Shown here one piece after another: positions 1-64,000 of a DNA stretch of 64,000 nt. The notes under the pieces were generated by a model. That model saw only the letters and a program-made list of their open reading frames with translations, ran no database searches and was not told the origin of the DNA. The stretch spans positions 564,001 to 628,000 of the forward strand of contig NZ_CP077097.1 of NCBI RefSeq assembly GCF_014269225.2, written 5' to 3'. The first letter of the stretch is position 1, and each line of letters opens with the position of its first letter. The DNA comes from Pseudomonas anuradhapurensis. Its GTDB lineage: Bacteria; Pseudomonadota; Gammaproteobacteria; Pseudomonadales; Pseudomonadaceae. The position numbers were made by a program, and so were the translations under genes.

Positions 1-1
1 C

Positions 2-1333
2 GAAACCGCCGAACGCCTGGCCACTGCCAGCGAGCAGCAGGACAGCCTGGCGGAACTGGCCAAGCAGATGCAGGCCCAGGAACCGGGCGACCAGGATCAG
101 GTTGCCAAGGACCTGCACGCCCAGCACCTGGGCATCCTCGGCAGTGGTCCGGTCAACCAGAGCGCCAACGAGTTCCCCGAGTTCGCCCAGCCTCACCTGG
201 TGCTGTCGAGCCCGGCCGGCATCGCCCTGACCACGCCTGGCCCGAACCACATCACCAGCGGCAGCCACCTGGCGCTGAGCAGCACCGGGCATACCAGCCT
301 GTCGATCGGCAAGCGCCTGTTGGCCAGTGCCAGCCAGGGCATGCGCCTGTTCGTGCAGAGCCTGGGCTGGAAACTGGTGTCGGCCTCCGGCGACATCGAC
401 ATCCGCGCCCTGAAGGACAACATCAACCTGCTGGCCAAGCTCGACATCACCGCCAACGCCGAGCGCATCGTGCTCACCGCCAAGACCGAGCTGGTGATCC
501 AGGGCGGCGGCAGCGCCACCACCTACAACGCCGGCGGCATCACCCACGTCACCAGCGGCAACTACACCGCCCATGCCGCGAAGTTTGCGCACATCGGCGC
601 CGCCAGCAAGGCCGGCACCTTCCCCGAGCCGCCGAAACCCGGCAAGGGCGACCTGGAGCTGCTGTACCAGTACGCCAACAGCAAGGGCGTCAAGACCGGC
701 GACTACGACGTGCTCGACGCGCTGGGCAAGTCGATCAAGGGCGCGCTCGACGGCAACGGTTTCAACCAGGCCAGCGGCGCTGCCGCCGGCCCGCTGTGGG
801 TCGACTTCGGTCTCGACCCGGCCGACACCTGGGCCGAGGGCAGCCACTTCGGCCCCGGTAGCTGGCCGGCGAAGACCGAGTTCAACGATATCGCCCCGGG
901 CCAGCAGGCCGTGGTGGGTGAGGTGCTGAGCGCCGGCAAAGGCGAGGACGGGCTGCTGGGCAAGGGCCTGGCACTGGCACAGCAAGGCATGGACAAGGGC
1001 AAGGGACTGATGCAGAACGCGATGGCACAAGGTAAATCGATGGCCCAGGGCCTGATGGGCCCGGGCGGCAACAGCCTGCTGGAACAGGGCAAGGCCCTGG
1101 CCGGCACCGGCATGCAACTGGCGAAAAGCGGCCAGGCCGCACTGCACAAGGCGCAACAGGTCAAGGCCGCCGTCGGCGGCGACACCGGCGCCATGGCCCA
1201 GCTGGCCAGCAACGTGGTGCCCGGCGCTGCGCCCACGCTCAAGGCCGCCAGCGCCCTCAAGCAACTGCCGAGCCTGCCCAAGCTCAGCGCCCCGGCTAAC
1301 CCGGCCAAGCTGAACCATGAGGTGCTGGCATGA
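2..1333 (+). CDS. vgrG: Type VI secretion tip protein VgrG, C-terminal part
   Basis: Partial gene: the frame is already open at base 2 and runs 443 codons to a TGA. What remains is the DUF2345-type region of a VgrG (beta-rich stretch with repeated hydrophobic/Gly pattern, roughly residues 50-210 of the fragment), followed by an Ala/Gly/Lys/Gln-rich extension with the repeated pattern G-K-x-L-A/M. VgrG trimers form the needle tip of the type VI secretion system and carry effectors through their C-terminal extension. The next gene, an RHS effector, starts inside the stop codon (ATGA overlap at 1330), so the two are translationally coupled and this VgrG is the likely carrier. The N-terminal gp27/gp5-like part lies outside the window. 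Confidence 0.9.
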   Translation, partial: ETAERLATASEQQDSLAELAKQMQAQEPGDQDQVAKDLHAQHLGILGSGPVNQSANEFPEFAQPHLVLSSPAGIALTTPGPNHITSGSHLALSSTGHTSLSIGKRLLASASQGMRLFVQSLGWKLVSASGDIDIRALKDNINLLAKLDITANAERIVLTAKTELVIQGGGSATTYNAGGITHVTSGNYTAHAAKFAHIGAASKAGTFPEPPKPGKGDLELLYQYANSKGVKTGDYDVLDALGKSIKGALDGNGFNQASGAAAGPLWVDFGLDPADTWAEGSHFGPGSWPAKTEFNDIAPGQQAVVGEVLSAGKGEDGLLGKGLALAQQGMDKGKGLMQNAMAQGKSMAQGLMGPGGNSLLEQGKALAGTGMQLAKSGQAALHKAQQVKAAVGGDTGAMAQLASNVVPGAAPTLKAASALKQLPSLPKLSAPANPAKLNHEVLA

Positions 1334-4300
1334 CCGACGCCAAACAACGCGAACCCCAGGTCGCCGTCGCCCCGCTCAACACCATCGACGCCAAGGACGT
1401 CGGCCGTGGCGCCGCCGCCTTCGATGCCTGGCTGCAGTCGGTCAGCGGCGGCTACGTCACCCTCGAACGGATCAAGACCGTGGCCGGCGCCTTGCCGGTG
1501 GTGGGCAACATCATGGCCCTGGTCGATGCCCTGGGCGACGTGGTGACGCTGGTCAAGAGCAAGAACCGCCAGCTGCTCGACTGGGTCAGCCTGGGCATCA
1601 ACCTGATCGGCGTGCTGCCGGCACCGCCAACCATGGCCGCGGCGCGCATGAGCCTGCGCCCGACCCTGTTCCTGGTGCGCCAGGAGCTGCGCAACAGCGC
1701 CAAGATGCTGCTGGGCGATGCGCTGATCCAGGTACTGATCGGCCACCTCAACGCGACCATCGCCGGCACCATCGACGACTTCGTGGCCAAGGCGCAGCCG
1801 AAGATCGCCGGCATCCTGGCCGACGCCGGCGCGTTGGGCATAAAGATGACCAGCGAGATCGCCACCGGGCTGGAGAAGGTCGCCCTGGGCCAGCTGGACG
1901 CCAAGGGTGACCTGTCGAAGGCGGGCAAACAGGTGTCCGCCGCCGCCGACAAGCTGCTCAACGACCCGAAGGCGGCGTTCAGCAACATCTTCGGTGCCGT
2001 GCACAACGCCTACAAGGCCGCCGGCAAGGGGCTGGCCAACAGCGCCACGAGCAAACTGCTGCCGGATCAGATCAAGACCAAGGTCCTGGCCAACACCGGG
2101 CAACTGCGCGCGCTGGGGCCGGAGATGGCGCGGCAGTTGAACAAGCTGGCGGACCCGGGCACGCAGATGAGCATCGGCTGGATGCTGAATGTGCTGAGCG
2201 GGGCGGTGAAGGGCTTTCGCAAGCGCAACAGGAATGGGCAGCCGGGGGTGAGCAAGCCGGGGACCGTGACGCAGGTGCAGCGGGAGAAGGGCAAGGGCGA
2301 GTTGGCGGTCAGCAGTGCCCAGGCCAAGGCCACTCAAACACCAAGCCCTGTAGAGCCTGGCTGCCCGATCCCCAGGCCGACGCCGAAGTCCACCACCGGG
2401 CGCAGTATCAGTTTCGCCCTGGGTTCCGAATTCATCATCCACACGGATTTCAGCCTGCCCGGCGCATTCCCGATCGATTGGCAGCGCATCTATCACTCCC
2501 GCCTGGCCGAGTATGACCAAGGTTGCCTGGGGGCTCGTTGGGTCACCGAATTCACCACCCGCATCGACGTGGTGGGCAACGGCCTGCTGTTCCATGACTT
2601 CGATGGCCGCAGCCATGAATTCGAGTTGCCCAAGGTCGGCAAGTCGCAGTTCAACGCCATCGAGGACCTGCTGCTGGTACGCAGCAGCGACGATGAGCTG
2701 GTGATCTGCCGTGGTTTCGTGCGCAAGGAGTATTACCTGCGCGTGGGCGACCGCTATTACCTGCGCAAGGTCCTGCTGCAGAACGATGCCGGTTGCATGC
2801 TGCACTACGAGCATCATCACGAGGGGCGTCCGGTGCTGTCGGACATCATCACCTTCCAGGGCGATGTGAAGGACGTGCTGCGCCACCTCGGCACCTTGAT
2901 CGATGACCACGGCCAGATCACCGGCCTGTGGGAGATGCGCGACGGCCAGCCGCTGCGTCAGCTGTGCGCCTACCACTACGACAGTCAGGGCGACCTCGTT
3001 GCGGCCCAGGATGAGCACGGCGCTGCCTGGCACTACCAGTACCAGAATCACCTGGTTACCCGTTACACCGACCGCACCGGTCGCGGCATGAACCTGCAGT
3101 GGGATGGTAGCGCCTCCGACGCCAAGGCCATTCGCGAATGGGCCGATGACGGTAGTTACGACACCCGCCTGGAATGGGACGAGAACATTCGCCTGACCTA
3201 CGTCACCGACGCCCACGGCCAGGAGACCTGGTACTACTACGACATCCTCGGCCACCTGTACCGCGTGCGCTATCCGGATGAGCGCTCGGAGTGGATCTTC
3301 CGTGACGAGCGCAAGAATGTGGTGCGCCATGTGCACGCCGACGGCAGCGAAGACCGTTACGACTACGACGAGCAAGGCAGCGTCATCCGTCATATCCGGG
3401 CTGACCACAGTCAGATCCACATCGCCTATGACGACCGCCGCCATCCGATCAAGATCCGCGATGCCGAAGGTGGCCTGTGGCTGCGTGATTACGACAAGAA
3501 AGGCAACCTGGTCGAGACCACCGACCCGCTGGGCAACAAGACCGAGTTCGCCTACACGCCTTCCGGGCTGGTCAAGGCGATCAAGGATGCCAACGGCAAC
3601 GAGAAGAAGCTGGCCTACAACGCCGCGGATCAACTGGTCGCATACACCGACTGTTCGGGCAAGACCAGTCAATGGGAATACGACGACTTCGGCCAGCTGG
3701 TGCAGTTCACCGATGCGGCGGGCAACAAGACGGTCTACCAATACAAGGCCGGCCAGCTGGCAAAAGTCATTCATCCGGACGCCACCGAAGAGCGCTTCGA
3801 GCGCGATGCCGAAGGCCGGTTATTGGCCCACGTTGACGCACTGGACCGCTGCACCACCTGGGCCTACAACGCTGTGGGCCTGCTCGCCGAGCGGGTGGAT
3901 GCCAATGAACACACGCTGCGTTATCGCTGGGACAAACTCGGCCGCCTGATCGGCCTGGAGAACGAGAACGAGAGCAAGGCTGACTTCCTCTACGACCCGG
4001 TCGGGCGTTTGCTGCAGGAGCAAGGCTTCGACGGGTTGGTGACGCGTTACCAGTACGATGCTGATACGGGCCGGCTGGCAAGTACCCAGGTCGGCCAGCG
4101 CCGCATCGACATCACCTTCGACCCGGTGGGGCGCCTGGTTTCACGGGTTGCCAGCCAAGGAGATCAAAGTCAGGAAGAGACCTTTGCCTACGATGGCAAC
4201 GGCAACCTGATCCAGGCGATCAACGCCGCCAGCAAGCTGCAATGGTTCCATGACCAGGCGGGCAACCTGACCCGCGAGCACCAGTATTACCTCGGCACCG

Positions 4301-6012
4301 AGGTGCCGATGGTCGCGGTGTGGCAGCACGAGTACGACGCCCTCAACAACCGTATCGCGACCGTTCGCCCCGATGGCCACAAGGTCAGCGTGCTCACCTA
4401 CGGCAGCGGCCACGTGCTGGGCATGACCCTCGACCAGCATGAACTGCTGGCCTACGAGCGCGATGACCTGCACCGCGAAGTGGTCCGGCATCAGGGCAAC
4501 CAGCTGATGCAGGCCCAGAGCTGGGACCCGGCTGGCCGCCTGCAAGAGCAGTTGCTGGGTAGCCACGATGGCAAGTCCACGTTGCTCAAGCGCCAGTACC
4601 AGTACGATGCCGTGGGCCAGCTGACCGATATCCACGATACCCGTCGTGGTCACCTGGCCTATCGGTATGACCCGGTCGGGCGCCTGCTGCAAGCCACCAG
4701 CCGCCTCGGTGTCGAGACCTTCGCCTTCGACCCGGCCGGCAACGTGCTGGACGACAAGACCCAGGAGCTCAACCGTCCGCTGGAAAGCGACCCGCGGCGC
4801 AACAAGCTGATGGACAACCTGCTGCGTGAATACGCCGGGACCCACTACCAGTATGACGAACGCGGCAACCTGATCCATCGCCTGCACAACGGCGAAAAGG
4901 CGCGCCTCAGCTGGGACCTGTTCGACCGTTTGGTGCGCTTCGACGATGACAAGCTCAGCGTGGTGTACAGCTACGACGCTCTGGGCCGCCGTCTGCACAA
5001 ACATTCCACCGCGCACCACCAGGATGATCCGCGAGCGGGCAGTGGTTGGAACCAGATGCAGCGGGCCAAGCGCCAGCGCGAACTGGGTTGTGGTTACACC
5101 TTGTATGGCTGGGATGGCGATAACCTGGCTTGGGAAAGCTCACCGCCGCAGGGTGAGGGCGAGACCGGGCGCACTGTGCATTACCTGTACGAGCCGGGCA
5201 GCTTCGTGCCGGTGGTCCAGGCGCAACGAAACAACCCGATCCGCCTGCTGCGCCAGCCGGACTGGAGCGACCGGGAATACGATTTTGATCAGGACCCGCT
5301 GTGGCACACCGAGGTCAAGCCGCAGGCATTCGATGCGATTCTCTGGTATCAGTGTGACCATCTGGGTACGCCGATGGAGCTGACCGACCATAACGGTGAG
5401 ATGGCATGGACGGCGCAGTACAAGGCGTGGGGTGAGGTCAAGGAAACCCGCTCGGAGTGGGCCAAGCAAGTCGGCCTGAGCAACCCGATACGGTTCCAGG
5501 GGCAGTACCACGATCACGAGACTGGGCTGCATTATAACCGCTATCGGTACTATGATCCGAGGGTTGGGCGGTTCATCAACCAGGATCCAATAAGCTACTT
5601 GGGTGGGGCCAACCTCTATCAGTATGTTCCGAACCCGATCGGTTGGATTGATCCGTGGGGGCTGAAGCGGATCAAGAATGCGGTTGAAGGAGATCGCCGT
5701 CACCAAGAATTTAATGCTGAGATTAAAACGAAGCATCCGAATGCGACGATACAAAGTGAGTGTTATCTGCGAGATGCGAACGGGAAATCTGTCAGGGATC
5801 CTGAAAGCGGTGAGCGGCGTAGGGTGGATACAGCTGTTATTGAAAATGGGCAGGCAACAACTTATGAGGTGACAAGTCTGACTGCTGATAAATATGATCA
5901 GCAAATGAAAGAAAGTCGAATTCTCGCGAGTGGTGGGACATTTATTAGAGATAGGACTACTGGGAAGCTGGTGCCGGTTGCAGGGTTATCTCAAGTAGAA
6001 AGGAGACTGTAA
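1330..6012 (+). CDS. RHS-repeat type VI effector with C-terminal nuclease-like tip
   Basis: Intact 1560-residue RHS protein. Residues 1-300 hold hydrophobic segments (around 50-75 and 90-125) that could be membrane-active. From about 360 to 1440 it is a typical chain of YD repeats forming a cage, closing with the RHS-associated core and the self-cleavage signature GWIDPWGL. The last 115 residues (from base 5665) are the variable toxin. This tip carries RRVDTAVI followed by YEVTS and a later GGTFIRDR, a layout like PD-(D/E)XK nucleases, but the usual E-x-K is not clear, so the activity is an inference. There is no PAAR domain in this protein; PAAR is encoded separately downstream. GC drops sharply in the tip, a sign of tip exchange. 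The stop codon overlaps the immunity gene start (TAATG). Confidence 0.9.
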   Translation: MTDAKQREPQVAVAPLNTIDAKDVGRGAAAFDAWLQSVSGGYVTLERIKTVAGALPVVGNIMALVDALGDVVTLVKSKNRQLLDWVSLGINLIGVLPAPPTMAAARMSLRPTLFLVRQELRNSAKMLLGDALIQVLIGHLNATIAGTIDDFVAKAQPKIAGILADAGALGIKMTSEIATGLEKVALGQLDAKGDLSKAGKQVSAAADKLLNDPKAAFSNIFGAVHNAYKAAGKGLANSATSKLLPDQIKTKVLANTGQLRALGPEMARQLNKLADPGTQMSIGWMLNVLSGAVKGFRKRNRNGQPGVSKPGTVTQVQREKGKGELAVSSAQAKATQTPSPVEPGCPIPRPTPKSTTGRSISFALGSEFIIHTDFSLPGAFPIDWQRIYHSRLAEYDQGCLGARWVTEFTTRIDVVGNGLLFHDFDGRSHEFELPKVGKSQFNAIEDLLLVRSSDDELVICRGFVRKEYYLRVGDRYYLRKVLLQNDAGCMLHYEHHHEGRPVLSDIITFQGDVKDVLRHLGTLIDDHGQITGLWEMRDGQPLRQLCAYHYDSQGDLVAAQDEHGAAWHYQYQNHLVTRYTDRTGRGMNLQWDGSASDAKAIREWADDGSYDTRLEWDENIRLTYVTDAHGQETWYYYDILGHLYRVRYPDERSEWIFRDERKNVVRHVHADGSEDRYDYDEQGSVIRHIRADHSQIHIAYDDRRHPIKIRDAEGGLWLRDYDKKGNLVETTDPLGNKTEFAYTPSGLVKAIKDANGNEKKLAYNAADQLVAYTDCSGKTSQWEYDDFGQLVQFTDAAGNKTVYQYKAGQLAKVIHPDATEERFERDAEGRLLAHVDALDRCTTWAYNAVGLLAERVDANEHTLRYRWDKLGRLIGLENENESKADFLYDPVGRLLQEQGFDGLVTRYQYDADTGRLASTQVGQRRIDITFDPVGRLVSRVASQGDQSQEETFAYDGNGNLIQAINAASKLQWFHDQAGNLTREHQYYLGTEVPMVAVWQHEYDALNNRIATVRPDGHKVSVLTYGSGHVLGMTLDQHELLAYERDDLHREVVRHQGNQLMQAQSWDPAGRLQEQLLGSHDGKSTLLKRQYQYDAVGQLTDIHDTRRGHLAYRYDPVGRLLQATSRLGVETFAFDPAGNVLDDKTQELNRPLESDPRRNKLMDNLLREYAGTHYQYDERGNLIHRLHNGEKARLSWDLFDRLVRFDDDKLSVVYSYDALGRRLHKHSTAHHQDDPRAGSGWNQMQRAKRQRELGCGYTLYGWDGDNLAWESSPPQGEGETGRTVHYLYEPGSFVPVVQAQRNNPIRLLRQPDWSDREYDFDQDPLWHTEVKPQAFDAILWYQCDHLGTPMELTDHNGEMAWTAQYKAWGEVKETRSEWAKQVGLSNPIRFQGQYHDHETGLHYNRYRYYDPRVGRFINQDPISYLGGANLYQYVPNPIGWIDPWGLKRIKNAVEGDRRHQEFNAEIKTKHPNATIQSECYLRDANGKSVRDPESGERRRVDTAVIENGQATTYEVTSLTADKYDQQMKESRILASGGTFIRDRTTGKLVPVAGLSQVERRL

Positions 6013-6341
6013 TGACAAATGACTATCCAGTTTGGGATATCGATGTGTTGATGTCGGCCTATAAGAGCGCTCCGGACTGGCAGAAAAACATTGAGCTGTC
6101 GACGGAGAATCTCTTCGTTTTTATGGAGCGTAATGGTCTTCTGAAATGCCGAGTTACTGATGAGGAAGGGCGGGTTGTGAAGCGCGTGATTATGAAAAGC
6201 GAGATTACTGAGGAAGGCAATAAGCTTGTTGAAGGGCCTAAAAGCGCTGTAAGTCGATGGGCTAAGTCAAAAAGTAGATTTAATGATCCTGGGAATGTCA
6301 GCGTGCTGGAGAAAGCCTTGGCTGAAATCAGAAAGTCATAG
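6012..6341 (+). CDS. Immunity protein for the RHS nuclease-like tip (putative)
   Basis: 109 residues, low GC, starting one base inside the stop of the RHS gene, the usual position of a cognate immunity gene. No signal peptide is seen, so it would act in the cytoplasm, in keeping with a nuclease target. I do not recognise a named family. The C-terminal half, with KRVIMKSEIT, EGPKSAVSRW and LEKALAEI, recurs in two decayed copies downstream (6705-6860 and 7590-7811), so this is a small local paralogous family. Function is inferred from position only. Confidence 0.7.
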   Translation: MTNDYPVWDIDVLMSAYKSAPDWQKNIELSTENLFVFMERNGLLKCRVTDEEGRVVKRVIMKSEITEEGNKLVEGPKSAVSRWAKSKSRFNDPGNVSVLEKALAEIRKS

Positions 6342-6433
6342 AGGGTTTAGGGGGTGAGTTTGATCTTGAATAATAGATCGTTAGCTCGCCTTTCTGTGCT
6401 TTTTGGTATTGCTAATGCAGAGTTAGTACCTAA
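6342..6433. other. Spacer between immunity gene and IS remnant
   Basis: Low-GC stretch with no convincing gene. It ends in CTAA, the same tetranucleotide that flanks the IS5-like element at 13,991, which suggests an IS insertion point. Confidence 0.4.
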
Positions 6434-6630
6434 GGATTCTCCGATCAAGTCAGCACAGGCCGCCTGACCTGTGCTGAAATGGCCTTCCGTTCAGTCAGCC
6501 CTCCAAGTCTTGCCCATGAGTCAGATGAGCTTTCCGATTTCGAGTACGCCGCTAAGTGCAAGCAGACCTGCCATGAGCGCTTCCTGGTAGAGATGGAGCA
6601 GGTCGTGCTGTGGAGCGGACTGGTCGTCGG
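6434..6630 (+). mobile_element. Left-end fragment of an IS5-like element
   Basis: Starts GGATTCTCCGATCAAGTC directly after CTAA and matches the left end of the element at 13,991 almost base for base. It contains the start of the transposase frame (SDFEYAAKCKQTC.., residues 5-40 of the family) up to about 6625. Homology then stops, and no right end is found nearby, so only about 200 bases survive. Confidence 0.8.
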
Positions 6631-6704
6631 AATCAACTGGAAACATCCAAGCTCGCTGTATTCCCTTACGTCTCGGAGGCCGATTTCGGGGTAATTTTTC
6701 TATC

Positions 6705-6860
6705 AAGAGGGTGATTAGGCTTAGTGAACTTAATGCGCAAAGTAAGTATAGCGTGCGGGCCGAAGAATCCTGTCCATCGATGGTTGGCTTCGAAGGGGTC
6801 TCAAAAAAACCTCCGGATATGAAGATGCTTGAGAAGGCACTTCTCGAGGCAAGATCCTGA
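6705..6860 (+). pseudogene. Decayed paralog of the 6012-6341 immunity gene, C-terminal part
   Basis: Read in two frames, this stretch gives RVIRLSEL, then GPKNPVHRWLASKGS, then, after a shift in a run of seven A (about 6806-6812), KPPDMKMLEKALLEARS and TGA. These line up in order with KRVIMKSEIT, EGPKSAVSRWAKSKS and NVSVLEKALAEIRKS of the intact immunity protein. The 5' half is missing, replaced by the IS5-like fragment. It cannot make a working protein. Confidence 0.75.
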
Positions 6861-7391
6861 CTTAAGTTTTAGGTTTGACTTACATTTGGTCGCAAAAAAC
6901 TTTCAATTCTCGTCAAAAATTATCAAGTTTTTGGTGGAGATTGATTTTCTGTCACTGCGCCACCGAAGATTGTAAAAGGCGTTGAGCTTGGCACATGGCC
7001 GGTGATGAACTGATTAGCTCACAGGCAAGTCAGGGCGGTCTACGGTTCATAGGATCGGATGTTAGGAGTGAATTTGCCGTATGCACAATACTTGGAAGCA
7101 TGCCAGCATATGTTGTACGCTTAGGCTCAAGGGTATCCGATTATCTTGATATGGGACCCTAGGGATGCTCTAAGCGAGCGACGGAATCCCAGGGCAATAA
7201 GCAGAAAGTTCCAGACGCGTATCTGGATTAGTATCCTCAGGTATCAACCCGCGAAGAGAGGGAAGGAGAAAATATTAGAGTGATTTCCTTCCGGCAGCCG
7301 AGGGGCTGGTGCGTTTTTGGGTAATAAGTGCAAGAAGCTGAAACCTAAAGGTAACTTAAGGTTAACGTGCTTGGTAAATGAAACAAAAATT
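6861..7391. other. Decayed low-GC stretch, no supported gene
   Basis: About 530 bases with no intact gene. One short frame, 6995-7162 (55 codons, ATG), reads like part of a globular protein (LRFIGSDVRSEFAVCTILGS) and may be a fossil of another tip or immunity gene, but I cannot tie it to a family. No clear promoter, terminator or repeat is visible in the rest. Confidence 0.35.
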
Positions 7392-7597
7392 ATGAATATT
7401 TGGGTTTCATATAATCAAATCTGTGTGTTTGGCTCAATTTAGATGAGCCGTTCAATGACTGGTCAAATAATCATGTTAAACAGGGTTTTAGATGGAGAGA
7501 GGGGAGCGTTTTTTTCGGAGCGGTGGAAAATGACAATACTGACTTGGAGGTGGTGGTAAGTAGCTCAAATCTAGCGATCGATTCTGCCTCGTTTTAA
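7392..7597 (+). pseudogene. Frameshifted ComJ-like immunity gene fossil
   Basis: From an ATG, the frame gives NIWVSYNQICVF and then stops. The next frame continues with LNLDEPFNDWSNNHVKQG, FRWREGSVFFGAVENDN and LEVVVSSS, stopping at 7597. From memory of the ComJ/competence protein J family (nuclease inhibitors and immunity proteins), the order S-Y-x-Q-I-x-V-F, x-x-P-F-N-D-W, H-V-x-Q-G-F and W-R-x-G-S-V matches its N-terminal half. The C-terminal half is absent; the sequence runs straight into the next immunity fragment. Confidence 0.6.
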
Positions 7598-7811
7598 TGG
7601 GCTACTGAGTTGCCGGGTAAGTGATGAAAACGGCAAGGTGGTAAAGCGCGTCATTATGAGTAGTGAGATTACTGCAGAGGGTGACTTGCTATCAAATGGT
7701 CGTAACAATGCGGTTGATAAATGGCTACGTTCAAAAGCGAGACTAAAAGATCCAAATGATTTGAAGTCTCTTGAAAAGGCTTTGGCAGATATTCGCGCTA
7801 AGAAGTCCTAG
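7590..7811 (+). pseudogene. Second decayed paralog of the first immunity gene
   Basis: The frame reads FNGLLSCRVSDENGKVVKR, VIMSSEITAEGD, NNAVDKWLRSKARLKDPND and LKSLEKALADIRAKKS to a TAG. It is collinear with residues of about 34-109 of the immunity protein at 6012-6341 and clearly more similar to it than the 6705-6860 copy. No start codon or ribosome site precedes it; its 5' end overlaps the ComJ-like fossil in another frame. It is probably a remnant left by cassette recombination. Confidence 0.8.
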
Positions 7812-8224
7812 TTGCACTACTTCTTGAACTGGCTGGCCAATAGGTGTCAGAGCCTAGGTGAGCTGGTTGGGAGAGTTGCGTGTTTAGAGTTTTGGACACG
7901 GGACGGTAGTACAGGTTATTGCTGGGTTGGTAAAGAGTTTGAGCTGCCTTGTGGAACAGTAAAATAGAGTATTGTATCGATAGTTATGCCTCATGAGCGC
8001 ATCGATGATTATCCAGAAGTCAGGCGTTATCATAAATCTAGTAAAGATATTGGTCTGAGAGTACAGCTGCCTTTCAATGAGTTTAAAGAGGCTTACAAGA
8101 ATCAGCAAATTAATATGGTGCTTCACTGGTTCGCTCAGTTGATCTTGCGAGCGGAATAAAGAGCCTGAAGCTGCCAGAGGACGATGCTTACGTGTTTAAG
8201 GAAACTATTGAGAGGCGCGGCTAA
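7812..8224 (+). pseudogene. Broken immunity gene, possibly Imm44-like
   Basis: Starting at a TTG directly after the preceding stop, one frame runs LHYFLNWLANRCQSLGELV, CLEFWTRDGSTGYCWVG, one in-frame TAG at 7965-7967, then SIVSIVMPHERIDDYPEVRR, YHKSSKDIGLRVQLPFNEF. Near 8130 it must change frame to go on with LVRSVDLASGIKSL and KLPEDDAYVFKETIERRG before TAA (8222). The central pattern (I-V-M, Y-x-E-V-x-x-Y-H-K, then a short beta stretch and L-x-R-S) reminds me of Imm44-like immunity proteins. One stop and one shift make it non-functional unless these are sequencing errors. The duplicated PAAR module begins at its stop codon. Confidence 0.6.
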
Positions 8225-8823
8225 CTGGCCCAGAAAATCAAAAGCCTGCCTGATGGTGCGAAATTGAAGTTGCAGGCCGGTGAGTGATACGCGTGTAGTC
8301 AGGTACCGCAGGATAAAACGCATCCGACCCAATGGGATCCTCAGGGCCCAGCCCATCCCCCGCCCAATTGCCTATGGCCCCACTATTTTAGGCTTTAACC
8401 CACTGGCATCGACGCCTCCTTCCAGACACGGAGTTCACCCATGAAAGACATTATCCGCCTTGGCGATTCCACCACCCACGGTGGCAAGGTGCTCGGCTCC
8501 TTCGGCAACACCAACGTCAACGGCAAGCCTATCGCCGGGGTCGGCCACATGGTCAGCTGCCCGTTGTGCAAAGGCGTGTTCCCCATCGTTGAAGGTAGCG
8601 CGACCTACAGCGTGGACGGCACACCCGTCGCCCTCGATGGGCACAAGACCGCGTGTGGCGCGGCGCTGATCGCCAGCGGCCCGAAGAGTGGCGTTGCCAG
8701 CTGAGGCCGGGTTGTTCGGTACCTGACAAACCGCTCGCCTGGCGCATGCGGCGCCCGCTTCTCTGGTGTGATGATCTGCGTCGGCACACTTCCCTGATTC
8801 TTGGCCGGCTTAACCCTTGGCGG
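8221..8823 (+). repeat. Long direct repeat, copy A (PAAR module)
   Basis: About 600 bases highly similar to 14,994-15,607. The repeat starts at CTAACTG, where the TAA is the stop of the preceding immunity gene. It contains a 20-codon open tail (QKIKSLPDGAKLKLQAGE) after that stop, a conserved leader, the PAAR gene and about 120 bases after it. At its right end copy A runs into an RHS fragment, whereas copy B runs into the fdo promoter region. Confidence 0.9.
8441..8704 (+). CDS. PAAR-domain protein (T6SS spike tip), copy A
   Basis: 87 residues, complete, nearly identical to the copy at 15,224. It has the single PAAR domain layout: RLGDSTTHGGKVL near the N terminus, the GKPIAGVGHMVSCPLC core with metal-type Cys/His residues, and the closing ALDGHKTACGAAL. 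PAAR proteins cap the VgrG trimer and sharpen the needle. Ribosome site GGAG lies 8 bases before ATG. Because the RHS protein upstream lacks a PAAR domain, a free PAAR could complete the VgrG-RHS spike. Confidence 0.9.
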   Translation: MKDIIRLGDSTTHGGKVLGSFGNTNVNGKPIAGVGHMVSCPLCKGVFPIVEGSATYSVDGTPVALDGHKTACGAALIASGPKSGVAS

Positions 8824-8936
8824 GTACGACCCGGTTGGCCGCCTGCTGGGTGGATAATCCTCGCTATCATAGAAAAGAACTTACGGTTAAGGGTGATCTT
8901 AAGCTGAAGAATCATGCGGTAGTGCAAGGGAAATGA
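8824..8936 (+). pseudogene. RHS fragment joined to a toxin-tail fossil
   Basis: The first bases read YDPVGRLL, an RHS repeat also seen around 12,014. They join, out of frame, to a 27-codon tail from 8853: DNPRYHRKELTVKGDLKLKN then HAVVQGK and TGA at 8934-8936. The tail stop overlaps the ATG of the next gene by the ATGA pattern typical of tip/immunity pairs, so it is likely the last piece of a lost RHS toxin tip. Confidence 0.6.
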
Positions 8937-9259
8937 TGATGAGAAATACAAATGAAACGATTTTCCTCAGTAAAAAAGATGTGGAGTATTTATTGAGAGA
9001 GGTTGAGTTCGTCTTGGTTTCGCTTGTTAGGCTAAATAATTTCTATAAAGAAAAGTTAGGTCAGGCTTTTTCGATACATGATGAGTATTGTGAGGCCGTG
9101 ACTGAGTTTATTGATGCTGAACGGGTAAATGATAGGCTGGCAAAAATGCGAATGGTAATTGCTTCAAAATTTGACGATACGCTAGGTGATGATGATATGG
9201 ATGATTTGGAGAGAGTGCTAGATAAGATTGAATTCTGGGAGAGACCGAAAAATGTTTGA
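8933..9259 (+). CDS. Orphan immunity protein (putative), unrecognised family
   Basis: 108 residues, low GC, start chosen at the first of three successive ATG codons because it overlaps the stop of the toxin-tail fossil and has AAGGGA just upstream. It is mostly alpha-helical in character and acidic, with DDDMDDLERVLDKIEFWE at the C-terminal end. I recognise no family. The following pseudogene (9299-9623) is a paralog with the same E-F/K-F-I-D, D-x-L-x-x-R and F-W-E positions. With its own toxin tip lost, it would be an orphan protecting against neighbours. Confidence 0.65.
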   Translation: MMMRNTNETIFLSKKDVEYLLREVEFVLVSLVRLNNFYKEKLGQAFSIHDEYCEAVTEFIDAERVNDRLAKMRMVIASKFDDTLGDDDMDDLERVLDKIEFWERPKNV

Positions 9260-9298
9260 TAAATAAGTGGGGCTTTAGTTAAAGCATTCGTAGAGGGA

Positions 9299-9623
9299 AT
9301 GGTTTTGAGTAAACAGAAAGATATATTGGTCTCGGGTGAGGAAGCAGTAGCGGTTCTTTGGGATCTCGAGTATTTGCTCATATCTTTAAGAAATATTGGT
9401 CTATATTATTTATGTGCGAGATGAAGTCACTGCAGATGATGAAAAGGACTATCGAAGGGAGACTGCCAAGTTTATAGATGAGTCTAATATGATTGTTAAG
9501 CTTGAAGAAATTAAAGAAAAGCTGTCGGATAAGTTAGAGGCGTGCTGTGGGCGAGATGAATTAGATTCGCTTCGTCAAAGGCTTAAAAGGAAGCGTTTTT
9601 GGGAACAAAAGAAGCTCAGTTGA
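9299..9623 (+). pseudogene. Frameshifted paralog of the 8933 immunity gene
   Basis: From ATG at 9299 the frame reads SGEEAVAVLWDLEYLLISLR to a stop near 9420. A second frame overlapping it continues with VRDEVTADDEKDYRRETAKF, IDESNMIVKLEEIKEKLSDK and RLKRKRFWEQKK to 9623. Order and spacing match the intact neighbour at 8933-9259 along its whole length. A single indel around 9395-9415 explains the break. AGAGGGA before the ATG is a good ribosome site, so decay looks recent. Confidence 0.75.
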
Positions 9624-9718
9624 GACTTGTTTAGATTTAGTGTCTTTTTATTTGAAATGTCTATTGTAACGGGGGTGTGTCGGTTGATAAGTTTCGAGTT
9701 GTATTGTGGATGGTCAAG

Positions 9719-9880
9719 TGAATCGCCCCTAGTTTCGTAGACACCTCCAAGCCTCATAATGAGGCCCAAATAGGAGGTGCCATGAGTCGTCTGCGTTACC
9801 CCGAAGAATTCAAGATCGAAGCGGTCAAGCAAGTGACCGAGAAAGGCAAGCCTGTCGCCGATGTCGCTCAGCGCCGCTAG
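9719..9880 (+). mobile_element. Left-end fragment of an IS3-family element
   Basis: Begins TGAATCGCCCCTAGTTTCGT, the form of a terminal inverted repeat of IS3-family elements in pseudomonads. From ATG at 9781 it encodes MSRLRYPEEFKIEAVKQVTE then KGKPVADVAQRR, the start of an OrfA helix-turn-helix protein. It is cut at 9880, where RHS sequence begins. No right end or OrfB is found. Confidence 0.75.
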
Positions 9881-10822
9881 GCATGACCCTCGACCAGCAT
9901 GAGTTGGCCTAGGAGCGCGATGACCTACACCGCGAAGTGGTGCGCCATCAGGACAACCAGCTGATGCAGACCCAGAGCTGGGATCCGGCTGACCGCCTGC
10001 AAGACCAGTTGCTGGGTAGCCATGACGCAAGACCACCCTGCTCAAGCGCCGGTACCAGTACGATGCCGTCGGCCAGCTGACCGATATCCACGACACCCGT
10101 CGTGGCCACTAGGCCTATCAGTACGACCCGGTTGGTCGCCTGCTGCAAGCCACCAGTCACCTGGGTGTCGAGACCTTCGCCTTCGACCCGGCCGGTAACC
10201 TGCTAGACGACAAGGCCCAGGCGCTGAATCGCCCGCTGGAAAGCGACCCGCGGCGCAACAAGCTGATGGACAACCTGCTGCGTGAATACGCCGGGACTCA
10301 CTACCAGTACGACGAACGCGGCAACCTGATCCATCGCCTGCACCACGGCGAAAAGGCGCGCCTCAGCTGGGACCTGTTCGACCGTTTGGTGCGCTTCGAC
10401 GATGACAAGCTCAGCGTGGTGTACAGCTACGACGCGCTGGGGCGCCGTCTGCACAAGCACTCCACCGCGCACCACCAGGATGATCCGCGAGCGGGCAGTG
10501 GTTGGAACCAGATGCAGCGGGCCAAGCGCCAGCGCGAACTGGGCTGCGGTTACACCTTGTATGGCTGGGATGGCGATAAACTGGCTGGGAAAGCTCACCG
10601 CCGCAGGGTGAAGGCGAAACCGGGCGCACTGTGCATTACCTGTACGAACCGGGCAGCTTCGTGCCGGTGGTCCAGGCGCAACGAAACAACCCGATCCGCC
10701 TGCTGCGCCAGCCGGACTGGAGCGTGATACCTAAATCTAAAGGAGGTTCTGGTACGCCAGAAAATGGACAAGTACTGTGTAGGGTGTGCAATATTGAAAA
10801 AAGTGACTCCTGTGAACTTTAG
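9881..10822 (+). pseudogene. RHS copy 2: core fragment with HNH-type tip remnant
   Basis: Collinear with about 4422-5268 of the full RHS gene at high nucleotide identity, but with premature TAG codons (for example near 9908), a small deletion around 10,028 and loss of one T near 10,586. After LLRQPDWS it departs from the core and ends with VIPKSKGGSGTPENGQVLCR and VCNIEKSDS, the C-terminal half of an HNH nuclease motif (K-S-K-G-G, N-G-Q-x-L-C-x-x-C-N). The self-cleavage segment and most of the toxin are deleted. It is therefore a dead cassette donor, not an expressed effector. Confidence 0.85.
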
Positions 10823-10830
10823 GTGAAGCG

Positions 10831-11262
10831 ATGGAAAAAGTGTTTCTAAAGCTAGAAATTATTGATGGTTATCCGCCGGTCTCTATGGAGAGCGTGTGGG
10901 CTGAAAAAAGGGGGGGAAATAAATATAGAATAAAAAATATACCATTTTATTCTAAAGAAGTATGTCTGGATGATGAGGTTAGTACTTCTATAGGTGATGA
11001 CAATGAGCTGCTATTCAATGCAGTAGTTTCCGATGAAGGGAATAGTACTGTGCGGGTGATTTTCTATAGCCATGACGAAAGCGTGCCGCGGCTGATAATG
11101 GATGATATCGCTAATATGGGTTGCTCGTGGGAAGGTATGAGCAAGAAATTTTTTGCGATAAATGTCCCTAAGCATGTTGACTTTGATTTGGTTGTGGGTT
11201 TTCTAGAGGAGAAAAGTAATGCTGGCGAGTTGGACTACGAATATGGAATGGTTCGCCAATAA
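10831..11262 (+). CDS. DUF4265-type immunity protein (putative)
   Basis: 143 residues, low GC, intact, directly after the HNH tip remnant. The N-terminal pattern Y-P-P-V-S-x-E-S-x-W-A followed by Y-R-I-K-N-I-P-F-Y and a later V-R-V-I matches DUF4265, a small family found beside polymorphic toxins. A cytoplasmic role against the former HNH nuclease tip is inferred from position. ATG follows AGGTGAAGCG. Confidence 0.75.
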   Translation: MEKVFLKLEIIDGYPPVSMESVWAEKRGGNKYRIKNIPFYSKEVCLDDEVSTSIGDDNELLFNAVVSDEGNSTVRVIFYSHDESVPRLIMDDIANMGCSWEGMSKKFFAINVPKHVDFDLVVGFLEEKSNAGELDYEYGMVRQ

Positions 11263-11321
11263 AGTAGTTTTATTGATTCGTTGATGTTGAGGGGGCGTCT
11301 ACGTAACATTTGAGGTCGGTG

Positions 11322-11384
11322 ATGTCACAATTTGAAGGGTTTTTCAAATCTGGACAATATGCTTGGTCGTCTGTGGAGGAAAAG
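11322..11384 (+). pseudogene. Truncated start of another immunity-like gene
   Basis: ATG with GAGGTCGGTG just upstream, then MSQFEGFFKSGQYAWSSVEE and K, after which the sequence continues directly into RHS core (GFDGLV). Only 21 codons remain. The good ribosome site and non-RHS low-GC sequence suggest the 5' end of a lost immunity gene, cut by an RHS cassette insertion. The family is unknown. Confidence 0.4.
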
Positions 11385-13391
11385 GGTTTCGATGGACTGG
11401 TGACGCGTTACGAGTACGACCCTGATGCGGGCCGGTTGGCAAGCACCCAGGTCGGCCAGCGCCGCCTCACATCACCTTCGACCCGGTGGAGCGCCTGATG
11501 ACAGCCAAGGAAATCAACGTCAAGAAGAGACCTTTGCCTACGATGGCAACGGCAAGCTGATCCAGGCGAACAACGCGGCCAGCAAGTTGCAATGGTTCCA
11601 TGACGAGGCGGGCAACCTGACCCGCGAGCACCAGTACTACCTCGGCACCGAGGTGCCGATGGTCGCGGTGCGGCAGCACGAGTACGACGTACTGAACCTG
11701 CGCACGGCGACGATTCGCCCCGATGGCCACAAGGTCAGCGTGCTCACCTACGGCAGCGGTCACGTGCTGGGCATGACCCTCGACCAGCATGAACTGCTGG
11801 CCTACGAGCGTGATGACCTGCACCGCGAAGTGGTCCGCCATCAGGACAACCAGCTGATGCAGACCCAGAGCTGGGATCCGGCTGGCCGCCTGCAAGACCA
11901 GTTGCTGGGTAGCCATGAGGCAAGACCACCTTGCTCAAGCGCCAGTACCAGTACGATGCCGTGGGCCAGCTGACCGATATCCACGACACCCGCCGTGGTC
12001 ACCTGTCTTATCAGTACGACCCGGTTGGCCGCCTGCTGCAAGCCACCAGTCGCCTGGGTGTCGAGACCTTCGCCTTCGACCCGGCCGGTAACCTGCTGGA
12101 CGACAAGGCCCAAGAGCTGAATCGCCCGCTGGAAAGCGACCCGCGGCGCAACAAGCTGATGGACAACCTGCTGCGTGAATACGCCGGGACCCACTACCAG
12201 TACGACGAACGCGGCAACCTGATCCATCGCCTGCACAACGGCGAAAAGGCGCGCCTCAGCTGGGACCTGTTCGACCGTTTGGTGCGCTTCGATGATGACA
12301 AGCTCAGCGTGGTGTACAGCTACGACGCTCTGGGCCGTCGTCTGCACAAGCACTCCACCGCGCACCACCAGGATGATCCGCGAGCGGGCAGTGGTTGGAA
12401 CCAGATGCAGCGGGCCAAGCGCCAGCGCGAACTGGGTTGTGGTTACACCTTGTATGGCTGGGATGGCGATAACCTGGCTTGGGAAAGCTCACCGCCGCAG
12501 GGTGAGGGCGAGACCGGGCGCACTGTGCATTACCTGTACGAGCCGGGCAGCTTCGTGCCGGTGGTCCAGGCGCAACGAAACAACCCGATCCGCCTGCTGC
12601 GCCAGCCGGACTGGAGCGACCGGGAATACGATTTTGATCAGGACCCGCTGTGGCACACCGAGGTCAAGCCGCAGGCATTCGATGCGATTCTCTGGTATCA
12701 GTGTGACCATCTGGGTACGCCGATGGAGCTGACCGACCATAACGGTGAGATGGCATGGACGGCGCAGTACAAGGCGTGGGGTGAGGTCAAGGAAACCCGC
12801 TCGGAGTGGGCCAAGCAAGTCGGCCTGAGCAACCCGATACGGTTCCAGGGGCAGTACCACGATCATGAGACCGGGATGCATTACAACCGCTATCGGTACT
12901 ATGATCCGAGGGCTGGGCGCTTCATTAATCAGGACCCTATTAGTTATGGTGGAGGATTGAACCTCTACGAATATGCGGCCAGTTCGACTGGCTGGGTTGA
13001 TCCACTAGGTTTAGCGAAGAATAAATATGGTGTTGGCGCCAATACTGCAGGGAAAGATGTACTCGCGCGGGGCGTCCACGTTAATGTCGAAGGACCGGGT
13101 CTACCGAGGAAGGGAGGGCATGTAAGTTTGCAGCCAGATGCAGATGGAAAGCATGTGAAGCTAGCTCCTGCGGACAAGGCGACGAGAGATATGTCACCTT
13201 CTCAGTGGCGTAATGCATGTGAGGCAGTTTCAGGCCATCTAGACGATCCTAAAAATGTTGATCGGTTGGCAAAATCAGCGCAGTCGGGCATTGACGAAAA
13301 TCCGAAATCAAATCGAGTGTCTGAGTTGACGGAAGTGAAAGGGATTCTTCAACGGCATCACATGCAGGGCACAAATCCAGTTAAAAGGTAG
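11385..13391 (+). pseudogene. RHS copy 3: frameshifted core with unrecognised C-terminal tip
   Basis: Homologous to about 4024-5660 of the full RHS gene, broken by small indels near 11,466-11,500 and near 11,925. The last 486 codons (11,931-13,391) are open and include the RHS core end with YYDPRAGRFINQDPISYGGG and the cleavage signature GWVDPLGL. The 125-residue tip after it carries ARGVHVNVEGPGLPRKGGHV and SLQPDADGKHVKL; I do not recognise its fold or catalytic residues. Without an N terminus it should not be secreted, but it could replace the tip of the upstream RHS by recombination through the identical core. Confidence 0.85.
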
Positions 13392-13396
13392 GAAGT

Positions 13397-13990
13397 GTGA
13401 GTTATTTGAATTTTGATTTCATGCACTTGTTTATAATGTTTTTACGTGATGCTGAGTCTATTCATCCTGAGATGTTCGGGCTTGGCAGTTTTGGAGAAGC
13501 TGAGCTTTTGTTGCATGGGTTTGATAGAGTTGGCGATGTGGATGACTACTGCCTCTATGAAAAAGATTATCAAGCGATTTACTTCAGGTCTTCGGCGGCC
13601 CTATCGCTGAAATGTTATTTCTATAAAGGTGAGCCGCAGGGTCTGGGTATTTCCGTGGCACCAGGAGTGCGCCTGATCACGCTGCTAAAGCATTTGTTTT
13701 CGCAACAGCCGAGGGACTGGCGTGAAAGATTAAAGTTTTACTTCTATGAAGATGAGGATGAGGGGGCGGTGATAGTAGATTCCGTGACGGTAATCAGGTT
13801 TGGTGCTGATACTGGACGATCCGCTTATCATGTGAGAGAGCTGGAATCTGATCAAAAGGAGGGCGGGGCAGCTATTTCGGTCGGCACTGTAATACGGACA
13901 ATGGTAAGCTACGATTTCTCGGTGTGGGATAGAAGAAGCAGTAGTTTGGCACTCTCTCAGCTTTTCGAGCTTTTAAATAACATTCACTAA
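13397..13990 (+). CDS. Immunity protein for the RHS copy 3 tip (putative)
   Basis: 197 residues from a GTG preceded by AGGAAGT, five bases after the tip gene. Low GC and acidic, no signal peptide or membrane span evident, so likely cytoplasmic. I recognise no family. The TAA stop coincides with the CTAA where an IS5-like element is inserted, so the protein end is not altered by the insertion. The gene is intact while its RHS core is broken, consistent with selection for protection against siblings carrying this tip. Confidence 0.65.
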   Translation: MSYLNFDFMHLFIMFLRDAESIHPEMFGLGSFGEAELLLHGFDRVGDVDDYCLYEKDYQAIYFRSSAALSLKCYFYKGEPQGLGISVAPGVRLITLLKHLFSQQPRDWRERLKFYFYEDEDEGAVIVDSVTVIRFGADTGRSAYHVRELESDQKEGGAAISVGTVIRTMVSYDFSVWDRRSSSLALSQLFELLNNIH

Positions 13991-14993
13991 GGATTCTCCG
14001 ATCAAGTCGGCACAGGCCGTCTGACCTGTGCTGAAATAGCCCTCCGTCCAACAGCCCCTTTACAAGCCCTCCATCCCATGAGTCAGATGAGCTTTTCCGA
14101 TTTCGAGTACGCCGGTAAGCGCAAGCAAACCCGTCGCGAGCGTTTCCTGGCTGAGGTGGAGCAGATGGTACCGTGGAGCGGTTTGCTGGCATTGGTCGAG
14201 CCGCATTACCCAAAGGCCGGCGGTGGTCGCAAGCCGTACCCACTGGAAACCATGCTGCGTATCCACCTGCAATTACCTGCGAGACCAGGGCCTGTCGTTG
14301 CGCCAGGGCACGATTGTCGACGCCACCATCATCCACGCGCCCAGCTCGACCAAGAACAAAGAAGGCAAGCGCGATCCGGAGATGCATCAGACGAAGAAGG
14401 GAAACCAATACTTCTTCGGCATGAAAGCGCATATCGGCGCCGACGCTGAGTCGGGTCTGGTGCATCACGTCCACGGCACCGCCGCCAACGTGGCTGACGT
14501 GCGGAGGTCGCTCATCTGTTGCACGGTGACGAAAACATTGTCTGTGCTGACGCGGGTTACACCGGCGTAGAGAAGCGACCTGAGCACGACGGTCGGCAAG
14601 TGATCTGGCAGATCGCTGCACGACGCAGCACCTACAAGCACTTGAGCAAACGCAGTGTTCTCTACAAAGCCAAACGTCAGATCGAGAAGGTCAAAGCGCA
14701 GACACGGGCGAAAGTCGAACATCCCTTTCGCGTGATCAAGCGCCAGTTCGGTGATGTGAAAACCCGCTTCCGTGGCTTGGCCAAGAACACGGCGCAACTG
14801 ACCACGCTGTTTGCGCTGTCGAATCTGTGGATGGTACGCCGGCAATTATTGACTGCTACGGTAGAGGTGCGCCCGTAAGGCCTGATGACTAGGGTTTTTC
14901 CTGGTTGTTCAACAATCAGCGCCTGTAAATCGAGCTTTCCTTAGGCCAAAAGTCGTCCATTGTCGGTTGCTCGGCGACTTGTTCGGAGCTTCC
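13991..14993 (+). mobile_element. IS5-like insertion sequence, internally deleted
   Basis: Ends are inverted repeats: left GGATTCTCCGATCAAGTCGG, right (reverse complement) GGAAGCTCCGAACAAGTCGC. Both ends are flanked by CTAA (13,987-13,990 and 14,994-14,997), a target duplication of the kind made by IS5-family elements. At 1003 bp it is shorter than full elements of this type because the transposase has lost an internal piece. The same left end occurs at 6434. Confidence 0.88.
14078..14878 (+). pseudogene. IS5-family transposase, deleted and frameshifted
   Basis: The N-terminal frame gives [20 protein letters not shown] up to [11 protein letters not shown]; then the expected middle domain with the first catalytic Asp is missing (about 60-70 codons by comparison with family members I know). 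A second frame carries [20 protein letters not shown] and the [13 protein letters not shown] block. A third carries the C-terminal part with [14 protein letters not shown] and RAKVEHPFRVIKRQFG. The DDE transposase is thus inactive. Confidence 0.85.
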
Positions 14994-15607
14994 CTAACTG
15001 ACCCAGAAAATCAAAGGTCTGCCTGATGGTGCGAAATTGAAGTTGCAGGCAGGTGAGTGATGCGCGTGTAGTCAGATACAGCAGGATAAAACGCATCCGA
15101 CCCAATGGGATCCTCAGGGCCCAGCCAATCTCCCGCCCAAATTGCCTATGGCCTTTAATTCCCCATTATTTTAGGCTTTCCCCCACTGGCAACGACGCCT
15201 CCCTTCAGACACGGAGTTCACCCATGAAAGACATCATCCGCCTTGGCGATTCCACCACCCACGGTGGCAAGGTGCTCGGCTCCTTCGGCAATACCAACGT
15301 CAACGGCAAGCCTATCGCCGGGGTTGGCCACATGGTCAGCTGCCCATTGTGCAAGGGCGTGTTCCCCATCGTGGAAGGCAGCGCCACCTACAGCGTCGAC
15401 GGTACACCTGTCGCCCTCGATGGGCACAAGACCGCCTGTGGCGCGGCGCTGATCGCCAGCGGCCCGAAGAGTGGCGTCGCCAGCTGAGGCCGGGCTGTTC
15501 GGTACCTCACAAACCGCTCGCCCGGCGCATGCGGCGCCCGCTTCGCTGGTGCCATGATCTGCGTCATCACACTTCCCTGATTCTTGGCTAGGCTTAACCC
15601 TTGGCGG
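14994..15607 (+). repeat. Long direct repeat, copy B (PAAR module)
   Basis: Partner of 8221-8823, same order of a short open tail, leader, PAAR gene and 3' flank. The start, CTAACTG, is also the right target duplication of the IS5-like element, and before that insertion it followed the stop codon of the 13,397 immunity gene. This copy probably sits in the original chromosomal position because it leads into the fdo operon. Confidence 0.9.
15224..15487 (+). CDS. PAAR-domain protein (T6SS spike tip), copy B
   Basis: 87 residues, essentially the same protein as the copy at 8441; most base differences are silent. The start ATG is preceded by CGGAGTTCACCC, identical to copy A, and an upstream in-frame start is not conserved. 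It supplies the pointed tip that caps VgrG. Conservation of the amino acids in both copies suggests that both are, or recently were, functional. Confidence 0.9.
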   Translation: MKDIIRLGDSTTHGGKVLGSFGNTNVNGKPIAGVGHMVSCPLCKGVFPIVEGSATYSVDGTPVALDGHKTACGAALIASGPKSGVAS

Positions 15608-15686
15608 TATCTGTCTACCGCCACCGTGATGACCTAGAGGCACCGGCTGCACGCCAGGTGCCCGAGAACCCGTTCAGGAGTGCACG

Positions 15687-18600
15687 ATGGATCTGAACCG
15701 TCGGCAATTCTTCAAGGTCGCCGCCGTCGGCCTTGGAGGCTCGAGCCTTGCGGCGTTGGGCATGGCCCCGACACCGGCATTCGCCGAGCAGGTGCGCCAC
15801 TTCAAGTTGGCGCATACCAAAGAAACCCGCAACACCTGCCCCTACTGCTCGGTCGGCTGCGGCCTGATCATGTACAGCCAGGGTGATGCGGGCAAGAACG
15901 TCAAACAGAACATCATCCATATCGAAGGTGACGCCGACCACCCGGTCAACCGCGGCACCCTCTGCCCGAAAGGCGCCGGCCTGCTGGACTTCATCCACAG
16001 CCCGAGCCGCCTGCAGTACCCCGAGGTACGCAAGCCGGGCAGCAAGGAGTGGGTGCGGGTCAGCTGGGACGAGGCGCTCGACCGCGTCGCCGAGCTGATG
16101 AAGCAGGACCGCGATGCCAACTTCATCGAGAAGAACGCCCAGGGGCAAACGGTAAACCGCTGGCTCACCACCGGTTTTCTCGCTGCTTCTGCCGCCTCCA
16201 GCGAGGCGGGCTACCTGACCCACAAGGTCATCCGCGCAACAGGCATGCTGGGGTTCGATAACCAGGCACGTGTCTGACATGGCCCGACGGTGGCAAGTCT
16301 TGCCCCGACGTACGGCCGTGGCGCCATGACCAACCACTGGTCCGATATCGCCAACGCGAATCTGGTCCTGGTGATGGGTGGCAACGCAGCAGAAGCGCAT
16401 CCGTGCGGCTTCAAATGGGTGACCGAAGCCAAGGCGCACAACAAGGCGCGGCTGATCGTGGTCGACCCACGCTTTACCCGTACCGCTTCGGTGGCGGACT
16501 ACTACGCGCCAATCCGCACCGGCACCGACATCGCGTTCATGGGCGGGCTGATCAACTACCTGCTGAGCAACGACAAGATTCAGCACGAATACGTGCGCAA
16601 CTACACCGACGTGTCGTTCATCGTCAAGCAAACCTATGGCTTCGAGGACGGGCTGTTCAGCGGCTACGACGAAGCCAAGCGCGTGTATGCCGACAAGTCC
16701 GGCTGGGGCTACGAGCTGGGTGAGGATGGTTTTGCCAAGGTCGACCCGACCCTGCAGCACCCGCGTTGCGTGTTCCAGCTGATGAAGCAGCACTACAGCC
16801 GCTACACCCCGGAACTGGCCAGCATGACCTGTGGCATGCCGCAGGACGCCATGCTGAAGATCTGGGAAGAGATCGCCACCTGCGCGGTACCGGGCAAGAC
16901 CATGACGATCCTCTACGCCCTCGGCTGGACGCAGCACTCGATCGGCGCGCAGATCATTCGCAGTGCGGCGATGGTCCAGTTGCTGCTGGGCAACGTCGGC
17001 ATGCCGGGTGGTGGGGTCAACGCCTTGCGCGGGCACTCCAACATCCAGGGCCTGACCGACCTCGGTCTGCTGTCCAACTCGCTGCCGGGTTACCTGACCC
17101 TGCCCGGCGATGCCGAGCAGGACTACGCCGCCTACATCGACAAGCGCGCCTCCAAGCCACTGCGCCCGGGCCAGCTGTCGTACTGGCAGAACTACGGCAA
17201 GTTCCACGTCAGCCTGATGAAGGCCTGGTACGGCGCCAACGCCACGGCAGAAAACAACTGGGGCTACGACTGGCTGCCCAAGCTCGACGTGCCAGCCTAC
17301 GACGTGCTGCGCATGTTCGAGATGATGGGCCAGGGCAAGGTCAACGGCTACATTTGCCAAGGCTTCAACCCGATTGCCGCGCTGCCAGACAAGAACCGTG
17401 TCACCGCGGCCCTGGGCAAGCTCAAGTGGCTGGTGATCATGGACCCGCTGGCCACCGAGACTTCGGAGTTCTGGCGCAATGCCGGGCCGTTCAACGACGT
17501 CGACACGGCCAATATCCAGACCGAAGTGATCCGCCTGCCCACCACCTGCTTCGCCGAGGAAGACGGCTCGCTGGTCAACAGCAGCCGCTGGCTGCAGTGG
17601 CACTGGAAGGGCGCCGACGGCCCGGGCGAGACCCGCACCGACGTGCACATCATGAGCGAGCTGTTCCTGCGCCTGCGCCAACGCTACCAAGCCGAGGGCG
17701 GCGCCTACCCGGACGCGCTGATGAACATCAGCTGGCCATACAAGATTCCCGCAGAGCCGTCCCCGGAGGAACTGGCCAGGGAAATGAACGGCTGGGCAGT
17801 GACCGACGTCACCGACCCGACCGGCGCAGTGATCAAGGCCGGCCAGCAGCTGGCCGGCTTCGGCCAGTTGAAGGACGACGGCAGCACCGCGTCCGGCTGC
17901 TGGATCTTCGCCGGCTGCTGGACCGAGCAGGGCAACCAGATGGCTCGCCGCGACAACAGCGACCCGTACGGCATGCACCAGGTGCAGAACTGGGCCTGGG
18001 CCTGGCCGGCCAACCGCCGCATCCTCTACAACCGTGCCTCCAGCGACCCGCAAGGCAAGCCGTGGGACGCCGAGAAGAAGCGCCTGGTATGGTGGAACGG
18101 CAAGGCCTGGACCGGCACCGACGTGCCCGACTTCAAGGTCGACTCGCCACCCGAGGCGGGGATGAACCCGTTCATCATGAACCCCGAGGGGGTGGCCCGG
18201 TTCTTCGCCATCGACAAGATGGCCGAAGGGCCGTTCCCCGAGCACTACGAGCCGTTCGAGACGCCGATTGGCATCAACCCGCTGCACCCGCAGAACAAGA
18301 AGGCCACCAGCAACCCGGCCGGGCGGATCTTCGATTCGGTGTGGGACACCCTCGGCAAGCACGAGGAGTTCCCGTATGCGGCGACCACCTACCGGTTGAC
18401 CGAGCACTTCCACTTCTGGAGCAAGCACTGCCGGCTCAACGCCATCGCCCAGCCCGAGCAGTTCGTCGAGATCGGCGAGGTGCTGGCCAACGAGAAGGGC
18501 ATCAAGGCCGGCGACCGGGTGCGGGTGTCGAGCAAGCGCGGGCACATCGAGGCGGTGGCGGTGGTGACCAAGCGGATCCGCCCGCTCCAGGTCAACAACC

Positions 18601-18755
18601 AGACCGTGCACCAGATCGGCATCCCGTTGCATTGGGGCTTCACCGGTACCACCCGGCACGGCTACCTGACCAACACCCTGGTGCCGTTCCTCGGTGACGG
18701 CAACACGCAGACGCCGGAGTCCAAGTCGTTCCTCGTCAAAGTGGAGAAACTCTGA
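15687..18755 (+). CDS. fdoG: Formate dehydrogenase-O/N alpha subunit, selenocysteine-containing
   Basis: Catalytic subunit oxidising formate to CO2 in the periplasm, passing electrons to the beta and gamma subunits and the quinone pool. 1022 residues if the in-frame TGA at 16,275-16,277 (residue 197) is read as selenocysteine; the local sequence is A-R-V-U-H-G-P-T-V-A-S, as in the FdnG/FdoG family. A twin-arginine signal ([15 protein letters not shown]) exports the folded protein. CPYCSVGCG and CPKGAG bind a 4Fe-4S cluster, and the rest is the bis-MGD molybdopterin/tungstopterin domain. Start is supported by CAGGAG upstream. fdoH overlaps by one base. Confidence 0.96.
16275..16318 (+). promoter_or_regulatory. 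Selenocysteine UGA and adjoining bacterial SECIS hairpin
   Basis: The TGA codon is followed by GGTGGCAAGTCTTGCCCC (16,291-16,308), which folds as a short stem with a bulged U and a loop containing GU, the form recognised by SelB. The distance of roughly 15 bases from the UGA fits known bacterial elements. The selA, selB and tRNA-Sec genes follow in the same cluster. Confidence 0.8.
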
Positions 18756-19705
18756 TGGCCAGCCAAGACATCATCGCCCGCTCGGCCACCACCACCGTAC
18801 CGCCTTCGGTACGCCAGCAGCAGGAAGTCGCCAAGCTGATCGACACCACCAAGTGCATCGGCTGCAAGGCCTGCCAGGTGGCGTGTTCCGAGTGGAACGA
18901 ACTGCGTGACGAGGTCGGCCACAACCACGGCACTTACGACAACCCCCAGGATCTCACTGCCGAGACCTGGACCCTGATGCGCTTCACCGAGCACGAGCGC
19001 GACGACGGCAACCTGGAGTGGCTGATCCGCAAGGACGGCTGCATGCATTGCGCCGAGCCAGGGTGCCTGAAGGCCTGCCCGAGCCCGGGCGCGATCATCA
19101 AGCACGCCAACGGCATCGTCGATTTCAACCAGGACCACTGCATCGGCTGCGGCTACTGCATCACTGGCTGCCCGTTCAATATCCCGCGGATCTCGCAGAA
19201 GGACCACAAGGCATACAAGTGCACCCTGTGTTCCGACCGGGTGACCGTGGGCCTGGAGCCGGCCTGTGTGAAAACCTGCCCGACCGGGGCGATCGTGTTC
19301 GGCAGCAAGGACGAGATGAAGGTGCATGCCGCCGAGCGCATCGTCGACCTGCAGTCGCGGGGCTACGACAAGGCCGGGTTGTATGACCCGGACGGCGTCG
19401 GCGGTACCCACGTGATGTATGTGCTGCACCATGCCGACACGCCGAAGCTGTACGCCGGCCTGCCGGACCAGCCGGTGATCAGCCCGCTGGTAGGGCTGTG
19501 GAAGGGCATTACCAAGCCGCTGGCGCTGCTGGCCATGGGCGCGGCGGTGCTGGCCGGGTTCTTCCACTATGTGCGGGTCGGGCCGCAGCGCGTGGAGGAG
19601 GACGAGCACCCGTCACCGCTTGACGAAAGCGTGCATCAGGTGGACCCGTCGGTGCATGTCTATGACCCGACCCGGCCCGGTGGCCAGGAGGAGCAGCGAC
19701 CATGA
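18755..19705 (+). CDS. fdoH: Formate dehydrogenase beta subunit, iron-sulfur
   Basis: 316 residues. Four Cys-rich 4Fe-4S motifs are visible: [33 protein letters not shown] and CTLCSDRV with CVKTCP. A single membrane helix near the C terminus ([18 protein letters not shown]) anchors it on the periplasmic side, as in FdnH/FdoH. It relays electrons from the alpha subunit to the cytochrome b subunit. The gene starts in the last base of the fdoG stop codon and overlaps fdoI by four bases, so the three subunits are co-translated. Confidence 0.95.
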
Positions 19706-20358
19706 ACGACAACAAACCCATCCTGCGCTACAACGCCAACGAACGCAGCAACCACTGGGTCGTCGCGATTCTGTTCGTCCTCGCCGGGTTGTCCGGGCTG
19801 GCGCTGTTCCATCCAGCGCTGTTCTGGCTCAGCCATTTGTTCGGTGGCGGGCCATGGACGCGTATCCTCCACCCGTTCCTGGGCGTGGCCATGTTCGTGT
19901 TCTTCCTCGGCCTGGTGCTGCGGTTCTGGCGGGCAAACTTCATCAGCGCCAACGATCGCCTATGGCTGCGTCGTATCGATCGGGTCATGCTGAACCAGGA
20001 GGAGGGCGTACCGCCGATCGGCAAGTACAACGCCGGCCAGAAGCTGCTGTTCTGGACCTTGCTGGTGTGCATGCTGATCCTGTTGGTCAGCGGTGTGGTG
20101 ATCTGGCGTGCCTGGTTCAGCCAGTACTTCGACATAGGCGCCATTCGCCTGGCCACCTTGCTGCATGCCCTGGCGGCGTTCGTGCTGATCCTCAGTATCA
20201 TCGTGCACATCTACGCCGGCATCTGGATCAAGGGCTCGGTCGGCGCCATGCTGCATGGCCGGGTCAGCCGCGCCTGGGCGCGCAAGCACCATGAATTGTG
20301 GTACCGCGAAGTGACCGGCGACAAGACCCCGGGCAGCCACGGACGGAAAGAAGGATGA
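19702..20358 (+). CDS. fdoI: Formate dehydrogenase gamma subunit, cytochrome b556
   Basis: 218 residues with four hydrophobic membrane spans. Heme-ligand type histidines occur in [10 protein letters not shown], in the second and third spans and in the [12 protein letters not shown] segment. It takes electrons from the beta subunit and reduces quinone in the inner membrane. ATGA overlap with fdoH. Typical length for the family. Confidence 0.94.
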
Positions 20359-20362
20359 GCGC

Positions 20363-21283
20363 TTGAGCACGATACTCGAACCCGGGCAGATCGAAGCGTC
20401 GGCAGTGATGCCGCCGTTTCTGCATCTGCCTCCTGCCAACCTGTTCGAGCTGCGCGCCGCGCGGCTGGAGCAACTGGCCGAGGGCAATGCCCTTGGCGAT
20501 TACCTGAGGCTGGTGGCACGCTTGTGTCGCATTCAGCAGCAGCTTGTGGATAACCCGCCCGGTGGCATGCCGGTGGCCGAGGAGCGTCAGCGCCTGTGCA
20601 TAAGTCATGGTTTGCCGCCCCTGGCGGCGGACAGCCTGGTGCGGGAAGGGCCGTGGCTGGTCTGGTTAAAGGCCTTGCTCGAACACTTCAACGTGGCCAC
20701 CAGCGGTCCTTTGGCTGAGGCGCTGCAAGCCCTGCGTGGCAGTGACGACAATCAGTGCAAGGGCTGGGGTATTGCCTTGCTCGCCGGTCAGTACGATGCA
20801 GTGCCTGCGGCGCTAGTGCCGTTCATTGGCGCGGCCTTGCAGGCGGCCTGGTCCAGTTGGTTGCTGGCGCTGCCCACCCCAGAGCTCAAGCCTGCCGGCA
20901 GCCTGGCCCAATGCCCGGCCTGCGGTTCGCCGGCAATGGCCGGGGTGGTGCGCAACCGTGGCAAGCACAATGGCCTGCGCTACCTGGCCTGTTCGCTGTG
21001 TGCCTGTGAATGGCATGTGGTGCGGGTCAAGTGCGTGTACTGCGAGTCGAGCAAGGACCTGCGTTATACCAGCCTCGACGATGACCGTCATGCGCCGGGC
21101 AAGGCGCCGCTGCGGGCCGAATGCTGCCCAGGGTGTGACAGCTACCTGAAACAGAACTACCTGGAAAACGATGCAGCAGCCGAGCCGCTGGCCGATGACC
21201 TGGCCAGCCTGGCCCTGGACATTCGCCTGGACGAGGAGGGCTTCCATCGGTTGGCACCGAACCTGATGCTCGCGCCCGGGTAG
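20363..21283 (+). CDS. fdhE: Formate dehydrogenase accessory protein FdhE
   Basis: 306 residues. A rubredoxin-like C-terminal half carries CPACGSPAM, CSLCACEW, CVYC and CCPGC, the Cys pairs expected for iron binding in FdhE, which is needed for maturation of the exported formate dehydrogenase. The start is TTG, chosen because AAGGA ends seven bases before it; no in-frame ATG fits. It lies four bases after fdoI and is surely in the same operon. Confidence 0.93.
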   Translation: MSTILEPGQIEASAVMPPFLHLPPANLFELRAARLEQLAEGNALGDYLRLVARLCRIQQQLVDNPPGGMPVAEERQRLCISHGLPPLAADSLVREGPWLVWLKALLEHFNVATSGPLAEALQALRGSDDNQCKGWGIALLAGQYDAVPAALVPFIGAALQAAWSSWLLALPTPELKPAGSLAQCPACGSPAMAGVVRNRGKHNGLRYLACSLCACEWHVVRVKCVYCESSKDLRYTSLDDDRHAPGKAPLRAECCPGCDSYLKQNYLENDAAAEPLADDLASLALDIRLDEEGFHRLAPNLMLAPG

Positions 21284-21314
21284 TGGGTGAGTGTCTACAC
21301 TGTAAGACCGAGTC

Positions 21315-21408
21315 GCCTTCTTCGCGGGTAAACCCGCTCCCACAGGTACCGCGCAAGCCTCAAAAACTGCGCGGGCCTTGTGGGAGCGGGTTTACCCGCG
21401 AAGAGGCC
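21315..21408. repeat. Paired REP palindromes (inverted)
   Basis: Two REP units facing each other: CTTCGCGGGTAAACCCGCTC and its inverted partner GAGCGGGTTTACCCGCGAAG, separated by about 40 bases. They sit between fdhE and selA and could form a long hairpin that tunes expression between the two. Confidence 0.85.
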
Positions 21409-21437
21409 AGTACAGACAACGGAATAGTCCAAGGTAG

Positions 21438-24790
<3,353 letters not shown>

Positions 24791-24796
24791 GTTCAA

Positions 24797-24892
24797 GGAA
24801 GGCAATCGCGCCCGGTGGCGCGGCCGGGCTTCAAACCCGGTTGGGGACGGCAGCCGTTCCCGGGCAGGTTCGACTCCCGCTGCCTTCCGCCA
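24797..24892 (+). tRNA. selC: tRNA-Sec (anticodon TCA)
   Basis: 96 nt with an eight-base acceptor stem (GGAAGGCA paired with TGCCTTCC), discriminator G and encoded CCA, anticodon loop CTTCAAA with TCA, a long extra arm (GGGGACGGCAGCCGTTCCCG) and the T loop GTTCGACTC. All are features of bacterial tRNA-Sec. It lies directly after selB, completing the selenocysteine set. Confidence 0.97.
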
Positions 24893-24909
24893 TTTTTCTT
24901 GTATGTCAG

Positions 24910-24942
24910 GGCCTCTTTCGCGGGTTTACCCGCGAAGAGGCC
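24910..24942. repeat. REP palindrome
   Basis: GGCCTCTTTCGCGGG facing CCCGCGAAGAGGCC, a near-perfect inverted repeat just after tRNA-Sec, between convergent genes; it may help end transcription from either side. Confidence 0.85.
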
Positions 24943-24956
24943 TTGAAGCGAGAGGG

Positions 24957-25943
24957 CTAAGCCCGCTCCCCACACAGATCCAGCGCAAACCACCGCTCTG
25001 CGGTATCGACGTCCAGGCCAGCCCCCAGCAGCGCAAGCATCTTGCCCAGCGCTGCCTCGCGGGTCATGCCGCCACCGCTGACCAGCCCGGCCCCGCGCAA
25101 GCGGTTACCGGCTGCATAGGTGTCGAATACCACCGAGCCTTCCGGGCATTGGCTGATCGCTGCCAGCAACACGCCGCGCTGGCGCGCCGCGCTCAGCACA
25201 TCCAGCAGCGCCTGATCGTCCGACGGCCCGGTACCGCTGCCATAGCACTCCAGCAGCAACCCTTGCACGCCACTGCCCAGCACGGCTTGCAGATGGCTGG
25301 CCTGCAGGCCCGGGAACACCGGCATTACTGCCAGGTTGACCGGCTGACGCGGATGCCGGTAGCCCAATTCGGCGGGAATCGCCGCCGCCCGCTCGCCGTC
25401 GCGATGACGCGGCAGCGCGGCAAAGGCATCGAAGGCCTCGCTGCGCAGCTTCGATGCGCGGCAGCCATGCAACAACTGGCCGTGGAAGTACAACTGCACG
25501 CCATCCAGCAGGCCGTGTTCGAACTGGCGCAGCGCGCCACACAGGTTATCCCAGGCATCGCTGCCAGCCGCACCTGCCGGCAGCATCGAGCCGGTCAGCA
25601 GCACCGGCACCGGCAGGCCCAGCAACAGGAACGACAAGGCAGCAGCACTGTAGGCCAGGCTGTCGGTGCCGTGCAGTACCAGCACACCGTCGTGGCCAGC
25701 GTCCACGGCTGCGACGATGGCATCGCGCATCGCCAGCCAGTTGTGCTGTTGCATGTTGGCGCTGTCGAGCAGCGGGTTCATTTCCTGCAGGGCCCAATTT
25801 ACCTTCGGCGCATCGGCCATCAAGGCGAAATGCTCGCGCATCCGCGCTTCGAAACCACCTGCCGGCGCCAGGCCTTCGGGGGTTTCGAGCATGCCGATGG
25901 TGCCCCCGGTATAAAGTACGAGGAGATTCTTTACTGCACGCAT
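24957..25943 (-). CDS. ansA: L-asparaginase, cytoplasmic type
   Basis: 328 residues from the second ATG (an ATG three codons earlier at 25,952 is also possible). Hydrolyses asparagine to aspartate and ammonia. The N-terminal threonine motif LYTGGTIGM and the second motif VLHGTDSLAYSAAAL carry the catalytic Thr residues and the T-D pair. There is no signal peptide, which fits the type I cytoplasmic enzyme. It is separated by a terminator from the symporter gene upstream on the same strand, so it probably has its own promoter. Confidence 0.9.
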   Translation of the reverse strand: MRAVKNLLVLYTGGTIGMLETPEGLAPAGGFEARMREHFALMADAPKVNWALQEMNPLLDSANMQQHNWLAMRDAIVAAVDAGHDGVLVLHGTDSLAYSAAALSFLLLGLPVPVLLTGSMLPAGAAGSDAWDNLCGALRQFEHGLLDGVQLYFHGQLLHGCRASKLRSEAFDAFAALPRHRDGERAAAIPAELGYRHPRQPVNLAVMPVFPGLQASHLQAVLGSGVQGLLLECYGSGTGPSDDQALLDVLSAARQRGVLLAAISQCPEGSVVFDTYAAGNRLRGAGLVSGGGMTREAALGKMLALLGAGLDVDTAERWFALDLCGERA

Positions 25944-25966
25944 GGAAAGCATCCGTAGCGGTGAGC

Positions 25967-26001
25967 GGAAAAAGAAAAGCCGCCCGCGGATGGGGCGGCT
26001 T
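25967..26001 (-). terminator. Rho-independent terminator of the symporter gene
   Basis: On the minus strand AAGCCGCCC, a seven-base loop, GGGCGGCTT and then TTCTTTTT. It lies 15 bases after the stop of the gene at 26,016-27,458. Confidence 0.85.
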
Positions 26002-26015
26002 GGCAGGCCAGGATA

Positions 26016-27458
26016 TCAGCGCTGGGTTTGCGCTTGGCCAACTGCTTTGTCAGTGGCGCTTTCCACCTGCGGATTGGCAGGCCAGGCGTTGCGGTCCAGG
26101 TCGAGGTCGGCGAATTTGGCCGAATCGAACACCGGCTGGTCGACACCCGCCTTGCGCTGGTCGTCGTAGTCGCGCATGACTCGCAGGCCGACCTTGAACA
26201 GCAGGGCCAGGGCCACCAGGTTGACGAACGCCAGGCAGGTCATGGTGATGTCGGCGAAAGCGAACACGGTCGACAGGTCTTGCAGCGAACCCCATACCAC
26301 CAGCGCCAGCACCAGGCCGCGGAACACCATCAGCACCACGCGGTTGCGGCTGAGGAACTGCAGGCTGTTCTCGCCCAGGTAGTAGTTGTAGAGGATGCAG
26401 GTGAAGACGAACAGCGACAGTGCAACGCTGACGAACACACGACCCCAGTCACCGACCACGGCGGCCAGCGAGTTCTGGGTCAGGACGATGCCGTCACCTT
26501 CGAAGCCTGGGGTGTAGAAGCCCGACAGCAGGATCAGCAGGGCGGTGCAGGTGCAGATCACGAAGGTGTCGAGGAACACGCTGAAGGCCTGGACCACGCC
26601 CTGGGCACCCGGGTGTTTCACCGCGGCCACGGCGGCGACGTTCGGCGCACTGCCCAGGCCCGCTTCGTTGGCGAACACGCCACGCTTCACGCCCATGACG
26701 ATGGCGCTGCCGAGCAGGCCGCCAAACGCCGGGTCGAGGCCGAAGGCGCTCTTGAAGATGGTTTCCAGCATGGCTGGCACGTGCTCGATCTGGGTGCCGA
26801 TCACGTACAGGGTCACGCCGATGTAGGCCAGGGTCTTGACCGGTACCAGCAGGTCCGACACCGCGGCAATGCGCTTGATGCCGCCGATGAAGGTGATGGC
26901 CAGCAGCACGGCGAGGACGATGCCGGTGTGCTTGGGGTCGAAGGCGAAGGCGTTCTGCAGCGAGTGGGTCACGGTGTACGACTGCAGTCCAATGAAGGCG
27001 AAGCCGTAGGTGACCAGCAGCAGCAGCGAGAACACGATGGCCATGCTTTTCAGCTTCAGGCCGTGCTCGATGTAGTAGGCCGGGCCGCCACGGTACAGGC
27101 CATCGCCGTCGGCGCGCTTGTAGACCTGGGCCAGGGTGCATTCGAAGAAGCTGCTGGACATGCCTACCAGTGCGGTAACCCACATCCAGAACACCGCGCC
27201 TGGGCCACCCAGGGTCACGGCAATACCGACACCGGCGATGTTACCGGCGCCAACACGGCCGGCCAGGCTCAGCATCAGGGCCTGGAACGAGCTCAGCTGG
27301 CCTGCCTGGCCACGCAGCGATTCTTTGAACACACTGAACATGTGAGCGAAGTGACGGAACTGGACGAACCGGGAACGGATGGTGAAGTAGCTACCCAGCC
27401 CCACGATCAGCACGATGAGCAGTTTCCCCGAGAGGAAATCGTTGAGTACTTCGAGCAT
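26016..27458 (-). CDS. Sodium:alanine (AgcS-family) symporter
   Basis: 480 residues from the ATG of MLEVLNDFLSGKLLIVLIVG, chosen because GAGGTCATTTTCC precedes it; an upstream in-frame ATG gives an unlikely hydrophilic extension. Multi-span membrane protein with family signatures GRVGAGNIAGVGIAVTLGGP and FANEAGLGSAPNVAA. It imports alanine or glycine with sodium. It is divergent from an HTH regulator whose start lies 180 bases away, a possible local regulator. Confidence 0.92.
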   Translation of the reverse strand: MLEVLNDFLSGKLLIVLIVGLGSYFTIRSRFVQFRHFAHMFSVFKESLRGQAGQLSSFQALMLSLAGRVGAGNIAGVGIAVTLGGPGAVFWMWVTALVGMSSSFFECTLAQVYKRADGDGLYRGGPAYYIEHGLKLKSMAIVFSLLLLVTYGFAFIGLQSYTVTHSLQNAFAFDPKHTGIVLAVLLAITFIGGIKRIAAVSDLLVPVKTLAYIGVTLYVIGTQIEHVPAMLETIFKSAFGLDPAFGGLLGSAIVMGVKRGVFANEAGLGSAPNVAAVAAVKHPGAQGVVQAFSVFLDTFVICTCTALLILLSGFYTPGFEGDGIVLTQNSLAAVVGDWGRVFVSVALSLFVFTCILYNYYLGENSLQFLSRNRVVLMVFRGLVLALVVWGSLQDLSTVFAFADITMTCLAFVNLVALALLFKVGLRVMRDYDDQRKAGVDQPVFDSAKFADLDLDRNAWPANPQVESATDKAVGQAQTQR

Positions 27459-27637
27459 TGGAAAATGACCTCGATTCTTATTGTTCGTGTGGAATGACCA
27501 GCGGATGGCAGGCACACCGCTATTCGTTGGCGCGCATGGTTGGCTATGACAAGAGCGGTTACAATTTCGCGGGTTGCTCCAATTTGGTGCGAATTGCTGC
27601 TACACTGGCGTCATTCGCGTCACCTGGGTTCCGTGTC

Positions 27638-28447
27638 ATGAGCGATAATTTCGCTACCAACCTCAAATTTGCCTGCAGTCATTACCGCTCTATCTCCGAA
27701 GTTTGCCGCCAGCTCTCGATCAATCGCGCCCAGTTCAACAAGTACCTGAGCGGGCAGAGCCGTCCGACGGCTTTCAACCTCAAGCGCATCAGCGATTTCT
27801 TCGGCGTCGAAGAATACGAGCTGAATTTGCCGCCCGAGCAGTTCAGCCAGCTGATCGGAGCCCGCGCACCTGCGTTGGTGGAACAACCTGGCGACCCGAT
27901 CAGCGAGCTGTTCCGCCCGTTGCACGATCACGGCGGCAACCTGTCGCGTTATTGCGGCTATTACCTGGAGTATTCCAACTGCCTGTCGGTGCCGGGCACC
28001 GTCCTGGTGTCGCTGGTGCACTTGTGGGAGGAGCGTGGGCGTTTCCTGTTCGAGCGTGAGGAGCGCCAGGAGCGCTCCAGCACCATCGACCACCATGCCG
28101 AGGTGCGTTGCCGTTACCTGGGCGCGGCGTTCCAGCTGCAGGACCGGATGTTCCTGGTCGACTACGAGTCGCTGACCTTCAATGAGATGAGCCACACCAT
28201 CCTCATCCCCAGTTTCAAAAGCCGCATCACTCGCCTTAACGGCTTGAAGGCGGGCGTATCCAGTGGTGACCGGCGCAACCCGGCCTGCACCCGGGTGGTG
28301 TGGGAGTACCTGGGTGAGCAGATCAATCGCGCCAGCATCTTCCGCCAGGTGAAACTGTACCAGCCGGATGATCCGCGTATAGATGACGATATACGTGAGC
28401 GGTTGAGTGAGCGGCCGTTGCGTAACAGCCTGTTCGAGATCGAGTAA
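27638..28447 (+). CDS. XRE-type transcriptional regulator
   Basis: 269 residues from the ATG of SDNFATNLKFACSHYRSISE. An N-terminal helix-turn-helix (residues about 10-60: VCRQLSINRAQFNKYLSGQS) is followed by a 200-residue domain I cannot name, probably for sensing. The longer open frame upstream is rejected since it runs through the divergent promoter region. Divergent arrangement with the alanine symporter suggests, but does not prove, that it controls that gene. Confidence 0.8.
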   Translation: MSDNFATNLKFACSHYRSISEVCRQLSINRAQFNKYLSGQSRPTAFNLKRISDFFGVEEYELNLPPEQFSQLIGARAPALVEQPGDPISELFRPLHDHGGNLSRYCGYYLEYSNCLSVPGTVLVSLVHLWEERGRFLFEREERQERSSTIDHHAEVRCRYLGAAFQLQDRMFLVDYESLTFNEMSHTILIPSFKSRITRLNGLKAGVSSGDRRNPACTRVVWEYLGEQINRASIFRQVKLYQPDDPRIDDDIRERLSERPLRNSLFEIE

Positions 28448-28458
28448 CGCTCAACGCC

Positions 28459-29304
28459 TCAAGCAGTGTCGAGGATGAACGTGCCTACCGCATCGGCCAC
28501 CTGGTCTGCGATGGCTGGTGTACTGCGCAGATGTGCCGCGATGCCATGGTCGCAGTCTGTCAGAAACAGGCATTGCAAACGCGACGGTGAAACGGCCCTG
28601 ATCAAGGCGAGGGTAACTTCTTCCGGGATCGGGCTGTAGCGTTCAGTGCCGGCAAGCCACAGGTTGCCAGCGCTGGTTCCGGGTGTTTTGCCGAATTTCT
28701 GTGAATTGAGGCCGTCGTACTCGCCGATCACCAACATTACCTTCCCTTGAAACTGGTTGAGGAAGGCATAGCTGTCGCTCAGCAGAAAACCAAAAGGCTG
28801 GCTGATGGCTGCTGTAAATGCCGGGCCGAACGGCGCAGGGTGGGCTTGGTCTGGATAGACTGCCGGGCAGATCAGTACGATTTTGTCCACTTGAGGCAAC
28901 TTTGCTGCAAGCTTGAGCGTGATTGCCGCGCCAAGACTATGGCCTATGAGCGTTCGACATCGCGGTGCAATATGCGCGTGGAAGCGCAGTGCTTCATCAA
29001 GGTTGGTCGCCAATGATGGCGATACTGCGCCTGGCTCGGCGGCGAGGCTATGGCCTGACAGATTACCGGTAAGTGAACCAATGCCTGCAGCTTGCAGGCG
29101 GTAGAGCAGGGGGTTGAGCCGGGTAAAGTCGGAGCGCGCGCCTCCCAGGACGAATGCTGGGGCTGCGCGCTCGACATCAGGTACCAGCAACCGCGCCTGT
29201 TGCCGGTAGTTTCCAAAAACTTCATCGATGAATAATTCTGTACCCGGTGCGGGCTCGTCGAACTGCCATTGCAGCCGTTGAGAAGAACTCTTTTGGAAGT
29301 GCAT
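28459..29304 (-). CDS. Alpha/beta hydrolase of unknown substrate
   Basis: 281 residues. The nucleophile elbow TLIGHSLGAAITL (Ser near residue 123), a late acidic residue in VIGEYDGLN and a His in CDHGIAAH form the expected catalytic triad of alpha/beta hydrolases. No signal peptide. Base composition is a little lower in GC than its neighbours, which may indicate later acquisition. The substrate cannot be told from the sequence; it could also act as a thioesterase or acyltransferase. Confidence 0.75.
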   Translation of the reverse strand: MHFQKSSSQRLQWQFDEPAPGTELFIDEVFGNYRQQARLLVPDVERAAPAFVLGGARSDFTRLNPLLYRLQAAGIGSLTGNLSGHSLAAEPGAVSPSLATNLDEALRFHAHIAPRCRTLIGHSLGAAITLKLAAKLPQVDKIVLICPAVYPDQAHPAPFGPAFTAAISQPFGFLLSDSYAFLNQFQGKVMLVIGEYDGLNSQKFGKTPGTSAGNLWLAGTERYSPIPEEVTLALIRAVSPSRLQCLFLTDCDHGIAAHLRSTPAIADQVADAVGTFILDTA

Positions 29305-29640
29305 GGTAGTTTTCTGGAAGAGCCAATGATTGGTGCCACGGTCACGCAGAACAGGCTAGTCGATACCGTTACCTTGCGCGATTGTCCTTTGCTTTTGGAT
29401 TGAAGGCAAAGTGTGAAACGCCCTGGCTGGCAAGTGGCGAACCTATTATTCAATGCAGTTTTGCTGTGGCATGGAAGTCAGCTCTTCCTGCAGCCTTATA
29501 GGGGGATTTCAGCTTGTGGCGGTTTTTGACTGGAATTACCCACGCTGTGGCAGTGAACAGGCCCGGTGTTGGACTTCCCGGGCGGGAAACCGCAAAATGA
29601 CCCCTTTCCCTTGATCAACCTCTCCGGATCTGCTGACTCT
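29305..29640. other. Divergent intergenic region, no gene seen
   Basis: About 340 bases between two diverging genes, where both promoters must lie. A GC-rich inverted stretch, CCCGGTGTTGGACTTCCCGGG, occurs at about 29,561-29,581. I see no open frame or RNA gene that I can support. Confidence 0.4.
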
Positions 29641-30525
29641 ATGCGTATGCGCCTAATGCTGTTGGGTGGTGGCAATGCCCTCGGGCAAGCGCTGATTCGT
29701 CTTGGGGCCGAGGAGGACATCGCTTTCCTGGCGCCGCGCCCGCCCGAAAACGGCTGGACCCCGGCCAGCCTTACCCAGTTGCTCGATGACCATCGCCCCG
29801 ACGCGCTGGTCAACCTGGCCTACTACTTCGACTGGTTCCAGGCCGAGACGGTCAGCGAGCAACGCCTGGCCCTGCAGGAGCGGGCGGTGGAGCGCCTGGC
29901 GGAACTGTGCCAGCACCACCAGATCACCCTGGTGCAGCCTTCCAGCTACCGGGTATTCGATGGTTCGCGGGCCACGGCCTACAGCGAAAAGGACGAACCG
30001 GTGCCGCTGGGCCTGCGCGGCCAGGCACTGTGGCGCATCGAACAGAGCGTGCGTGCGGCTTGCCCGCAACATGTGCTGCTGCGCTTTGGCTGGTTGCTCG
30101 ATGAAAGCATCGACGGCGCGCTGGGCCGCTTCCTGACCCGCGCCGAGCAACCGCAGGAATTGCTGCTGGCCGATGACCGGCGCGGCAACCCGACACCGGT
30201 CGACGATGCCGCCCGGGTCATCCTGTCGGTGCTCAAGCAGCTGGATTGCAATGCGCCGCTGTGGGGCACCTACCATTACGCCGGCAACGAGGCGACCACG
30301 CCGCTGGCGCTGGGCCAGGCGATCCTCGCCGAGGCCGGCCATTATCGCCAGCTGGCGGTACAGGCGCCGACGCCTCAGGCACATGCCGCGCGGCCGGATG
30401 CCAGCGAAGAGCCGCAGCACGCCGTGCTGGCCTGCAAGAAAATCCTTCACACCTTCGGCATCAAGCCGCGTGCCTGGCGCGCTGGCTTGCCGCCCCTACT
30501 GGACCGGTTCTACCGCCATGGCTGA
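29641..30525 (+). CDS. NAD(P)-binding sugar-nucleotide reductase, RmlD-like
   Basis: 294 residues from ATG CGT ATG. N-terminal Rossmann motif LMLLGGGNALGQALIRLG (a G-x-x-x-A-L-G-x-x form of the nucleotide-binding loop) followed by an RmlD-like fold with S-S-Y-R-V-F-D-G and later NPTPVDDAARVI. The usual Y-x-x-x-K is not obvious (it reads LRGQALWRIEQ), so activity is uncertain. Overlaps the epimerase gene by eight bases, so the two probably act on the same nucleotide sugar or surface polysaccharide. Confidence 0.8.
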   Translation: MRMRLMLLGGGNALGQALIRLGAEEDIAFLAPRPPENGWTPASLTQLLDDHRPDALVNLAYYFDWFQAETVSEQRLALQERAVERLAELCQHHQITLVQPSSYRVFDGSRATAYSEKDEPVPLGLRGQALWRIEQSVRAACPQHVLLRFGWLLDESIDGALGRFLTRAEQPQELLLADDRRGNPTPVDDAARVILSVLKQLDCNAPLWGTYHYAGNEATTPLALGQAILAEAGHYRQLAVQAPTPQAHAARPDASEEPQHAVLACKKILHTFGIKPRAWRAGLPPLLDRFYRHG

Positions 30526-31450
30526 CGCCCCCATCCTGATCACCGGCGGTGCCGGCTTCATTGGCTCCCACCTGTGCGATGCGTTGTTGGACAAAGGCTA
30601 CGCCGTACGCATTCTCGACGACTTCTCCACCGGCCGGCGCGACAACCTGCAGGTCGATCACCCACGGCTGCAGCTGATCGAAGGCGATGTTGCCGATGCC
30701 GCGCTGGTGACCCAGGCGGCGGCCGGCTGCGGTGCCGTGGTACACCTGGCAGCGGTGGCCTCGGTACAGGCCTCGGTCGAGGACCCGGTGCGGACCCACC
30801 AGAGCAATTTCATCGGCACCCTCAACGTCTGCGAAGCCATGCGCGTGCACGGCCTGCGCCGGGTGTTGTTCGCCTCCAGCGCAGCGGTATATGGCAACAA
30901 TGGCGAAGGCGAATCGATTGCCGAAGACACCCCCAAGGCGCCGCTGACGCCCTATGCCGTGGACAAGCTGGCCAGTGAGCAGTACCTGGACTTCTACCGT
31001 CGCCAGCATGGCCTGGAGCCGGTGGTGTTCCGCTTCTTCAATATCTTCGGGCCGCGTCAGGACCCGTCCTCGCCTTACTCCGGAGTGATCAGCATCTTTT
31101 CCGAGCGCGCGGTGCAGGGCTTGCCGATCACGGTGTTCGGCGACGGCGAGCAGACGCGGGACTTCCTCTACGTGGGTGACCTGGTACAGGTGATGGTGCA
31201 GGCGCTGGAGCAGGCCCAGGTCGAGGAGGGCGCGGTGAACATCGGCCTCAACCAGGCCACCTCGCTGAACCAGTTGCTGGCGGCGCTGAAGACGGTGGTC
31301 GGTAGCTTGCCGCCGATCAGCTACGCGGCGGCGCGTTCGGGTGACATTCGCCATTCGCGGGCGGATAACCAGCGCTTGCTGGCGCGGTTCGACTTCCCGC
31401 AGGCGACGCCGATCGTCGAAGGCTTGGCGCGGCTTCTGGGTAAGGGCTGA
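30518..31450 (+). CDS. NAD-dependent epimerase, UDP-glucose 4-epimerase type
   Basis: 310 residues from ATG in ACCGCCATGGCTGAC. Rossmann motif ILITGGAGFIGSHLCDALLD, catalytic Ser in SSAAVYGNN, and Tyr-x-x-x-Lys in YAVDKLASEQYL (about residues 147-151) are all present. It belongs to the extended SDR family that epimerises or dehydrates nucleotide sugars for surface glycans. It starts inside the preceding gene, forming a two-gene unit. Confidence 0.9.
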   Translation: MADAPILITGGAGFIGSHLCDALLDKGYAVRILDDFSTGRRDNLQVDHPRLQLIEGDVADAALVTQAAAGCGAVVHLAAVASVQASVEDPVRTHQSNFIGTLNVCEAMRVHGLRRVLFASSAAVYGNNGEGESIAEDTPKAPLTPYAVDKLASEQYLDFYRRQHGLEPVVFRFFNIFGPRQDPSSPYSGVISIFSERAVQGLPITVFGDGEQTRDFLYVGDLVQVMVQALEQAQVEEGAVNIGLNQATSLNQLLAALKTVVGSLPPISYAAARSGDIRHSRADNQRLLARFDFPQATPIVEGLARLLGKG

Positions 31451-31471
31451 ACATCTCCGGGGGCGCTATGC

Positions 31472-31580
31472 GCCCCTATCGCGACGCAAGGCCGCTCCTA
31501 CCGCGACCGCGAAACCTCGGCTTGCGCACCCCTCGGCCCCGCACGCCCCTGTAGGAGCGGCCTTGCGTCGCGATGGGCTG
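31472..31580. repeat. Paired REP palindromes of the GGAGCGGCCTTG type
   Basis: ATCGCGACGCAAGGCCGCTC near the left end and GAGCGGCCTTGCGTCGCGAT near the right end are inverted copies, about 50 bases apart, between two convergent genes. This sequence class is distinct from the GCGGGTTTACCCGC class elsewhere in the window. Confidence 0.85.
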
Positions 31581-31598
31581 CGCAGCAGCCCCCGATAA

Positions 31599-32042
31599 TC
31601 ACGGATGCTGCACCACTTTGCGCTGGCAATCCTCGGCCGCCAGCACTCGCCCATCGCGGCTTCGAACCTGCAATATCTCCAGCGCCTGCCCGGTAACACC
31701 CTCCACCAACGCCGAACGCGGCTCACCGGGTTCGAACAGAAACCGCTCGCCCCATTGCCTCAAGCCGACCACCACCGGAAACACTGATCGGCCTTTCTCG
31801 GTCAGCACGTACTCCTTGTAGGCACTGCCATCCGATGCCGGTTGCAGTGTCAGCAGCCCGCTCTCCACCAGCAGCTTCAGGCGTGACGCAAGGATGTTCT
31901 TCGCCAATCCCAGGTTTTTCTGGAATTCACTGAAGCGCCGCAGGCCATCGAAGGCATCGCGCAGAATCATCAGCGCCCAGCGGTCACCCAGCACCTCCAG
32001 GGCCCGTGCCACCGGGCAGCGGGCGTTGTTTTCATCGAGCAT
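31599..32042 (-). CDS. HxlR-family transcriptional regulator
   Basis: 147 residues from ATG in MLDENNARCPVARALEVLGD. Winged helix of the HxlR class: Cys near the N terminus (residue 9), RWALMILRDAFDGLRRFSEF, then LAKNILASRLKLLVESGLL. Such proteins often sense electrophiles or quinones and control a divergent gene. Here the divergent gene is an MFS exporter, and an inverted repeat lies between them, so it probably represses that gene and itself. Confidence 0.9.
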   Translation of the reverse strand: MLDENNARCPVARALEVLGDRWALMILRDAFDGLRRFSEFQKNLGLAKNILASRLKLLVESGLLTLQPASDGSAYKEYVLTEKGRSVFPVVVGLRQWGERFLFEPGEPRSALVEGVTGQALEILQVRSRDGRVLAAEDCQRKVVQHP

Positions 32043-32076
32043 TGCGGCCAACCTGTCCTGATTGTCTGGTTGCAGA

Positions 32077-32116
32077 TTAAAACCACATTTGCTAGAAAGC
32101 CAGCATGTGGTTTCAA
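32077..32116. promoter_or_regulatory. Inverted repeat, likely HxlR operator
   Basis: AAACCACAT (32,080-32,088) and ATGTGGTTT (32,105-32,113) are perfect inverted half-sites 16 bases apart, and the similarity extends further as TTAAAACC and GGTTTCAA. They lie between the divergent hxlR-type gene and the exporter, 30-60 bases from both starts. Confidence 0.7.
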
Positions 32117-32145
32117 TTCGAAACCAGATTGGTGAGGCCCATCCT

Positions 32146-33350
32146 ATGCCCCCTGTGCTGACACGCTGGACGACACTGCTGCTCGCCATTACCAGCGCCA
32201 TGGCCGTGGCGACTGTGTATTTTGCCCAGCCTTTGCTCGAATCGATGGCCAACGACCTGGGGGTGGCGCAGCAGCGAATCGGCTGGGTAGTTGGCGCAAC
32301 GCAGGCGGGCTACGCGCTGGGGCTGCTGACGATCGTGCCGTTGGCCGACCTGATCGAGCGCAAGCGCTTGTTGCTTGGGCAGCTACTGTTCTCGGCCCTG
32401 GCATTGGTCGGTGTAAGCCTGGCTCCCAACTGGCCGCTGCTGTTGCTGGCGCTGGCCATTACCGGGCTGATGGCGGTCATGGTGCAGGTCATGGTGGCGC
32501 ATGCCGCGAGCCTTGCCGCAGCCGGCCAGCAAGGGCAAGCCGTGGGCACGGTTACCAGTGGGGTGGTGCTGGGGATATTGCTGGCGCGGTTGGCCTCGGG
32601 CGGGCTTGCCGACCTGGCCGGGTGGCGCAGCGTGTACCTGATGGCCGCAGGGCTGCTGCTGGTGCTGGCCCTGGTGCTGTGGCGCAGCTTGCCTTCGGCG
32701 CCGCCGGTGGCGCTGCGGTCTGGCTACCGCGCGCTGATCGTGGCCCAGTTCAGCTTGTATCGGCATGACCGGCTGCTACGCCAGCGCGGAATGTTCGGTG
32801 TGTTGATCTTCGCCGCGTTCAGCGTGCTGTGGAGCGCCATGGTCATGCCCCTGAGTGCCGCGCCATTGGCATTGAGCCACACCGAGATCGGCCTGTTCGG
32901 CATCGCCGGTGTGGCCGGCACGCTGGCGGCAGCGCGCGCCGGCCGCCTGGCCGACCAGGGGCTGGGGGAGCGCACCACCGGGGTGGCGCTGGCCCTGCTG
33001 ACACTGTCGTGGCTGCCAACGGCTTGGTCGGGCAGTCGCTGACGCTGTTCGTGTTGGGTGTGCTGATGCTGGATGTTGCCGTGCAGGCGGTGCATGTCAC
33101 CAACCAGAGCCTGTTGCTGGCCGGGCGCAGCGCTATGGCCAGCCGCTTGATCGGCGCCTACATGGGTTGCTATTCGCTGGGCAGTGGGCTGGGGGCGGTG
33201 CTGGCGAGCTGGGTGTTTGCCCATTGGGGGTGGGCTGCGGTGTGTGGCCTGGGCATGGCCATCAGCACGCTCGCGCTGGGGTATTGGCTGTGGCTACGAC
33301 GGGCGAGGGCGGCCGAAGCCGCCCTGCAGTGTCCAGGTCAGAACTTGTAG
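32146..33350 (+). pseudogene. MFS exporter, frameshifted
   Basis: Twelve-helix type MFS transporter of the drug/metabolite exporter kind. ATG at 32,146 opens a frame through VYFAQPLLESMANDLGVAQQ and the loop LADLIERKRLLLGQL, but it stops at 33,042 after LTLSWLPTAW. The following frame continues with GLVGQSLTLFVLGVLMLDVA and the last helices to 33,350. Restoring one T in ACGGCTTGGTCGG (about 33,020) joins them, so a single-base deletion, or a sequencing error, breaks it. The divergent regulator is intact. Confidence 0.8.
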
Positions 33351-34021
33351 CCAAGGCCGACCATGTACACCCATGGGTCGACTTCGACGTCGACCTTGGT
33401 CTTGCTGAAGCCCAGGGCGGATGGGCCGTCGACGGTGGCTTTGGTGTCGATGTCGACGTACCAGACCGCGGCGTTGACCAGCAGGTTGTCGGTGAGCATG
33501 TAGTCCATGCCCAGCTGGCCGGCGATACCGACCGAGTCCTGCAGTTTCAGGTTGCTGAAGCCCTGCTGCTTGCGAGCGCTGCTGAGGTCTTCATCGAAGA
33601 ACAGGGTGTAGTTGATGCCCACGCCAGCATACGGCTGGAATCTGGAGCTGGGCTCCATCGGGTAGTACTGCAGCGACAGGGTCGGTGGCAGTTGCTTGAT
33701 GTCTGCCAGCTTGCCATCCAGGCCGCCGCCCAGGCCCTTGACGCCGACGGTGTGCTTGAACGGGGTGGCAGCCAGCAGCTCCAGGCCGACGTGGTCGGTG
33801 AGCATGTAGGCGAAGGTCAGGCCCAGCTGGGTGTCGCTGTCCAGGGTAGCCTTGGTACCCGAAACCTTGTTGCCATCGAACTTGAGGTCGCCACTGCTTT
33901 CGTTGGGAGCGGTGGTGATGGCGCCGGCGCGCAGGATCATATCGCCTGCCTGATAGGCGTGGGCGGCGGGTGCGGCGAGCGCAAGGGCCACGAGTGAGGC
34001 GCCGAGCAAGGTCTTGTTCAT
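33338..34021 (-). CDS. oprG: OmpW/OprG-family outer-membrane porin
   Basis: 227 residues with a clear signal peptide (MNKTLLGASLVALALAAPAA, cleaved after AHA). The mature part is an eight-strand beta barrel with terminal Phe (YKF), as needed for outer-membrane insertion. OprG/OmpW lets small hydrophobic molecules pass. The 3' end overlaps the broken MFS gene by 13 bases on the opposite strand. Confidence 0.92.
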   Translation of the reverse strand: MNKTLLGASLVALALAAPAAHAYQAGDMILRAGAITTAPNESSGDLKFDGNKVSGTKATLDSDTQLGLTFAYMLTDHVGLELLAATPFKHTVGVKGLGGGLDGKLADIKQLPPTLSLQYYPMEPSSRFQPYAGVGINYTLFFDEDLSSARKQQGFSNLKLQDSVGIAGQLGMDYMLTDNLLVNAAVWYVDIDTKATVDGPSALGFSKTKVDVEVDPWVYMVGLGYKF

Positions 34022-34130
34022 GGAAGCTCCCAGAGGACGTGAGTAATCGAGTGGCCCAATGGTACGGATGCGTTTGAACAGAAAGTTTGACCCAGCTCAA
34101 AGAAGCGTCGTCACGAATTCGAAACAGTTC

Positions 34131-34697
34131 TCACTTCAGCTCATAAGCGTATATTTTCTCGGCTTCCATCTGGTAGCCGGCATCCGCCAGTTCGCTGGTG
34201 GAGGCTCTAACCTGCAGCTTTCCCTCGATCCAGTAAGGCTGGTAGAGGTCTTCGATGCGCACGCCCATTTCGCTGAAGATGTGTACGATCTGGTTCGACG
34301 GCGGCGGCGGCACATGAATGCACGCGCCGTAGTAGGGGACCAGCAGGAACTCGGTGGTGCGGCCTTCTTCGCTCACCTCCAGCGGCACGATGTAGCCGGG
34401 CAGCTTGATCTGCTGGCCGTCGAGGCTTTTTACCACCGGTGCATCGGGGGCCTGCTGGCGCGCCGCAGGTGCCGATTCGGCGGACAGCGCGTTGCCGAGC
34501 TGCGACATGTCGTGCAGCGGCGCGAGTTGCGGCGGAATGACCGGGGCGCCCTCGGGGATCAGCGAAGGCCAGTCCAGCTCGCGCGGTTCGGCGGCCCACA
34601 GCGGCATTGCGACAGTCAGCAGCAGGGTCAGCAGTGTGTGCAGTGCCGGCTTCTTCGCGGGCGTGCCCGCGAACAAGGCCGTGAGGTTTCGGATCAT
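34131..34697 (-). CDS. DUF3299 periplasmic protein of the zinc operon
   Basis: 188 residues from ATG in MIRNLTALFAGTPAKKPALH. A signal-type hydrophobic segment (TLLTLLLTVAMPLWAA) directs it to the periplasm. The family block LPGYIVPLE, LLVPYYGACIHVPPPPSNQI is typical of DUF3299. It is the last gene of a four-gene leftward unit that begins with a His-rich zinc protein, so a link to zinc handling is inferred. Molecular role unknown. Confidence 0.85.
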   Translation of the reverse strand: MIRNLTALFAGTPAKKPALHTLLTLLLTVAMPLWAAEPRELDWPSLIPEGAPVIPPQLAPLHDMSQLGNALSAESAPAARQQAPDAPVVKSLDGQQIKLPGYIVPLEVSEEGRTTEFLLVPYYGACIHVPPPPSNQIVHIFSEMGVRIEDLYQPYWIEGKLQVRASTSELADAGYQMEAEKIYAYELK

Positions 34698-34705
34698 TAC
34701 GGCTC

Positions 34706-35971
34706 TCACAAATGTATCGACAGGCCATCGGCCAGCGACTGCCGATAGGCCCGCCACGCCGGCACGCTGCCCATCAGCAGCGCAGCCCCCAGGATGATAG
34801 CCAGCAATGTCCACTCATGGGCACTGGGCAGGGCCAGCGGCAGGTATAAACCATAGTTGGCTTGCACATAGCCCTGCGCCAGGGCGATACCGGCATACAG
34901 CAAGCCAAGCCCGGCGACGATCCCGACCGCTGCCAGCGACAGGGCCTCCAGCACCAGCAGCCCGGCGATGTGCCACGGCCTGGCACCAACCGAGCGCAAG
35001 ATCGCCATTTCCCGCCGACGCTCGTTCAGGCTGGTGAGGATCGCCGTGAGCATGCCGATCAAACCGGTCAGCACGACGAACAGCGACACCACGAACAACG
35101 CCTGCTCGGCAGTCCCCATCAGGCTCCACAATTCCTGCAGGGCCACCCCGGGCAGGATCGCCAGCAATGGCTCGTTGCGGTATTCGTTGATCTCCCGCTG
35201 CAGGCTGAAGGTGGCGATCTTGTTGTTCAGGCCAAGCATGAATGCAGTGATGGCGGCAGGTTGCAGGTCCATGGTGCGCGCTTGCTCGGCGCTGATGCGC
35301 CCGGCACCACGGGCTGGTACGCCGTTGTGCCAGTCGATGTGGATGGCTTCCATGCCGCCCAGGCTGATATGCAGGGTACGGTCAACCGGCGTGCCGGTGC
35401 GCTTGAGCACGCCGACCACGGTGAACGGTTTGTCGTCGTGCTTGACCAGGCTGACCGCGGCCACGCCATGGGCCAGTACCAGCTTGTCGCCAAGCTTGTA
35501 GTGCAACGCATCAGCCACTTCGGCACCCAGTACCACCTCGAACGGGTCATCGGCAAATGCGCGGCCCTGGCTGAGCTCCAGGTGCTGGCGCCGGCCGTAC
35601 TGGTAATGGCTGAAGTAGTCAGCGGTGGTGCCCATTACCCGATAGCCCCGGTGCGAGTCGCCCAGCGAGATGGGGATGGCCCATTTCACCCGCGGGTCCT
35701 TGGCGTAGTGCTGGTAGCTGTCCCAGTGGATGTTGTTGGTGGCGTTGCCGATGCGAAACACCGAGTACAGCAGCAGGTTCACCGAGCCGGAGCGGGCACC
35801 GACGATCAGGTCGGTGCCGCTGATGGTGCTGGCGAAGCTGGCGCGGGCCTCGGTACGCACCCGCTCCACGGCCAGCAACAGGCATATCGACAGGGCGATG
35901 GCAAAGGCGGTGAGCAACGCGGTGAAGCGGCGGTTGGCCAGGCTGGCCAAGGCAAGGCGAAGCAGGTACAT
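34706..35971 (-). CDS. ABC transporter permease, FtsX/MacB type
   Basis: 421 residues with one N-terminal span (RFTALLTAFAIALSICLLLA), a large periplasmic MacB-PCD-like domain, and three spans in the last 150 residues, the FtsX layout. It pairs with the ATPase gene, whose stop overlaps its start by one base. Together with the His-rich periplasmic protein and the DUF3299 protein it likely moves a substrate related to zinc, but such mechanotransmission complexes do not always transport small molecules. Confidence 0.9.
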   Translation of the reverse strand: MYLLRLALASLANRRFTALLTAFAIALSICLLLAVERVRTEARASFASTISGTDLIVGARSGSVNLLLYSVFRIGNATNNIHWDSYQHYAKDPRVKWAIPISLGDSHRGYRVMGTTADYFSHYQYGRRQHLELSQGRAFADDPFEVVLGAEVADALHYKLGDKLVLAHGVAAVSLVKHDDKPFTVVGVLKRTGTPVDRTLHISLGGMEAIHIDWHNGVPARGAGRISAEQARTMDLQPAAITAFMLGLNNKIATFSLQREINEYRNEPLLAILPGVALQELWSLMGTAEQALFVVSLFVVLTGLIGMLTAILTSLNERRREMAILRSVGARPWHIAGLLVLEALSLAAVGIVAGLGLLYAGIALAQGYVQANYGLYLPLALPSAHEWTLLAIILGAALLMGSVPAWRAYRQSLADGLSIHL

Positions 35972-36681
35972 CAGGCCTCCCGGGGCTTGGCGGCACGGTT
36001 GAGTTCGGCCAGCGACAGGTGGCGGTCGAACAGCGGCGCCAGGCTCTGGTCATGGCTGACGAACAGCAGGCTGGCACCGGCGGCGCGGCATTCATCGAAC
36101 AGCAGGCGGATGAAGGCTTCGCGGGTGTCGGCGTCCAGCGCCGAGGTCGGTTCGTCGGCGATCACCAGCTCGGGCTGGCCGATCAGCGCGCGGGCGGCGG
36201 CCACCCGTTGCTGCTGGCCGATCGACAGGCTGTCGGCGCGGCGGGCGAGCAGCATCGGGTCGCCCAGGCCAAGATGGGCCAGCAACGTGCTGGCCGCCTG
36301 GTCGACACTGCCATGGCGCTGCTCGGCACGGGCCTTGCGGCTGCGCGAGAAGCGGCAGGGCAGCTCGACGTTCTCACGTACCGAGAGGAATGGCAGCAGG
36401 TTGAATTGCTGGAAGATATAGCCGGTGTGGTCAACCCGGAAGCGGTCACGGGCGCCTTGGCCCAGGCTGCCGAGGTCCTGGCCGAGCAACTGGATGCGGC
36501 CCTCGGCTGGCACATTCACCCCACCCAGCAAACCGAGCAAGGTGGTTTTGCCGCTGCCGCTGGGGCCCTTGAGGAACAGGGCCTCGCCAGCTTCCAGGTG
36601 GAACGCCGGTATGTCCAGCAGCGCTGGCTGGCCTGGCCAGGCGAACACCAGGTCATGCAGTTCGATCAACGGCTGGCGCAT
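35971..36681 (-). CDS. ABC transporter ATP-binding protein, LolD/MacB-like
   Basis: 236 residues. Walker A in FLKGPSGSGKTTLLGLLGG, Q-loop, signature SLSIGQQQRVAAARAL (a variant of LSGGQ), Walker B in LVIADEPTSALD and H-switch in SHDQS are present. It energises the FtsX-type permease encoded next. It begins right after the zinc-binding protein gene, indicating one transcript. Confidence 0.93.
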   Translation of the reverse strand: MRQPLIELHDLVFAWPGQPALLDIPAFHLEAGEALFLKGPSGSGKTTLLGLLGGVNVPAEGRIQLLGQDLGSLGQGARDRFRVDHTGYIFQQFNLLPFLSVRENVELPCRFSRSRKARAEQRHGSVDQAASTLLAHLGLGDPMLLARRADSLSIGQQQRVAAARALIGQPELVIADEPTSALDADTREAFIRLLFDECRAAGASLLFVSHDQSLAPLFDRHLSLAELNRAAKPREA

Positions 36682-37260
36682 TCAGAACGCGACCGCTGCC
36701 TTGGCCGGCGTGGCTTCCACGCCCTTCTGGCCGTTGCGGCCGATCAGCTGCACGTTGATTTTCTGCGTGGCCGGGAAGGCCTTGAACAGCGGCGCGAGGT
36801 CCAGTTGCGCCAGTTTGTCCGGGCTGGCGCAGGTCAGCTGGTAATGGGCGCCGATGTCGCTGTGCGAGTGCTCGTGGTCATGTTCATCGCCTTCGTCGTC
36901 GGCTTTCGGGGCGTCACCGAACAGCGGGCTTTCCAGCTCTTGCTGGTCTTCCTTGCAACCGGCGGCAGCCGCCAGGCCGAACAGTTTCAGCGGCTGTTCG
37001 AGTTGCTGACGCACTGCCGCGACCTTGGCTTTGTCGGCATCGCTGCTGGCGGCGTGTTCGAAGCCGACCAGGTTCATGGCCGGGCTGTCCAGCTCCAGTT
37101 CAAGGGTGTTGCCATCGAGCACGGCATTGAGCCTGGCCACGCCATGCTCGTGGGCCCCAAGGGTGCCGTGGGCGTGGTCATGATCGTGGTCATCGTCGTG
37201 GGCTTGGGCCACGGCCAGTGGCAACAAGGCGAAGGGCAGGGCGAGCAGCAGGCGGCGCAT
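36682..37260 (-). CDS. DUF2796 (ZrgA-like) periplasmic zinc-binding protein
   Basis: 192 residues with signal peptide (RLLLALPFALLPLAVAQA). Directly after the cleavage site comes an acidic His cluster (HDDDHDHDHAHG), and a second cluster (DEGDEHDHEHSHSD) lies near residue 120. This is the DUF2796 arrangement, proposed to bind zinc in the periplasm. First gene of the four-gene unit. A Zur-like palindrome sits 34 bases before its start, which predicts expression under zinc shortage. Confidence 0.9.
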   Translation of the reverse strand: MRRLLLALPFALLPLAVAQAHDDDHDHDHAHGTLGAHEHGVARLNAVLDGNTLELELDSPAMNLVGFEHAASSDADKAKVAAVRQQLEQPLKLFGLAAAAGCKEDQQELESPLFGDAPKADDEGDEHDHEHSHSDIGAHYQLTCASPDKLAQLDLAPLFKAFPATQKINVQLIGRNGQKGVEATPAKAAVAF

Positions 37261-37293
37261 GGACGACTCCGGGACGGCTGGAAGATGTGGTTA

Positions 37294-37303
37294 TGTTATA
37301 ACA
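37294..37303 (-). promoter_or_regulatory. Zur-like operator
   Basis: TGTTATAACA is a perfect palindrome inside GTTGTTATAACATAAC on the minus strand, close to the Zur consensus known in gamma-proteobacteria (GTTATAACATAAC type). Its position just before the start of the zinc operon fits repression by zinc-loaded Zur. Confidence 0.75.
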
Positions 37304-37389
37304 ACTTTTCTGCGCGCTGCCAGCCTGCGTGGCGCAGGTTTCATGTTCGGGTAGCATGGTTGCATTGACCTGGGTTCAAGGAATGCATC

Positions 37390-37731
37390 ATGAGAATTCG
37401 TGGACAGATCGGTGACTGGCCGGTGGACCTGACCTTCGAGCTGGCGCCAGAAGAGTGGGCGCAACTGCGGCGCCAAGAGGAGCCGGCGCTGGCGCAGACG
37501 GCTGCGGCGGCAACGGTGGCACCGCCGCGCCAGGATGACGGGCAATGGACGGCGGCGCGCGACGTGTTGCGCCTGGCGGGGCAGATGAGCGGGCCGGAGT
37601 TGCTCGACCGCCTGGAAGGGTTGGCCGGGAGTACGGCAGCAGGTAAACGGCTGCTGGTGCGCTTGCGGCACAGCAGCGAGGTGAAGGTGGAAAGTGGCGT
37701 GGATGCGCCGGTTTATCACTGGGTGGGGTGA
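37390..37731 (+). CDS. Conserved hypothetical protein
   Basis: 113 residues from ATG after TTCAAGGAATGCATC. No signal peptide or membrane span. The N-terminal part (RIRGQIGDWPVDLTFELAPE) looks like a small beta domain, followed by an Ala-rich linker and a helical C-terminal part. I do not recognise a family. It is transcribed divergently from the zinc operon. Confidence 0.7.
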   Translation: MRIRGQIGDWPVDLTFELAPEEWAQLRRQEEPALAQTAAAATVAPPRQDDGQWTAARDVLRLAGQMSGPELLDRLEGLAGSTAAGKRLLVRLRHSSEVKVESGVDAPVYHWVG

Positions 37732-37816
37732 GCTTTTTCGGGAATTCGGGGCAGCTTTGCAGCCCATCGCGACCACGCCCCTGCAAGGGAGCGGCGAATC
37801 ATCTGCGTAGGCCGTC

Positions 37817-37861
37817 CCTGTAGGAGCGGCCTTGTGTCGCGATGGGCCGCAAAGCGGCCCC
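37817..37861. repeat. REP palindrome
   Basis: CTGTAGGAGCGGCCTTGTGT followed by CGCGATGGGCCGC and AAAGCGGCCCC, the second REP class of this window, between convergent genes. Confidence 0.75.
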
Positions 37862-37868
37862 AACATGC

Positions 37869-38741
37869 TCAGAACATTGCCGCCGAAAGCTTGCGACGGT
37901 ACACGCTGACCAGCGGGTGGTCGCCACCGAGCAACTCGAACACCTGCAGCATCGCCTTCTGTGGCAAGCCGTTTTCATAACCACGGTTGCGCTGGAACAG
38001 CTTCAGCAACCCCTCCAGCGCCGCCTCATACTGCTGGCGCGCCAGCTGCTGCACGCTCAGCTGGTAGGCGGCCTCGTCATCCTGCGGGTTCTGCGCCAGG
38101 CGGCTCTTCAGGTCAGCCACTTCCGGCAGGCTGGCGGCCTGGCGCAGGAAAGTCAGCTGGGCCTTGGCACCGGCCAATGCAGCCTTGTGCTCGTCAGTCT
38201 TGACTGCGTCCAGCACCACCTGGGCTTCACCCAGCTCACCGCGTTCGGCCAGGCAGCGGGCGTACAGGATCAACGCCTCGGCATTGCTGTTGTCCTCTCC
38301 GAGCAACGCCTGCAGCAGCGCCTCGGCCTCGGCAAAGCGGCTTTCGGCGAACAGCGCCTTGGCCTGCTCCAGCGGCGAGGCGGTAGGTGCGGCAGGCAGC
38401 TGCACGTGCGGCTCGAGCATGCCGCGGATCGCCGACTCCGGCTGGGCACCGGCAAAACCGTCCACCGGCTGGCCATCCTTGAACAGCACCACGGTCGGCA
38501 GGCTGCGGATGCCGAACTGGGCAACCACCTGTTGCTCCACGTCGCAGTTGATCTTGGCCAGCAGCAGCTCGCCCTGGTAGCCCTCGGCGATCTTCGCCAG
38601 CAGCGGCATCAGCGCCTTGCAGGGCGCGCACCACTCGGCCCAGAAGTCGACCAGTACCGGCTTGTGGAAGGAGTTCTCGATCACCAGCTGCTGGAAGGTG
38701 GCATCGGTGGCGTCGAAAATGTACGGCGTGTCTTGGCTCAT
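37869..38741 (-). CDS. ybbN: Thioredoxin-like co-chaperone YbbN (CnoX)
   Basis: 290 residues. N-terminal thioredoxin domain (residues 1-110) with active site WCAPCKAL, and a C-terminal TPR-like helical part (about 115-290). This is the YbbN/CnoX layout, a holdase that protects proteins from over-oxidation and passes them to GroEL or DnaK. It is cytoplasmic, with no signal peptide. Unlike the E. coli protein, which has S-x-x-C, both Cys of C-x-x-C are present here. Confidence 0.92.
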   Translation of the reverse strand: MSQDTPYIFDATDATFQQLVIENSFHKPVLVDFWAEWCAPCKALMPLLAKIAEGYQGELLLAKINCDVEQQVVAQFGIRSLPTVVLFKDGQPVDGFAGAQPESAIRGMLEPHVQLPAAPTASPLEQAKALFAESRFAEAEALLQALLGEDNSNAEALILYARCLAERGELGEAQVVLDAVKTDEHKAALAGAKAQLTFLRQAASLPEVADLKSRLAQNPQDDEAAYQLSVQQLARQQYEAALEGLLKLFQRNRGYENGLPQKAMLQVFELLGGDHPLVSVYRRKLSAAMF

Positions 38742-38772
38742 CGCGACTCTCGCAAACTCATCAATGGCACCA

Positions 38773-39432
38773 CTATAAGGTGTCGCGGCTGGCGTGGTAC
38801 AGGCTGACCCGGCGGAATTCGTGTGGCTCGGCCAGGTCCGGCAGGGTCAGGGCTTCGAGCACCCCCAGTTGCTGGTAGAGCGGGTGGCTGAAGTCGCGCA
38901 CCCGCGAGTCGGCCACCAGCGCCTGACGGCCGCGGTCGAGGAAGGCGTCCAGCAGCGGCAGGTTGGCGCAGTCATACAGTACATCGGCGACCAGAATCAG
39001 GTCGAAGCGGTCGTCTTCGGCGAAGAAATCACGGCTGTAACCCAGCTCCACCCCGTTCAGCGCGGCATTCGCCCGGCAGGCATCGAGGGCCAGCGGGTCG
39101 AGGTCGCAGGCCACCACCTCCAGCGCACCGGCGCGGGCGGCAGCAATGCCAGCGATGCCGGAGCCGGCGCCAAAGTCCAGCACGCGCTTGCCAGCTACCC
39201 ACTGCGGGCGCTCGGCCAGGTAACGGGCCATGGCCAGGCCGCTGGCCCAGCAGAAGCTCCAGTAGGGCGGGTCTTCGAGAATACGCCGGGTCTCTTCGCT
39301 GCTGAAGGCGCGGTCCATGTTCTGATCATCGACCAGCCACAGCTTCAGCTCGCAGCCGGGCAGCTCGCTGACGACCAGGCGCGCCTCGCCGATCAGGCTG
39401 CTGAGCGCCTGTTGCAGGGCAAGCGGCGCCAC
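38773..39432 (-). CDS. Class I SAM-dependent methyltransferase
   Basis: 219 residues. SAM motif I VLDFGAGSGIAGIAAARAGA, motif post-I VVACDLDPLALDACRANA and FDLILVADVLYD are those of the METTL20/ETFB lysine methyltransferase-like group. It may methylate a protein lysine, but the substrate is inferred by family only. It ends just before the ybbN promoter region and starts directly downstream of a lipoprotein gene. Confidence 0.85.
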   Translation of the reverse strand: MAPLALQQALSSLIGEARLVVSELPGCELKLWLVDDQNMDRAFSSEETRRILEDPPYWSFCWASGLAMARYLAERPQWVAGKRVLDFGAGSGIAGIAAARAGALEVVACDLDPLALDACRANAALNGVELGYSRDFFAEDDRFDLILVADVLYDCANLPLLDAFLDRGRQALVADSRVRDFSHPLYQQLGVLEALTLPDLAEPHEFRRVSLYHASRDTL

Positions 39433-39885
39433 TTATGGCGCCTTCTCGAAACGCAGCGGGCCGGTGGCCTGGGTCTGGGCCTGGGTAATACGCACGGGCG
39501 GCAGGTGCAGGATCAGTTGACCGGAGCGGCTGGCGCGGCCGCGCAGTTCGACCCGGGCACCGGCGGGGAAGGCCTCGGGGTTGAAGCGCAGCTGGTAGGG
39601 CAGGGCCTGGCCGGTGCCGGTCAGGTTGCTGCTGGCCAGCAGGCGCTGCGGGCGGTCGCGCTCGTCGATGACCAGCAAGGCCAGTTCGACCTCGGCCCCG
39701 GCCGGGATTTCCAGCAAGGTGCCGCTCAGCTCGCGCTGGTAGGCTGGCAGCGGGCCCGGTACGTTGGCCGGTTTGGCCACCCGGGCCGGCGTGGGCGCCG
39801 CAGGGGTATCGGGCTTCGGCCTGTCGCTGCCACAGGCGGCGAGCAAGGCGGCGGCGCACAGCACGACGAGCGCTCGGTAGTGCAT
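39433..39885 (-). CDS. YbaY-type lipoprotein
   Basis: 150 residues from ATG in [20 protein letters not shown]; the lipobox LLAAC places Cys at about residue 18, so it is lipid-modified. After a Pro-rich linker comes the YbaY/YscW-like beta domain with [20 protein letters not shown] and LPYQLRFNP. The longer frame upstream is discarded as it overlaps nrdR antisense. Function unknown; periplasmic or outer-membrane face. Confidence 0.85.
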
Positions 39886-39991
39886 GGGGTTGTCCTTCAC
39901 GGGCAGATTTCCCATGGATGTTAACCCCTTTGGCTTGTCTTGCCAGTGGGATGCGCTACCATGGCCCTCCCTTTTTTTGTTGCCTGCCACC

Positions 39992-40456
39992 ATGCACTGT
40001 CCCTTTTGCGGTGCCAACGACACCAAGGTCATCGACTCTCGCCTCGTTGCCGAGGGCGAGCAGGTGCGCCGCCGCCGCGAATGCGTGGCCTGTGGCGAGC
40101 GCTTCACCACCTTCGAAACGGCCGAACTGGTGCTGCCCCGGCTGATCAAGCAGGACGGCACGCGCCAGCCTTTCGACGAAGAAAAACTGCGCGCCGGCAT
40201 GCAACGGGCACTGGAAAAACGCCCGGTCAGCGTCGAGCGCCTGGAAGCCGCGCTGGCCCACATCAAGAGCCGCCTGCGCGCCACCGGCGAGCGTGAAGTC
40301 AAGTCGCTGGTGGTGGGTGAAATGGTCATGGCTGAGCTGCGCAAGCTCGACGAAGTGGCCTACATCCGTTTTGCCTCGGTTTACCGGCGCTTCCAGGACC
40401 TCGACGAGTTCCGCGAAGAAATCGACCGTCTGGCGCGTGAGCCGGCCAAAGAGTGA
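39992..40456 (+). CDS. nrdR: Transcriptional repressor NrdR
   Basis: 154 residues from ATG in the frame beginning [20 protein letters not shown]. Zinc ribbon with C-P-F-C and C-V-A-C, followed by an ATP-cone domain (residues about 47-137, [20 protein letters not shown]). NrdR senses ATP/dATP and represses ribonucleotide reductase genes. It heads the riboflavin cluster, the usual place in this genus. Confidence 0.95.
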
Positions 40457-40458
40457 CC

Positions 40459-41589
40459 ATGCCCAACCAGACTGCCATCCTTGATGCCCACTACATGGCC
40501 CGCGCGCTGCAGCTGGCGCGCAAGGGCCTGTACAGCACTCATCCGAACCCGCGTGTCGGCTGCGTGATCGTGCGCGATGGCGAAGTGGTCGGCGAGGGCT
40601 GGCACGTGCGTGCCGGCGAGCCGCACGCCGAAGTGCATGCCCTGCGCCAGGCTGGTGAACGTGCCCGGGGTGCCTGTGCCTACGTCACCCTGGAGCCGTG
40701 CAGCCACCATGGCCGCACGCCGCCGTGCGCCGAAGCGTTGGTCAAGGCCGGCGTGGCGCGGGTGGTCGCCGCCATGCAGGACCCTAACCCGCAAGTGGCA
40801 GGGCAAGGCCTGCAACGCCTGGCCGAGGCCGGCATCGAAGTGGCCAGCGGGGTGCTCGAGGGCGAGGCCCGCGCGCTCAACCCGGGCTTTCTCAAGCGCA
40901 TGGAGCACGGCCTGCCGTTCGTTCGCGCCAAACTGGCGATGAGCCTGGACGGGCGCACGGCCATGGCCAGCGGTGAAAGCCAGTGGATCACCGGCCCGGC
41001 CGCCCGTTCTGCCGTGCAGCGCCTGCGCGCCCGCTCCAGCGTGGTACTGACCAGCGCCGCCAGCGTACTGGCCGACCATGCGCGCATGACCGTACGCGGT
41101 GCCGAGCTGGGCCTGGATGCCGAAGCCACCGCCCTGGCGCTCAGCCGTGCACCGCTGCGCGTGCTGGTCGATGGCCGCCTGCGCCTGCCGCTGGACGCAC
41201 CGTTCTTCCAGGCCGGCCCGGCCCTGGTGGTGTGCGCTGTCGCGGATGACCCGCGCTATGCCGCTGCCGGCCACGAACTGCTCAGCCTGCCGGGCAATAA
41301 TGGCCAGGTCGACCTGCCCGCGCTGCTGCAGGCCCTGGCTGCCCGTGGCGTCAACGAAATCCTGCTGGAAGCCGGGGCCGGCCTGGTCGGTGCCTTTGCC
41401 CGGCAGGGCCTGATCGACGAGTACCAGTTGTTCGTCGCCGGCACCTTCCTCGGCTGCCATGCCCGCCCGCTGCTGGACTGGCCAATGGACAAGATGAGCG
41501 AAGCGCCGCGGCTGAAAATTACCGGAATGCGCGCAGTGGGCGATGACTGGCGGGTCACGGCCGTACCCCTGCCGGCGCCCGGCGTATAA
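40459..41589 (+). CDS. ribD: Riboflavin biosynthesis deaminase/reductase RibD
   Basis: 376 residues; ATG at 40,459 preferred to the GTG six bases earlier that overlaps nrdR. The N-terminal deaminase domain has the zinc motif HAEVHAL with TLEPCSHHGRTPPCAEAL; the C-terminal reductase domain starts near residue 150 (RAKLAMSLDGRTAMASGESQ) and has EAGAGLVGAF. It carries out steps two and three of riboflavin synthesis. Three bases after nrdR. Confidence 0.95.
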   Translation: MPNQTAILDAHYMARALQLARKGLYSTHPNPRVGCVIVRDGEVVGEGWHVRAGEPHAEVHALRQAGERARGACAYVTLEPCSHHGRTPPCAEALVKAGVARVVAAMQDPNPQVAGQGLQRLAEAGIEVASGVLEGEARALNPGFLKRMEHGLPFVRAKLAMSLDGRTAMASGESQWITGPAARSAVQRLRARSSVVLTSAASVLADHARMTVRGAELGLDAEATALALSRAPLRVLVDGRLRLPLDAPFFQAGPALVVCAVADDPRYAAAGHELLSLPGNNGQVDLPALLQALAARGVNEILLEAGAGLVGAFARQGLIDEYQLFVAGTFLGCHARPLLDWPMDKMSEAPRLKITGMRAVGDDWRVTAVPLPAPGV

Positions 41590-41631
41590 TGCCCGGCTTG
41601 CCCTGCGCAAACCGTTTTTGAGGAAGACCCA

Positions 41632-42297
41632 ATGTTCACCGGCATCATCGAATCCATCGGCACCATCCGCAGCCTGACCCCCAAGGGGGGGGACGTGCGC
41701 GTCTACGTCGAAACCGGCAAGCTCGACCTGGCTGACGTCAAGCTCGGCGACAGCATTGCCGTCAATGGCGTGTGCCTGACGGCCGTCGAATTGCCGGGCG
41801 ACGGCTTCTGGGCCGACGTCAGCGTCGAGACCCTCAAGCGCACCGCTTTCATCGACCTCAAGAGCGGCAGCAAGGTCAACCTGGAAAAGGCCCTGACCCC
41901 CACCACCCGCCTGGGCGGGCACCTGGTCAGCGGCCACGTCGACGGGGTTGGCGAAATCATCTCGCGCAGCGATAACGCCCGCGCCATCCAGTTCCGTGTG
42001 CGTGCACCGAAGGAACTGGCCAAGTACATCGCCCACAAGGGTTCGATCACCGTCGACGGCACCAGCCTGACGGTCAACGAGGTCAATGGCGCCGAGTTCG
42101 AGCTGACCATTGTCCCGCACACCCTGTCCGAAACCATCATGGCCGACTACCGTGCAGGGCGTCGGGTAAACCTTGAGGTCGACTTGCTGGCCCGTTACCT
42201 GGAGCGTTTGCTGCTGGGTGACAAGGCCGCCGAACCGAGCAAGGGCAGTGGCATTACCGAAAGCTTCCTGGCCGCCAACGGCTTCTTGAAATCCTGA
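41632..42297 (+). CDS. ribE: Riboflavin synthase alpha chain
   Basis: 221 residues, start MFTGIIESIGTIRSL as in all riboflavin synthases. Two lumazine-binding halves each carry the G-D-S-I-A-V-N-G-V-C-L-T or G-S-I-T-V-D-G-T-S-L-T motif (about residues 40 and 140). It converts two lumazines to riboflavin. GAGGAAGACCC precedes the ATG. A TATAAT at 41,585 across the ribD stop could be a -10 of an internal promoter, though I see no good -35. Confidence 0.95.
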   Translation: MFTGIIESIGTIRSLTPKGGDVRVYVETGKLDLADVKLGDSIAVNGVCLTAVELPGDGFWADVSVETLKRTAFIDLKSGSKVNLEKALTPTTRLGGHLVSGHVDGVGEIISRSDNARAIQFRVRAPKELAKYIAHKGSITVDGTSLTVNEVNGAEFELTIVPHTLSETIMADYRAGRRVNLEVDLLARYLERLLLGDKAAEPSKGSGITESFLAANGFLKS

Positions 42298-42315
42298 TTG
42301 AGAAGGGGGTGCCGC

Positions 42316-43407
42316 GTGGCGCTCAACAGCATCGAAGAACTGGTCGAAGACATCCGCCAGGGCAAAATGGTCATCCTCATGGATGACGAAGATCGTGAAA
42401 ACGAAGGCGACATCATCATGGCCGCCGAGTGCTGCCAGCCTGAGCACATCAACTTCATGGCCAAGCACGCCCGCGGCCTGATCTGCATGCCGATGACCCG
42501 CGAGCGTTGCGAAACGCTGAAGCTGCCGCTGATGGCGCCGCGCAACGGCTCCGGCTTCGGCACCAAGTTCACCGTGTCGATCGAAGCCGCTGAAGGCGTC
42601 ACCACCGGCATTTCCGCCGCCGACCGTGCACGTACCGTGCAGGCCGCCGCCGCCAAGGATGCCAAGGCCGAAGACATCGTCAGCCCTGGCCACATCTTCC
42701 CGCTGATGGCCCAGCCCGGCGGCACCCTGGCCCGCGCCGGCCATACCGAGGCGGCCTGCGACCTGGCGCGCATGGCCGGTTTCGAGCCGAGCGGGGTGAT
42801 CTGCGAGGTGATGAACGACGACGGCACCATGTCGCGCCGCGCCGAGCTGGAAGTGTTTGCCGCCGAACATGGCCTGAAGATCGGCACCATCGCCGACCTG
42901 ATCCACTACCGCATGATCCACGAGCGCACCGTGCAGCGCGTTTCCGAGCAACTGATCGAGAGCGAGCTGGGCGAATTCAACCTGGTCACCTACCGTGACG
43001 CGGTCGAAGGCGACGTGCACATGGCGCTGACCCTGGGCAAGATCTGCGCCGAAGAGCCGACCCTGGTGCGCGTGCACAACATGGACCCGCTGCGCGACCT
43101 GCTGCTGGTCAAGCAGCCGGGCCGCTGGAGCCTGCGCGCCGCCATGGCCGCGGTGGCCGAGGCCGGCAGCGGCGTGGTACTGCTGCTGGGCCACCCGCTG
43201 GACGGCGACGTACTGCTGGCGCACATCCGCGAAAGTGCCGGCGAAGCGCCGGTCAAGGCGCCGACCACCTACAGCACCGTGGGTGCCGGTTCGCAGATCC
43301 TGCGTGACCTGGGTGTGCGCAAGATGCGCCTGATGAGTTCGCCGATGAAGTTCAACGCGATATCCGGATTCGATCTGGAAGTTGTAGAATACGTGCCCTC
43401 CGAGTGA
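42316..43407 (+). CDS. ribBA: DHBP synthase fused to a degenerate GTP cyclohydrolase II-like domain (RibBX)
   Basis: 363 residues from a GTG preceded by GAAGGGGG. The N-terminal 200 residues are a complete 3,4-dihydroxy-2-butanone 4-phosphate synthase with DDEDRENEGDIIMAAE and PGHIFPL plus RAGHTEAACDLARMAG. The C-terminal part aligns with GTP cyclohydrolase II but lacks the zinc Cys residues and the R-E-G-R-G motif seen in the real RibA at 46,861, so it cannot be a normal cyclohydrolase. This matches the RibBX hybrids of proteobacteria. Confidence 0.92.
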   Translation: MALNSIEELVEDIRQGKMVILMDDEDRENEGDIIMAAECCQPEHINFMAKHARGLICMPMTRERCETLKLPLMAPRNGSGFGTKFTVSIEAAEGVTTGISAADRARTVQAAAAKDAKAEDIVSPGHIFPLMAQPGGTLARAGHTEAACDLARMAGFEPSGVICEVMNDDGTMSRRAELEVFAAEHGLKIGTIADLIHYRMIHERTVQRVSEQLIESELGEFNLVTYRDAVEGDVHMALTLGKICAEEPTLVRVHNMDPLRDLLLVKQPGRWSLRAAMAAVAEAGSGVVLLLGHPLDGDVLLAHIRESAGEAPVKAPTTYSTVGAGSQILRDLGVRKMRLMSSPMKFNAISGFDLEVVEYVPSE

Positions 43408-43452
43408 CTTGAGGCGGCATTTGCGCCCTCCAGCTCGAGTCCATACCCCTGT

Positions 43453-43476
43453 CGAGGCCGCCAGCAAGCGGCCTCG
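43453..43476 (+). terminator. Strong hairpin between ribBA and ribH
   Basis: CGAGGCCGC, six-base loop, GCGGCCTCG, about 25 bases before the ribH start. There is no good T-run after it (CTCTTGAAG), so it may be an mRNA processing or attenuating hairpin and not a full terminator. Confidence 0.4.
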
Positions 43477-43499
43477 CTCTTGAAGATGAGAATATCGGA

Positions 43500-43976
43500 A
43501 TGACCCTGAAGACCATCGAAGGTACCTTCATCGCCCCCAAAGGTCGCTATGCTTTGGTGGTTGGCCGCTTCAACAGCTTCGTAGTCGAAAGCCTGGTAAG
43601 CGGTGCCGTTGATGCCCTGGTACGCCACGGTGTCAGCGAAAGCGACATCACCATCATCCGTGCCCCGGGCGCGTTCGAAATCCCGCTGGTGGCACAGAAA
43701 GTCGCCCAGCAAGGTGCCTATGACGCGATCATCGCCCTGGGCGCAGTGATCCGTGGCGGTACCCCACACTTTGAATACGTAGCGGGCGAATGCACCAAGG
43801 GCCTGGCCCAGGTGTCCATGGAGTTCGGTGTTCCGGTGGCCTTCGGCGTGCTGACCGTCGACTCCATCGAGCAAGCCATCGAGCGTTCCGGCACCAAGGC
43901 CGGTAACAAAGGTGCTGAAGCTGCCCTGTCCGCTCTGGAAATGGTCAGCCTGCTGGCGCAGTTGGAGGCCAAGTGA
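43500..43976 (+). CDS. ribH: 6,7-dimethyl-8-ribityllumazine synthase
   Basis: 158 residues. Substrate-binding features [14 protein letters not shown] and [20 protein letters not shown] with the catalytic His are present. It condenses DHBP with the aminouracil to give lumazine and forms a cage of many subunits. The stop overlaps the nusB start by four bases. Confidence 0.95.
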
Positions 43977-44473
43977 TTAGCGACGAAAGCGATCGTTTCA
44001 ACCCGCGCGATCCAAAACCTGCGGATGCCGGCAAGCCGTCGAAGAGCGCCAAGCGCCGCGAGGCCCGCAAGCTCGCGACCCAGGCGCTGTACCAGTGGCA
44101 CATGGCGCAGCATTCGCTGAACGAGATCGAAGCGCAATTCCGGGTCGATAACGATTTTTCCGATGTCGATGGCGCCTATTTCCGCGAGATCCTGCATGGG
44201 GTCCCGGCGATCAAGAGCGAAATCGACAGCGCCCTGAAGCCATGCCTCGACCTGCCGCTGGAAGAACTCGACCCGGTCGAGCTGGCCGTGCTGCGCCTGT
44301 CCACCTGGGAGTTCATCAAGCGCGTCGACGTACCGTACCGCGTGGTGATCAACGAGGGTGTCGAGCTGGCCAAGGTGTTCGGTGCCACCGACGGCCACAA
44401 GTTCGTCAACGGTGTGCTGGACAAGCTGGCGCCGAACCTGCGCGAAGCAGAAGTCAAGGCGAACAAGCGCTGA
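43973..44473 (+). CDS. nusB: Transcription antitermination protein NusB
   Basis: 166 residues from a GTG overlapping the ribH stop. The NusB fold begins after a hydrophilic N-terminal extension of about 25 residues: [20 protein letters not shown], later [13 protein letters not shown] and [20 protein letters not shown]. It binds boxA RNA with NusE for rRNA antitermination. The usual neighbour of ribH. Confidence 0.95.
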
Positions 44474-44491
44474 TCCTGGCGCCGCTAGCCC

Positions 44492-45460
44492 ATGGGTGAG
44501 TTCGAACTGATCAACCATTACTTCGCCGCCGCGCCTTGTGCGCAAGGTGGCGAGGGCGTGGCGCTGGGTATCGGCGACGACTGTGCCCTGCTGGACCTTC
44601 CCCCTGGCGAGCAACTGGCGGTGTCCACCGACACCTTGGTGGCCGGCGTGCATTTCCCTGCGGTGTGCGATCCGCTTCTGCTGGGCCAGCGGTCGTTGGC
44701 CGTGGCGGCCAGTGACCTGGCGGCCATGGGCGCGACTGCCATAGGCTTCACCCTTGCGCTGACCTTGCCCGACGTCGGCCCCGACTGGCTCGAGGCATAC
44801 GCCAACGGCCTCAGCCGCATGGCCCATCGCTGCCGCATGAGCCTGATCGGCGGTGACACCACCCGTGGCCCGTTGAGCATCACCGTGACCGTATTCGGCC
44901 GTGTGCCCGTCGGCCAGGCCTTGCGCCGCAGCGGCGCAAGGCCTGGCGACCTGCTGTGCGTGGGCGGTTCGCTGGGCAAGGCCGCCGGTGCGTTGCCGTT
45001 GGTGCTGGGTGAGCGACAGGCGCCTGCTGAGCAGGCCAAGCCGCTGCTGCGCCACTACTGGGCGCCGATGCCGCAGTTGACCCTCGGCACCTGGCTGCGA
45101 GGCCGCGCTACGGCTGCGCTGGATATCTCCGACGGCCTGCTCGCCGATTGTGGCCATATCGCCAAGGCATCCGGGGTCGCCCTCGAGGTGAACCTGGCCC
45201 AGGTACCAGTGTCTGCTGAGGTGGAGGCACTACTGGGTCGTGAGGCCGCACTGCAGGCGGCGCTTAGCGGCGGCGATGACTACGTGCTGGCCTTTACCCT
45301 GCCGCGTGAAGCACTTGCGCCGCTGACGGGCCTGGGTTTCATCGAAGTGCATGTCATTGGCCGTGTGGTCGAAGGGCAGGGCGTGACCTTGCGCGATGCG
45401 CAGGGCCGTGACATCACCCCCGCACAACGCGGCTACCAACATTTCAGGGAGACACCGTGA
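44492..45460 (+). CDS. thiL: Thiamine-monophosphate kinase
   Basis: 322 residues. GEFELINHYF start, GIGDDCALL, the DTLVAGVHF segment and MSLIGGDTTRGPLSITVTVF are the AIRS/ThiL signatures for ATP and magnesium binding. It makes thiamine diphosphate from the monophosphate. The stop overlaps the next start (GTGA). Confidence 0.95.
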   Translation: MGEFELINHYFAAAPCAQGGEGVALGIGDDCALLDLPPGEQLAVSTDTLVAGVHFPAVCDPLLLGQRSLAVAASDLAAMGATAIGFTLALTLPDVGPDWLEAYANGLSRMAHRCRMSLIGGDTTRGPLSITVTVFGRVPVGQALRRSGARPGDLLCVGGSLGKAAGALPLVLGERQAPAEQAKPLLRHYWAPMPQLTLGTWLRGRATAALDISDGLLADCGHIAKASGVALEVNLAQVPVSAEVEALLGREAALQAALSGGDDYVLAFTLPREALAPLTGLGFIEVHVIGRVVEGQGVTLRDAQGRDITPAQRGYQHFRETP

Positions 45461-45960
45461 CCGATCACCCCAACCAGGTGCCTGCGGAGTTCGTTCCGCC
45501 CTCGGTCTGGCGCAACCCATGGCACTTCATTGCCTTTGGTTTCGGCTCCGGCACCTTGCCCAAGGCCCCGGGTACCTGGGGCTCGCTGGTCGCAATCCCG
45601 TTCATCCCGCTGTGGCAGATGCTGCCCGACTGGGGCTACTGGCTGCTGCTGGGCGTGAGCATGCTGTTCGGTTTCTGGCTGTGCGGCAAGGTTGCCACTG
45701 ACCTGCGTGTGCATGACCATGAAGGCATCGTCTGGGACGAAATCGTCGGCATGTGGATAACCCTCTGGCTGGTGCCGGAAGGCTGGCAATGGCTGCTGGC
45801 AGGGTTCCTGATGTTCCGCTTCTTCGACATCCTCAAGCCGTGGCCGATCCGCTGGGTCGACCGCCACGTACATGGGGGTGTCGGGATCATGCTCGACGAT
45901 ATCCTGGCCGGTGTGTTCGCCTGGCTGGGCATGCAGGTGCTGGTGTGGGCGGTTGCCTGA
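45457..45960 (+). CDS. pgpA: Phosphatidylglycerophosphatase A
   Basis: 167 residues from GTG overlapping thiL. Membrane protein with the family block FGSGTLPKAPGTWGSL, then VHDHEGIVWDEIVGMWI and DILKPWPIRWVDRHVHGGVG, IMLDDILAG holding the catalytic acidic residues. It dephosphorylates phosphatidylglycerol phosphate at the inner membrane. Confidence 0.95.
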   Translation: MTDHPNQVPAEFVPPSVWRNPWHFIAFGFGSGTLPKAPGTWGSLVAIPFIPLWQMLPDWGYWLLLGVSMLFGFWLCGKVATDLRVHDHEGIVWDEIVGMWITLWLVPEGWQWLLAGFLMFRFFDILKPWPIRWVDRHVHGGVGIMLDDILAGVFAWLGMQVLVWAVA

Positions 45961-46709
45961 TTCGCCGGCGGTTGCCGACGCTGCTGCTGGCCATGCTGCT
46001 CAGCTTTGCGCCGTGGCTAGCGGCTGCCGAGCGCGTACCCGCTCAAATTCACCTGGTCAGCGAGCAGTGGCTCGACTACACCAACGCCGACGGTACCGGG
46101 GTGGCCTGGGATGTGCTGCGCAAGGTGTTCGAGCCGGCCGGGGTCAAGGTGCTCGCCCAGAGCGTGCCCTATAGCCGGGCGGTCGGGCTGGTCAAACGCG
46201 GCGAGGCGGATGCCTGGGTGGGGTCTTACAAGGAAGAGAACGCCGACAACCTGTATCCGCGTTGGCACTTCGACATGGACCACATCTACGCCCTGGGCCT
46301 GGCCAGCAAGCCCGTACCTACCCTGGAGAACATAGGCCAGTATCGTCTGGCCTGGGTGCGTGGCTACGACTTCGGCAGCTACCTGCCCAATATCCAGGAT
46401 TCCCGCGAAGTGCAGCGCCGCGAGAGCATTCTGCCGATGCTCGAACATGACCGGGTGGACTTCTACATCGATGCGGCGGCGGAAGTCGATAACGTGCTCG
46501 GCCGGGCTTCCCAGCCCGAGCGTTTCCGCCGCACCCACATCGCCGAACTGCCGCTGTACCTGGCTTTTGCCCGCAGCGACAAGGCCAAGGCCCTGCGTGA
46601 GCTGTTCGACAAGCGCATGGCCGAGCTGGTGCGCAGCGGCGAACTGAAACCGATTTTCGAACGTTGGCAGCAGCCGTATCCGTTCGGTCCGGGCAGCAAG
46701 CCGCAATAG
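45945..46709 (+). CDS. Periplasmic solute-binding protein of the amino-acid type
   Basis: 254 residues if the GTG at 45,945 is used; TTG at 45,972 is an alternative and both give a signal peptide (RRRLPTLLLAMLLSFAPWLA cleaved after AAA). The mature part has the two-lobe SBP-bac-3 pattern: WLDYTNADGTGVAWDVLRKV, then GEADAWVGSYKEEN and, near the end, ELKPIFERW. No permease or ATPase genes are nearby, so it may work as a sensor or with a distant transporter. It overlaps the pgpA end. Confidence 0.8.
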   Translation: MGGCLIRRRLPTLLLAMLLSFAPWLAAAERVPAQIHLVSEQWLDYTNADGTGVAWDVLRKVFEPAGVKVLAQSVPYSRAVGLVKRGEADAWVGSYKEENADNLYPRWHFDMDHIYALGLASKPVPTLENIGQYRLAWVRGYDFGSYLPNIQDSREVQRRESILPMLEHDRVDFYIDAAAEVDNVLGRASQPERFRRTHIAELPLYLAFARSDKAKALRELFDKRMAELVRSGELKPIFERWQQPYPFGPGSKPQ

Positions 46710-46860
46710 CGCCGAGGCAGAGCGCCTCAGCATCATGGCTGCTCCCTGCTAAGCATCGAACTTTTCGATCTTACCCCACGGTATTCAGCCAGCGCACAGC
46801 CCTCAACCTGCTGATACAATCGGCCCACGAGAAATTTCCTACTTATTCCAGGAGCACAAC

Positions 46861-47478
46861 GTGCCCGTCGTCTTTGTTGCCGCCTCTAAACTCCCGACTC
46901 CCTTCGCGACCTTCACCATGCATGGTTTCCTCGACGAAGCCACGGGCCGTGAGCATGTGGTGCTCAGCCTGGGTGACATCGCGGACGGCCAGCCGGTGCT
47001 GGGGCGCCTGCACTCCGAGTGCCTGACCGGCGATGCCCTGTTCAGCCAGCGCTGTGACTGTGGCTCGCAACTGGAAGCAGCGTTGCAGGCCATCGCCCGC
47101 GAGGGCCGCGGCGTGCTGCTGTACCTGCGCCAGGAAGGCCGTGGCATTGGCCTGCTGAACAAGATCCGCGCCTATGAACTGCAGGATGGTGGCGCCGATA
47201 CCGTCGAGGCCAACGAACGCCTGGGCTTCGCCGCCGACCAGCGCGACTACGCCATGTGCCTGCCGATGCTGGAGCACCTGGGGGTGAAGTCGCTGCGCCT
47301 GATGACCAACAACCCGCGCAAGGTCAAAGCCCTGACCGACATGAACATCGTCGTCGCCGAGCGCGTGCCGCTGCACACCGGGCACAACCCGCACAACCGC
47401 TATTACCTGGCAACCAAGGCCGGCAAGCTCGGTCACATGCTGGGTAACGAGCACCAGGGCGAGGTGCCCCAGGCGTGA
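46861..47478 (+). CDS. ribA: GTP cyclohydrolase II
   Basis: 205 residues from GTG preceded by AGGAGCACAAC. Zinc ligands in [20 protein letters not shown], and the GTP-binding R-Q-E-G-R-G-I-G-L at about residue 97 are all intact, in contrast to the degenerate domain of the RibBX protein. It opens the GTP ring, the first step to riboflavin. The end overlaps the next gene by four bases. Confidence 0.95.
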
Positions 47479-47894
47479 CCCGCGCCGAGGTCAAGCGGCG
47501 TCTGGCGCTGGCGTGGTGGCAATACCTGGCGGTGGGCCTGGTGCCGCTGCCGGTCATGGCCTGGGCCTTTGGCGGTGGTGATGCGCTGGTGCCGGTGCTG
47601 GCCATGCCGCTGTTCATTGGCGGCGCGGCGACCATGTTCCTCAGCCTGCCGCGCTTCGCGGCCTACAAGCGCGCGTTGATTGCCACCTCGCAGGTGCTGG
47701 GCACTGGCGAAGAGCCCGCCGCCTGGATCGAGCTGGCGCGGGTACGGCGCCTGGCCATGCTGTATGCCTGCTTCCCGGCCTGGGTCGCTGCGCTGTCGGT
47801 GTTGGTCGGCCTTGAGGCGGTGCCGCAGATCCTGCTGGCGTTGTCCACCGTGGTGGTGCTTTACCTCTACCGCATTCCGCGCCAGCTCGGCTGA
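47475..47894 (+). CDS. Small inner-membrane protein of unknown function
   Basis: 139 residues from GTG overlapping the ribA stop. Four hydrophobic segments (about residues 16-30, 37-55, 92-108 and 115-132) predict a membrane protein. It resembles conserved proteins of unknown role beside ribA in pseudomonads. No catalytic motif visible. Confidence 0.75.
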
Positions 47895-48023
47895 CGCCTG
47901 CTGCCTGGCCCGCTGGGCAGATGCTCGAAGCGATGGGGCACCGATGTGCTAGCGCGCGCTGGCGTCCAGGTGAGATTCGGCGAGGGCTGCGCCCTCGATC
48001 GCGACACAAGGCCGCTCCTACAG

Positions 48024-48175
48024 GAAGGCGCAGCCCTCGGTCGCGGCGCAAGGCGCATCAGGAAGGCGCAGCCCTCGGTCGCGGCGCAAGGCGCATCAGG
48101 AAGGCGCAGCCCTCGGTCGCGGCGCAAGGCGCATCAGGAAGGCGCAACCCTCGTTCGCGATGCAAGGCGCATTCC
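48024..48175. repeat. 38-bp tandem repeat, about four units, derived from REP
   Basis: Unit begins GAAGGCGCAGCCCTCGGTCG and ends GGCGCATCAG, with period 38. Units start at 48,024, 48,062, 48,100 and 48,138. The first three are identical, the fourth has several changes. The array is flanked by REP sequences (CAAGGCCGCTCCTACAG before, CCTGTAGGAGCGGCCTTG after). No gene runs through it. Confidence 0.9.
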
Positions 48176-48222
48176 TGTAGGAGCGGCCTTGCGTCGCGAT
48201 GGGCCGCAAGGCGGCCCCAGGG
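48175..48222. repeat. REP palindrome after dxs
   Basis: CTGTAGGAGCGGCCTTGCGT, then CGCGATGGGCCGC and AAGGCGGCCCC. It lies directly after the dxs stop, between convergent genes. Confidence 0.75.
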
Positions 48223-48225
48223 GGA

Positions 48226-50121
48226 TTACAGCCCGAGCCTGGCCATCCGAGCCTTCACCGAAGCCTCGATCCCGGCTGCATCCAGCCCACACTCAGCCAG
48301 CATTTGTGCAGGCTTGGCATGCTCGACGTAGATGTCCGGCAGCCCCAGATGCAGCAACGGTTTCACGATTGCCTGGCTGGCCAGGAACTCGCCGACGGCA
48401 GCCCCCGCACCGCCCATGATGGCGTTTTCTTCGATGGTCACCAGCAGTTCATGGCTAGCAGCCAGCTCCAGCACCAGCGCCTCGTCCAGCGGCTTGACGA
48501 AGCGCATGTCGACCACCGTGGCGTTGATCTGCTCAGCCACCTGCATGGCCTCGGCCAGTTGCACGCCGAACACCAGCAAGGCGACTTTCTCGCCCTGGCG
48601 CCGCACGATGCCCTTGCCGATCTCCAGCGGTTCCAGGTCGCCGCTGATCGGCGCGTTGGGGCCGGTGCCGCGCGGGTAGCGTACCGCCGCCGGGCCGTTG
48701 TACAGGTGGCCGGTGCTGAGCATCTTGCGCAGCTCGTTCTCGTTGCTCGGGGTCATCACCAGCATGCCCGGGATGCAGCGCAGGTACGACAGGTCGTAGC
48801 TACCCGCGTGGGTCGGGCCGTCTTCGCCGACCAGGCCGGCGCGGTCGATGGCGAACAGCACGTCGAGGTTCTGCACCGCCACGTCGTGGATCAGCTGGTC
48901 ATAGGCGCGCTGCAGGAAGGTGGAATAAATCGCCACCACCGGCTTGCTGCCCTCGCAGGCCATGCCCGCCGCCAGGGTCACGGCATGCTGCTCGGCAATC
49001 GCCACGTCGAAGTAGCGCTCCGGGTAGCGTTCGCTGAAAGCGACCAGGTCGGAACCTTCCTTCATCGCCGGGGTAATACCCACCAGGCGCTTGTCGGCAG
49101 CGGCCATGTCGCACAGCCACTGGCCAAACACGGCGGAATACTTGGGTCCGCTGGCTTTTTTCGGCGCGGCGGGCTTGTCTGCCGGTTCCAGCTTGGTAAT
49201 GGCGTGATAGCCGATCGGGTCAAGCTCGGCGGGGGCGAAGCCCTTGCCCTTCTTGGTGACCACGTGCAGGAACTGCGGGCCCTTGAGGTCACGCATGTTG
49301 CGCAGGGTGGCGATCATGGTTGGCAGGTCATGACCGTCGATCGGGCCGATGTAGTTCCAGCCCAGCTCTTCGAACAGCGTACCCGGCACCAGCATGCCTT
49401 TGGCGTATTCCTCGGTGCGGCGGGCGATTTCCCAGGCGCCTGGCAGGCGTGACAGCACTTTCTTGCTGCCTTCGCGCATGCTCGCGTAGGTGCGGCTGGA
49501 GAGGATCTTGGCCAGGTAGTTGGACAGGCCGCCGACGTTGCGCGAAATCGACATGTCGTTGTCGTTGAGGATCACCAGCATGTCGGCGTTGACTTCCTGG
49601 GCGTGGTTCAACGCCTCGAAGGCCATGCCGGCGGTCAGCGCGCCGTCACCAATCACCGCGATCGACTTGCGCGCGCTGTTTTGCAGACGGGCGGCAATGG
49701 CCATGCCCAGCGCGGCGCTGATCGAGGTGCTGGAATGGCCGACGCCGAAGGTGTCGTACTCGCTCTCGCTGCGGCGCGGGAAGGCGGCGATGCCGTCTTT
49801 CTGGCGCAGGCTGAGCATGCGCTTACGGCGCCCGGTGAGGATCTTGTGCGGGTAGGCCTGGTGGCCGACGTCCCACACCAGCCGGTCGTCCGGGGTGTCG
49901 AAGACGTAGTGCAGGGCGATGGTCAGCTCGATGACGCCCAGGCCGGCACCAAAATGCCCACCGGTCTGGCCCACGGTGTAGAGCAGCTCCTGGCGCAGTT
50001 CGTCGGCCAGGGTCTCCAGGTCGGCTTCGGCCAGCCGGCGCAGGCCGGCAGGCGTGTCAGCGCGGTCGAGCAACGGCGTGACCGGGCGTTCGCGGGGGAT
50101 CTCTTGAAACGTCGTGGGCAT
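48226..50121 (-). CDS. dxs: 1-deoxy-D-xylulose-5-phosphate synthase
   Basis: 631 residues, full length. Thiamine diphosphate enzyme making the first intermediate of the MEP isoprenoid pathway. The TPP motif is [20 protein letters not shown] with [28 protein letters not shown] near the N terminus and the pyrimidine-binding [12 protein letters not shown] are present. Gene order xseB, ispA, dxs on the same strand is standard; here a 200-base gap with REP units separates dxs from ispA. Confidence 0.96.
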
Positions 50122-50216
50122 CAGGCGAGTCGTTATAGGTGTGTAAGACGCGGCAGTTTACCCCATTGTAGGAAATACTGCCCATTCAGACGGGTGTCGC
50201 ATGGGCCTGCTTTGCA

Positions 50217-50303
50217 GCCCATCGCCGGCAAGCCAGCACGCACAGGGTATTCAGTTTTATAGCCACTGAGGCGTCTGTGGCCGCTGGCTTGCCGGCGATG
50301 GGC
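50217..50303. repeat. Inverted repeat pair between dxs and ispA
   Basis: GCCCATCGCCGGCAAGCCAG and CTGGCTTGCCGGCGATGGGC are exact inverted copies 45 bases apart. This is a third REP-like class of the genus and could form a hairpin that separates ispA and dxs expression. Confidence 0.85.
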
Positions 50304-50324
50304 CGCACCGCGGCCCCAATCAAA

Positions 50325-51212
50325 TCAGTTGCGGCGCTCGACGATATAGCGCGCCAAGGCTCGCAGCGGCTCGGCTTTTTCGCCAAAACCATCCAGTGCG
50401 AGCAGTGCCTGGTCGCGCAGTTCGATGGCATAGGCCTTGGCCGCCTCCAGGCCCAGCAATGCCGGGTAGGTCGGCTTGTCGCGGGCGATGTCGGCGCCCT
50501 GACGCTTGCCAAGGGTGGCGGTGTCGCTTTCCACATCGAGGATGTCGTCCTGCACCTGGAACGCCAGGCCGATGGCCTGGGCATAGGCCTGCAAGGCATC
50601 CAGTTGCGCCTGTTCGGCGCGGGCGCTGGCCAGGGCGCCCAGGCGCACGCTGGCTTCGATCAGCGCACCGGTCTTGTGCCGGTGCATGGACTCCAGCGCC
50701 TGCTGGTCAAGCTTCAGGCCCACCGAGCCGAGGTCGATGGCCTGGCCGCCGACCATGCCGGCCGGGCCGGCGGCCTTGGCCAGCGCCTGGACCATGGCCA
50801 GGCGGATGCTGTCGGCCTGCGGGCTCAGGCGTGGGTCGAGCAGGGCGCTGAAGGCCAGGCTCTGCAAACCATCGCCAGCGAGGATGGCACAGGCTTCATC
50901 GAAGGCCTTGTGAGTGGTTGGCTGGCCCCGGCGCAGGTCGTCGTCGTCCATCGCCGGCAAATCGTCATGCACCAGCGAGTAGGCGTGGATGAGCTCTACC
51001 GCACAGGCCGCGCCGTTGGCCTGTTCGGCCGGGGCGCCCAGGGCTTCGCAGGCCGCATAGACCAGCAACGGGCGCACGCGCTTGCCGCCGTTCATCACGC
51101 TGTAGCGCATGGCGGCGTAGAGGCGCTCGAGTTCCCGGGTGGGGGCGACGAACAGCGGCTCGAGTGCGGCGTCGACCCGCGCCTGGCAGTTGGCCTGGTA
51201 GGTGCCGATCAT
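50325..51212 (-). CDS. ispA: Farnesyl diphosphate synthase (polyprenyl synthetase)
   Basis: 295 residues from ATG in [20 protein letters not shown]. First Asp-rich motif [17 protein letters not shown] and second DDILD in [17 protein letters not shown] binds diphosphate. It makes geranyl and farnesyl diphosphate. The start overlaps the stop of xseB by four bases; the longer frame into xseB is rejected. Confidence 0.95.
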
Positions 51213-51451
51213 GCTTCCGGCTCCGCGTCGAAGGGCTGCGCGGCCAGCTCGCCGTCGCGTTCCAGCAGGATCTGCACCTTCTGCTCGGCCTGGGCCAGGG
51301 CGCCTTGGCAATCACGGGTCAGGGCGATGCCTTGCTCGAAGGCGGCCAGCGACTCTTCCAGCGACAATTCGCCGTTCTCCAGGCGCTCGACCAGGGCTTG
51401 CAGGTCTGCGAGGGATTGCTCGAAATCGAGGGAGGCTTTTTTGCGGGCCAT
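51209..51451 (-). CDS. xseB: Exodeoxyribonuclease VII small subunit
   Basis: 80 residues. [20 protein letters not shown] and [20 protein letters not shown] are the helical core of XseB, which activates the XseA nuclease. Length and position before ispA are typical. Confidence 0.95.
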
Positions 51452-51549
51452 GGCGACTGTCTCGGTGGCATTCAGAACGGCGCGACACTAGCAGAGCGGG
51501 GCGGGGGGAGCAAACTTCCGGCCACCCGATCGGCTAACGCCGTCAATTG

Positions 51550-51667
51550 TGTAGGAGCGGCCTTGTGTCGCGAAAGGGCCGCACAGCGGCCCCACGATGT
51601 CAGCGCAGATGCACAAATTGCTGGGGCTGCTTTGCAGCCCTTTCGCGACACAAGGCCGCTACAGGCA
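51550..51667. repeat. Paired REP palindromes
   Basis: TAGGAGCGGCCTTGTGTCGC at the left and GCGACACAAGGCCGCT near the right are inverted copies with about 70 bases between, including two GCGGCC or GCAGCCC side stems. The stretch of about 230 bases between xseB and ribB holds nothing else. Confidence 0.85.
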
Positions 51668-51685
51668 CTGTGTCCCGGTGCGGGA

Positions 51686-52336
51686 TCAGGCTGGCTCTGC
51701 TTCTAGCTCCAGCATGGCCTCACGGTACTGCGCCAGTTCCTCGATGGTCAGCACCGGCAAATTGTACTGCCGTGCATACACCGCCACCTGCTCGCCGCGC
51801 GCCATGCTGCCATCGGGATTCATCAGCTCGCACAGCACCGCCGCCGGGCGCAGGCCGGCCAGGCGCGCCAGGTCCACCGAACCTTCGGTGTGGCCACGGC
51901 GGGTCAGCACCCCGCCATTGCGCGCGCGCAGCGGGAATACATGGCCCGGGCTGACGATATGGCGCTGCTCGGCAGTAGAGCGCAGCGCCGCGCCGATGGT
52001 GGTGATGCGGTCCTGGGCGGAAACCCCGGTGCTGATTCCTTCGGCCGCCTCGATGGTGACGGTGAAGCCGGTGCCATGGCGAGCCTGGTTGTTCTGCACC
52101 ATCGGTGCCAGCTGCAGCTCGTCGACGGTGGCTTCGTCCAGGCACAGGCAGACGATGCCGCTGCAATCGCGAATCATCATGGCCATGGTCTGCAGCGAAA
52201 TGTTCTCGGCGGCGGCAATGATGTCCGCTTCGTCCTCGCGGTCGTCATCGTCGAGCAGCAGCACAGGGCGCCCGGCCTGGAAGGCGGCGATGGCGGCGGC
52301 AACATTGGGAAATTGTGGGTGGCGCTGGGTGGACAT
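51686..52336 (-). CDS. ribB: 3,4-dihydroxy-2-butanone 4-phosphate synthase (riboswitch-controlled copy)
   Basis: 216 residues from ATG preceded by GGAGCG. Complete single-domain DHBP synthase: [49 protein letters not shown] and [10 protein letters not shown] with [16 protein letters not shown]. It is a second DHBP synthase besides the RibBX protein. Upstream lies an FMN riboswitch, so this copy responds to flavin level. The longer upstream frame through the riboswitch is rejected. Confidence 0.95.
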
Positions 52337-52421
52337 GAAACGCTCCTCGTGAATGATCGATGAACGTCTCGGGGCGAACCAAATGCGCGCGCAGGGGCGC
52401 CCGGATGGCCCCTGCCTGACG

Positions 52422-52556
52422 CCTTCTTTCATCCGGACTATGACCGTCGGCCCTGGAATTGCACCAGATCTGCTGACCCCCGGCATGGCCGGGGCGCTCG
52501 CGGGCTCATCTTTCGATTTACCGCCGGTGGGGACTTTCACCCCGCCCTGAAGACCG
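52422..52556 (-). promoter_or_regulatory. FMN riboswitch (RFN element)
   Basis: On the minus strand the leader reads GGGCGGGGTGAAAGTCCCCA, CCGGCGGTAAAT, then GAGCCCGCGAGCG, GGTCAGCAGATCTGGTG and TCCGGATGAAAGAAGGCG, all conserved RFN blocks in order. It sits about 85 bases before ribB. FMN binding should shut down ribB expression. Confidence 0.96.
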
Positions 52557-52650
52557 GCCAAGCATACCGCACCTCGCCACCCCGCTGGCAACCCACGGCG
52601 CTACGACCTTTGGCGGTATCATGCCGGCATGGCCTTTCAGGAACAGCCCC

Positions 52651-53856
52651 ATGGACATTCTCCAGGTTGCCGGCGGCAAGCCGGTCAAGTTATGGACCGA
52701 TGGCGTGCCGGTCGAAGACGACGCCCGCCGGCAATTGCTCAATACCGCCAGGATGCCGTTCATCTTCAAGCACCTGGCGGTGATGCCGGACGTGCATCTG
52801 GGCAAAGGCTCGACCATCGGCAGCGTGATCCCGACCGTTGGCGCGATCATCCCCGCGGCGGTAGGGGTAGACATCGGCTGCGGCATGATCGCCGCGCGCA
52901 CCTCGCTGCATGCCCGCGACCTGCCGGACCATCTGCACGGCCTGCGCAGCGCCATCGAGCAGGCGGTGCCGCATGGCAAGACGTTCGGCAAACATGACCA
53001 GGGCGCCTGGGCCGATGTGCCGGCCCAGGCCGACCAGGCCTGGGGGCGGTTGGCCGGGCGGTTCAAGGCCATTACCGACAAGTACCCGCGCCTGGCGAAG
53101 ACCAACAACCGCCAGCACCTGGGTACGCTGGGGGGTGGCAACCACTTCATCGAGGTGTGCCTGGACGAGGCCGACCGTGTCTGGTTCATGCTGCACAGCG
53201 GCTCGCGGGGGGTGGGCAATGCGATTGGCAACCTGTTCATCGAACTGGCCCAGGCCGACATGCGCCAGCACCTGGCCAACCTGCCAGACAAGGACCTGGC
53301 GTACTTCGAGGAAGGCAGCCGCCATTTCGCCGACTACGTGGAAGCGGTGGAATGGGCGCAGGACTATGCCCGGCAGAACCGCGAGCTGATGATGCTGGCG
53401 GTGGTCGGGGCAGCCCGCAAGGTGCTGGGCAAACCGTTCGAGGCTAGCCTGGAAGCGGTGAACTGCCACCACAACTATGTGCAGCGCGAGCAGCATTTTG
53501 GCCGCGAAGTGCTGGTGACGCGCAAGGGCGCGGTGTCGGCGCAGAAAGGGCAGCTAGGCATCATTCCTGGGTCGATGGGGGCCAGGAGCTTCATCGTGCG
53601 GGGGCTGGGTAACGAGGAATCGTTCTGTTCCTGCAGCCATGGCGCCGGCCGGGTGATGAGCCGGACCAAGGCCAAGAGTCGCTTCACCGTGGAGGACCAG
53701 CGACGGGCCACGGCGCATGTGGAATGCCGCAAGGACAAGGAGGTGATCGACGAGATCCCGATGGCCTACAAGGACATCGATGCGGTGATGCGCGCGCAGC
53801 GGGAACTGGTGGAGGTGGTGCACACCTTGCGCCAGGTGGTGTGTGTGAAGGGCTGA
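52651..53856 (+). CDS. rtcB: RtcB-family RNA ligase
   Basis: 401 residues from ATG in MDILQVAGGKPVKLWTDGVP. Manganese and GMP-binding motifs: MPDVHLGKGSTIGSVI, VGVDIGCGMIAART, GTLGGGNHFIEVC, HSGSRGVGN and CSCSHGAGRVMSR with the His that is guanylylated. It joins 2',3'-cyclic phosphate or 3'-phosphate RNA ends to 5'-OH ends. No archease, rtcA or rtcR is next to it, so it is a stand-alone copy. Confidence 0.92.
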   Translation: MDILQVAGGKPVKLWTDGVPVEDDARRQLLNTARMPFIFKHLAVMPDVHLGKGSTIGSVIPTVGAIIPAAVGVDIGCGMIAARTSLHARDLPDHLHGLRSAIEQAVPHGKTFGKHDQGAWADVPAQADQAWGRLAGRFKAITDKYPRLAKTNNRQHLGTLGGGNHFIEVCLDEADRVWFMLHSGSRGVGNAIGNLFIELAQADMRQHLANLPDKDLAYFEEGSRHFADYVEAVEWAQDYARQNRELMMLAVVGAARKVLGKPFEASLEAVNCHHNYVQREQHFGREVLVTRKGAVSAQKGQLGIIPGSMGARSFIVRGLGNEESFCSCSHGAGRVMSRTKAKSRFTVEDQRRATAHVECRKDKEVIDEIPMAYKDIDAVMRAQRELVEVVHTLRQVVCVKG

Positions 53857-53877
53857 CGGGGGTATTCCTGCACTGGC

Positions 53878-54004
53878 CTCTCGCGGGTAAACCCGCTCCT
53901 ACAGGGGCTCCACAGGCTTCAAGATTTGCACGGTACCTGTGGAAAAGTTCAGTGTTTAAGACCTGCACAGTACCTGTAGGAGCGGGTTTACCCGCGAAGA
54001 GGCC
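53878..54004. repeat. Paired REP palindromes
   Basis: CTCGCGGGTAAACCCGCTCC and GGAGCGGGTTTACCCGCGAA in inverted order, with a partly repeated middle (GCACGGTACCTGT and GCACAGTACCTGT). Located just after rtcB. Confidence 0.85.
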
Positions 54005-54379
54005 GGCACAGGTCTACTACGTAATGCCTTCGATCGCGCAACGGCATGAATCGCTGATAATCAGATTTTTCCCGTTGCGTGTAGGCCATTTCTGAAATAG
54101 CTTCCTACCGCCTTTGCGCCATTGCGGTGGTGTTCTCAGCGACCTAGTCTGGCCCCGTCGTTGCCAAATCAGCGACCGGGCCTGCAAGCCCGCAGACGAT
54201 TCAGTACCGCTTTCCAAGTTGCCGCGTGCCGGCGATTTCGGTCAATGGTGGCTGCGTGCGGGAGATCTTCGGATCTGCCGGTTTATCGTCTGTCCGGTCT
54301 TGCAGACCCGTACGTAGCCGCCACCCATCAACTGCAAGTGATGTCGTGGCTGTCCCTTCGGAACAGACGAGATTACACC
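54005..54379. other. Intergenic stretch, no supported gene
   Basis: About 370 bases. An open frame continues upstream from the small gene at 54,380, but its translation is Arg/Ser-rich with no support. I see no RNA gene or terminator here that I can defend. Confidence 0.4.
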
Positions 54380-54622
54380 ATGCTCAAGATTGTCCCCGAT
54401 CCACCCCACGATATTCATGCCCTTGAAGACACCCTGATCCAGGCCACGGACTATGCGCTGTGCGCTGCGACCGTCGTGCGCCAGGCAATGCTGCTGCAGC
54501 CCAAGTCACCGGCATCGATCCTGATGATGACCTCGATGCATGAGCTGGAGACGCTGCGGGCTTTGCTGGAGACGGCACTGGTTCAGGTGCAGATGCCTAC
54601 AGAGCCCAGGATTTTGCACTAG
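54380..54622 (+). CDS. Small DUF6124-like protein
   Basis: 80 residues from ATG CTC AAG in the frame KIVPDPPHDIHALEDTLIQA. Helical, with a hydrophobic middle (DYALCAATVVRQAMLLQ) and MHELETLRALLETAL. It resembles small Pseudomonas proteins (DUF6124/DUF3077 type) that often come in neighbouring pairs, and a DUF3077-like gene follows. Role unknown. Confidence 0.65.
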   Translation: MLKIVPDPPHDIHALEDTLIQATDYALCAATVVRQAMLLQPKSPASILMMTSMHELETLRALLETALVQVQMPTEPRILH

Positions 54623-54649
54623 GCATTAGTGATGTGTTTTCTGGGCTGG

Positions 54650-54742
54650 CCTCTTCGCGGGCATGCCCGCTCCCACAGGCTCACCACAGGCCTCAAGGCT
54701 TGCACAGTACCTGTGGGAGCGGGCAAGCCCGCGAAAGGGCCG
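54650..54742. repeat. Paired REP palindromes
   Basis: CTTCGCGGGCATGCCCGCTC and GAGCGGGCAAGCCCGCGAAA in inverted order about 40 bases apart, between the two small genes. Confidence 0.85.
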
Positions 54743-54777
54743 GCCCGGAGAGTCGAGAACTATCAGGGAATTCAACA

Positions 54778-55041
54778 ATGACTACCGACGACACCCAATT
54801 CACCGTCGGCAAGACCACCTTCTACCAAGGCGAAAACGGCACCCACCCACTGTTCCGCATCGAGCCCGGCATCCCGTGCGAGGACGCCCGCGAGCAGGCC
54901 TCGGAACTGATGGGCTATGTCCGCGAGTTGACCATCACCGGCCTGATGGATGAAAAACCGATGATGATCTGGGCTGCGCACTACCTGAGTGCGATGGCCA
55001 AGGCGCTGATGGATGATGCTGAGCTAGGCATGAAGCACTGA
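54778..55041 (+). CDS. Small DUF3077-family protein
   Basis: 87 residues from ATG in the frame TTDDTQFTVGKTTFYQGENG. The block LFRIEPGIPCEDAREQASEL and a hydrophobic helix near WAAHYLSAMAKALMDDAE match the short DUF3077 proteins common in P. putida. Cytoplasmic by appearance; no known function. Confidence 0.75.
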   Translation: MTTDDTQFTVGKTTFYQGENGTHPLFRIEPGIPCEDAREQASELMGYVRELTITGLMDEKPMMIWAAHYLSAMAKALMDDAELGMKH

Positions 55042-55072
55042 AATGAGAGGCCTGCTTCGGACCGAGCGGCCT

Positions 55073-55765
55073 TCAGTTCCCATGGGTGTGCGCTTTGCCA
55101 TCACGGTGCATATGTGTCTTCGGAACTGGGTTGCCGGGCGCTGGGTGATGCGCTTCTGAATTGCCCATTGCGTGGTGGCCCGCGCGCTCAGGCGCGTGGC
55201 TGCCGTGCTGGCCTTCATGGTTGTGCATTTGGCTTTCGCCACCGCCATGCTGGTGGCCGCTGCTGCTCGCTACCAGCGCGTTGTACTGCTGGGTATCGAG
55301 CTTGGGCAATTGGTCGAGGAAGGCCACGATGCCCCAGATGTATTCATCACCCATGCTTTTGCCCCAGGCCGGCATGCCAGTGGCCTTGATGCCATGCTTG
55401 ATGATCCAGAACGCTGCGGCAGGGTCGCCGCCGAGGCCACGGGTGGCCAGGTTGGGCGGCGAGGGGTACAGCGCCTGGCTGAGCTCGGTTTTCTCCACGC
55501 CCGGGGCCAGGTGGCAACCGATGCACATGGCATTGTAGTTGCCCGCGCCAGTACGGATCAGGGCTTCGTCTTGCAGGTCGGGCACTTCGATGTCGTTGGC
55601 ACGTACCGCAATGGAACGGTCCCGGGCCATGGCCAGAAAGGCATGCACGGCGGGGAAGTGCGGGTCATCGGCGCCGACGTTGACCAGGCCGGAGTAGGCG
55701 GCACCCAGCACTGCCGCGCTGGTCAGCACGCCAGCCATGACAAGCGTTGTTATTGTTTTCTTCAT
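55073..55765 (-). CDS. Periplasmic cytochrome c with His-rich tail, last gene of the copper operon
   Basis: 230 residues. Signal peptide (TITTLVMAGVLTSAAVLGAA), a single heme site MCIGCH (about residues 80-85), and a distal Met in GIKATGMPAWGKS as axial ligand. The last 65 residues are rich in His, Met and Gly (GHQHGGGESQMHNHEGQHGS), likely for copper binding. It lies nine bases after copB, so it is part of the cop operon; its electron partner is unknown. Confidence 0.88.
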   Translation of the reverse strand: MKKTITTLVMAGVLTSAAVLGAAYSGLVNVGADDPHFPAVHAFLAMARDRSIAVRANDIEVPDLQDEALIRTGAGNYNAMCIGCHLAPGVEKTELSQALYPSPPNLATRGLGGDPAAAFWIIKHGIKATGMPAWGKSMGDEYIWGIVAFLDQLPKLDTQQYNALVASSSGHQHGGGESQMHNHEGQHGSHAPERAGHHAMGNSEAHHPAPGNPVPKTHMHRDGKAHTHGN

Positions 55766-55774
55766 GTCAGGGTC

Positions 55775-56815
55775 TCAAAACCACATGCGGATACCGGCGA
55801 CGAAACGCGCTTCATCCACATCGCCACCCTCATCCCGGACGAAGTCGGCAGTTTTGCCATAGGAACGTTTCCAGGTGATGCCGATGTAGGGAGCGAACTG
55901 GCGGACAATCTCGTAGCGCAGGCGCAGCCCGACCTCGGTATTGGCCAGGCCGGAACCTACGCCGCGCTCAGGGTCGTTCTTGCCGTAGAAGTTGGCTTCA
56001 GCGGTTGGCTGCAGGATCAGGCGGTTGGTCAGCAGGATGTCGTAGTCGCCTTCCAGGCGAGCAGCAGCCTGGCCGTTCTCGCCAATGAATGCGGTGGCTT
56101 CGGTCTCGAAGTCGTACAGTGCCATGCCCTGGATACCGAATGCCGCCCAGGTCTGGGGCGATTCGGGCTTGAAGTCCTGGCGCACCCCGGCAACCACATC
56201 CCACCAGGGGCTGACCGAGCGGCCGTATAGCAACTGCAATTCGGCATCTTCGCTGACGCCGTTGGTGCGTTCGCCTTCGGAGCGGATCCACAACCGGTTA
56301 ATATCGCCACCTATCCAGCCGGATGCATCCCAGGCCAGGGTGCTGCCTTCGTCCGCATCCTGGTACTCCAGCTGATCCAGCAGCAGGAAGCTGTTGATTG
56401 CGCTGTCGTGCATCTGGTGCCCACCCAATGGCGGAAAGGCTGCCTGGCGGTCTGCATCCGTCAATACCGGGATCGGGGTACGGCTGGTCGTCGTCGGCGC
56501 CTCTGCCGAGCCGTGGTTCATCGTCGAGTGGTCCATGCCATGCATGCTGCCGTGGTCCATCTTGCCGTGGTCCATGCCCTGCATGCTGCCGTGGTCCATC
56601 GTGCCATGGTCCATGCCCTGCATGCTGTCATGGTCCATCTTGCTGTGGTCCATGCCAGGCATCGAATCGTGCGACGAGCCGCTATCCATCGGCATGGCAT
56701 CGTGCCCCATGGCCGAATGGTCCATTGCTCCGGCGGCGAAGCTGGGCGCAGTGCCCAGCATGCCCAGGGCAACGCCCAATGCCAGTAGCGATGGTCGTGC
56801 CAGGCTATTGAGCAT
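55775..56815 (-). CDS. copB: Copper resistance outer-membrane protein CopB
   Basis: 346 residues from ATG of [20 protein letters not shown], with AGGGAACG before it; an ATG 30 bases earlier is less likely. After the signal peptide come about 75 residues of repeated MDH(G/S)xMxG copper-binding units, then the CopB beta-barrel domain that ends in Phe (GIRMWF). CopB sits in the outer membrane and is thought to bind or hold copper. Overlaps the small Met/His protein gene by 11 bases. Confidence 0.93.
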
Positions 56816-57134
56816 CGTTCCCTGCCTTAGCTTTATCGCTGCCATGCGATTCCATCATCTTGCCGTGGTCCATGCCTTGCATCGCGCCATGGTCCATTCC
56901 CTTCATGGTGCTATGGTCCATGCCTTTCATGGCGTCATGGTTCATACCCTGCATATTGCCGTGGTCCATGCCTTTCATGGCGCCGTGGTCCATGCCCTGT
57001 GCGCCTTTGGCGTTTGCAGCATTGGCCGGTTGTTTGCTGGTGTCGCCGGACCACGAGGAGGGGGCATGGACAGCAAGCAGGCCCGCCATCGCGGCAGAGA
57101 GGAAAAACGCGCTTCGTTTCATGGCTTTGCTCAT
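56805..57134 (-). CDS. Small Met/His-repeat periplasmic copper-binding protein
   Basis: 109 residues from ATG of [20 protein letters not shown] (ATG at 57,122 is also possible). Signal peptide, then from about residue 50 eight tandem units of M-(D/N)-H-(G/S/D)-x-M-(K/Q)-G, ending [11 protein letters not shown]. The same unit occurs in CopA and CopB next door. It probably acts as a periplasmic copper sponge. I know of no fixed name for it. Confidence 0.8.
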
Positions 57135-57148
57135 CTCGGATCTCCAGT

Positions 57149-58894
57149 TCATTCGTCCACACGGACTTCTCGGAACATGCCCATTTCCATATGGAACAGC
57201 AGGTGACAGTGATAGGCCCAACGCCCCAAGGCATCTGCAGTGACGCGATAGCTGCGTTTCGAGCCAGGCGGCATATCGATGGTGTGCTTACGCACCATGA
57301 AGTTGCCGTTGTCATCCTCCAGGTCGCTCCACATGCCATGCAGGTGGATGGGGTGAGTCATCATGGTGTCGTTGACCAGGGTGATACGCAGGCGCTCGCC
57401 ATACTTCAGGCGCAGTGGCTCGGCATCGGAAAACTTGATGCCGTCGAAGGACCAGGCGAATTTTTCCATGTGACCGGTAAGGTGCAGTTCGATTGTGCGC
57501 CCCGGCGCGCGGCCGTCCGGGTCAGGGAAGGTGCTGCGCAGGTCGGCATAGGTGAGCACGCGACGGCCATTGTTGCGTAGCCCAATCCCGGGATCGCTCA
57601 GCTTTGGCGTCGGCGACATCGTCTGCATGTCGACCAGCGGGTTGTTGGTCTCGGAGGCCGGGTGGCGCTGCATGGCGGCGCTTGTGCCGGTCATGGCGCC
57701 GTGGTCCATGCCGGCCATGCTGTTGTGGTCCATGCCGGCCATGCTGTCATGGTCCATACCGCCCATGTCGCCATGGTCCATGCCCATATCGTTCATCGAG
57801 ATGATGGGGCGTGGATCCACGGTTGGCACAGGCGCCTGCAAGCCCTCGCGGACAGCCAGGGTGCCCCTGGAATACCCGGTACGGTCCATGGACTGGGCGA
57901 AAATGGTGTATGCCTGCTCGCTTTCAGGCTCGACGATGACGTCGTAGGTTTCGGCAACGGCGATGCGCAACTCGTCGACCGAAACAGGCTTGACGTGCTG
58001 CCCGTCTGCCGCGACAACGGTCATCTTCAGGCCGGGAATGCGCACGTCGAAATAGGTCATGGCAGAGCCGTTGATGAAGCGCAGGCGGATTTTCTCGCCC
58101 GGCTTGAACACGCCCGTCCAGTTACCGTCCGGCGCCTGACCATTCATCAGGTAGGTGTAGGTGTAGCCACTCACGTCGGCGAGGTCGGTGGGGCTCATCT
58201 TCATCTCGGCCCACATCTTCCGGTCGGCTAGCGCAGCCGACCAGCCCATTTCGCTGACGTCGTTGACGAAGTCACCCACCGTGCGCTTGTGGTAGTTGTA
58301 ATAGTCCGACTGCTTCTTGAGCTTGGACAGCACCCGGGCAGGGTCTTCATCTGTCCAGTCGCTGAGCATCACCACGTAGTCCCGGTCGTAGCTGAACGGC
58401 TCGGGCTCTTTCGCATCGATGACCAGGGCGCCGTACACCCCAACTTGTTCCTGGAACCCGGAGTGGCTGTGGTACCAGTAGGTACCATTCTGCTGGACCT
58501 TGAACCGGTACTCGTACATGCCGTCGGGGGCGATGCCGTGGAAGCTCAGGCCCGGCACGCCGTCCATGTTGGCCGGCAGGATGATGCCGTGCCAGTGGAT
58601 GGAGGTGTCCTGCTGCAAACGGTTACGCACACGCAGGGTGACGGTGTCGCCTTCGCGCCAGCGCAGAATGGGCCCGGGCACGGAGCCGTTGATGGCCATC
58701 GCCGTGCGCTTGGCGCCGGTGAAATTCACCGGCAGTTCACCGATGTACAGGTCAAAGTCGGTGCCCGTCAGTACATTCGGTTGGCCAGGGCTGGTCACCG
58801 CCCAGACCGGCGCGCGCCACATGCCCAACCCGCCAAGCAGTCCGGTAGCGGCCAGGCCTTTGACGAAGGAGCGTCTCGTGGTTTTGCTTTGCAT
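57149..58894 (-). CDS. copA: Multicopper oxidase CopA
   Basis: 581 residues. Twin-arginine signal [18 protein letters not shown]. Copper ligands [25 protein letters not shown] and the type 1 site [13 protein letters not shown] are intact. A Met/His-rich insert around residue 370 ([20 protein letters not shown]) resembles the neighbouring proteins. It oxidises Cu(I) and binds copper in the periplasm. First gene of the leftward copper operon; no copRS regulator is in the window. Confidence 0.95.
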
Positions 58895-59289
58895 GCCGTT
58901 GCGTCCAGTCAGTCGATAATTTTGCGATAAGCACCAACAGACTGCAGGCTAGCCGGCCCGCGCTGTCAACTGGCTGAGCGCTACATTACTTTTTAGTCAG
59001 CTTGCGCAGGCGAGGCGTGCACGCGCAGCCTTGAAGGCAGGGAAGGAATTTCAGGAGGGCATTAAAAAGCCGGCTTGTGGCCGGCTTCTCGGGGACGCTT
59101 CCGACTAATTTTTGGTAAGCCGCAATCGCCTTAACTGTGTGGCCATCAAGGCCTGAAAGAATTGGCAGATGCCCGTGTGGGACATCGCCGAGCCCTCTGG
59201 ACCGCGGCATGCGCCGGTCGGGGCTGAATGTGCGGCGTAGCATACAAGGGCGCGCGCGGGATGCCCAGCAAAAAATGGAACAGGTTGTT
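58895..59289. other. Promoter region of copA and downstream region of the S24 gene
   Basis: About 400 bases. The copA promoter must lie just right of 58,895. A terminator hairpin sits at 59,067-59,087. The 200 bases between it and the S24-type gene show no gene I can support. Confidence 0.4.
59062..59087 (-). terminator. Rho-independent terminator
   Basis: On the minus strand AAGCCGGC, loop CACAA, GCCGGCTT followed by TTTAAT. It would end leftward transcription coming from the S24-type regulator. Confidence 0.75.
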
Positions 59290-59991
59290 TCAGCCAGGCC
59301 GTTGCTGGCGAAAATGCGACCAGTGGAAGACCCAGCCGAGGATTTCCAGCCCCTGCGCCTGGCGCTGCACGGTGGTATAGCGTTCGACCGCGTAGCTGCG
59401 CCGGTCAAGGCTGTGCAGGTACAGCGTGCCGTGCTGGCCGAGGCTGAGGTTGTTCACCCGGAGCGTGCCATTGTGCAGCAGGGCATAGGTTTCGCCCTCA
59501 ACCACCTGGGTCATGCCCAGGTCGATGGCAAGGGTGGCCTGCTGCGGCATCAGTGGGGCCATGTTGCCGGCGGGCATGGCCAGGCAGATGGCGTTTTCGG
59601 CTTGCACGCCGAGGCTTCTCAGCGCTTTTGCGGGCAGGCACAGGTGCCTGCCGGGCACGGGCGACAGCAGGCCGCTGTGCAATTCGTAAAAGGGCAGCTT
59701 CAACACCCGGCCCCCTCGCGCCGACAGCGGCGTGGGCAGGTTGCCGGGCGCTGGCGCCGGGGAATGGTTGCGCGGGATCGGGTTGAGGTGCTTGGGCCCT
59801 TCACCGGTGCGCAACCAGCGACGATGTACGCAGAACAGGTCGGCCAGTTCGTCCAGCCGGGCCAACGGCACACCGCGCTTGAACCAGTTGTTGACGTGCT
59901 GGGGTGTGACGCTGCGCTGGGCGGCGAAATCGGACGGGGTAAGGCCACATTCGTGGAGGAGAGCTTTGAGGCGGTCACCGGATGTGTTCAT
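59290..59991 (-). CDS. HTH/S24-type (LexA/CI-like) regulator
   Basis: 233 residues. N-terminal XRE helix-turn-helix (GLTPSDFAAQRSVTPQHVNN, residues about 15-50), linker with AGG-like cleavage region not clearly present, and a C-terminal S24-like domain (residues 140-210: MPAGNMAPLMPQQATLAIDL, GETYALLHNGTLRVNNLSL). The expected catalytic Ser falls at about GNM/MAP and the Lys is missing (YAVERYTT), so self-cleavage is doubtful. It is not next to phage genes. It may be a stand-alone regulator. Confidence 0.75.
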   Translation of the reverse strand: MNTSGDRLKALLHECGLTPSDFAAQRSVTPQHVNNWFKRGVPLARLDELADLFCVHRRWLRTGEGPKHLNPIPRNHSPAPAPGNLPTPLSARGGRVLKLPFYELHSGLLSPVPGRHLCLPAKALRSLGVQAENAICLAMPAGNMAPLMPQQATLAIDLGMTQVVEGETYALLHNGTLRVNNLSLGQHGTLYLHSLDRRSYAVERYTTVQRQAQGLEILGWVFHWSHFRQQRPG

Positions 59992-60162
59992 GGCGGCGAG
60001 TGTAGCGGCGCGGTGCCAGCAAGGATATCAACCGGATGTTGATGAGGTCTGTGTGAAAACAGCGATTTGTAGGGCGTTGGAGTAGGACGGTGTAGGATTT
60101 TTTACTAAGCGTCGCACTTGCCACAGGCCGCCTCCACAGCCCCCTGGGCCAGCCTCCAAGCA

Positions 60163-60188
60163 TAAAAAAACCCCGCCGAGGCGGGGTT
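60163..60188 (-). terminator. Rho-independent terminator of ppa
   Basis: On the minus strand AACCCCGC CTC GGCGGGGTT followed by TTTTTTATG, directly after the ppa stop. Confidence 0.92.
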
Positions 60189-60204
60189 CTTCGTGCAACC
60201 GGTA

Positions 60205-60732
60205 TCAGCCCTTGTAGGCAGCCACCGACTTGGTGATCGCGGCACGAGCGGCGTCGGCGCCTTCCCAGCCTTCGATCTTGACCCACTTGCCCTTTTCGAG
60301 ATCTTTGTAGTTGGCAAAGAAGTGCTCGATCTGCTGGATCAGCAGGGCTGGCAGGTCGGTGTATTCCTTCACGTCGACGTACAGCTGCGACAGCTTGTCG
60401 TGAGGAACAGCGATGACCTTGGCGTCGCCGCCGCCGTCGTCGGTCATGTTCAGTACGCCAACCGGACGGGCGCGGATAACCGAACCAGGGGCAACCGGAT
60501 AAGGGGTAACGACCAGCACGTCCAGCGGGTCGCCGTCGTCAGCCAGGGTGTTCGGGATGAAACCGTAGTTGGCTGGGTAGAACATCGGGGTAGCCATGAA
60601 ACGGTCGACGAACAGGGTGTCGCTGTCCTTGTCGATCTCGTATTTGATCGGCGCGTGGTTGGCCGGGATCTCGATGGCGACGTAGATGTCGTTCGGCAGG
60701 TCTTTGCCCGCCGGAATCTTGCTGTAGCTCAT
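60205..60732 (-). CDS. ppa: Inorganic pyrophosphatase
   Basis: 175 residues. Family I soluble pyrophosphatase with [35 protein letters not shown] (the metal-binding Asp cluster DGDPLDVLV) and [15 protein letters not shown]. It drives biosynthesis by removing pyrophosphate. Own promoter and terminator. Confidence 0.97.
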
Positions 60733-60825
60733 TGGGCAGTGCCCCCGTGTTTGACCAAAAAAGTGGCGGCGATTATAGGCACATTCTGCCGGGGCATGCC
60801 ACGCCTGGCCTGATGTGCGGCCCCG

Positions 60826-61641
60826 TCAGGCGTGGCTTGCGCGGTAGTCCGGGTGTTCGGCCTGCAGCCGGCACAGGCGCGCCAGCGGGTCCTGGCGGTA
60901 GAACTGCGACAACTGGTGGTAGACCTTTGGATAAGCCTGCTGCAGCAGGTCGGGGGCACTAAAGAAGTATTCGCTGGTGACGGCGAAGAACTCGGCCGGG
61001 TTTTCCGCTGCATAAGGGTCGATGGCGGTTTCGGCGTCGGGGTCGTTGTCCAGCTGGCGGTTGAGGTCGTCGTAGGCCTGTTGCATGGCGCTGGCCCATT
61101 CCTCCACAGGCATGCCGTTGTGCAGCGGCGGCAGGCCGTTGGCGTCGCCATTGAGCATGTCGAGCTTGTGCGCCAGCTCATGGATGACCAGGTTGTAAGC
61201 CTCCCAGCCGCCACTGGCCAGTACGCCATTCCAGGCCAGGATGACCGGGCCTTGCTGCCAGGCCTCGCCGCTGTGTTCGCCATCCCAGACGTGTTCCACG
61301 CCACTGGCATCGCGGTGGCGTTGGGGGCTCTTGAAGTCGTCGGGGTAGAGGATGATCTCGTGGAAACCCTGGTACCAGTTCAGCTCGCCCAGGTGCAACA
61401 GAGGCAACTGCGCCTGGGCCGCCAGCAACAGGCGCTGCTCGTCGTCCAGTTCGACGCCGGGCAGGCAGGTGAGGTGTTTGTCCAGCAGGAACAGGATGCA
61501 GGCTTCTCGCAGCCAGCGGTCTTCTGCTTCAGTGATGCCGTCCAGCATCGGCAGGCGCGCGCGCACGGCCTGCCATTGCTGGGGGGCGATGGGGTAGCGC
61601 GCCAGGGTGCGCTTGCGCCGCCAGGCGCTGAATGACCACAT
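60826..61641 (-). CDS. mtfA: MtfA-type zinc metallopeptidase
   Basis: 271 residues. Zinc motif HELAHKLDMLNGDANG (H-E-x-x-H, about residues 153-157) with a downstream Glu in FFAVTSEYFF as third ligand. MtfA binds Mlc in enterobacteria; here it is more likely a general peptidase. It ends 93 bases before ppa and starts nine bases after the DedA gene, so it is probably co-transcribed with that gene. Confidence 0.9.
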   Translation of the reverse strand: MWSFSAWRRKRTLARYPIAPQQWQAVRARLPMLDGITEAEDRWLREACILFLLDKHLTCLPGVELDDEQRLLLAAQAQLPLLHLGELNWYQGFHEIILYPDDFKSPQRHRDASGVEHVWDGEHSGEAWQQGPVILAWNGVLASGGWEAYNLVIHELAHKLDMLNGDANGLPPLHNGMPVEEWASAMQQAYDDLNRQLDNDPDAETAIDPYAAENPAEFFAVTSEYFFSAPDLLQQAYPKVYHQLSQFYRQDPLARLCRLQAEHPDYRASHA

Positions 61642-61650
61642 CGGCCAGCT

Positions 61651-62298
61651 TCAGTGAGCCTTGGCCGTACGGCCCAGGCGGCCACGCAGCAGGCCCAGGA
61701 TCATCGGCACCAGCGACAGGAGGATGATACCCACCACCATCAGCGACAGGTGCTGCTTGATGAATGGCACGTTGCCGAAGAAGTAACCCAGGGTTACCAG
61801 GCCTCCGACCCACAGCAGCGAACCGGCAACGCTGAAGCCGAGGAAGCGCGGGTAATGCATGTGGGCGATGCCGGCGACGAAGGGCGCGAAGGTGCGCAGG
61901 ATCGGCAGGAAGCGCGCCATGGTCACGGTCTTGCCGCCGTGGCGCTCATAGAAATCGTGGGTGCGCTGCAGGTAATCGCGGCGGAAGATCTTCGAGTTGG
62001 GCTTGTTGAACAGGCGTTCGCCAACCGTGCGGCCGATCACATAGTTGGTGCTGTCGCCGAGGATCGCTGCAGCCATCAGCAGGCCGGCCAGCAGCAACGG
62101 GTCCATGCCGCCACCGGCGGCCACGGCGCCAGCAATGAACAGCAGCGAATCACCAGGCAGGAAGGGCATGACCACCAGCCCGGTTTCGCAGAAGATCACG
62201 GTGAAGAGGATGGCGTAGATCCAGGGACCGTAATTGGTGACCAGCAGATCGAGGTAGGCATCGAGATGCAGGATAAGGTCCAGCGGGTTGAAATCCAT
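61651..62298 (-). CDS. DedA-family membrane protein
   Basis: 215 residues from ATG in MDFNPLDLILHLDAYLDLLV. Multi-span protein with DedA signatures FCETGLVVMPFLPGDSLLFI, ARFLPILRTFAPFVAGIAHM and a basic C terminus. DedA proteins flip undecaprenyl phosphate or phospholipids and support envelope homeostasis. The 26 codons upstream in frame are dropped, since TGTACATGG at the chosen start fits family length. Confidence 0.92.
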   Translation of the reverse strand: MDFNPLDLILHLDAYLDLLVTNYGPWIYAILFTVIFCETGLVVMPFLPGDSLLFIAGAVAAGGGMDPLLLAGLLMAAAILGDSTNYVIGRTVGERLFNKPNSKIFRRDYLQRTHDFYERHGGKTVTMARFLPILRTFAPFVAGIAHMHYPRFLGFSVAGSLLWVGGLVTLGYFFGNVPFIKQHLSLMVVGIILLSLVPMILGLLRGRLGRTAKAH

Positions 62299-62447
62299 GT
62301 ACAGCACCTGTGTTCTTGGGGCGTAGGCTCGGTTACCTGGCGATGGGTAAAATTTCACACATGACAGGTGGGCCATTATACGGCGAAGTCGGGAACATGC
62401 CCGGGGAGTTTGTAGCGGGGGGTTACGGCAGGGGAGTCCTGTTCCGG

Positions 62448-62539
62448 CCTCTTCGCGGGCACGCCCGCTCCCTCAGGGATATCACCGCTTCCTGAGGCTG
62501 TGCTGTACCTGTGGGAGCGGGCGTGCCCGCGAAAGGGCT
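62448..62539. repeat. Paired REP palindromes
   Basis: CTTCGCGGGCACGCCCGCTC and GAGCGGGCGTGCCCGCGAAA in inverted order, about 40 bases apart. The rest of 62,299-62,546 shows no gene. Confidence 0.85.
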
Positions 62540-62546
62540 GGAACAG

Positions 62547-63005
62547 TCAATCCTGATTGATCGGCAGGATATAGCTCTTGAACTCGTTATCCTCACGAAA
62601 CCCGATGGACTCGTAAGTCTTGTGCGCGACCTCGTTGTCCGCGCTGGTTGACACCCGCATGCGCACGGCGTTGGTTTCCTTGGCCATCTTCTTCGCCTCG
62701 CGCATCAGGTGGTCGGCCACCAGCATGCGCCGCGAATCCTCGGCCACATAGATGTCGTTGAGAATCCACACCCGCTTCAGCGACAGCGACGAATAGCTCG
62801 GGTAGAGCTGGCAGAAACCCAGCAGCTTGCTGTCGTCGTCATCCGGCAAGGCCAGGTAGATCACCGACTCATCCCGCTTCAGGCGCTTTTCCAGGAAGCT
62901 GCGCGAGCTGTCGGGGTAGGGAAGCTGCCCGTAGAACTCACGGTATTTGACGAACATCGGCGTGAGCAGGTCGAGGTGTTCCAGGGTTGCCTTGATGATG
63001 CGCAT
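62547..63005 (-). CDS. GNAT-family N-acetyltransferase
   Basis: 152 residues. Acetyl-CoA binding region IYVAEDSRRMLVADHLMREA (a variant of Q-x-x-G-x-G/A) after FCQLYPSYSSLSLKRVWILN, then N-K-x-x-Y-E-S-I-G-F-like DNEVAHKTYESIGFREDN. Substrate cannot be told. It stands alone between the DedA and eut genes. Confidence 0.88.
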   Translation of the reverse strand: MRIIKATLEHLDLLTPMFVKYREFYGQLPYPDSSRSFLEKRLKRDESVIYLALPDDDDSKLLGFCQLYPSYSSLSLKRVWILNDIYVAEDSRRMLVADHLMREAKKMAKETNAVRMRVSTSADNEVAHKTYESIGFREDNEFKSYILPINQD

Positions 63006-63113
63006 GTGCGGCCCTCAGAGTCCATTAGGGGAAACAGCGGATTGCCAGCAGCTTTCCTGGGCATGCTGCCCAATGCGCGGCGCAAGTGCAATCCGCCTTC
63101 CGTTACAGGTTTT

Positions 63114-63938
63114 TTACCCTTTGCCGAGCAGGAAGTTGCCCTTCTGGCCGGCGCCATGTTCACTCTCAAGGCTATGGACTTCGGCTTCGTCCTTCAGATT
63201 CACTCCGGAAAGCTGACGTCGGCAGGCTTCGCGCATCAGGTACAACAGGCGGTGCGCCGCCATCCCGTAGCTCAGCCCCTCCAGGCGGATGTTGGAAATG
63301 CAGTTGCGGTAGGCATCGGTCAGGCCGACCTTCGGCGCGTAGGTAAAATACAGGCCGAGGCTGTCGGGCGAGCTGAGCCCCGGGCGTTCGCCAATCAGCA
63401 TCACCGTCATGCGCGCACCCAGCAGCTCACCGACCTCGTCGGCCACGGCCACGCGGCCCTGCTGCACCAGCACCACCGGGGCACTGCTCCAGCCGTCGGC
63501 GGCGGCCTGCTCTTCGAAGCGGGCCAGGAACGGCAGGGTGTGGCGGTGCACGGCCAGGGCCGACAGGCCGTCCGCCACGACGATGGCCAGGTCGACCCCG
63601 CCGGGGTTGGCTTGGGCGTGCTGGCGCAGCGCCGCCACCGAGTCCTGGTTCAGGCGCCGCCCCAGGTCCGGGCGTTGCAGGTATTGGTTGCGGTCGCTGG
63701 CGGCGCTGTGCAGCACCAGGCTGTCGCGGCCGCGGTCAGCCAGCTGCGCAGCCAGGCTGGCGTGATCGAACGCCAGGTGTACGGCGTCGCGCGCCTGGGC
63801 ATGGGCGAACTGGAAGTCCAGCTGCGCGCCGGTTGGCAGGCTGGTGCCGGCACGGCCCAGGGCGATGCGCGCCGGGGTGAGGTTGCGCAGGGCCAGCCAG
63901 GGGTTGTCGGGGGTAGGCGTGCGATGGTCCATGGTCAT
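63114..63938 (-). CDS. eutC: Ethanolamine ammonia-lyase small subunit
   Basis: 274 residues (ATG at 63,932 is an alternative start). EutC signatures [40 protein letters not shown] and [20 protein letters not shown], plus [20 protein letters not shown] near the end, are present. With EutB and adenosylcobalamin it splits ethanolamine to acetaldehyde and ammonia. It begins two bases after eutB ends. Confidence 0.95.
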
Positions 63939-63940
63939 CC

Positions 63941-64000
63941 CTATGCAAGCTGTGCCAAGGCCTGGCGGAAAGCCGGCGGCAGGTTGTCACCAAAGCGTAC
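63941..64000 (-). CDS. eutB: Ethanolamine ammonia-lyase large subunit, last 19 codons
   Basis: Partial. The minus strand reads [19 protein letters not shown] and TAG directly before eutC. The call rests on its position before eutC and on my recollection of the EutB C terminus; the rest lies outside the window. Confidence 0.75.

Follow-up and report, generated by a model that had tools for sequence, protein, structure and literature searches.

Gene content of the locus and its array

The window analysed here, a 64,000-nucleotide stretch of the Pseudomonas anuradhapurensis genome, contains an array whose 5' end comprises an intact rhs gene with an attached tip and an immunity gene. All features described below lie on the + strand. 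The C-terminal part of vgrG (68..1333; DUF2345, 2.8e-45), whose reading frame crosses the window edge without an internal stop and whose start lies upstream of the window in L045, is followed by the active rhs gene (1330..6012). The paralogous VgrG of a second locus in the same genome, L046, matches TIGR03361. The toxin tip of the active gene, tipA (about 5662..6012), is putatively a nuclease, with a PD-(D/E)xK-type fold tentatively predicted from a model. The following gene, immA (6012..6341), is likely the cognate immunity gene of tipA based on its position and on the recurrence of pairs of this kind in L048, L117/L204, and L137.

The first half of the array begins with an IS5-type remnant (6430..6618) that is 83% identical to the left part of a second copy at 13987. 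Relic 2 (unit 6705; 6701..7053) comprises the 3' part and 3' flank of an immA-family gene and is 87.7% identical to L048 8203-8556 (reverse complement), a segment in which an intact copy of the gene follows an attached tip. A decayed NucA/NucB-type toxin tip with several stops (7053..7373) is 84.1% identical to L046 8594-9140, with homology that starts about 10 bp past the end of the L046 core; the L046 tip matches PF14040 (8.7e-13). Next is a ComJ-type immunity relic without its 3' end (7392..7594; PF11033, 3.7e-7), which is intact in L046 at 8937-9389. Relic 3 (unit 7590; 7595..7811), which like unit 6705 is an immA-family copy without a 5' part, is 96.1% identical to an intact orphan in L046 and 80.3% identical to a pair in L117, where the rhs gene is full length (= L204). 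A broken immunity gene (7932..8215, in unit 7812-8221) has a relative in L133 that is the first gene behind a URI-like tip. The expectation that relics would match immunity-family profiles was borne out for the ComJ relic (30.4 bits on a 51-residue piece, over the Pfam cut-off of 25), but the L133 relative scored under the cut-off of 25 for Imm44 (PF15571, 23.2 bits). The L133 tip scored under the cut-off of 20 for Tox-URI2 (PF15653, 17.1 bits), and the 7932-8215 family is denoted as Imm44-like only. A PAAR block follows (8221..8823; PAAR gene 8441-8704, PF05488, 2.3e-26) and then a 25-bp rhs-core fragment (8824..8848) identical to orphan core 2 at 12014-12038.

The second half opens with the C-terminal tail, about 28 residues long, of an ART-HYD1-type toxin tip (8849..8936), whose stop overlaps the start of the intact orphan immunity gene immB (8933..9259). 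The tail is 86% identical to residues 77-105 of the L132 tip and is linked through it to Tox-ART-HYD1 (PF15633), which the L132 tip matches at 3.7e-13 (50.4 bits, cut-off 25). In L132, a full-length rhs gene with an ART-type tip has immB as the first gene behind it, suggesting that the partner toxin of immB was probably of the ART-HYD1 type. A second, frameshifted immB copy (9299..9623) forms a tandem that is also present in L022. Alignment of the two pieces of this copy to immB gave z scores of 5.8 and 9.6 (0 of 300 shuffles as good); BLASTP of the longer piece against immB gave no alignment. An IS3-type transposase fragment (9719..9877; PF01527, 6.2e-8 on a 32-residue piece) has a 35-bp end match to L046.

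Orphan rhs core 1 (9876..10724), which is truncated, broken, and 95.5% identical to core 2, is fused directly to a 32-residue HNH toxin-tail fossil (10724..10822; PF01844, 2.6e-6, 27.9 bits, cut-off 21.4) with an intact relative in the L131 tip. The next gene is the intact orphan immC (10831..11262; DUF4265, PF14085, 6.1e-25). In L131, it occupies the first position downstream of a full-length rhs gene with an HNH tip; in L075, it follows a short RHS ORF that also carries an HNH tip. A stub of about 20 codons (11322..11381), for which no match to any immunity gene or toxin tip was found, runs into orphan core 2 (11365..13003; frame break before 11931). Cores 1 and 2 are about 91-96% identical to cores of the same genome and carry different tips, HNH and tipD, respectively. 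The complete orphan tip tipD (12972..13391) belongs to a family also found behind RHS cores in P0004-P0010 and L106, and structure comparison of tipD yielded no confident match. It is followed by an intact gene, immD (13397..13990), that is probably its immunity gene; the pair recurs in L106, where it is attached to a core on a truncated contig.

An IS5-type pseudogene (13987..14878; PF01609, 4.7e-16 on 14519-14878) and a second PAAR block (14994..15607; PAAR gene 15224-15487) close the array. When 13987-14880 was queried against the genome, two matching places were recovered, itself and 6430-6618, with no third. The PAAR blocks are 92.2% identical, and the 13 of 264 nucleotides that differ between the PAAR genes are all at third codon positions.

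These results agree with an original prediction of four intact immunity ORFs (6012, 8933, 10831, and 13397, all open), two truncated RHS cores with different tips, and broken units at 6705, 7392, 7590, 7812, and 9299, which are the two immA-family copies, ComJ, the Imm44-like gene, and the immB copy. A toxin fossil was also predicted correctly, but three rather than one were found (NucA/NucB, ART-HYD1, and HNH). The PAAR copies, both IS5-type remnants, the IS3-type fragment, and the 25-bp core fragment had gone unmentioned.

Counterparts of the relics in this genome and across the genus

Screening of positions 6342-13990 revealed 11 non-overlapping matches (two in one unit; E<=1e-4) to RHS-linked immunity genes or toxin tips elsewhere, while no match was recovered from any of 10 dinucleotide shuffles or from any of six 7.6-kb stretches taken elsewhere in the window. 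Consistent with the predicted displacement of tip/immunity modules, six of the nine units other than the active pair match an immunity gene that is first behind a long, tipped rhs gene: relic 6705, ComJ, relic 7590, the Imm44-like gene, immB, and immC. No clear counterpart behind a working rhs gene was identified for immD, the 9299 relic, or the 11322 stub. The counterparts of relic 2 (L048) and NucA/ComJ (L046) are both loci of the same genome, and those of relic 3, ART/immB, and HNH/immC are L117/L204, L132, and L131, respectively. The rhs frames of these counterparts are open for 1,540-1,589 codons; that of L133, the Imm44-like counterpart, is open for 1,327 codons, up to the contig start. 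The example is well resolved: most dead modules can be assigned both a name and a live counterpart, and two of these counterparts belong to this genome.

Within 1.5-kb flanks, homologs were found behind the expected tip in 8 of 22 cases for immB, each at -3 to +2 bp behind an ORF with a similar RHYT-type tip end (a ninth was at 19 bp), in 1 of 29 cases for immC, and in 1 of 13 cases for immD. Many weak immC matches (28-32%) adjoin an unrelated transporter-like gene, and DUF4265 alone is therefore not a marker of immunity. The proposed comparison of this locus among strains covered one genome of this species and yielded no before-and-after pair for a displacement: among 36 genomes read of the 101 others with a match, rhs was present within 20 kb upstream of fdoG in two, and no intermediate was recognised.

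We surveyed 71 arrays with 117 orphan immunity genes that retain an N-terminus, from a library that favours this genome. The toxin remnant comprised a C-terminal tail only at 34 of these genes, a full tip at 14, an N-terminal fragment at three, and an internal fragment at three, whereas non-cognate control tips gave 0 C-terminal tails and 1 internal match among the 117. This tail signature (34 versus 3 N-terminal fragments) makes the displacement mechanism testable across Pseudomonas. The other 63 genes have no detectable toxin remnant and could therefore have arrived alone. More than half of the tails (18 of 34) come after another immunity gene within 700 bp, at a junction without core. Both C-terminal tails in this window, ART-HYD1 and HNH, are instead fused to core and have no junction of an immunity gene into the tail; tails of this core-fused kind could equally have arisen by displacement or by the simple deletion of an orphan tip. 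For 21 of 24 orphan core fragments, near ties included, the highest identity was to a core from the same genome. The density of relics, described at the outset as unusual, does rank first among the 71 arrays (11 elements), but the survey library is weighted towards this genome, and two further arrays follow closely with 10 elements each.

Recombination, probable displacement, and alternative origins of the array

The core of the active rhs gene is identical at 1330-4796 to the rhs of L046, and 0 mismatches were found between the two loci from window position 743 to 4797 (4,053 bp). Downstream, at 5005-5516, the active gene has 0 differences in 512 bp from orphan core 2, versus 17 differences in L046 and 24 in L048 over the same tract; just upstream of this tract, the main core and core 2 differ at a rate of 7.2%. 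Judged by these identities, the active rhs gene is a mosaic of L046-identical and core-2-identical tracts. The 512-bp tract provides direct sequence evidence that a silent core recombined with a working gene in a Pseudomonas.

Collectively, our findings suggest, with a probability of about 0.88, that the array forms the 3' end of a vgrG-rhs type VI secretion locus with a history of repeated C-terminal (tip) displacement, decay, and later recombination. Repeated tip exchange, as originally predicted, is the best reading of the array. New tip-immunity modules would join the conserved rhs core via homologous recombination; the old toxin would be cut off or deleted, and its immunity gene, often with the last toxin codons, would stay downstream. 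At position 7053, an immA-type 3' flank joins the NucA tip about 10 bp into the tip. This is a displacement-type junction with the feature described in the Kirchberger model, in which the 3' flank of the new module is fused directly into the old toxin. Modules may have piled up here, partly through the joining of two arrays, and subsequently decayed as deletions, frameshifts, and IS insertions accrued. Of these modules, two are reduced to a toxin tail and an intact immunity gene (ART/immB and HNH/immC), and one persists as a complete orphan tip and immunity gene (tipD/immD), of which tipD could be reused in the future. Orphan core 2 has exchanged DNA with the active gene. The direction and order of these events are our reconstruction. 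The proposal that relic order mirrors the succession of past toxins is unsupported because the array is composite, with a duplicated PAAR block, a block in common with L046, and IS remnants.

There is a nearly even chance that most relics, rather than being displaced singly from this gene, came as blocks from an L046-like array or from a relative, through recombination via the common core and the PAAR end; the donor arrays could themselves have been built by displacement. Positions 7053-8092 match pieces of the L046 array in the same order, and a ready-made array may therefore be involved; the identities of these pieces vary, however (84.1, 96.1, and 73.7%), and they are therefore not one recent copy. 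The vgrG-rhs genes of the two loci are 99.1% identical over 8,207 bp, with common DNA extending slightly further upstream (L045 versus L046), and the duplicated PAAR block suggests that two arrays were joined. L022, from P. entomophila COR5, has the same order of immB, immB copy, and immC ahead of PAAR. In contrast, the piece at 6701-7053 and the 3' half of the array match other sources.

Retention of the immunity genes as protection against toxin-deploying relatives, which is also compatible with displacement, is somewhat less probable than even. It would account for immB, immC, and immD being open while their neighbours are broken, for the Shine-Dalgarno-like purine runs seen by eye upstream of all four intact immunity genes, and for the toxins being carried by full-length rhs genes of relatives. 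In Serratia, protection by an orphan Rhs immunity protein has been shown (PMC10539506). However, retention is not general, since the nine units downstream of the active pair include five broken ones and a stub. Movement of the 8.4-kb stretch as one composite element bounded by the IS5-type remnants is very improbable: the two remnants flank 6430-14878 in the same orientation and have no third match in the genome, but both are broken, one spans 189 bp at 83% identity, and the junctions at 7053 and 10724 are at or near core and tip sequence rather than IS ends.

Mobile acquired interbacterial defence islands hold orphan immunity genes with no active effector linked to them. The array does not fit this definition, since it comes after an active vgrG-rhs-immunity unit. 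Islands of this type are mentioned in PMC10539506.

Tentatively, and at a probability we place at around one in three, the displacement reading could be extended such that the rhs loci and arrays of one genome act as a shared archive, with core tracts moving in cis and trans and a module that is dead at one locus being a live warhead at another, and such that toxins are lost from the 5' side. Because the immunity gene would have its start signals in the last part of the toxin, this loss would stop at a short 3' tail, and the antidote would thus survive the swap.

Comparison with described Rhs arrays

The locus is a well-preserved example of a known weapon-swapping route, not a new system. As in the Rhs C-terminal displacement arrays of Jackson et al. 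(2009; PMC2935791), a full rhs gene comes first and is followed by dissociated cores with other tips, and in relatives the tips are conserved and joined to a core. In the E. coli strains compared there, dissociated cores never differed from the associated ones, whereas the orphan cores here are about 91-96% identical to cores of this genome and include a single 512-bp tract of full identity; in addition, the immunity units here are mostly broken.

The Vibrio cholerae arrays of sequential displacement and immunity genes (Kirchberger et al., 2017; PMC5361080) likewise retain the 3' end of the old effector, and recombination anchored at one end was proposed; unlike those described, the present array also includes Rhs cores, a complete orphan tip, many immunity pseudogenes, and a closing PAAR gene. 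In Salmonella LT2, where reloading of an orphan rhs was reported (Koskiniemi et al., 2014; PMC3967940), an orphan tip and immunity gene similarly lie behind the main gene with a near-identical stretch common to both (522 bp at 95%, versus 512 bp at 100% here), but no rearrangement was seen at the present locus. In Serratia (2023; PMC10539506), orphan immunity genes behind rhs also match the pairs of other strains, and protection was shown there. The Rhs loci of Snodgrassella alvi (Steele et al., 2017; PMC5727410) share the displacement architecture and contain orphan immunity genes that acquired nonsense mutations once the toxin was lost; in contrast, the locus described here is a Pseudomonas type VI locus in which PAAR is encoded apart from rhs.

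The rhs locus and the modules behind it

The window, at contig positions 564001-628000, begins inside a vgrG gene, which is followed by an intact rhs gene (1330-6012) and its immunity gene, immA (6012-6341). Behind immA lie about 8 kb of fragments, then a PAAR gene and, at 15687, fdoG; all named units are on the forward (+) strand. Because the adjoining upstream stretch (L045) encodes TssM and a second vgrG-rhs pair, the rhs locus can be placed beside a type VI secretion cluster. The coordinates of the observed units in the original prediction were right. Between 6342 and 13990, 11 non-overlapping segments matched immunity proteins or tips encoded downstream of cores (E ≤ 1e-4), using a library from which the window's own proteins were removed and in which other loci of the same genome were kept. 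At the same threshold, no match was obtained in any of 10 dinucleotide shuffles or in any of six further stretches of the window.

Homologs of immA were detected in 4 of 199 genomes of the genus (its own included), with five matches in its own genome. The immA gene and its tip recur as a pair of the same kind in L048 (same genome), L117 (genome G190), and L137 (record Pantoea sp. Cy-639). Segment 6701-7053, which holds the 3' portion of an immA-type gene and its flank, is 87.7% identical to L048, where the counterpart gene is intact behind its attached tip. The segment at 6619-6700, between an IS5-type remnant and this second relic, had no match in the DNA comparisons made of the array. A third immA-type relic (7595-7853) shares 96.1% identity with an orphan gene that is intact in L046, a stretch of the same genome, and 80.3% with the L117 pair, whose rhs frame comprises 1,563 codons. 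Between the two lies a decayed NucA/NucB tip with its ComJ inhibitor (7053-7594), 84.1% identical to a pair that is intact in L046. The relative of an Imm44-like relic (7932-8215) holds the first position after a URI-like tip in L133; the rhs frame carrying that tip stays open for 1,327 codons, up to the contig start. Neither the L133 immunity gene nor its tip reached Pfam curated cut-offs. Behind the NucA tip of L046, at 8937-12846, is a mostly intact immunity array (ComJ, further ORFs, immA-type, and Imm44-like) that looks like the counterpart of window 7053-8215, with less decay.

The tail of an ART-HYD1-type tip (8849-8936) precedes immB (8933). The ART/immB pair is carried by a full-length rhs gene (1,553 codons) in L132, where DNA identity is 74.4% across 399 bp. 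Among the 22 further immB matches from the genus, 8 follow an ORF with a similar tip at its end, at a distance of -3 to +2 bp. A broken second immB follows at 9299-9623, its two pieces giving z values of 5.8 and 9.6 against immB (0/300 shuffles). An immB tandem also occurs in L022 (P. entomophila COR5), where 6695-9261 holds immB, an immB copy, immC, and then a PAAR gene, as in the window; the immB-immB-immC proteins of the two are only about 43-54% identical.

An HNH tail (10724-10822) fused to orphan core 1 (9876-10724) precedes immC (10831; DUF4265). The HNH/immC pair belongs to a full-length rhs gene of 1,540 codons in L131 and to a short RHS ORF, as an orphan pair, in L075; among the 29 further immC matches from the genus, L075 alone has such a tip within the flank examined. 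A transporter-like gene lies beside many weak immC matches. The stub at 11322 had no match in sequence comparison. Orphan core 2 (11365-13003) leads into a complete orphan tip, tipD (12972-13391), and its immunity gene, immD (13397-13990). The tipD/immD pair recurs with one of 13 other immD matches (L106, where a contig end hides whether the rhs gene is full-length), and in L201 a related tip, cut short by a stop, lies on a 1,506-codon frame followed by an immD-like gene.

Toxin tails before orphan immunity genes

We surveyed 80 loci, comprising the window, four other stretches of its genome, L029, and 74 further loci, and used the 71 arrays that had an ORF in first position followed by 4 kb or more of sequence. 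Within 9 kb, the window array had 8 immunity-like matches, 3 tip-like matches, and 5 core fragments; the median across arrays was one immunity-like match. Its tip-plus-immunity count of 11 was the highest of the 71 (L139 and L140 had 10 each), a rank that is biased upward since the library includes four loci of its genome. The locus is of an ordinary kind and unusually readable.

Among 137 orphan immunity groups, 20 without an N-terminus were dropped, which favors finding tails, leaving 117. A toxin remnant was defined as a cognate toxin match (E ≤ 1e-3) within 200 bp upstream. Only the C-terminal end of the tip (C-tail) was retained before 34 of the 117 genes, a full tip before 14, an N-terminal fragment before 3, an internal piece before 3, and nothing before 63. 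In a control with six non-cognate tips per gene, the 117 genes yielded no C-tail and a single internal match. When each combination of tip family and position was counted once, which partly removes kinship among loci, C-tails outnumbered N-terminal fragments 30 to 3 (two-sided sign test, 1.4e-6). When the N-terminus condition was lifted, 56 tip-like matches comprised 32 C-tails, 5 N-terminal fragments, 5 internal pieces, and 14 full tips, with frameshift halves of full tips swelling both the C-tail and N-terminal counts. Of the 34 tails, 18 had a different immunity gene no more than 700 bp upstream, without core sequence at the junction; upstream of 6 lay a core, and upstream of 10 something else. 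Both C-tails of the window are among the 6 joined to cores: the ART tail is fused to 25 bp of core sequence that begin at 8824, and the HNH tail to core 1 at 10724. These fusions agree with an orphan tip having been deleted down to its tail.

The window array has the architecture and main mechanism already known from C-terminal displacement (PMC2935791) and from sequential displacement accompanied by immunity arrays (PMC5361080); the latter paper, on V. cholerae, mentions a shifted effector 3' end. Other reports describe reuse of an orphan tip via a 522-bp, 95% identical stretch in Salmonella (PMC3967940), orphan immunity genes with nonsense mutations in Snodgrassella (PMC5727410), and orphan immunity that is functional in Serratia (PMC10539506) and in CDI loci (PMC3150448). 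Related literature covers bee-gut rhs genes (PMC8125069) and effectors of P. putida type VI systems (PMC5363822) and P. aeruginosa (PMC11751169). No census of toxin tails preceding orphan immunity genes was found among the open-licence papers listed by the literature searches.

Origin of the active gene and order of the array

The vgrG-rhs units of the window and L046 (137-8529 in L046) are duplicates, 99.1% identical over 8,207 bp (71 mismatches). Between window 743 and 4797 there are 4,053 bp without a mismatch, and the active rhs gene departs from L046 from 4797 onward. At 5005-5516 it is identical to core 2, 7,349 bp downstream (0/512 differences); at the same positions L046 differs from it at 17 and L048 at 24. 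Just upstream of this tract, core 2 and the active gene differ at 71 of 980 positions (7.2%), a rate at which a mismatch-free run of 512 would have a probability of ~2e-17 if sites were independent. The tip-proximal 145 bp are nearest to L048, which has the same kind of tip (17 differences versus 39 for L046 and 35/138 for core 2). Given these tract identities, the active rhs gene appears to be a mosaic drawn from three or more sources, one of which is the silent core 2 or shares a recent ancestor with it. Each of 24 orphan core fragments was matched against 79 main cores (best match by identity, near ties included, counted by hand): 21 were closest to a core of the same locus or genome and 3 to one of another genome; the 512-bp identical run was the longest observed. 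The rhs core of L134, a contig labelled as a Marinobacter MAG, is 92% identical to the window rhs gene, possibly through contamination or transfer.

At 7053, an immA-type flank is joined directly to the NucA tip, about 10 bp past the tip start in L046. This is the kind of junction expected if a new module had inserted where core and tip meet. The original prediction held that relics behind one VgrG-RHS effector record the order of past toxins. This was not borne out, because the 7053-8092 block is ordered like a different array, the 3' half starts just after a PAAR block that is duplicated (92.2% identity), and the identity of relics to their counterparts is not monotonic along what is a composite array.

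The PAAR genes at 8441-8704 and 15224-15487 differ at 13 of 264 nt, all at third codon positions, and encode identical proteins, which suggests that both have been kept under selection. Since the Rhs core had no PAAR match in a Pfam scan, the far end of the array may be the source of PAAR. The fdoG-type formate dehydrogenase gene (15687-18755) contains an in-frame TGA near 16275, which we take to be a selenocysteine codon, and a tRNA-Sec gene is present in the same window (24797-24892).
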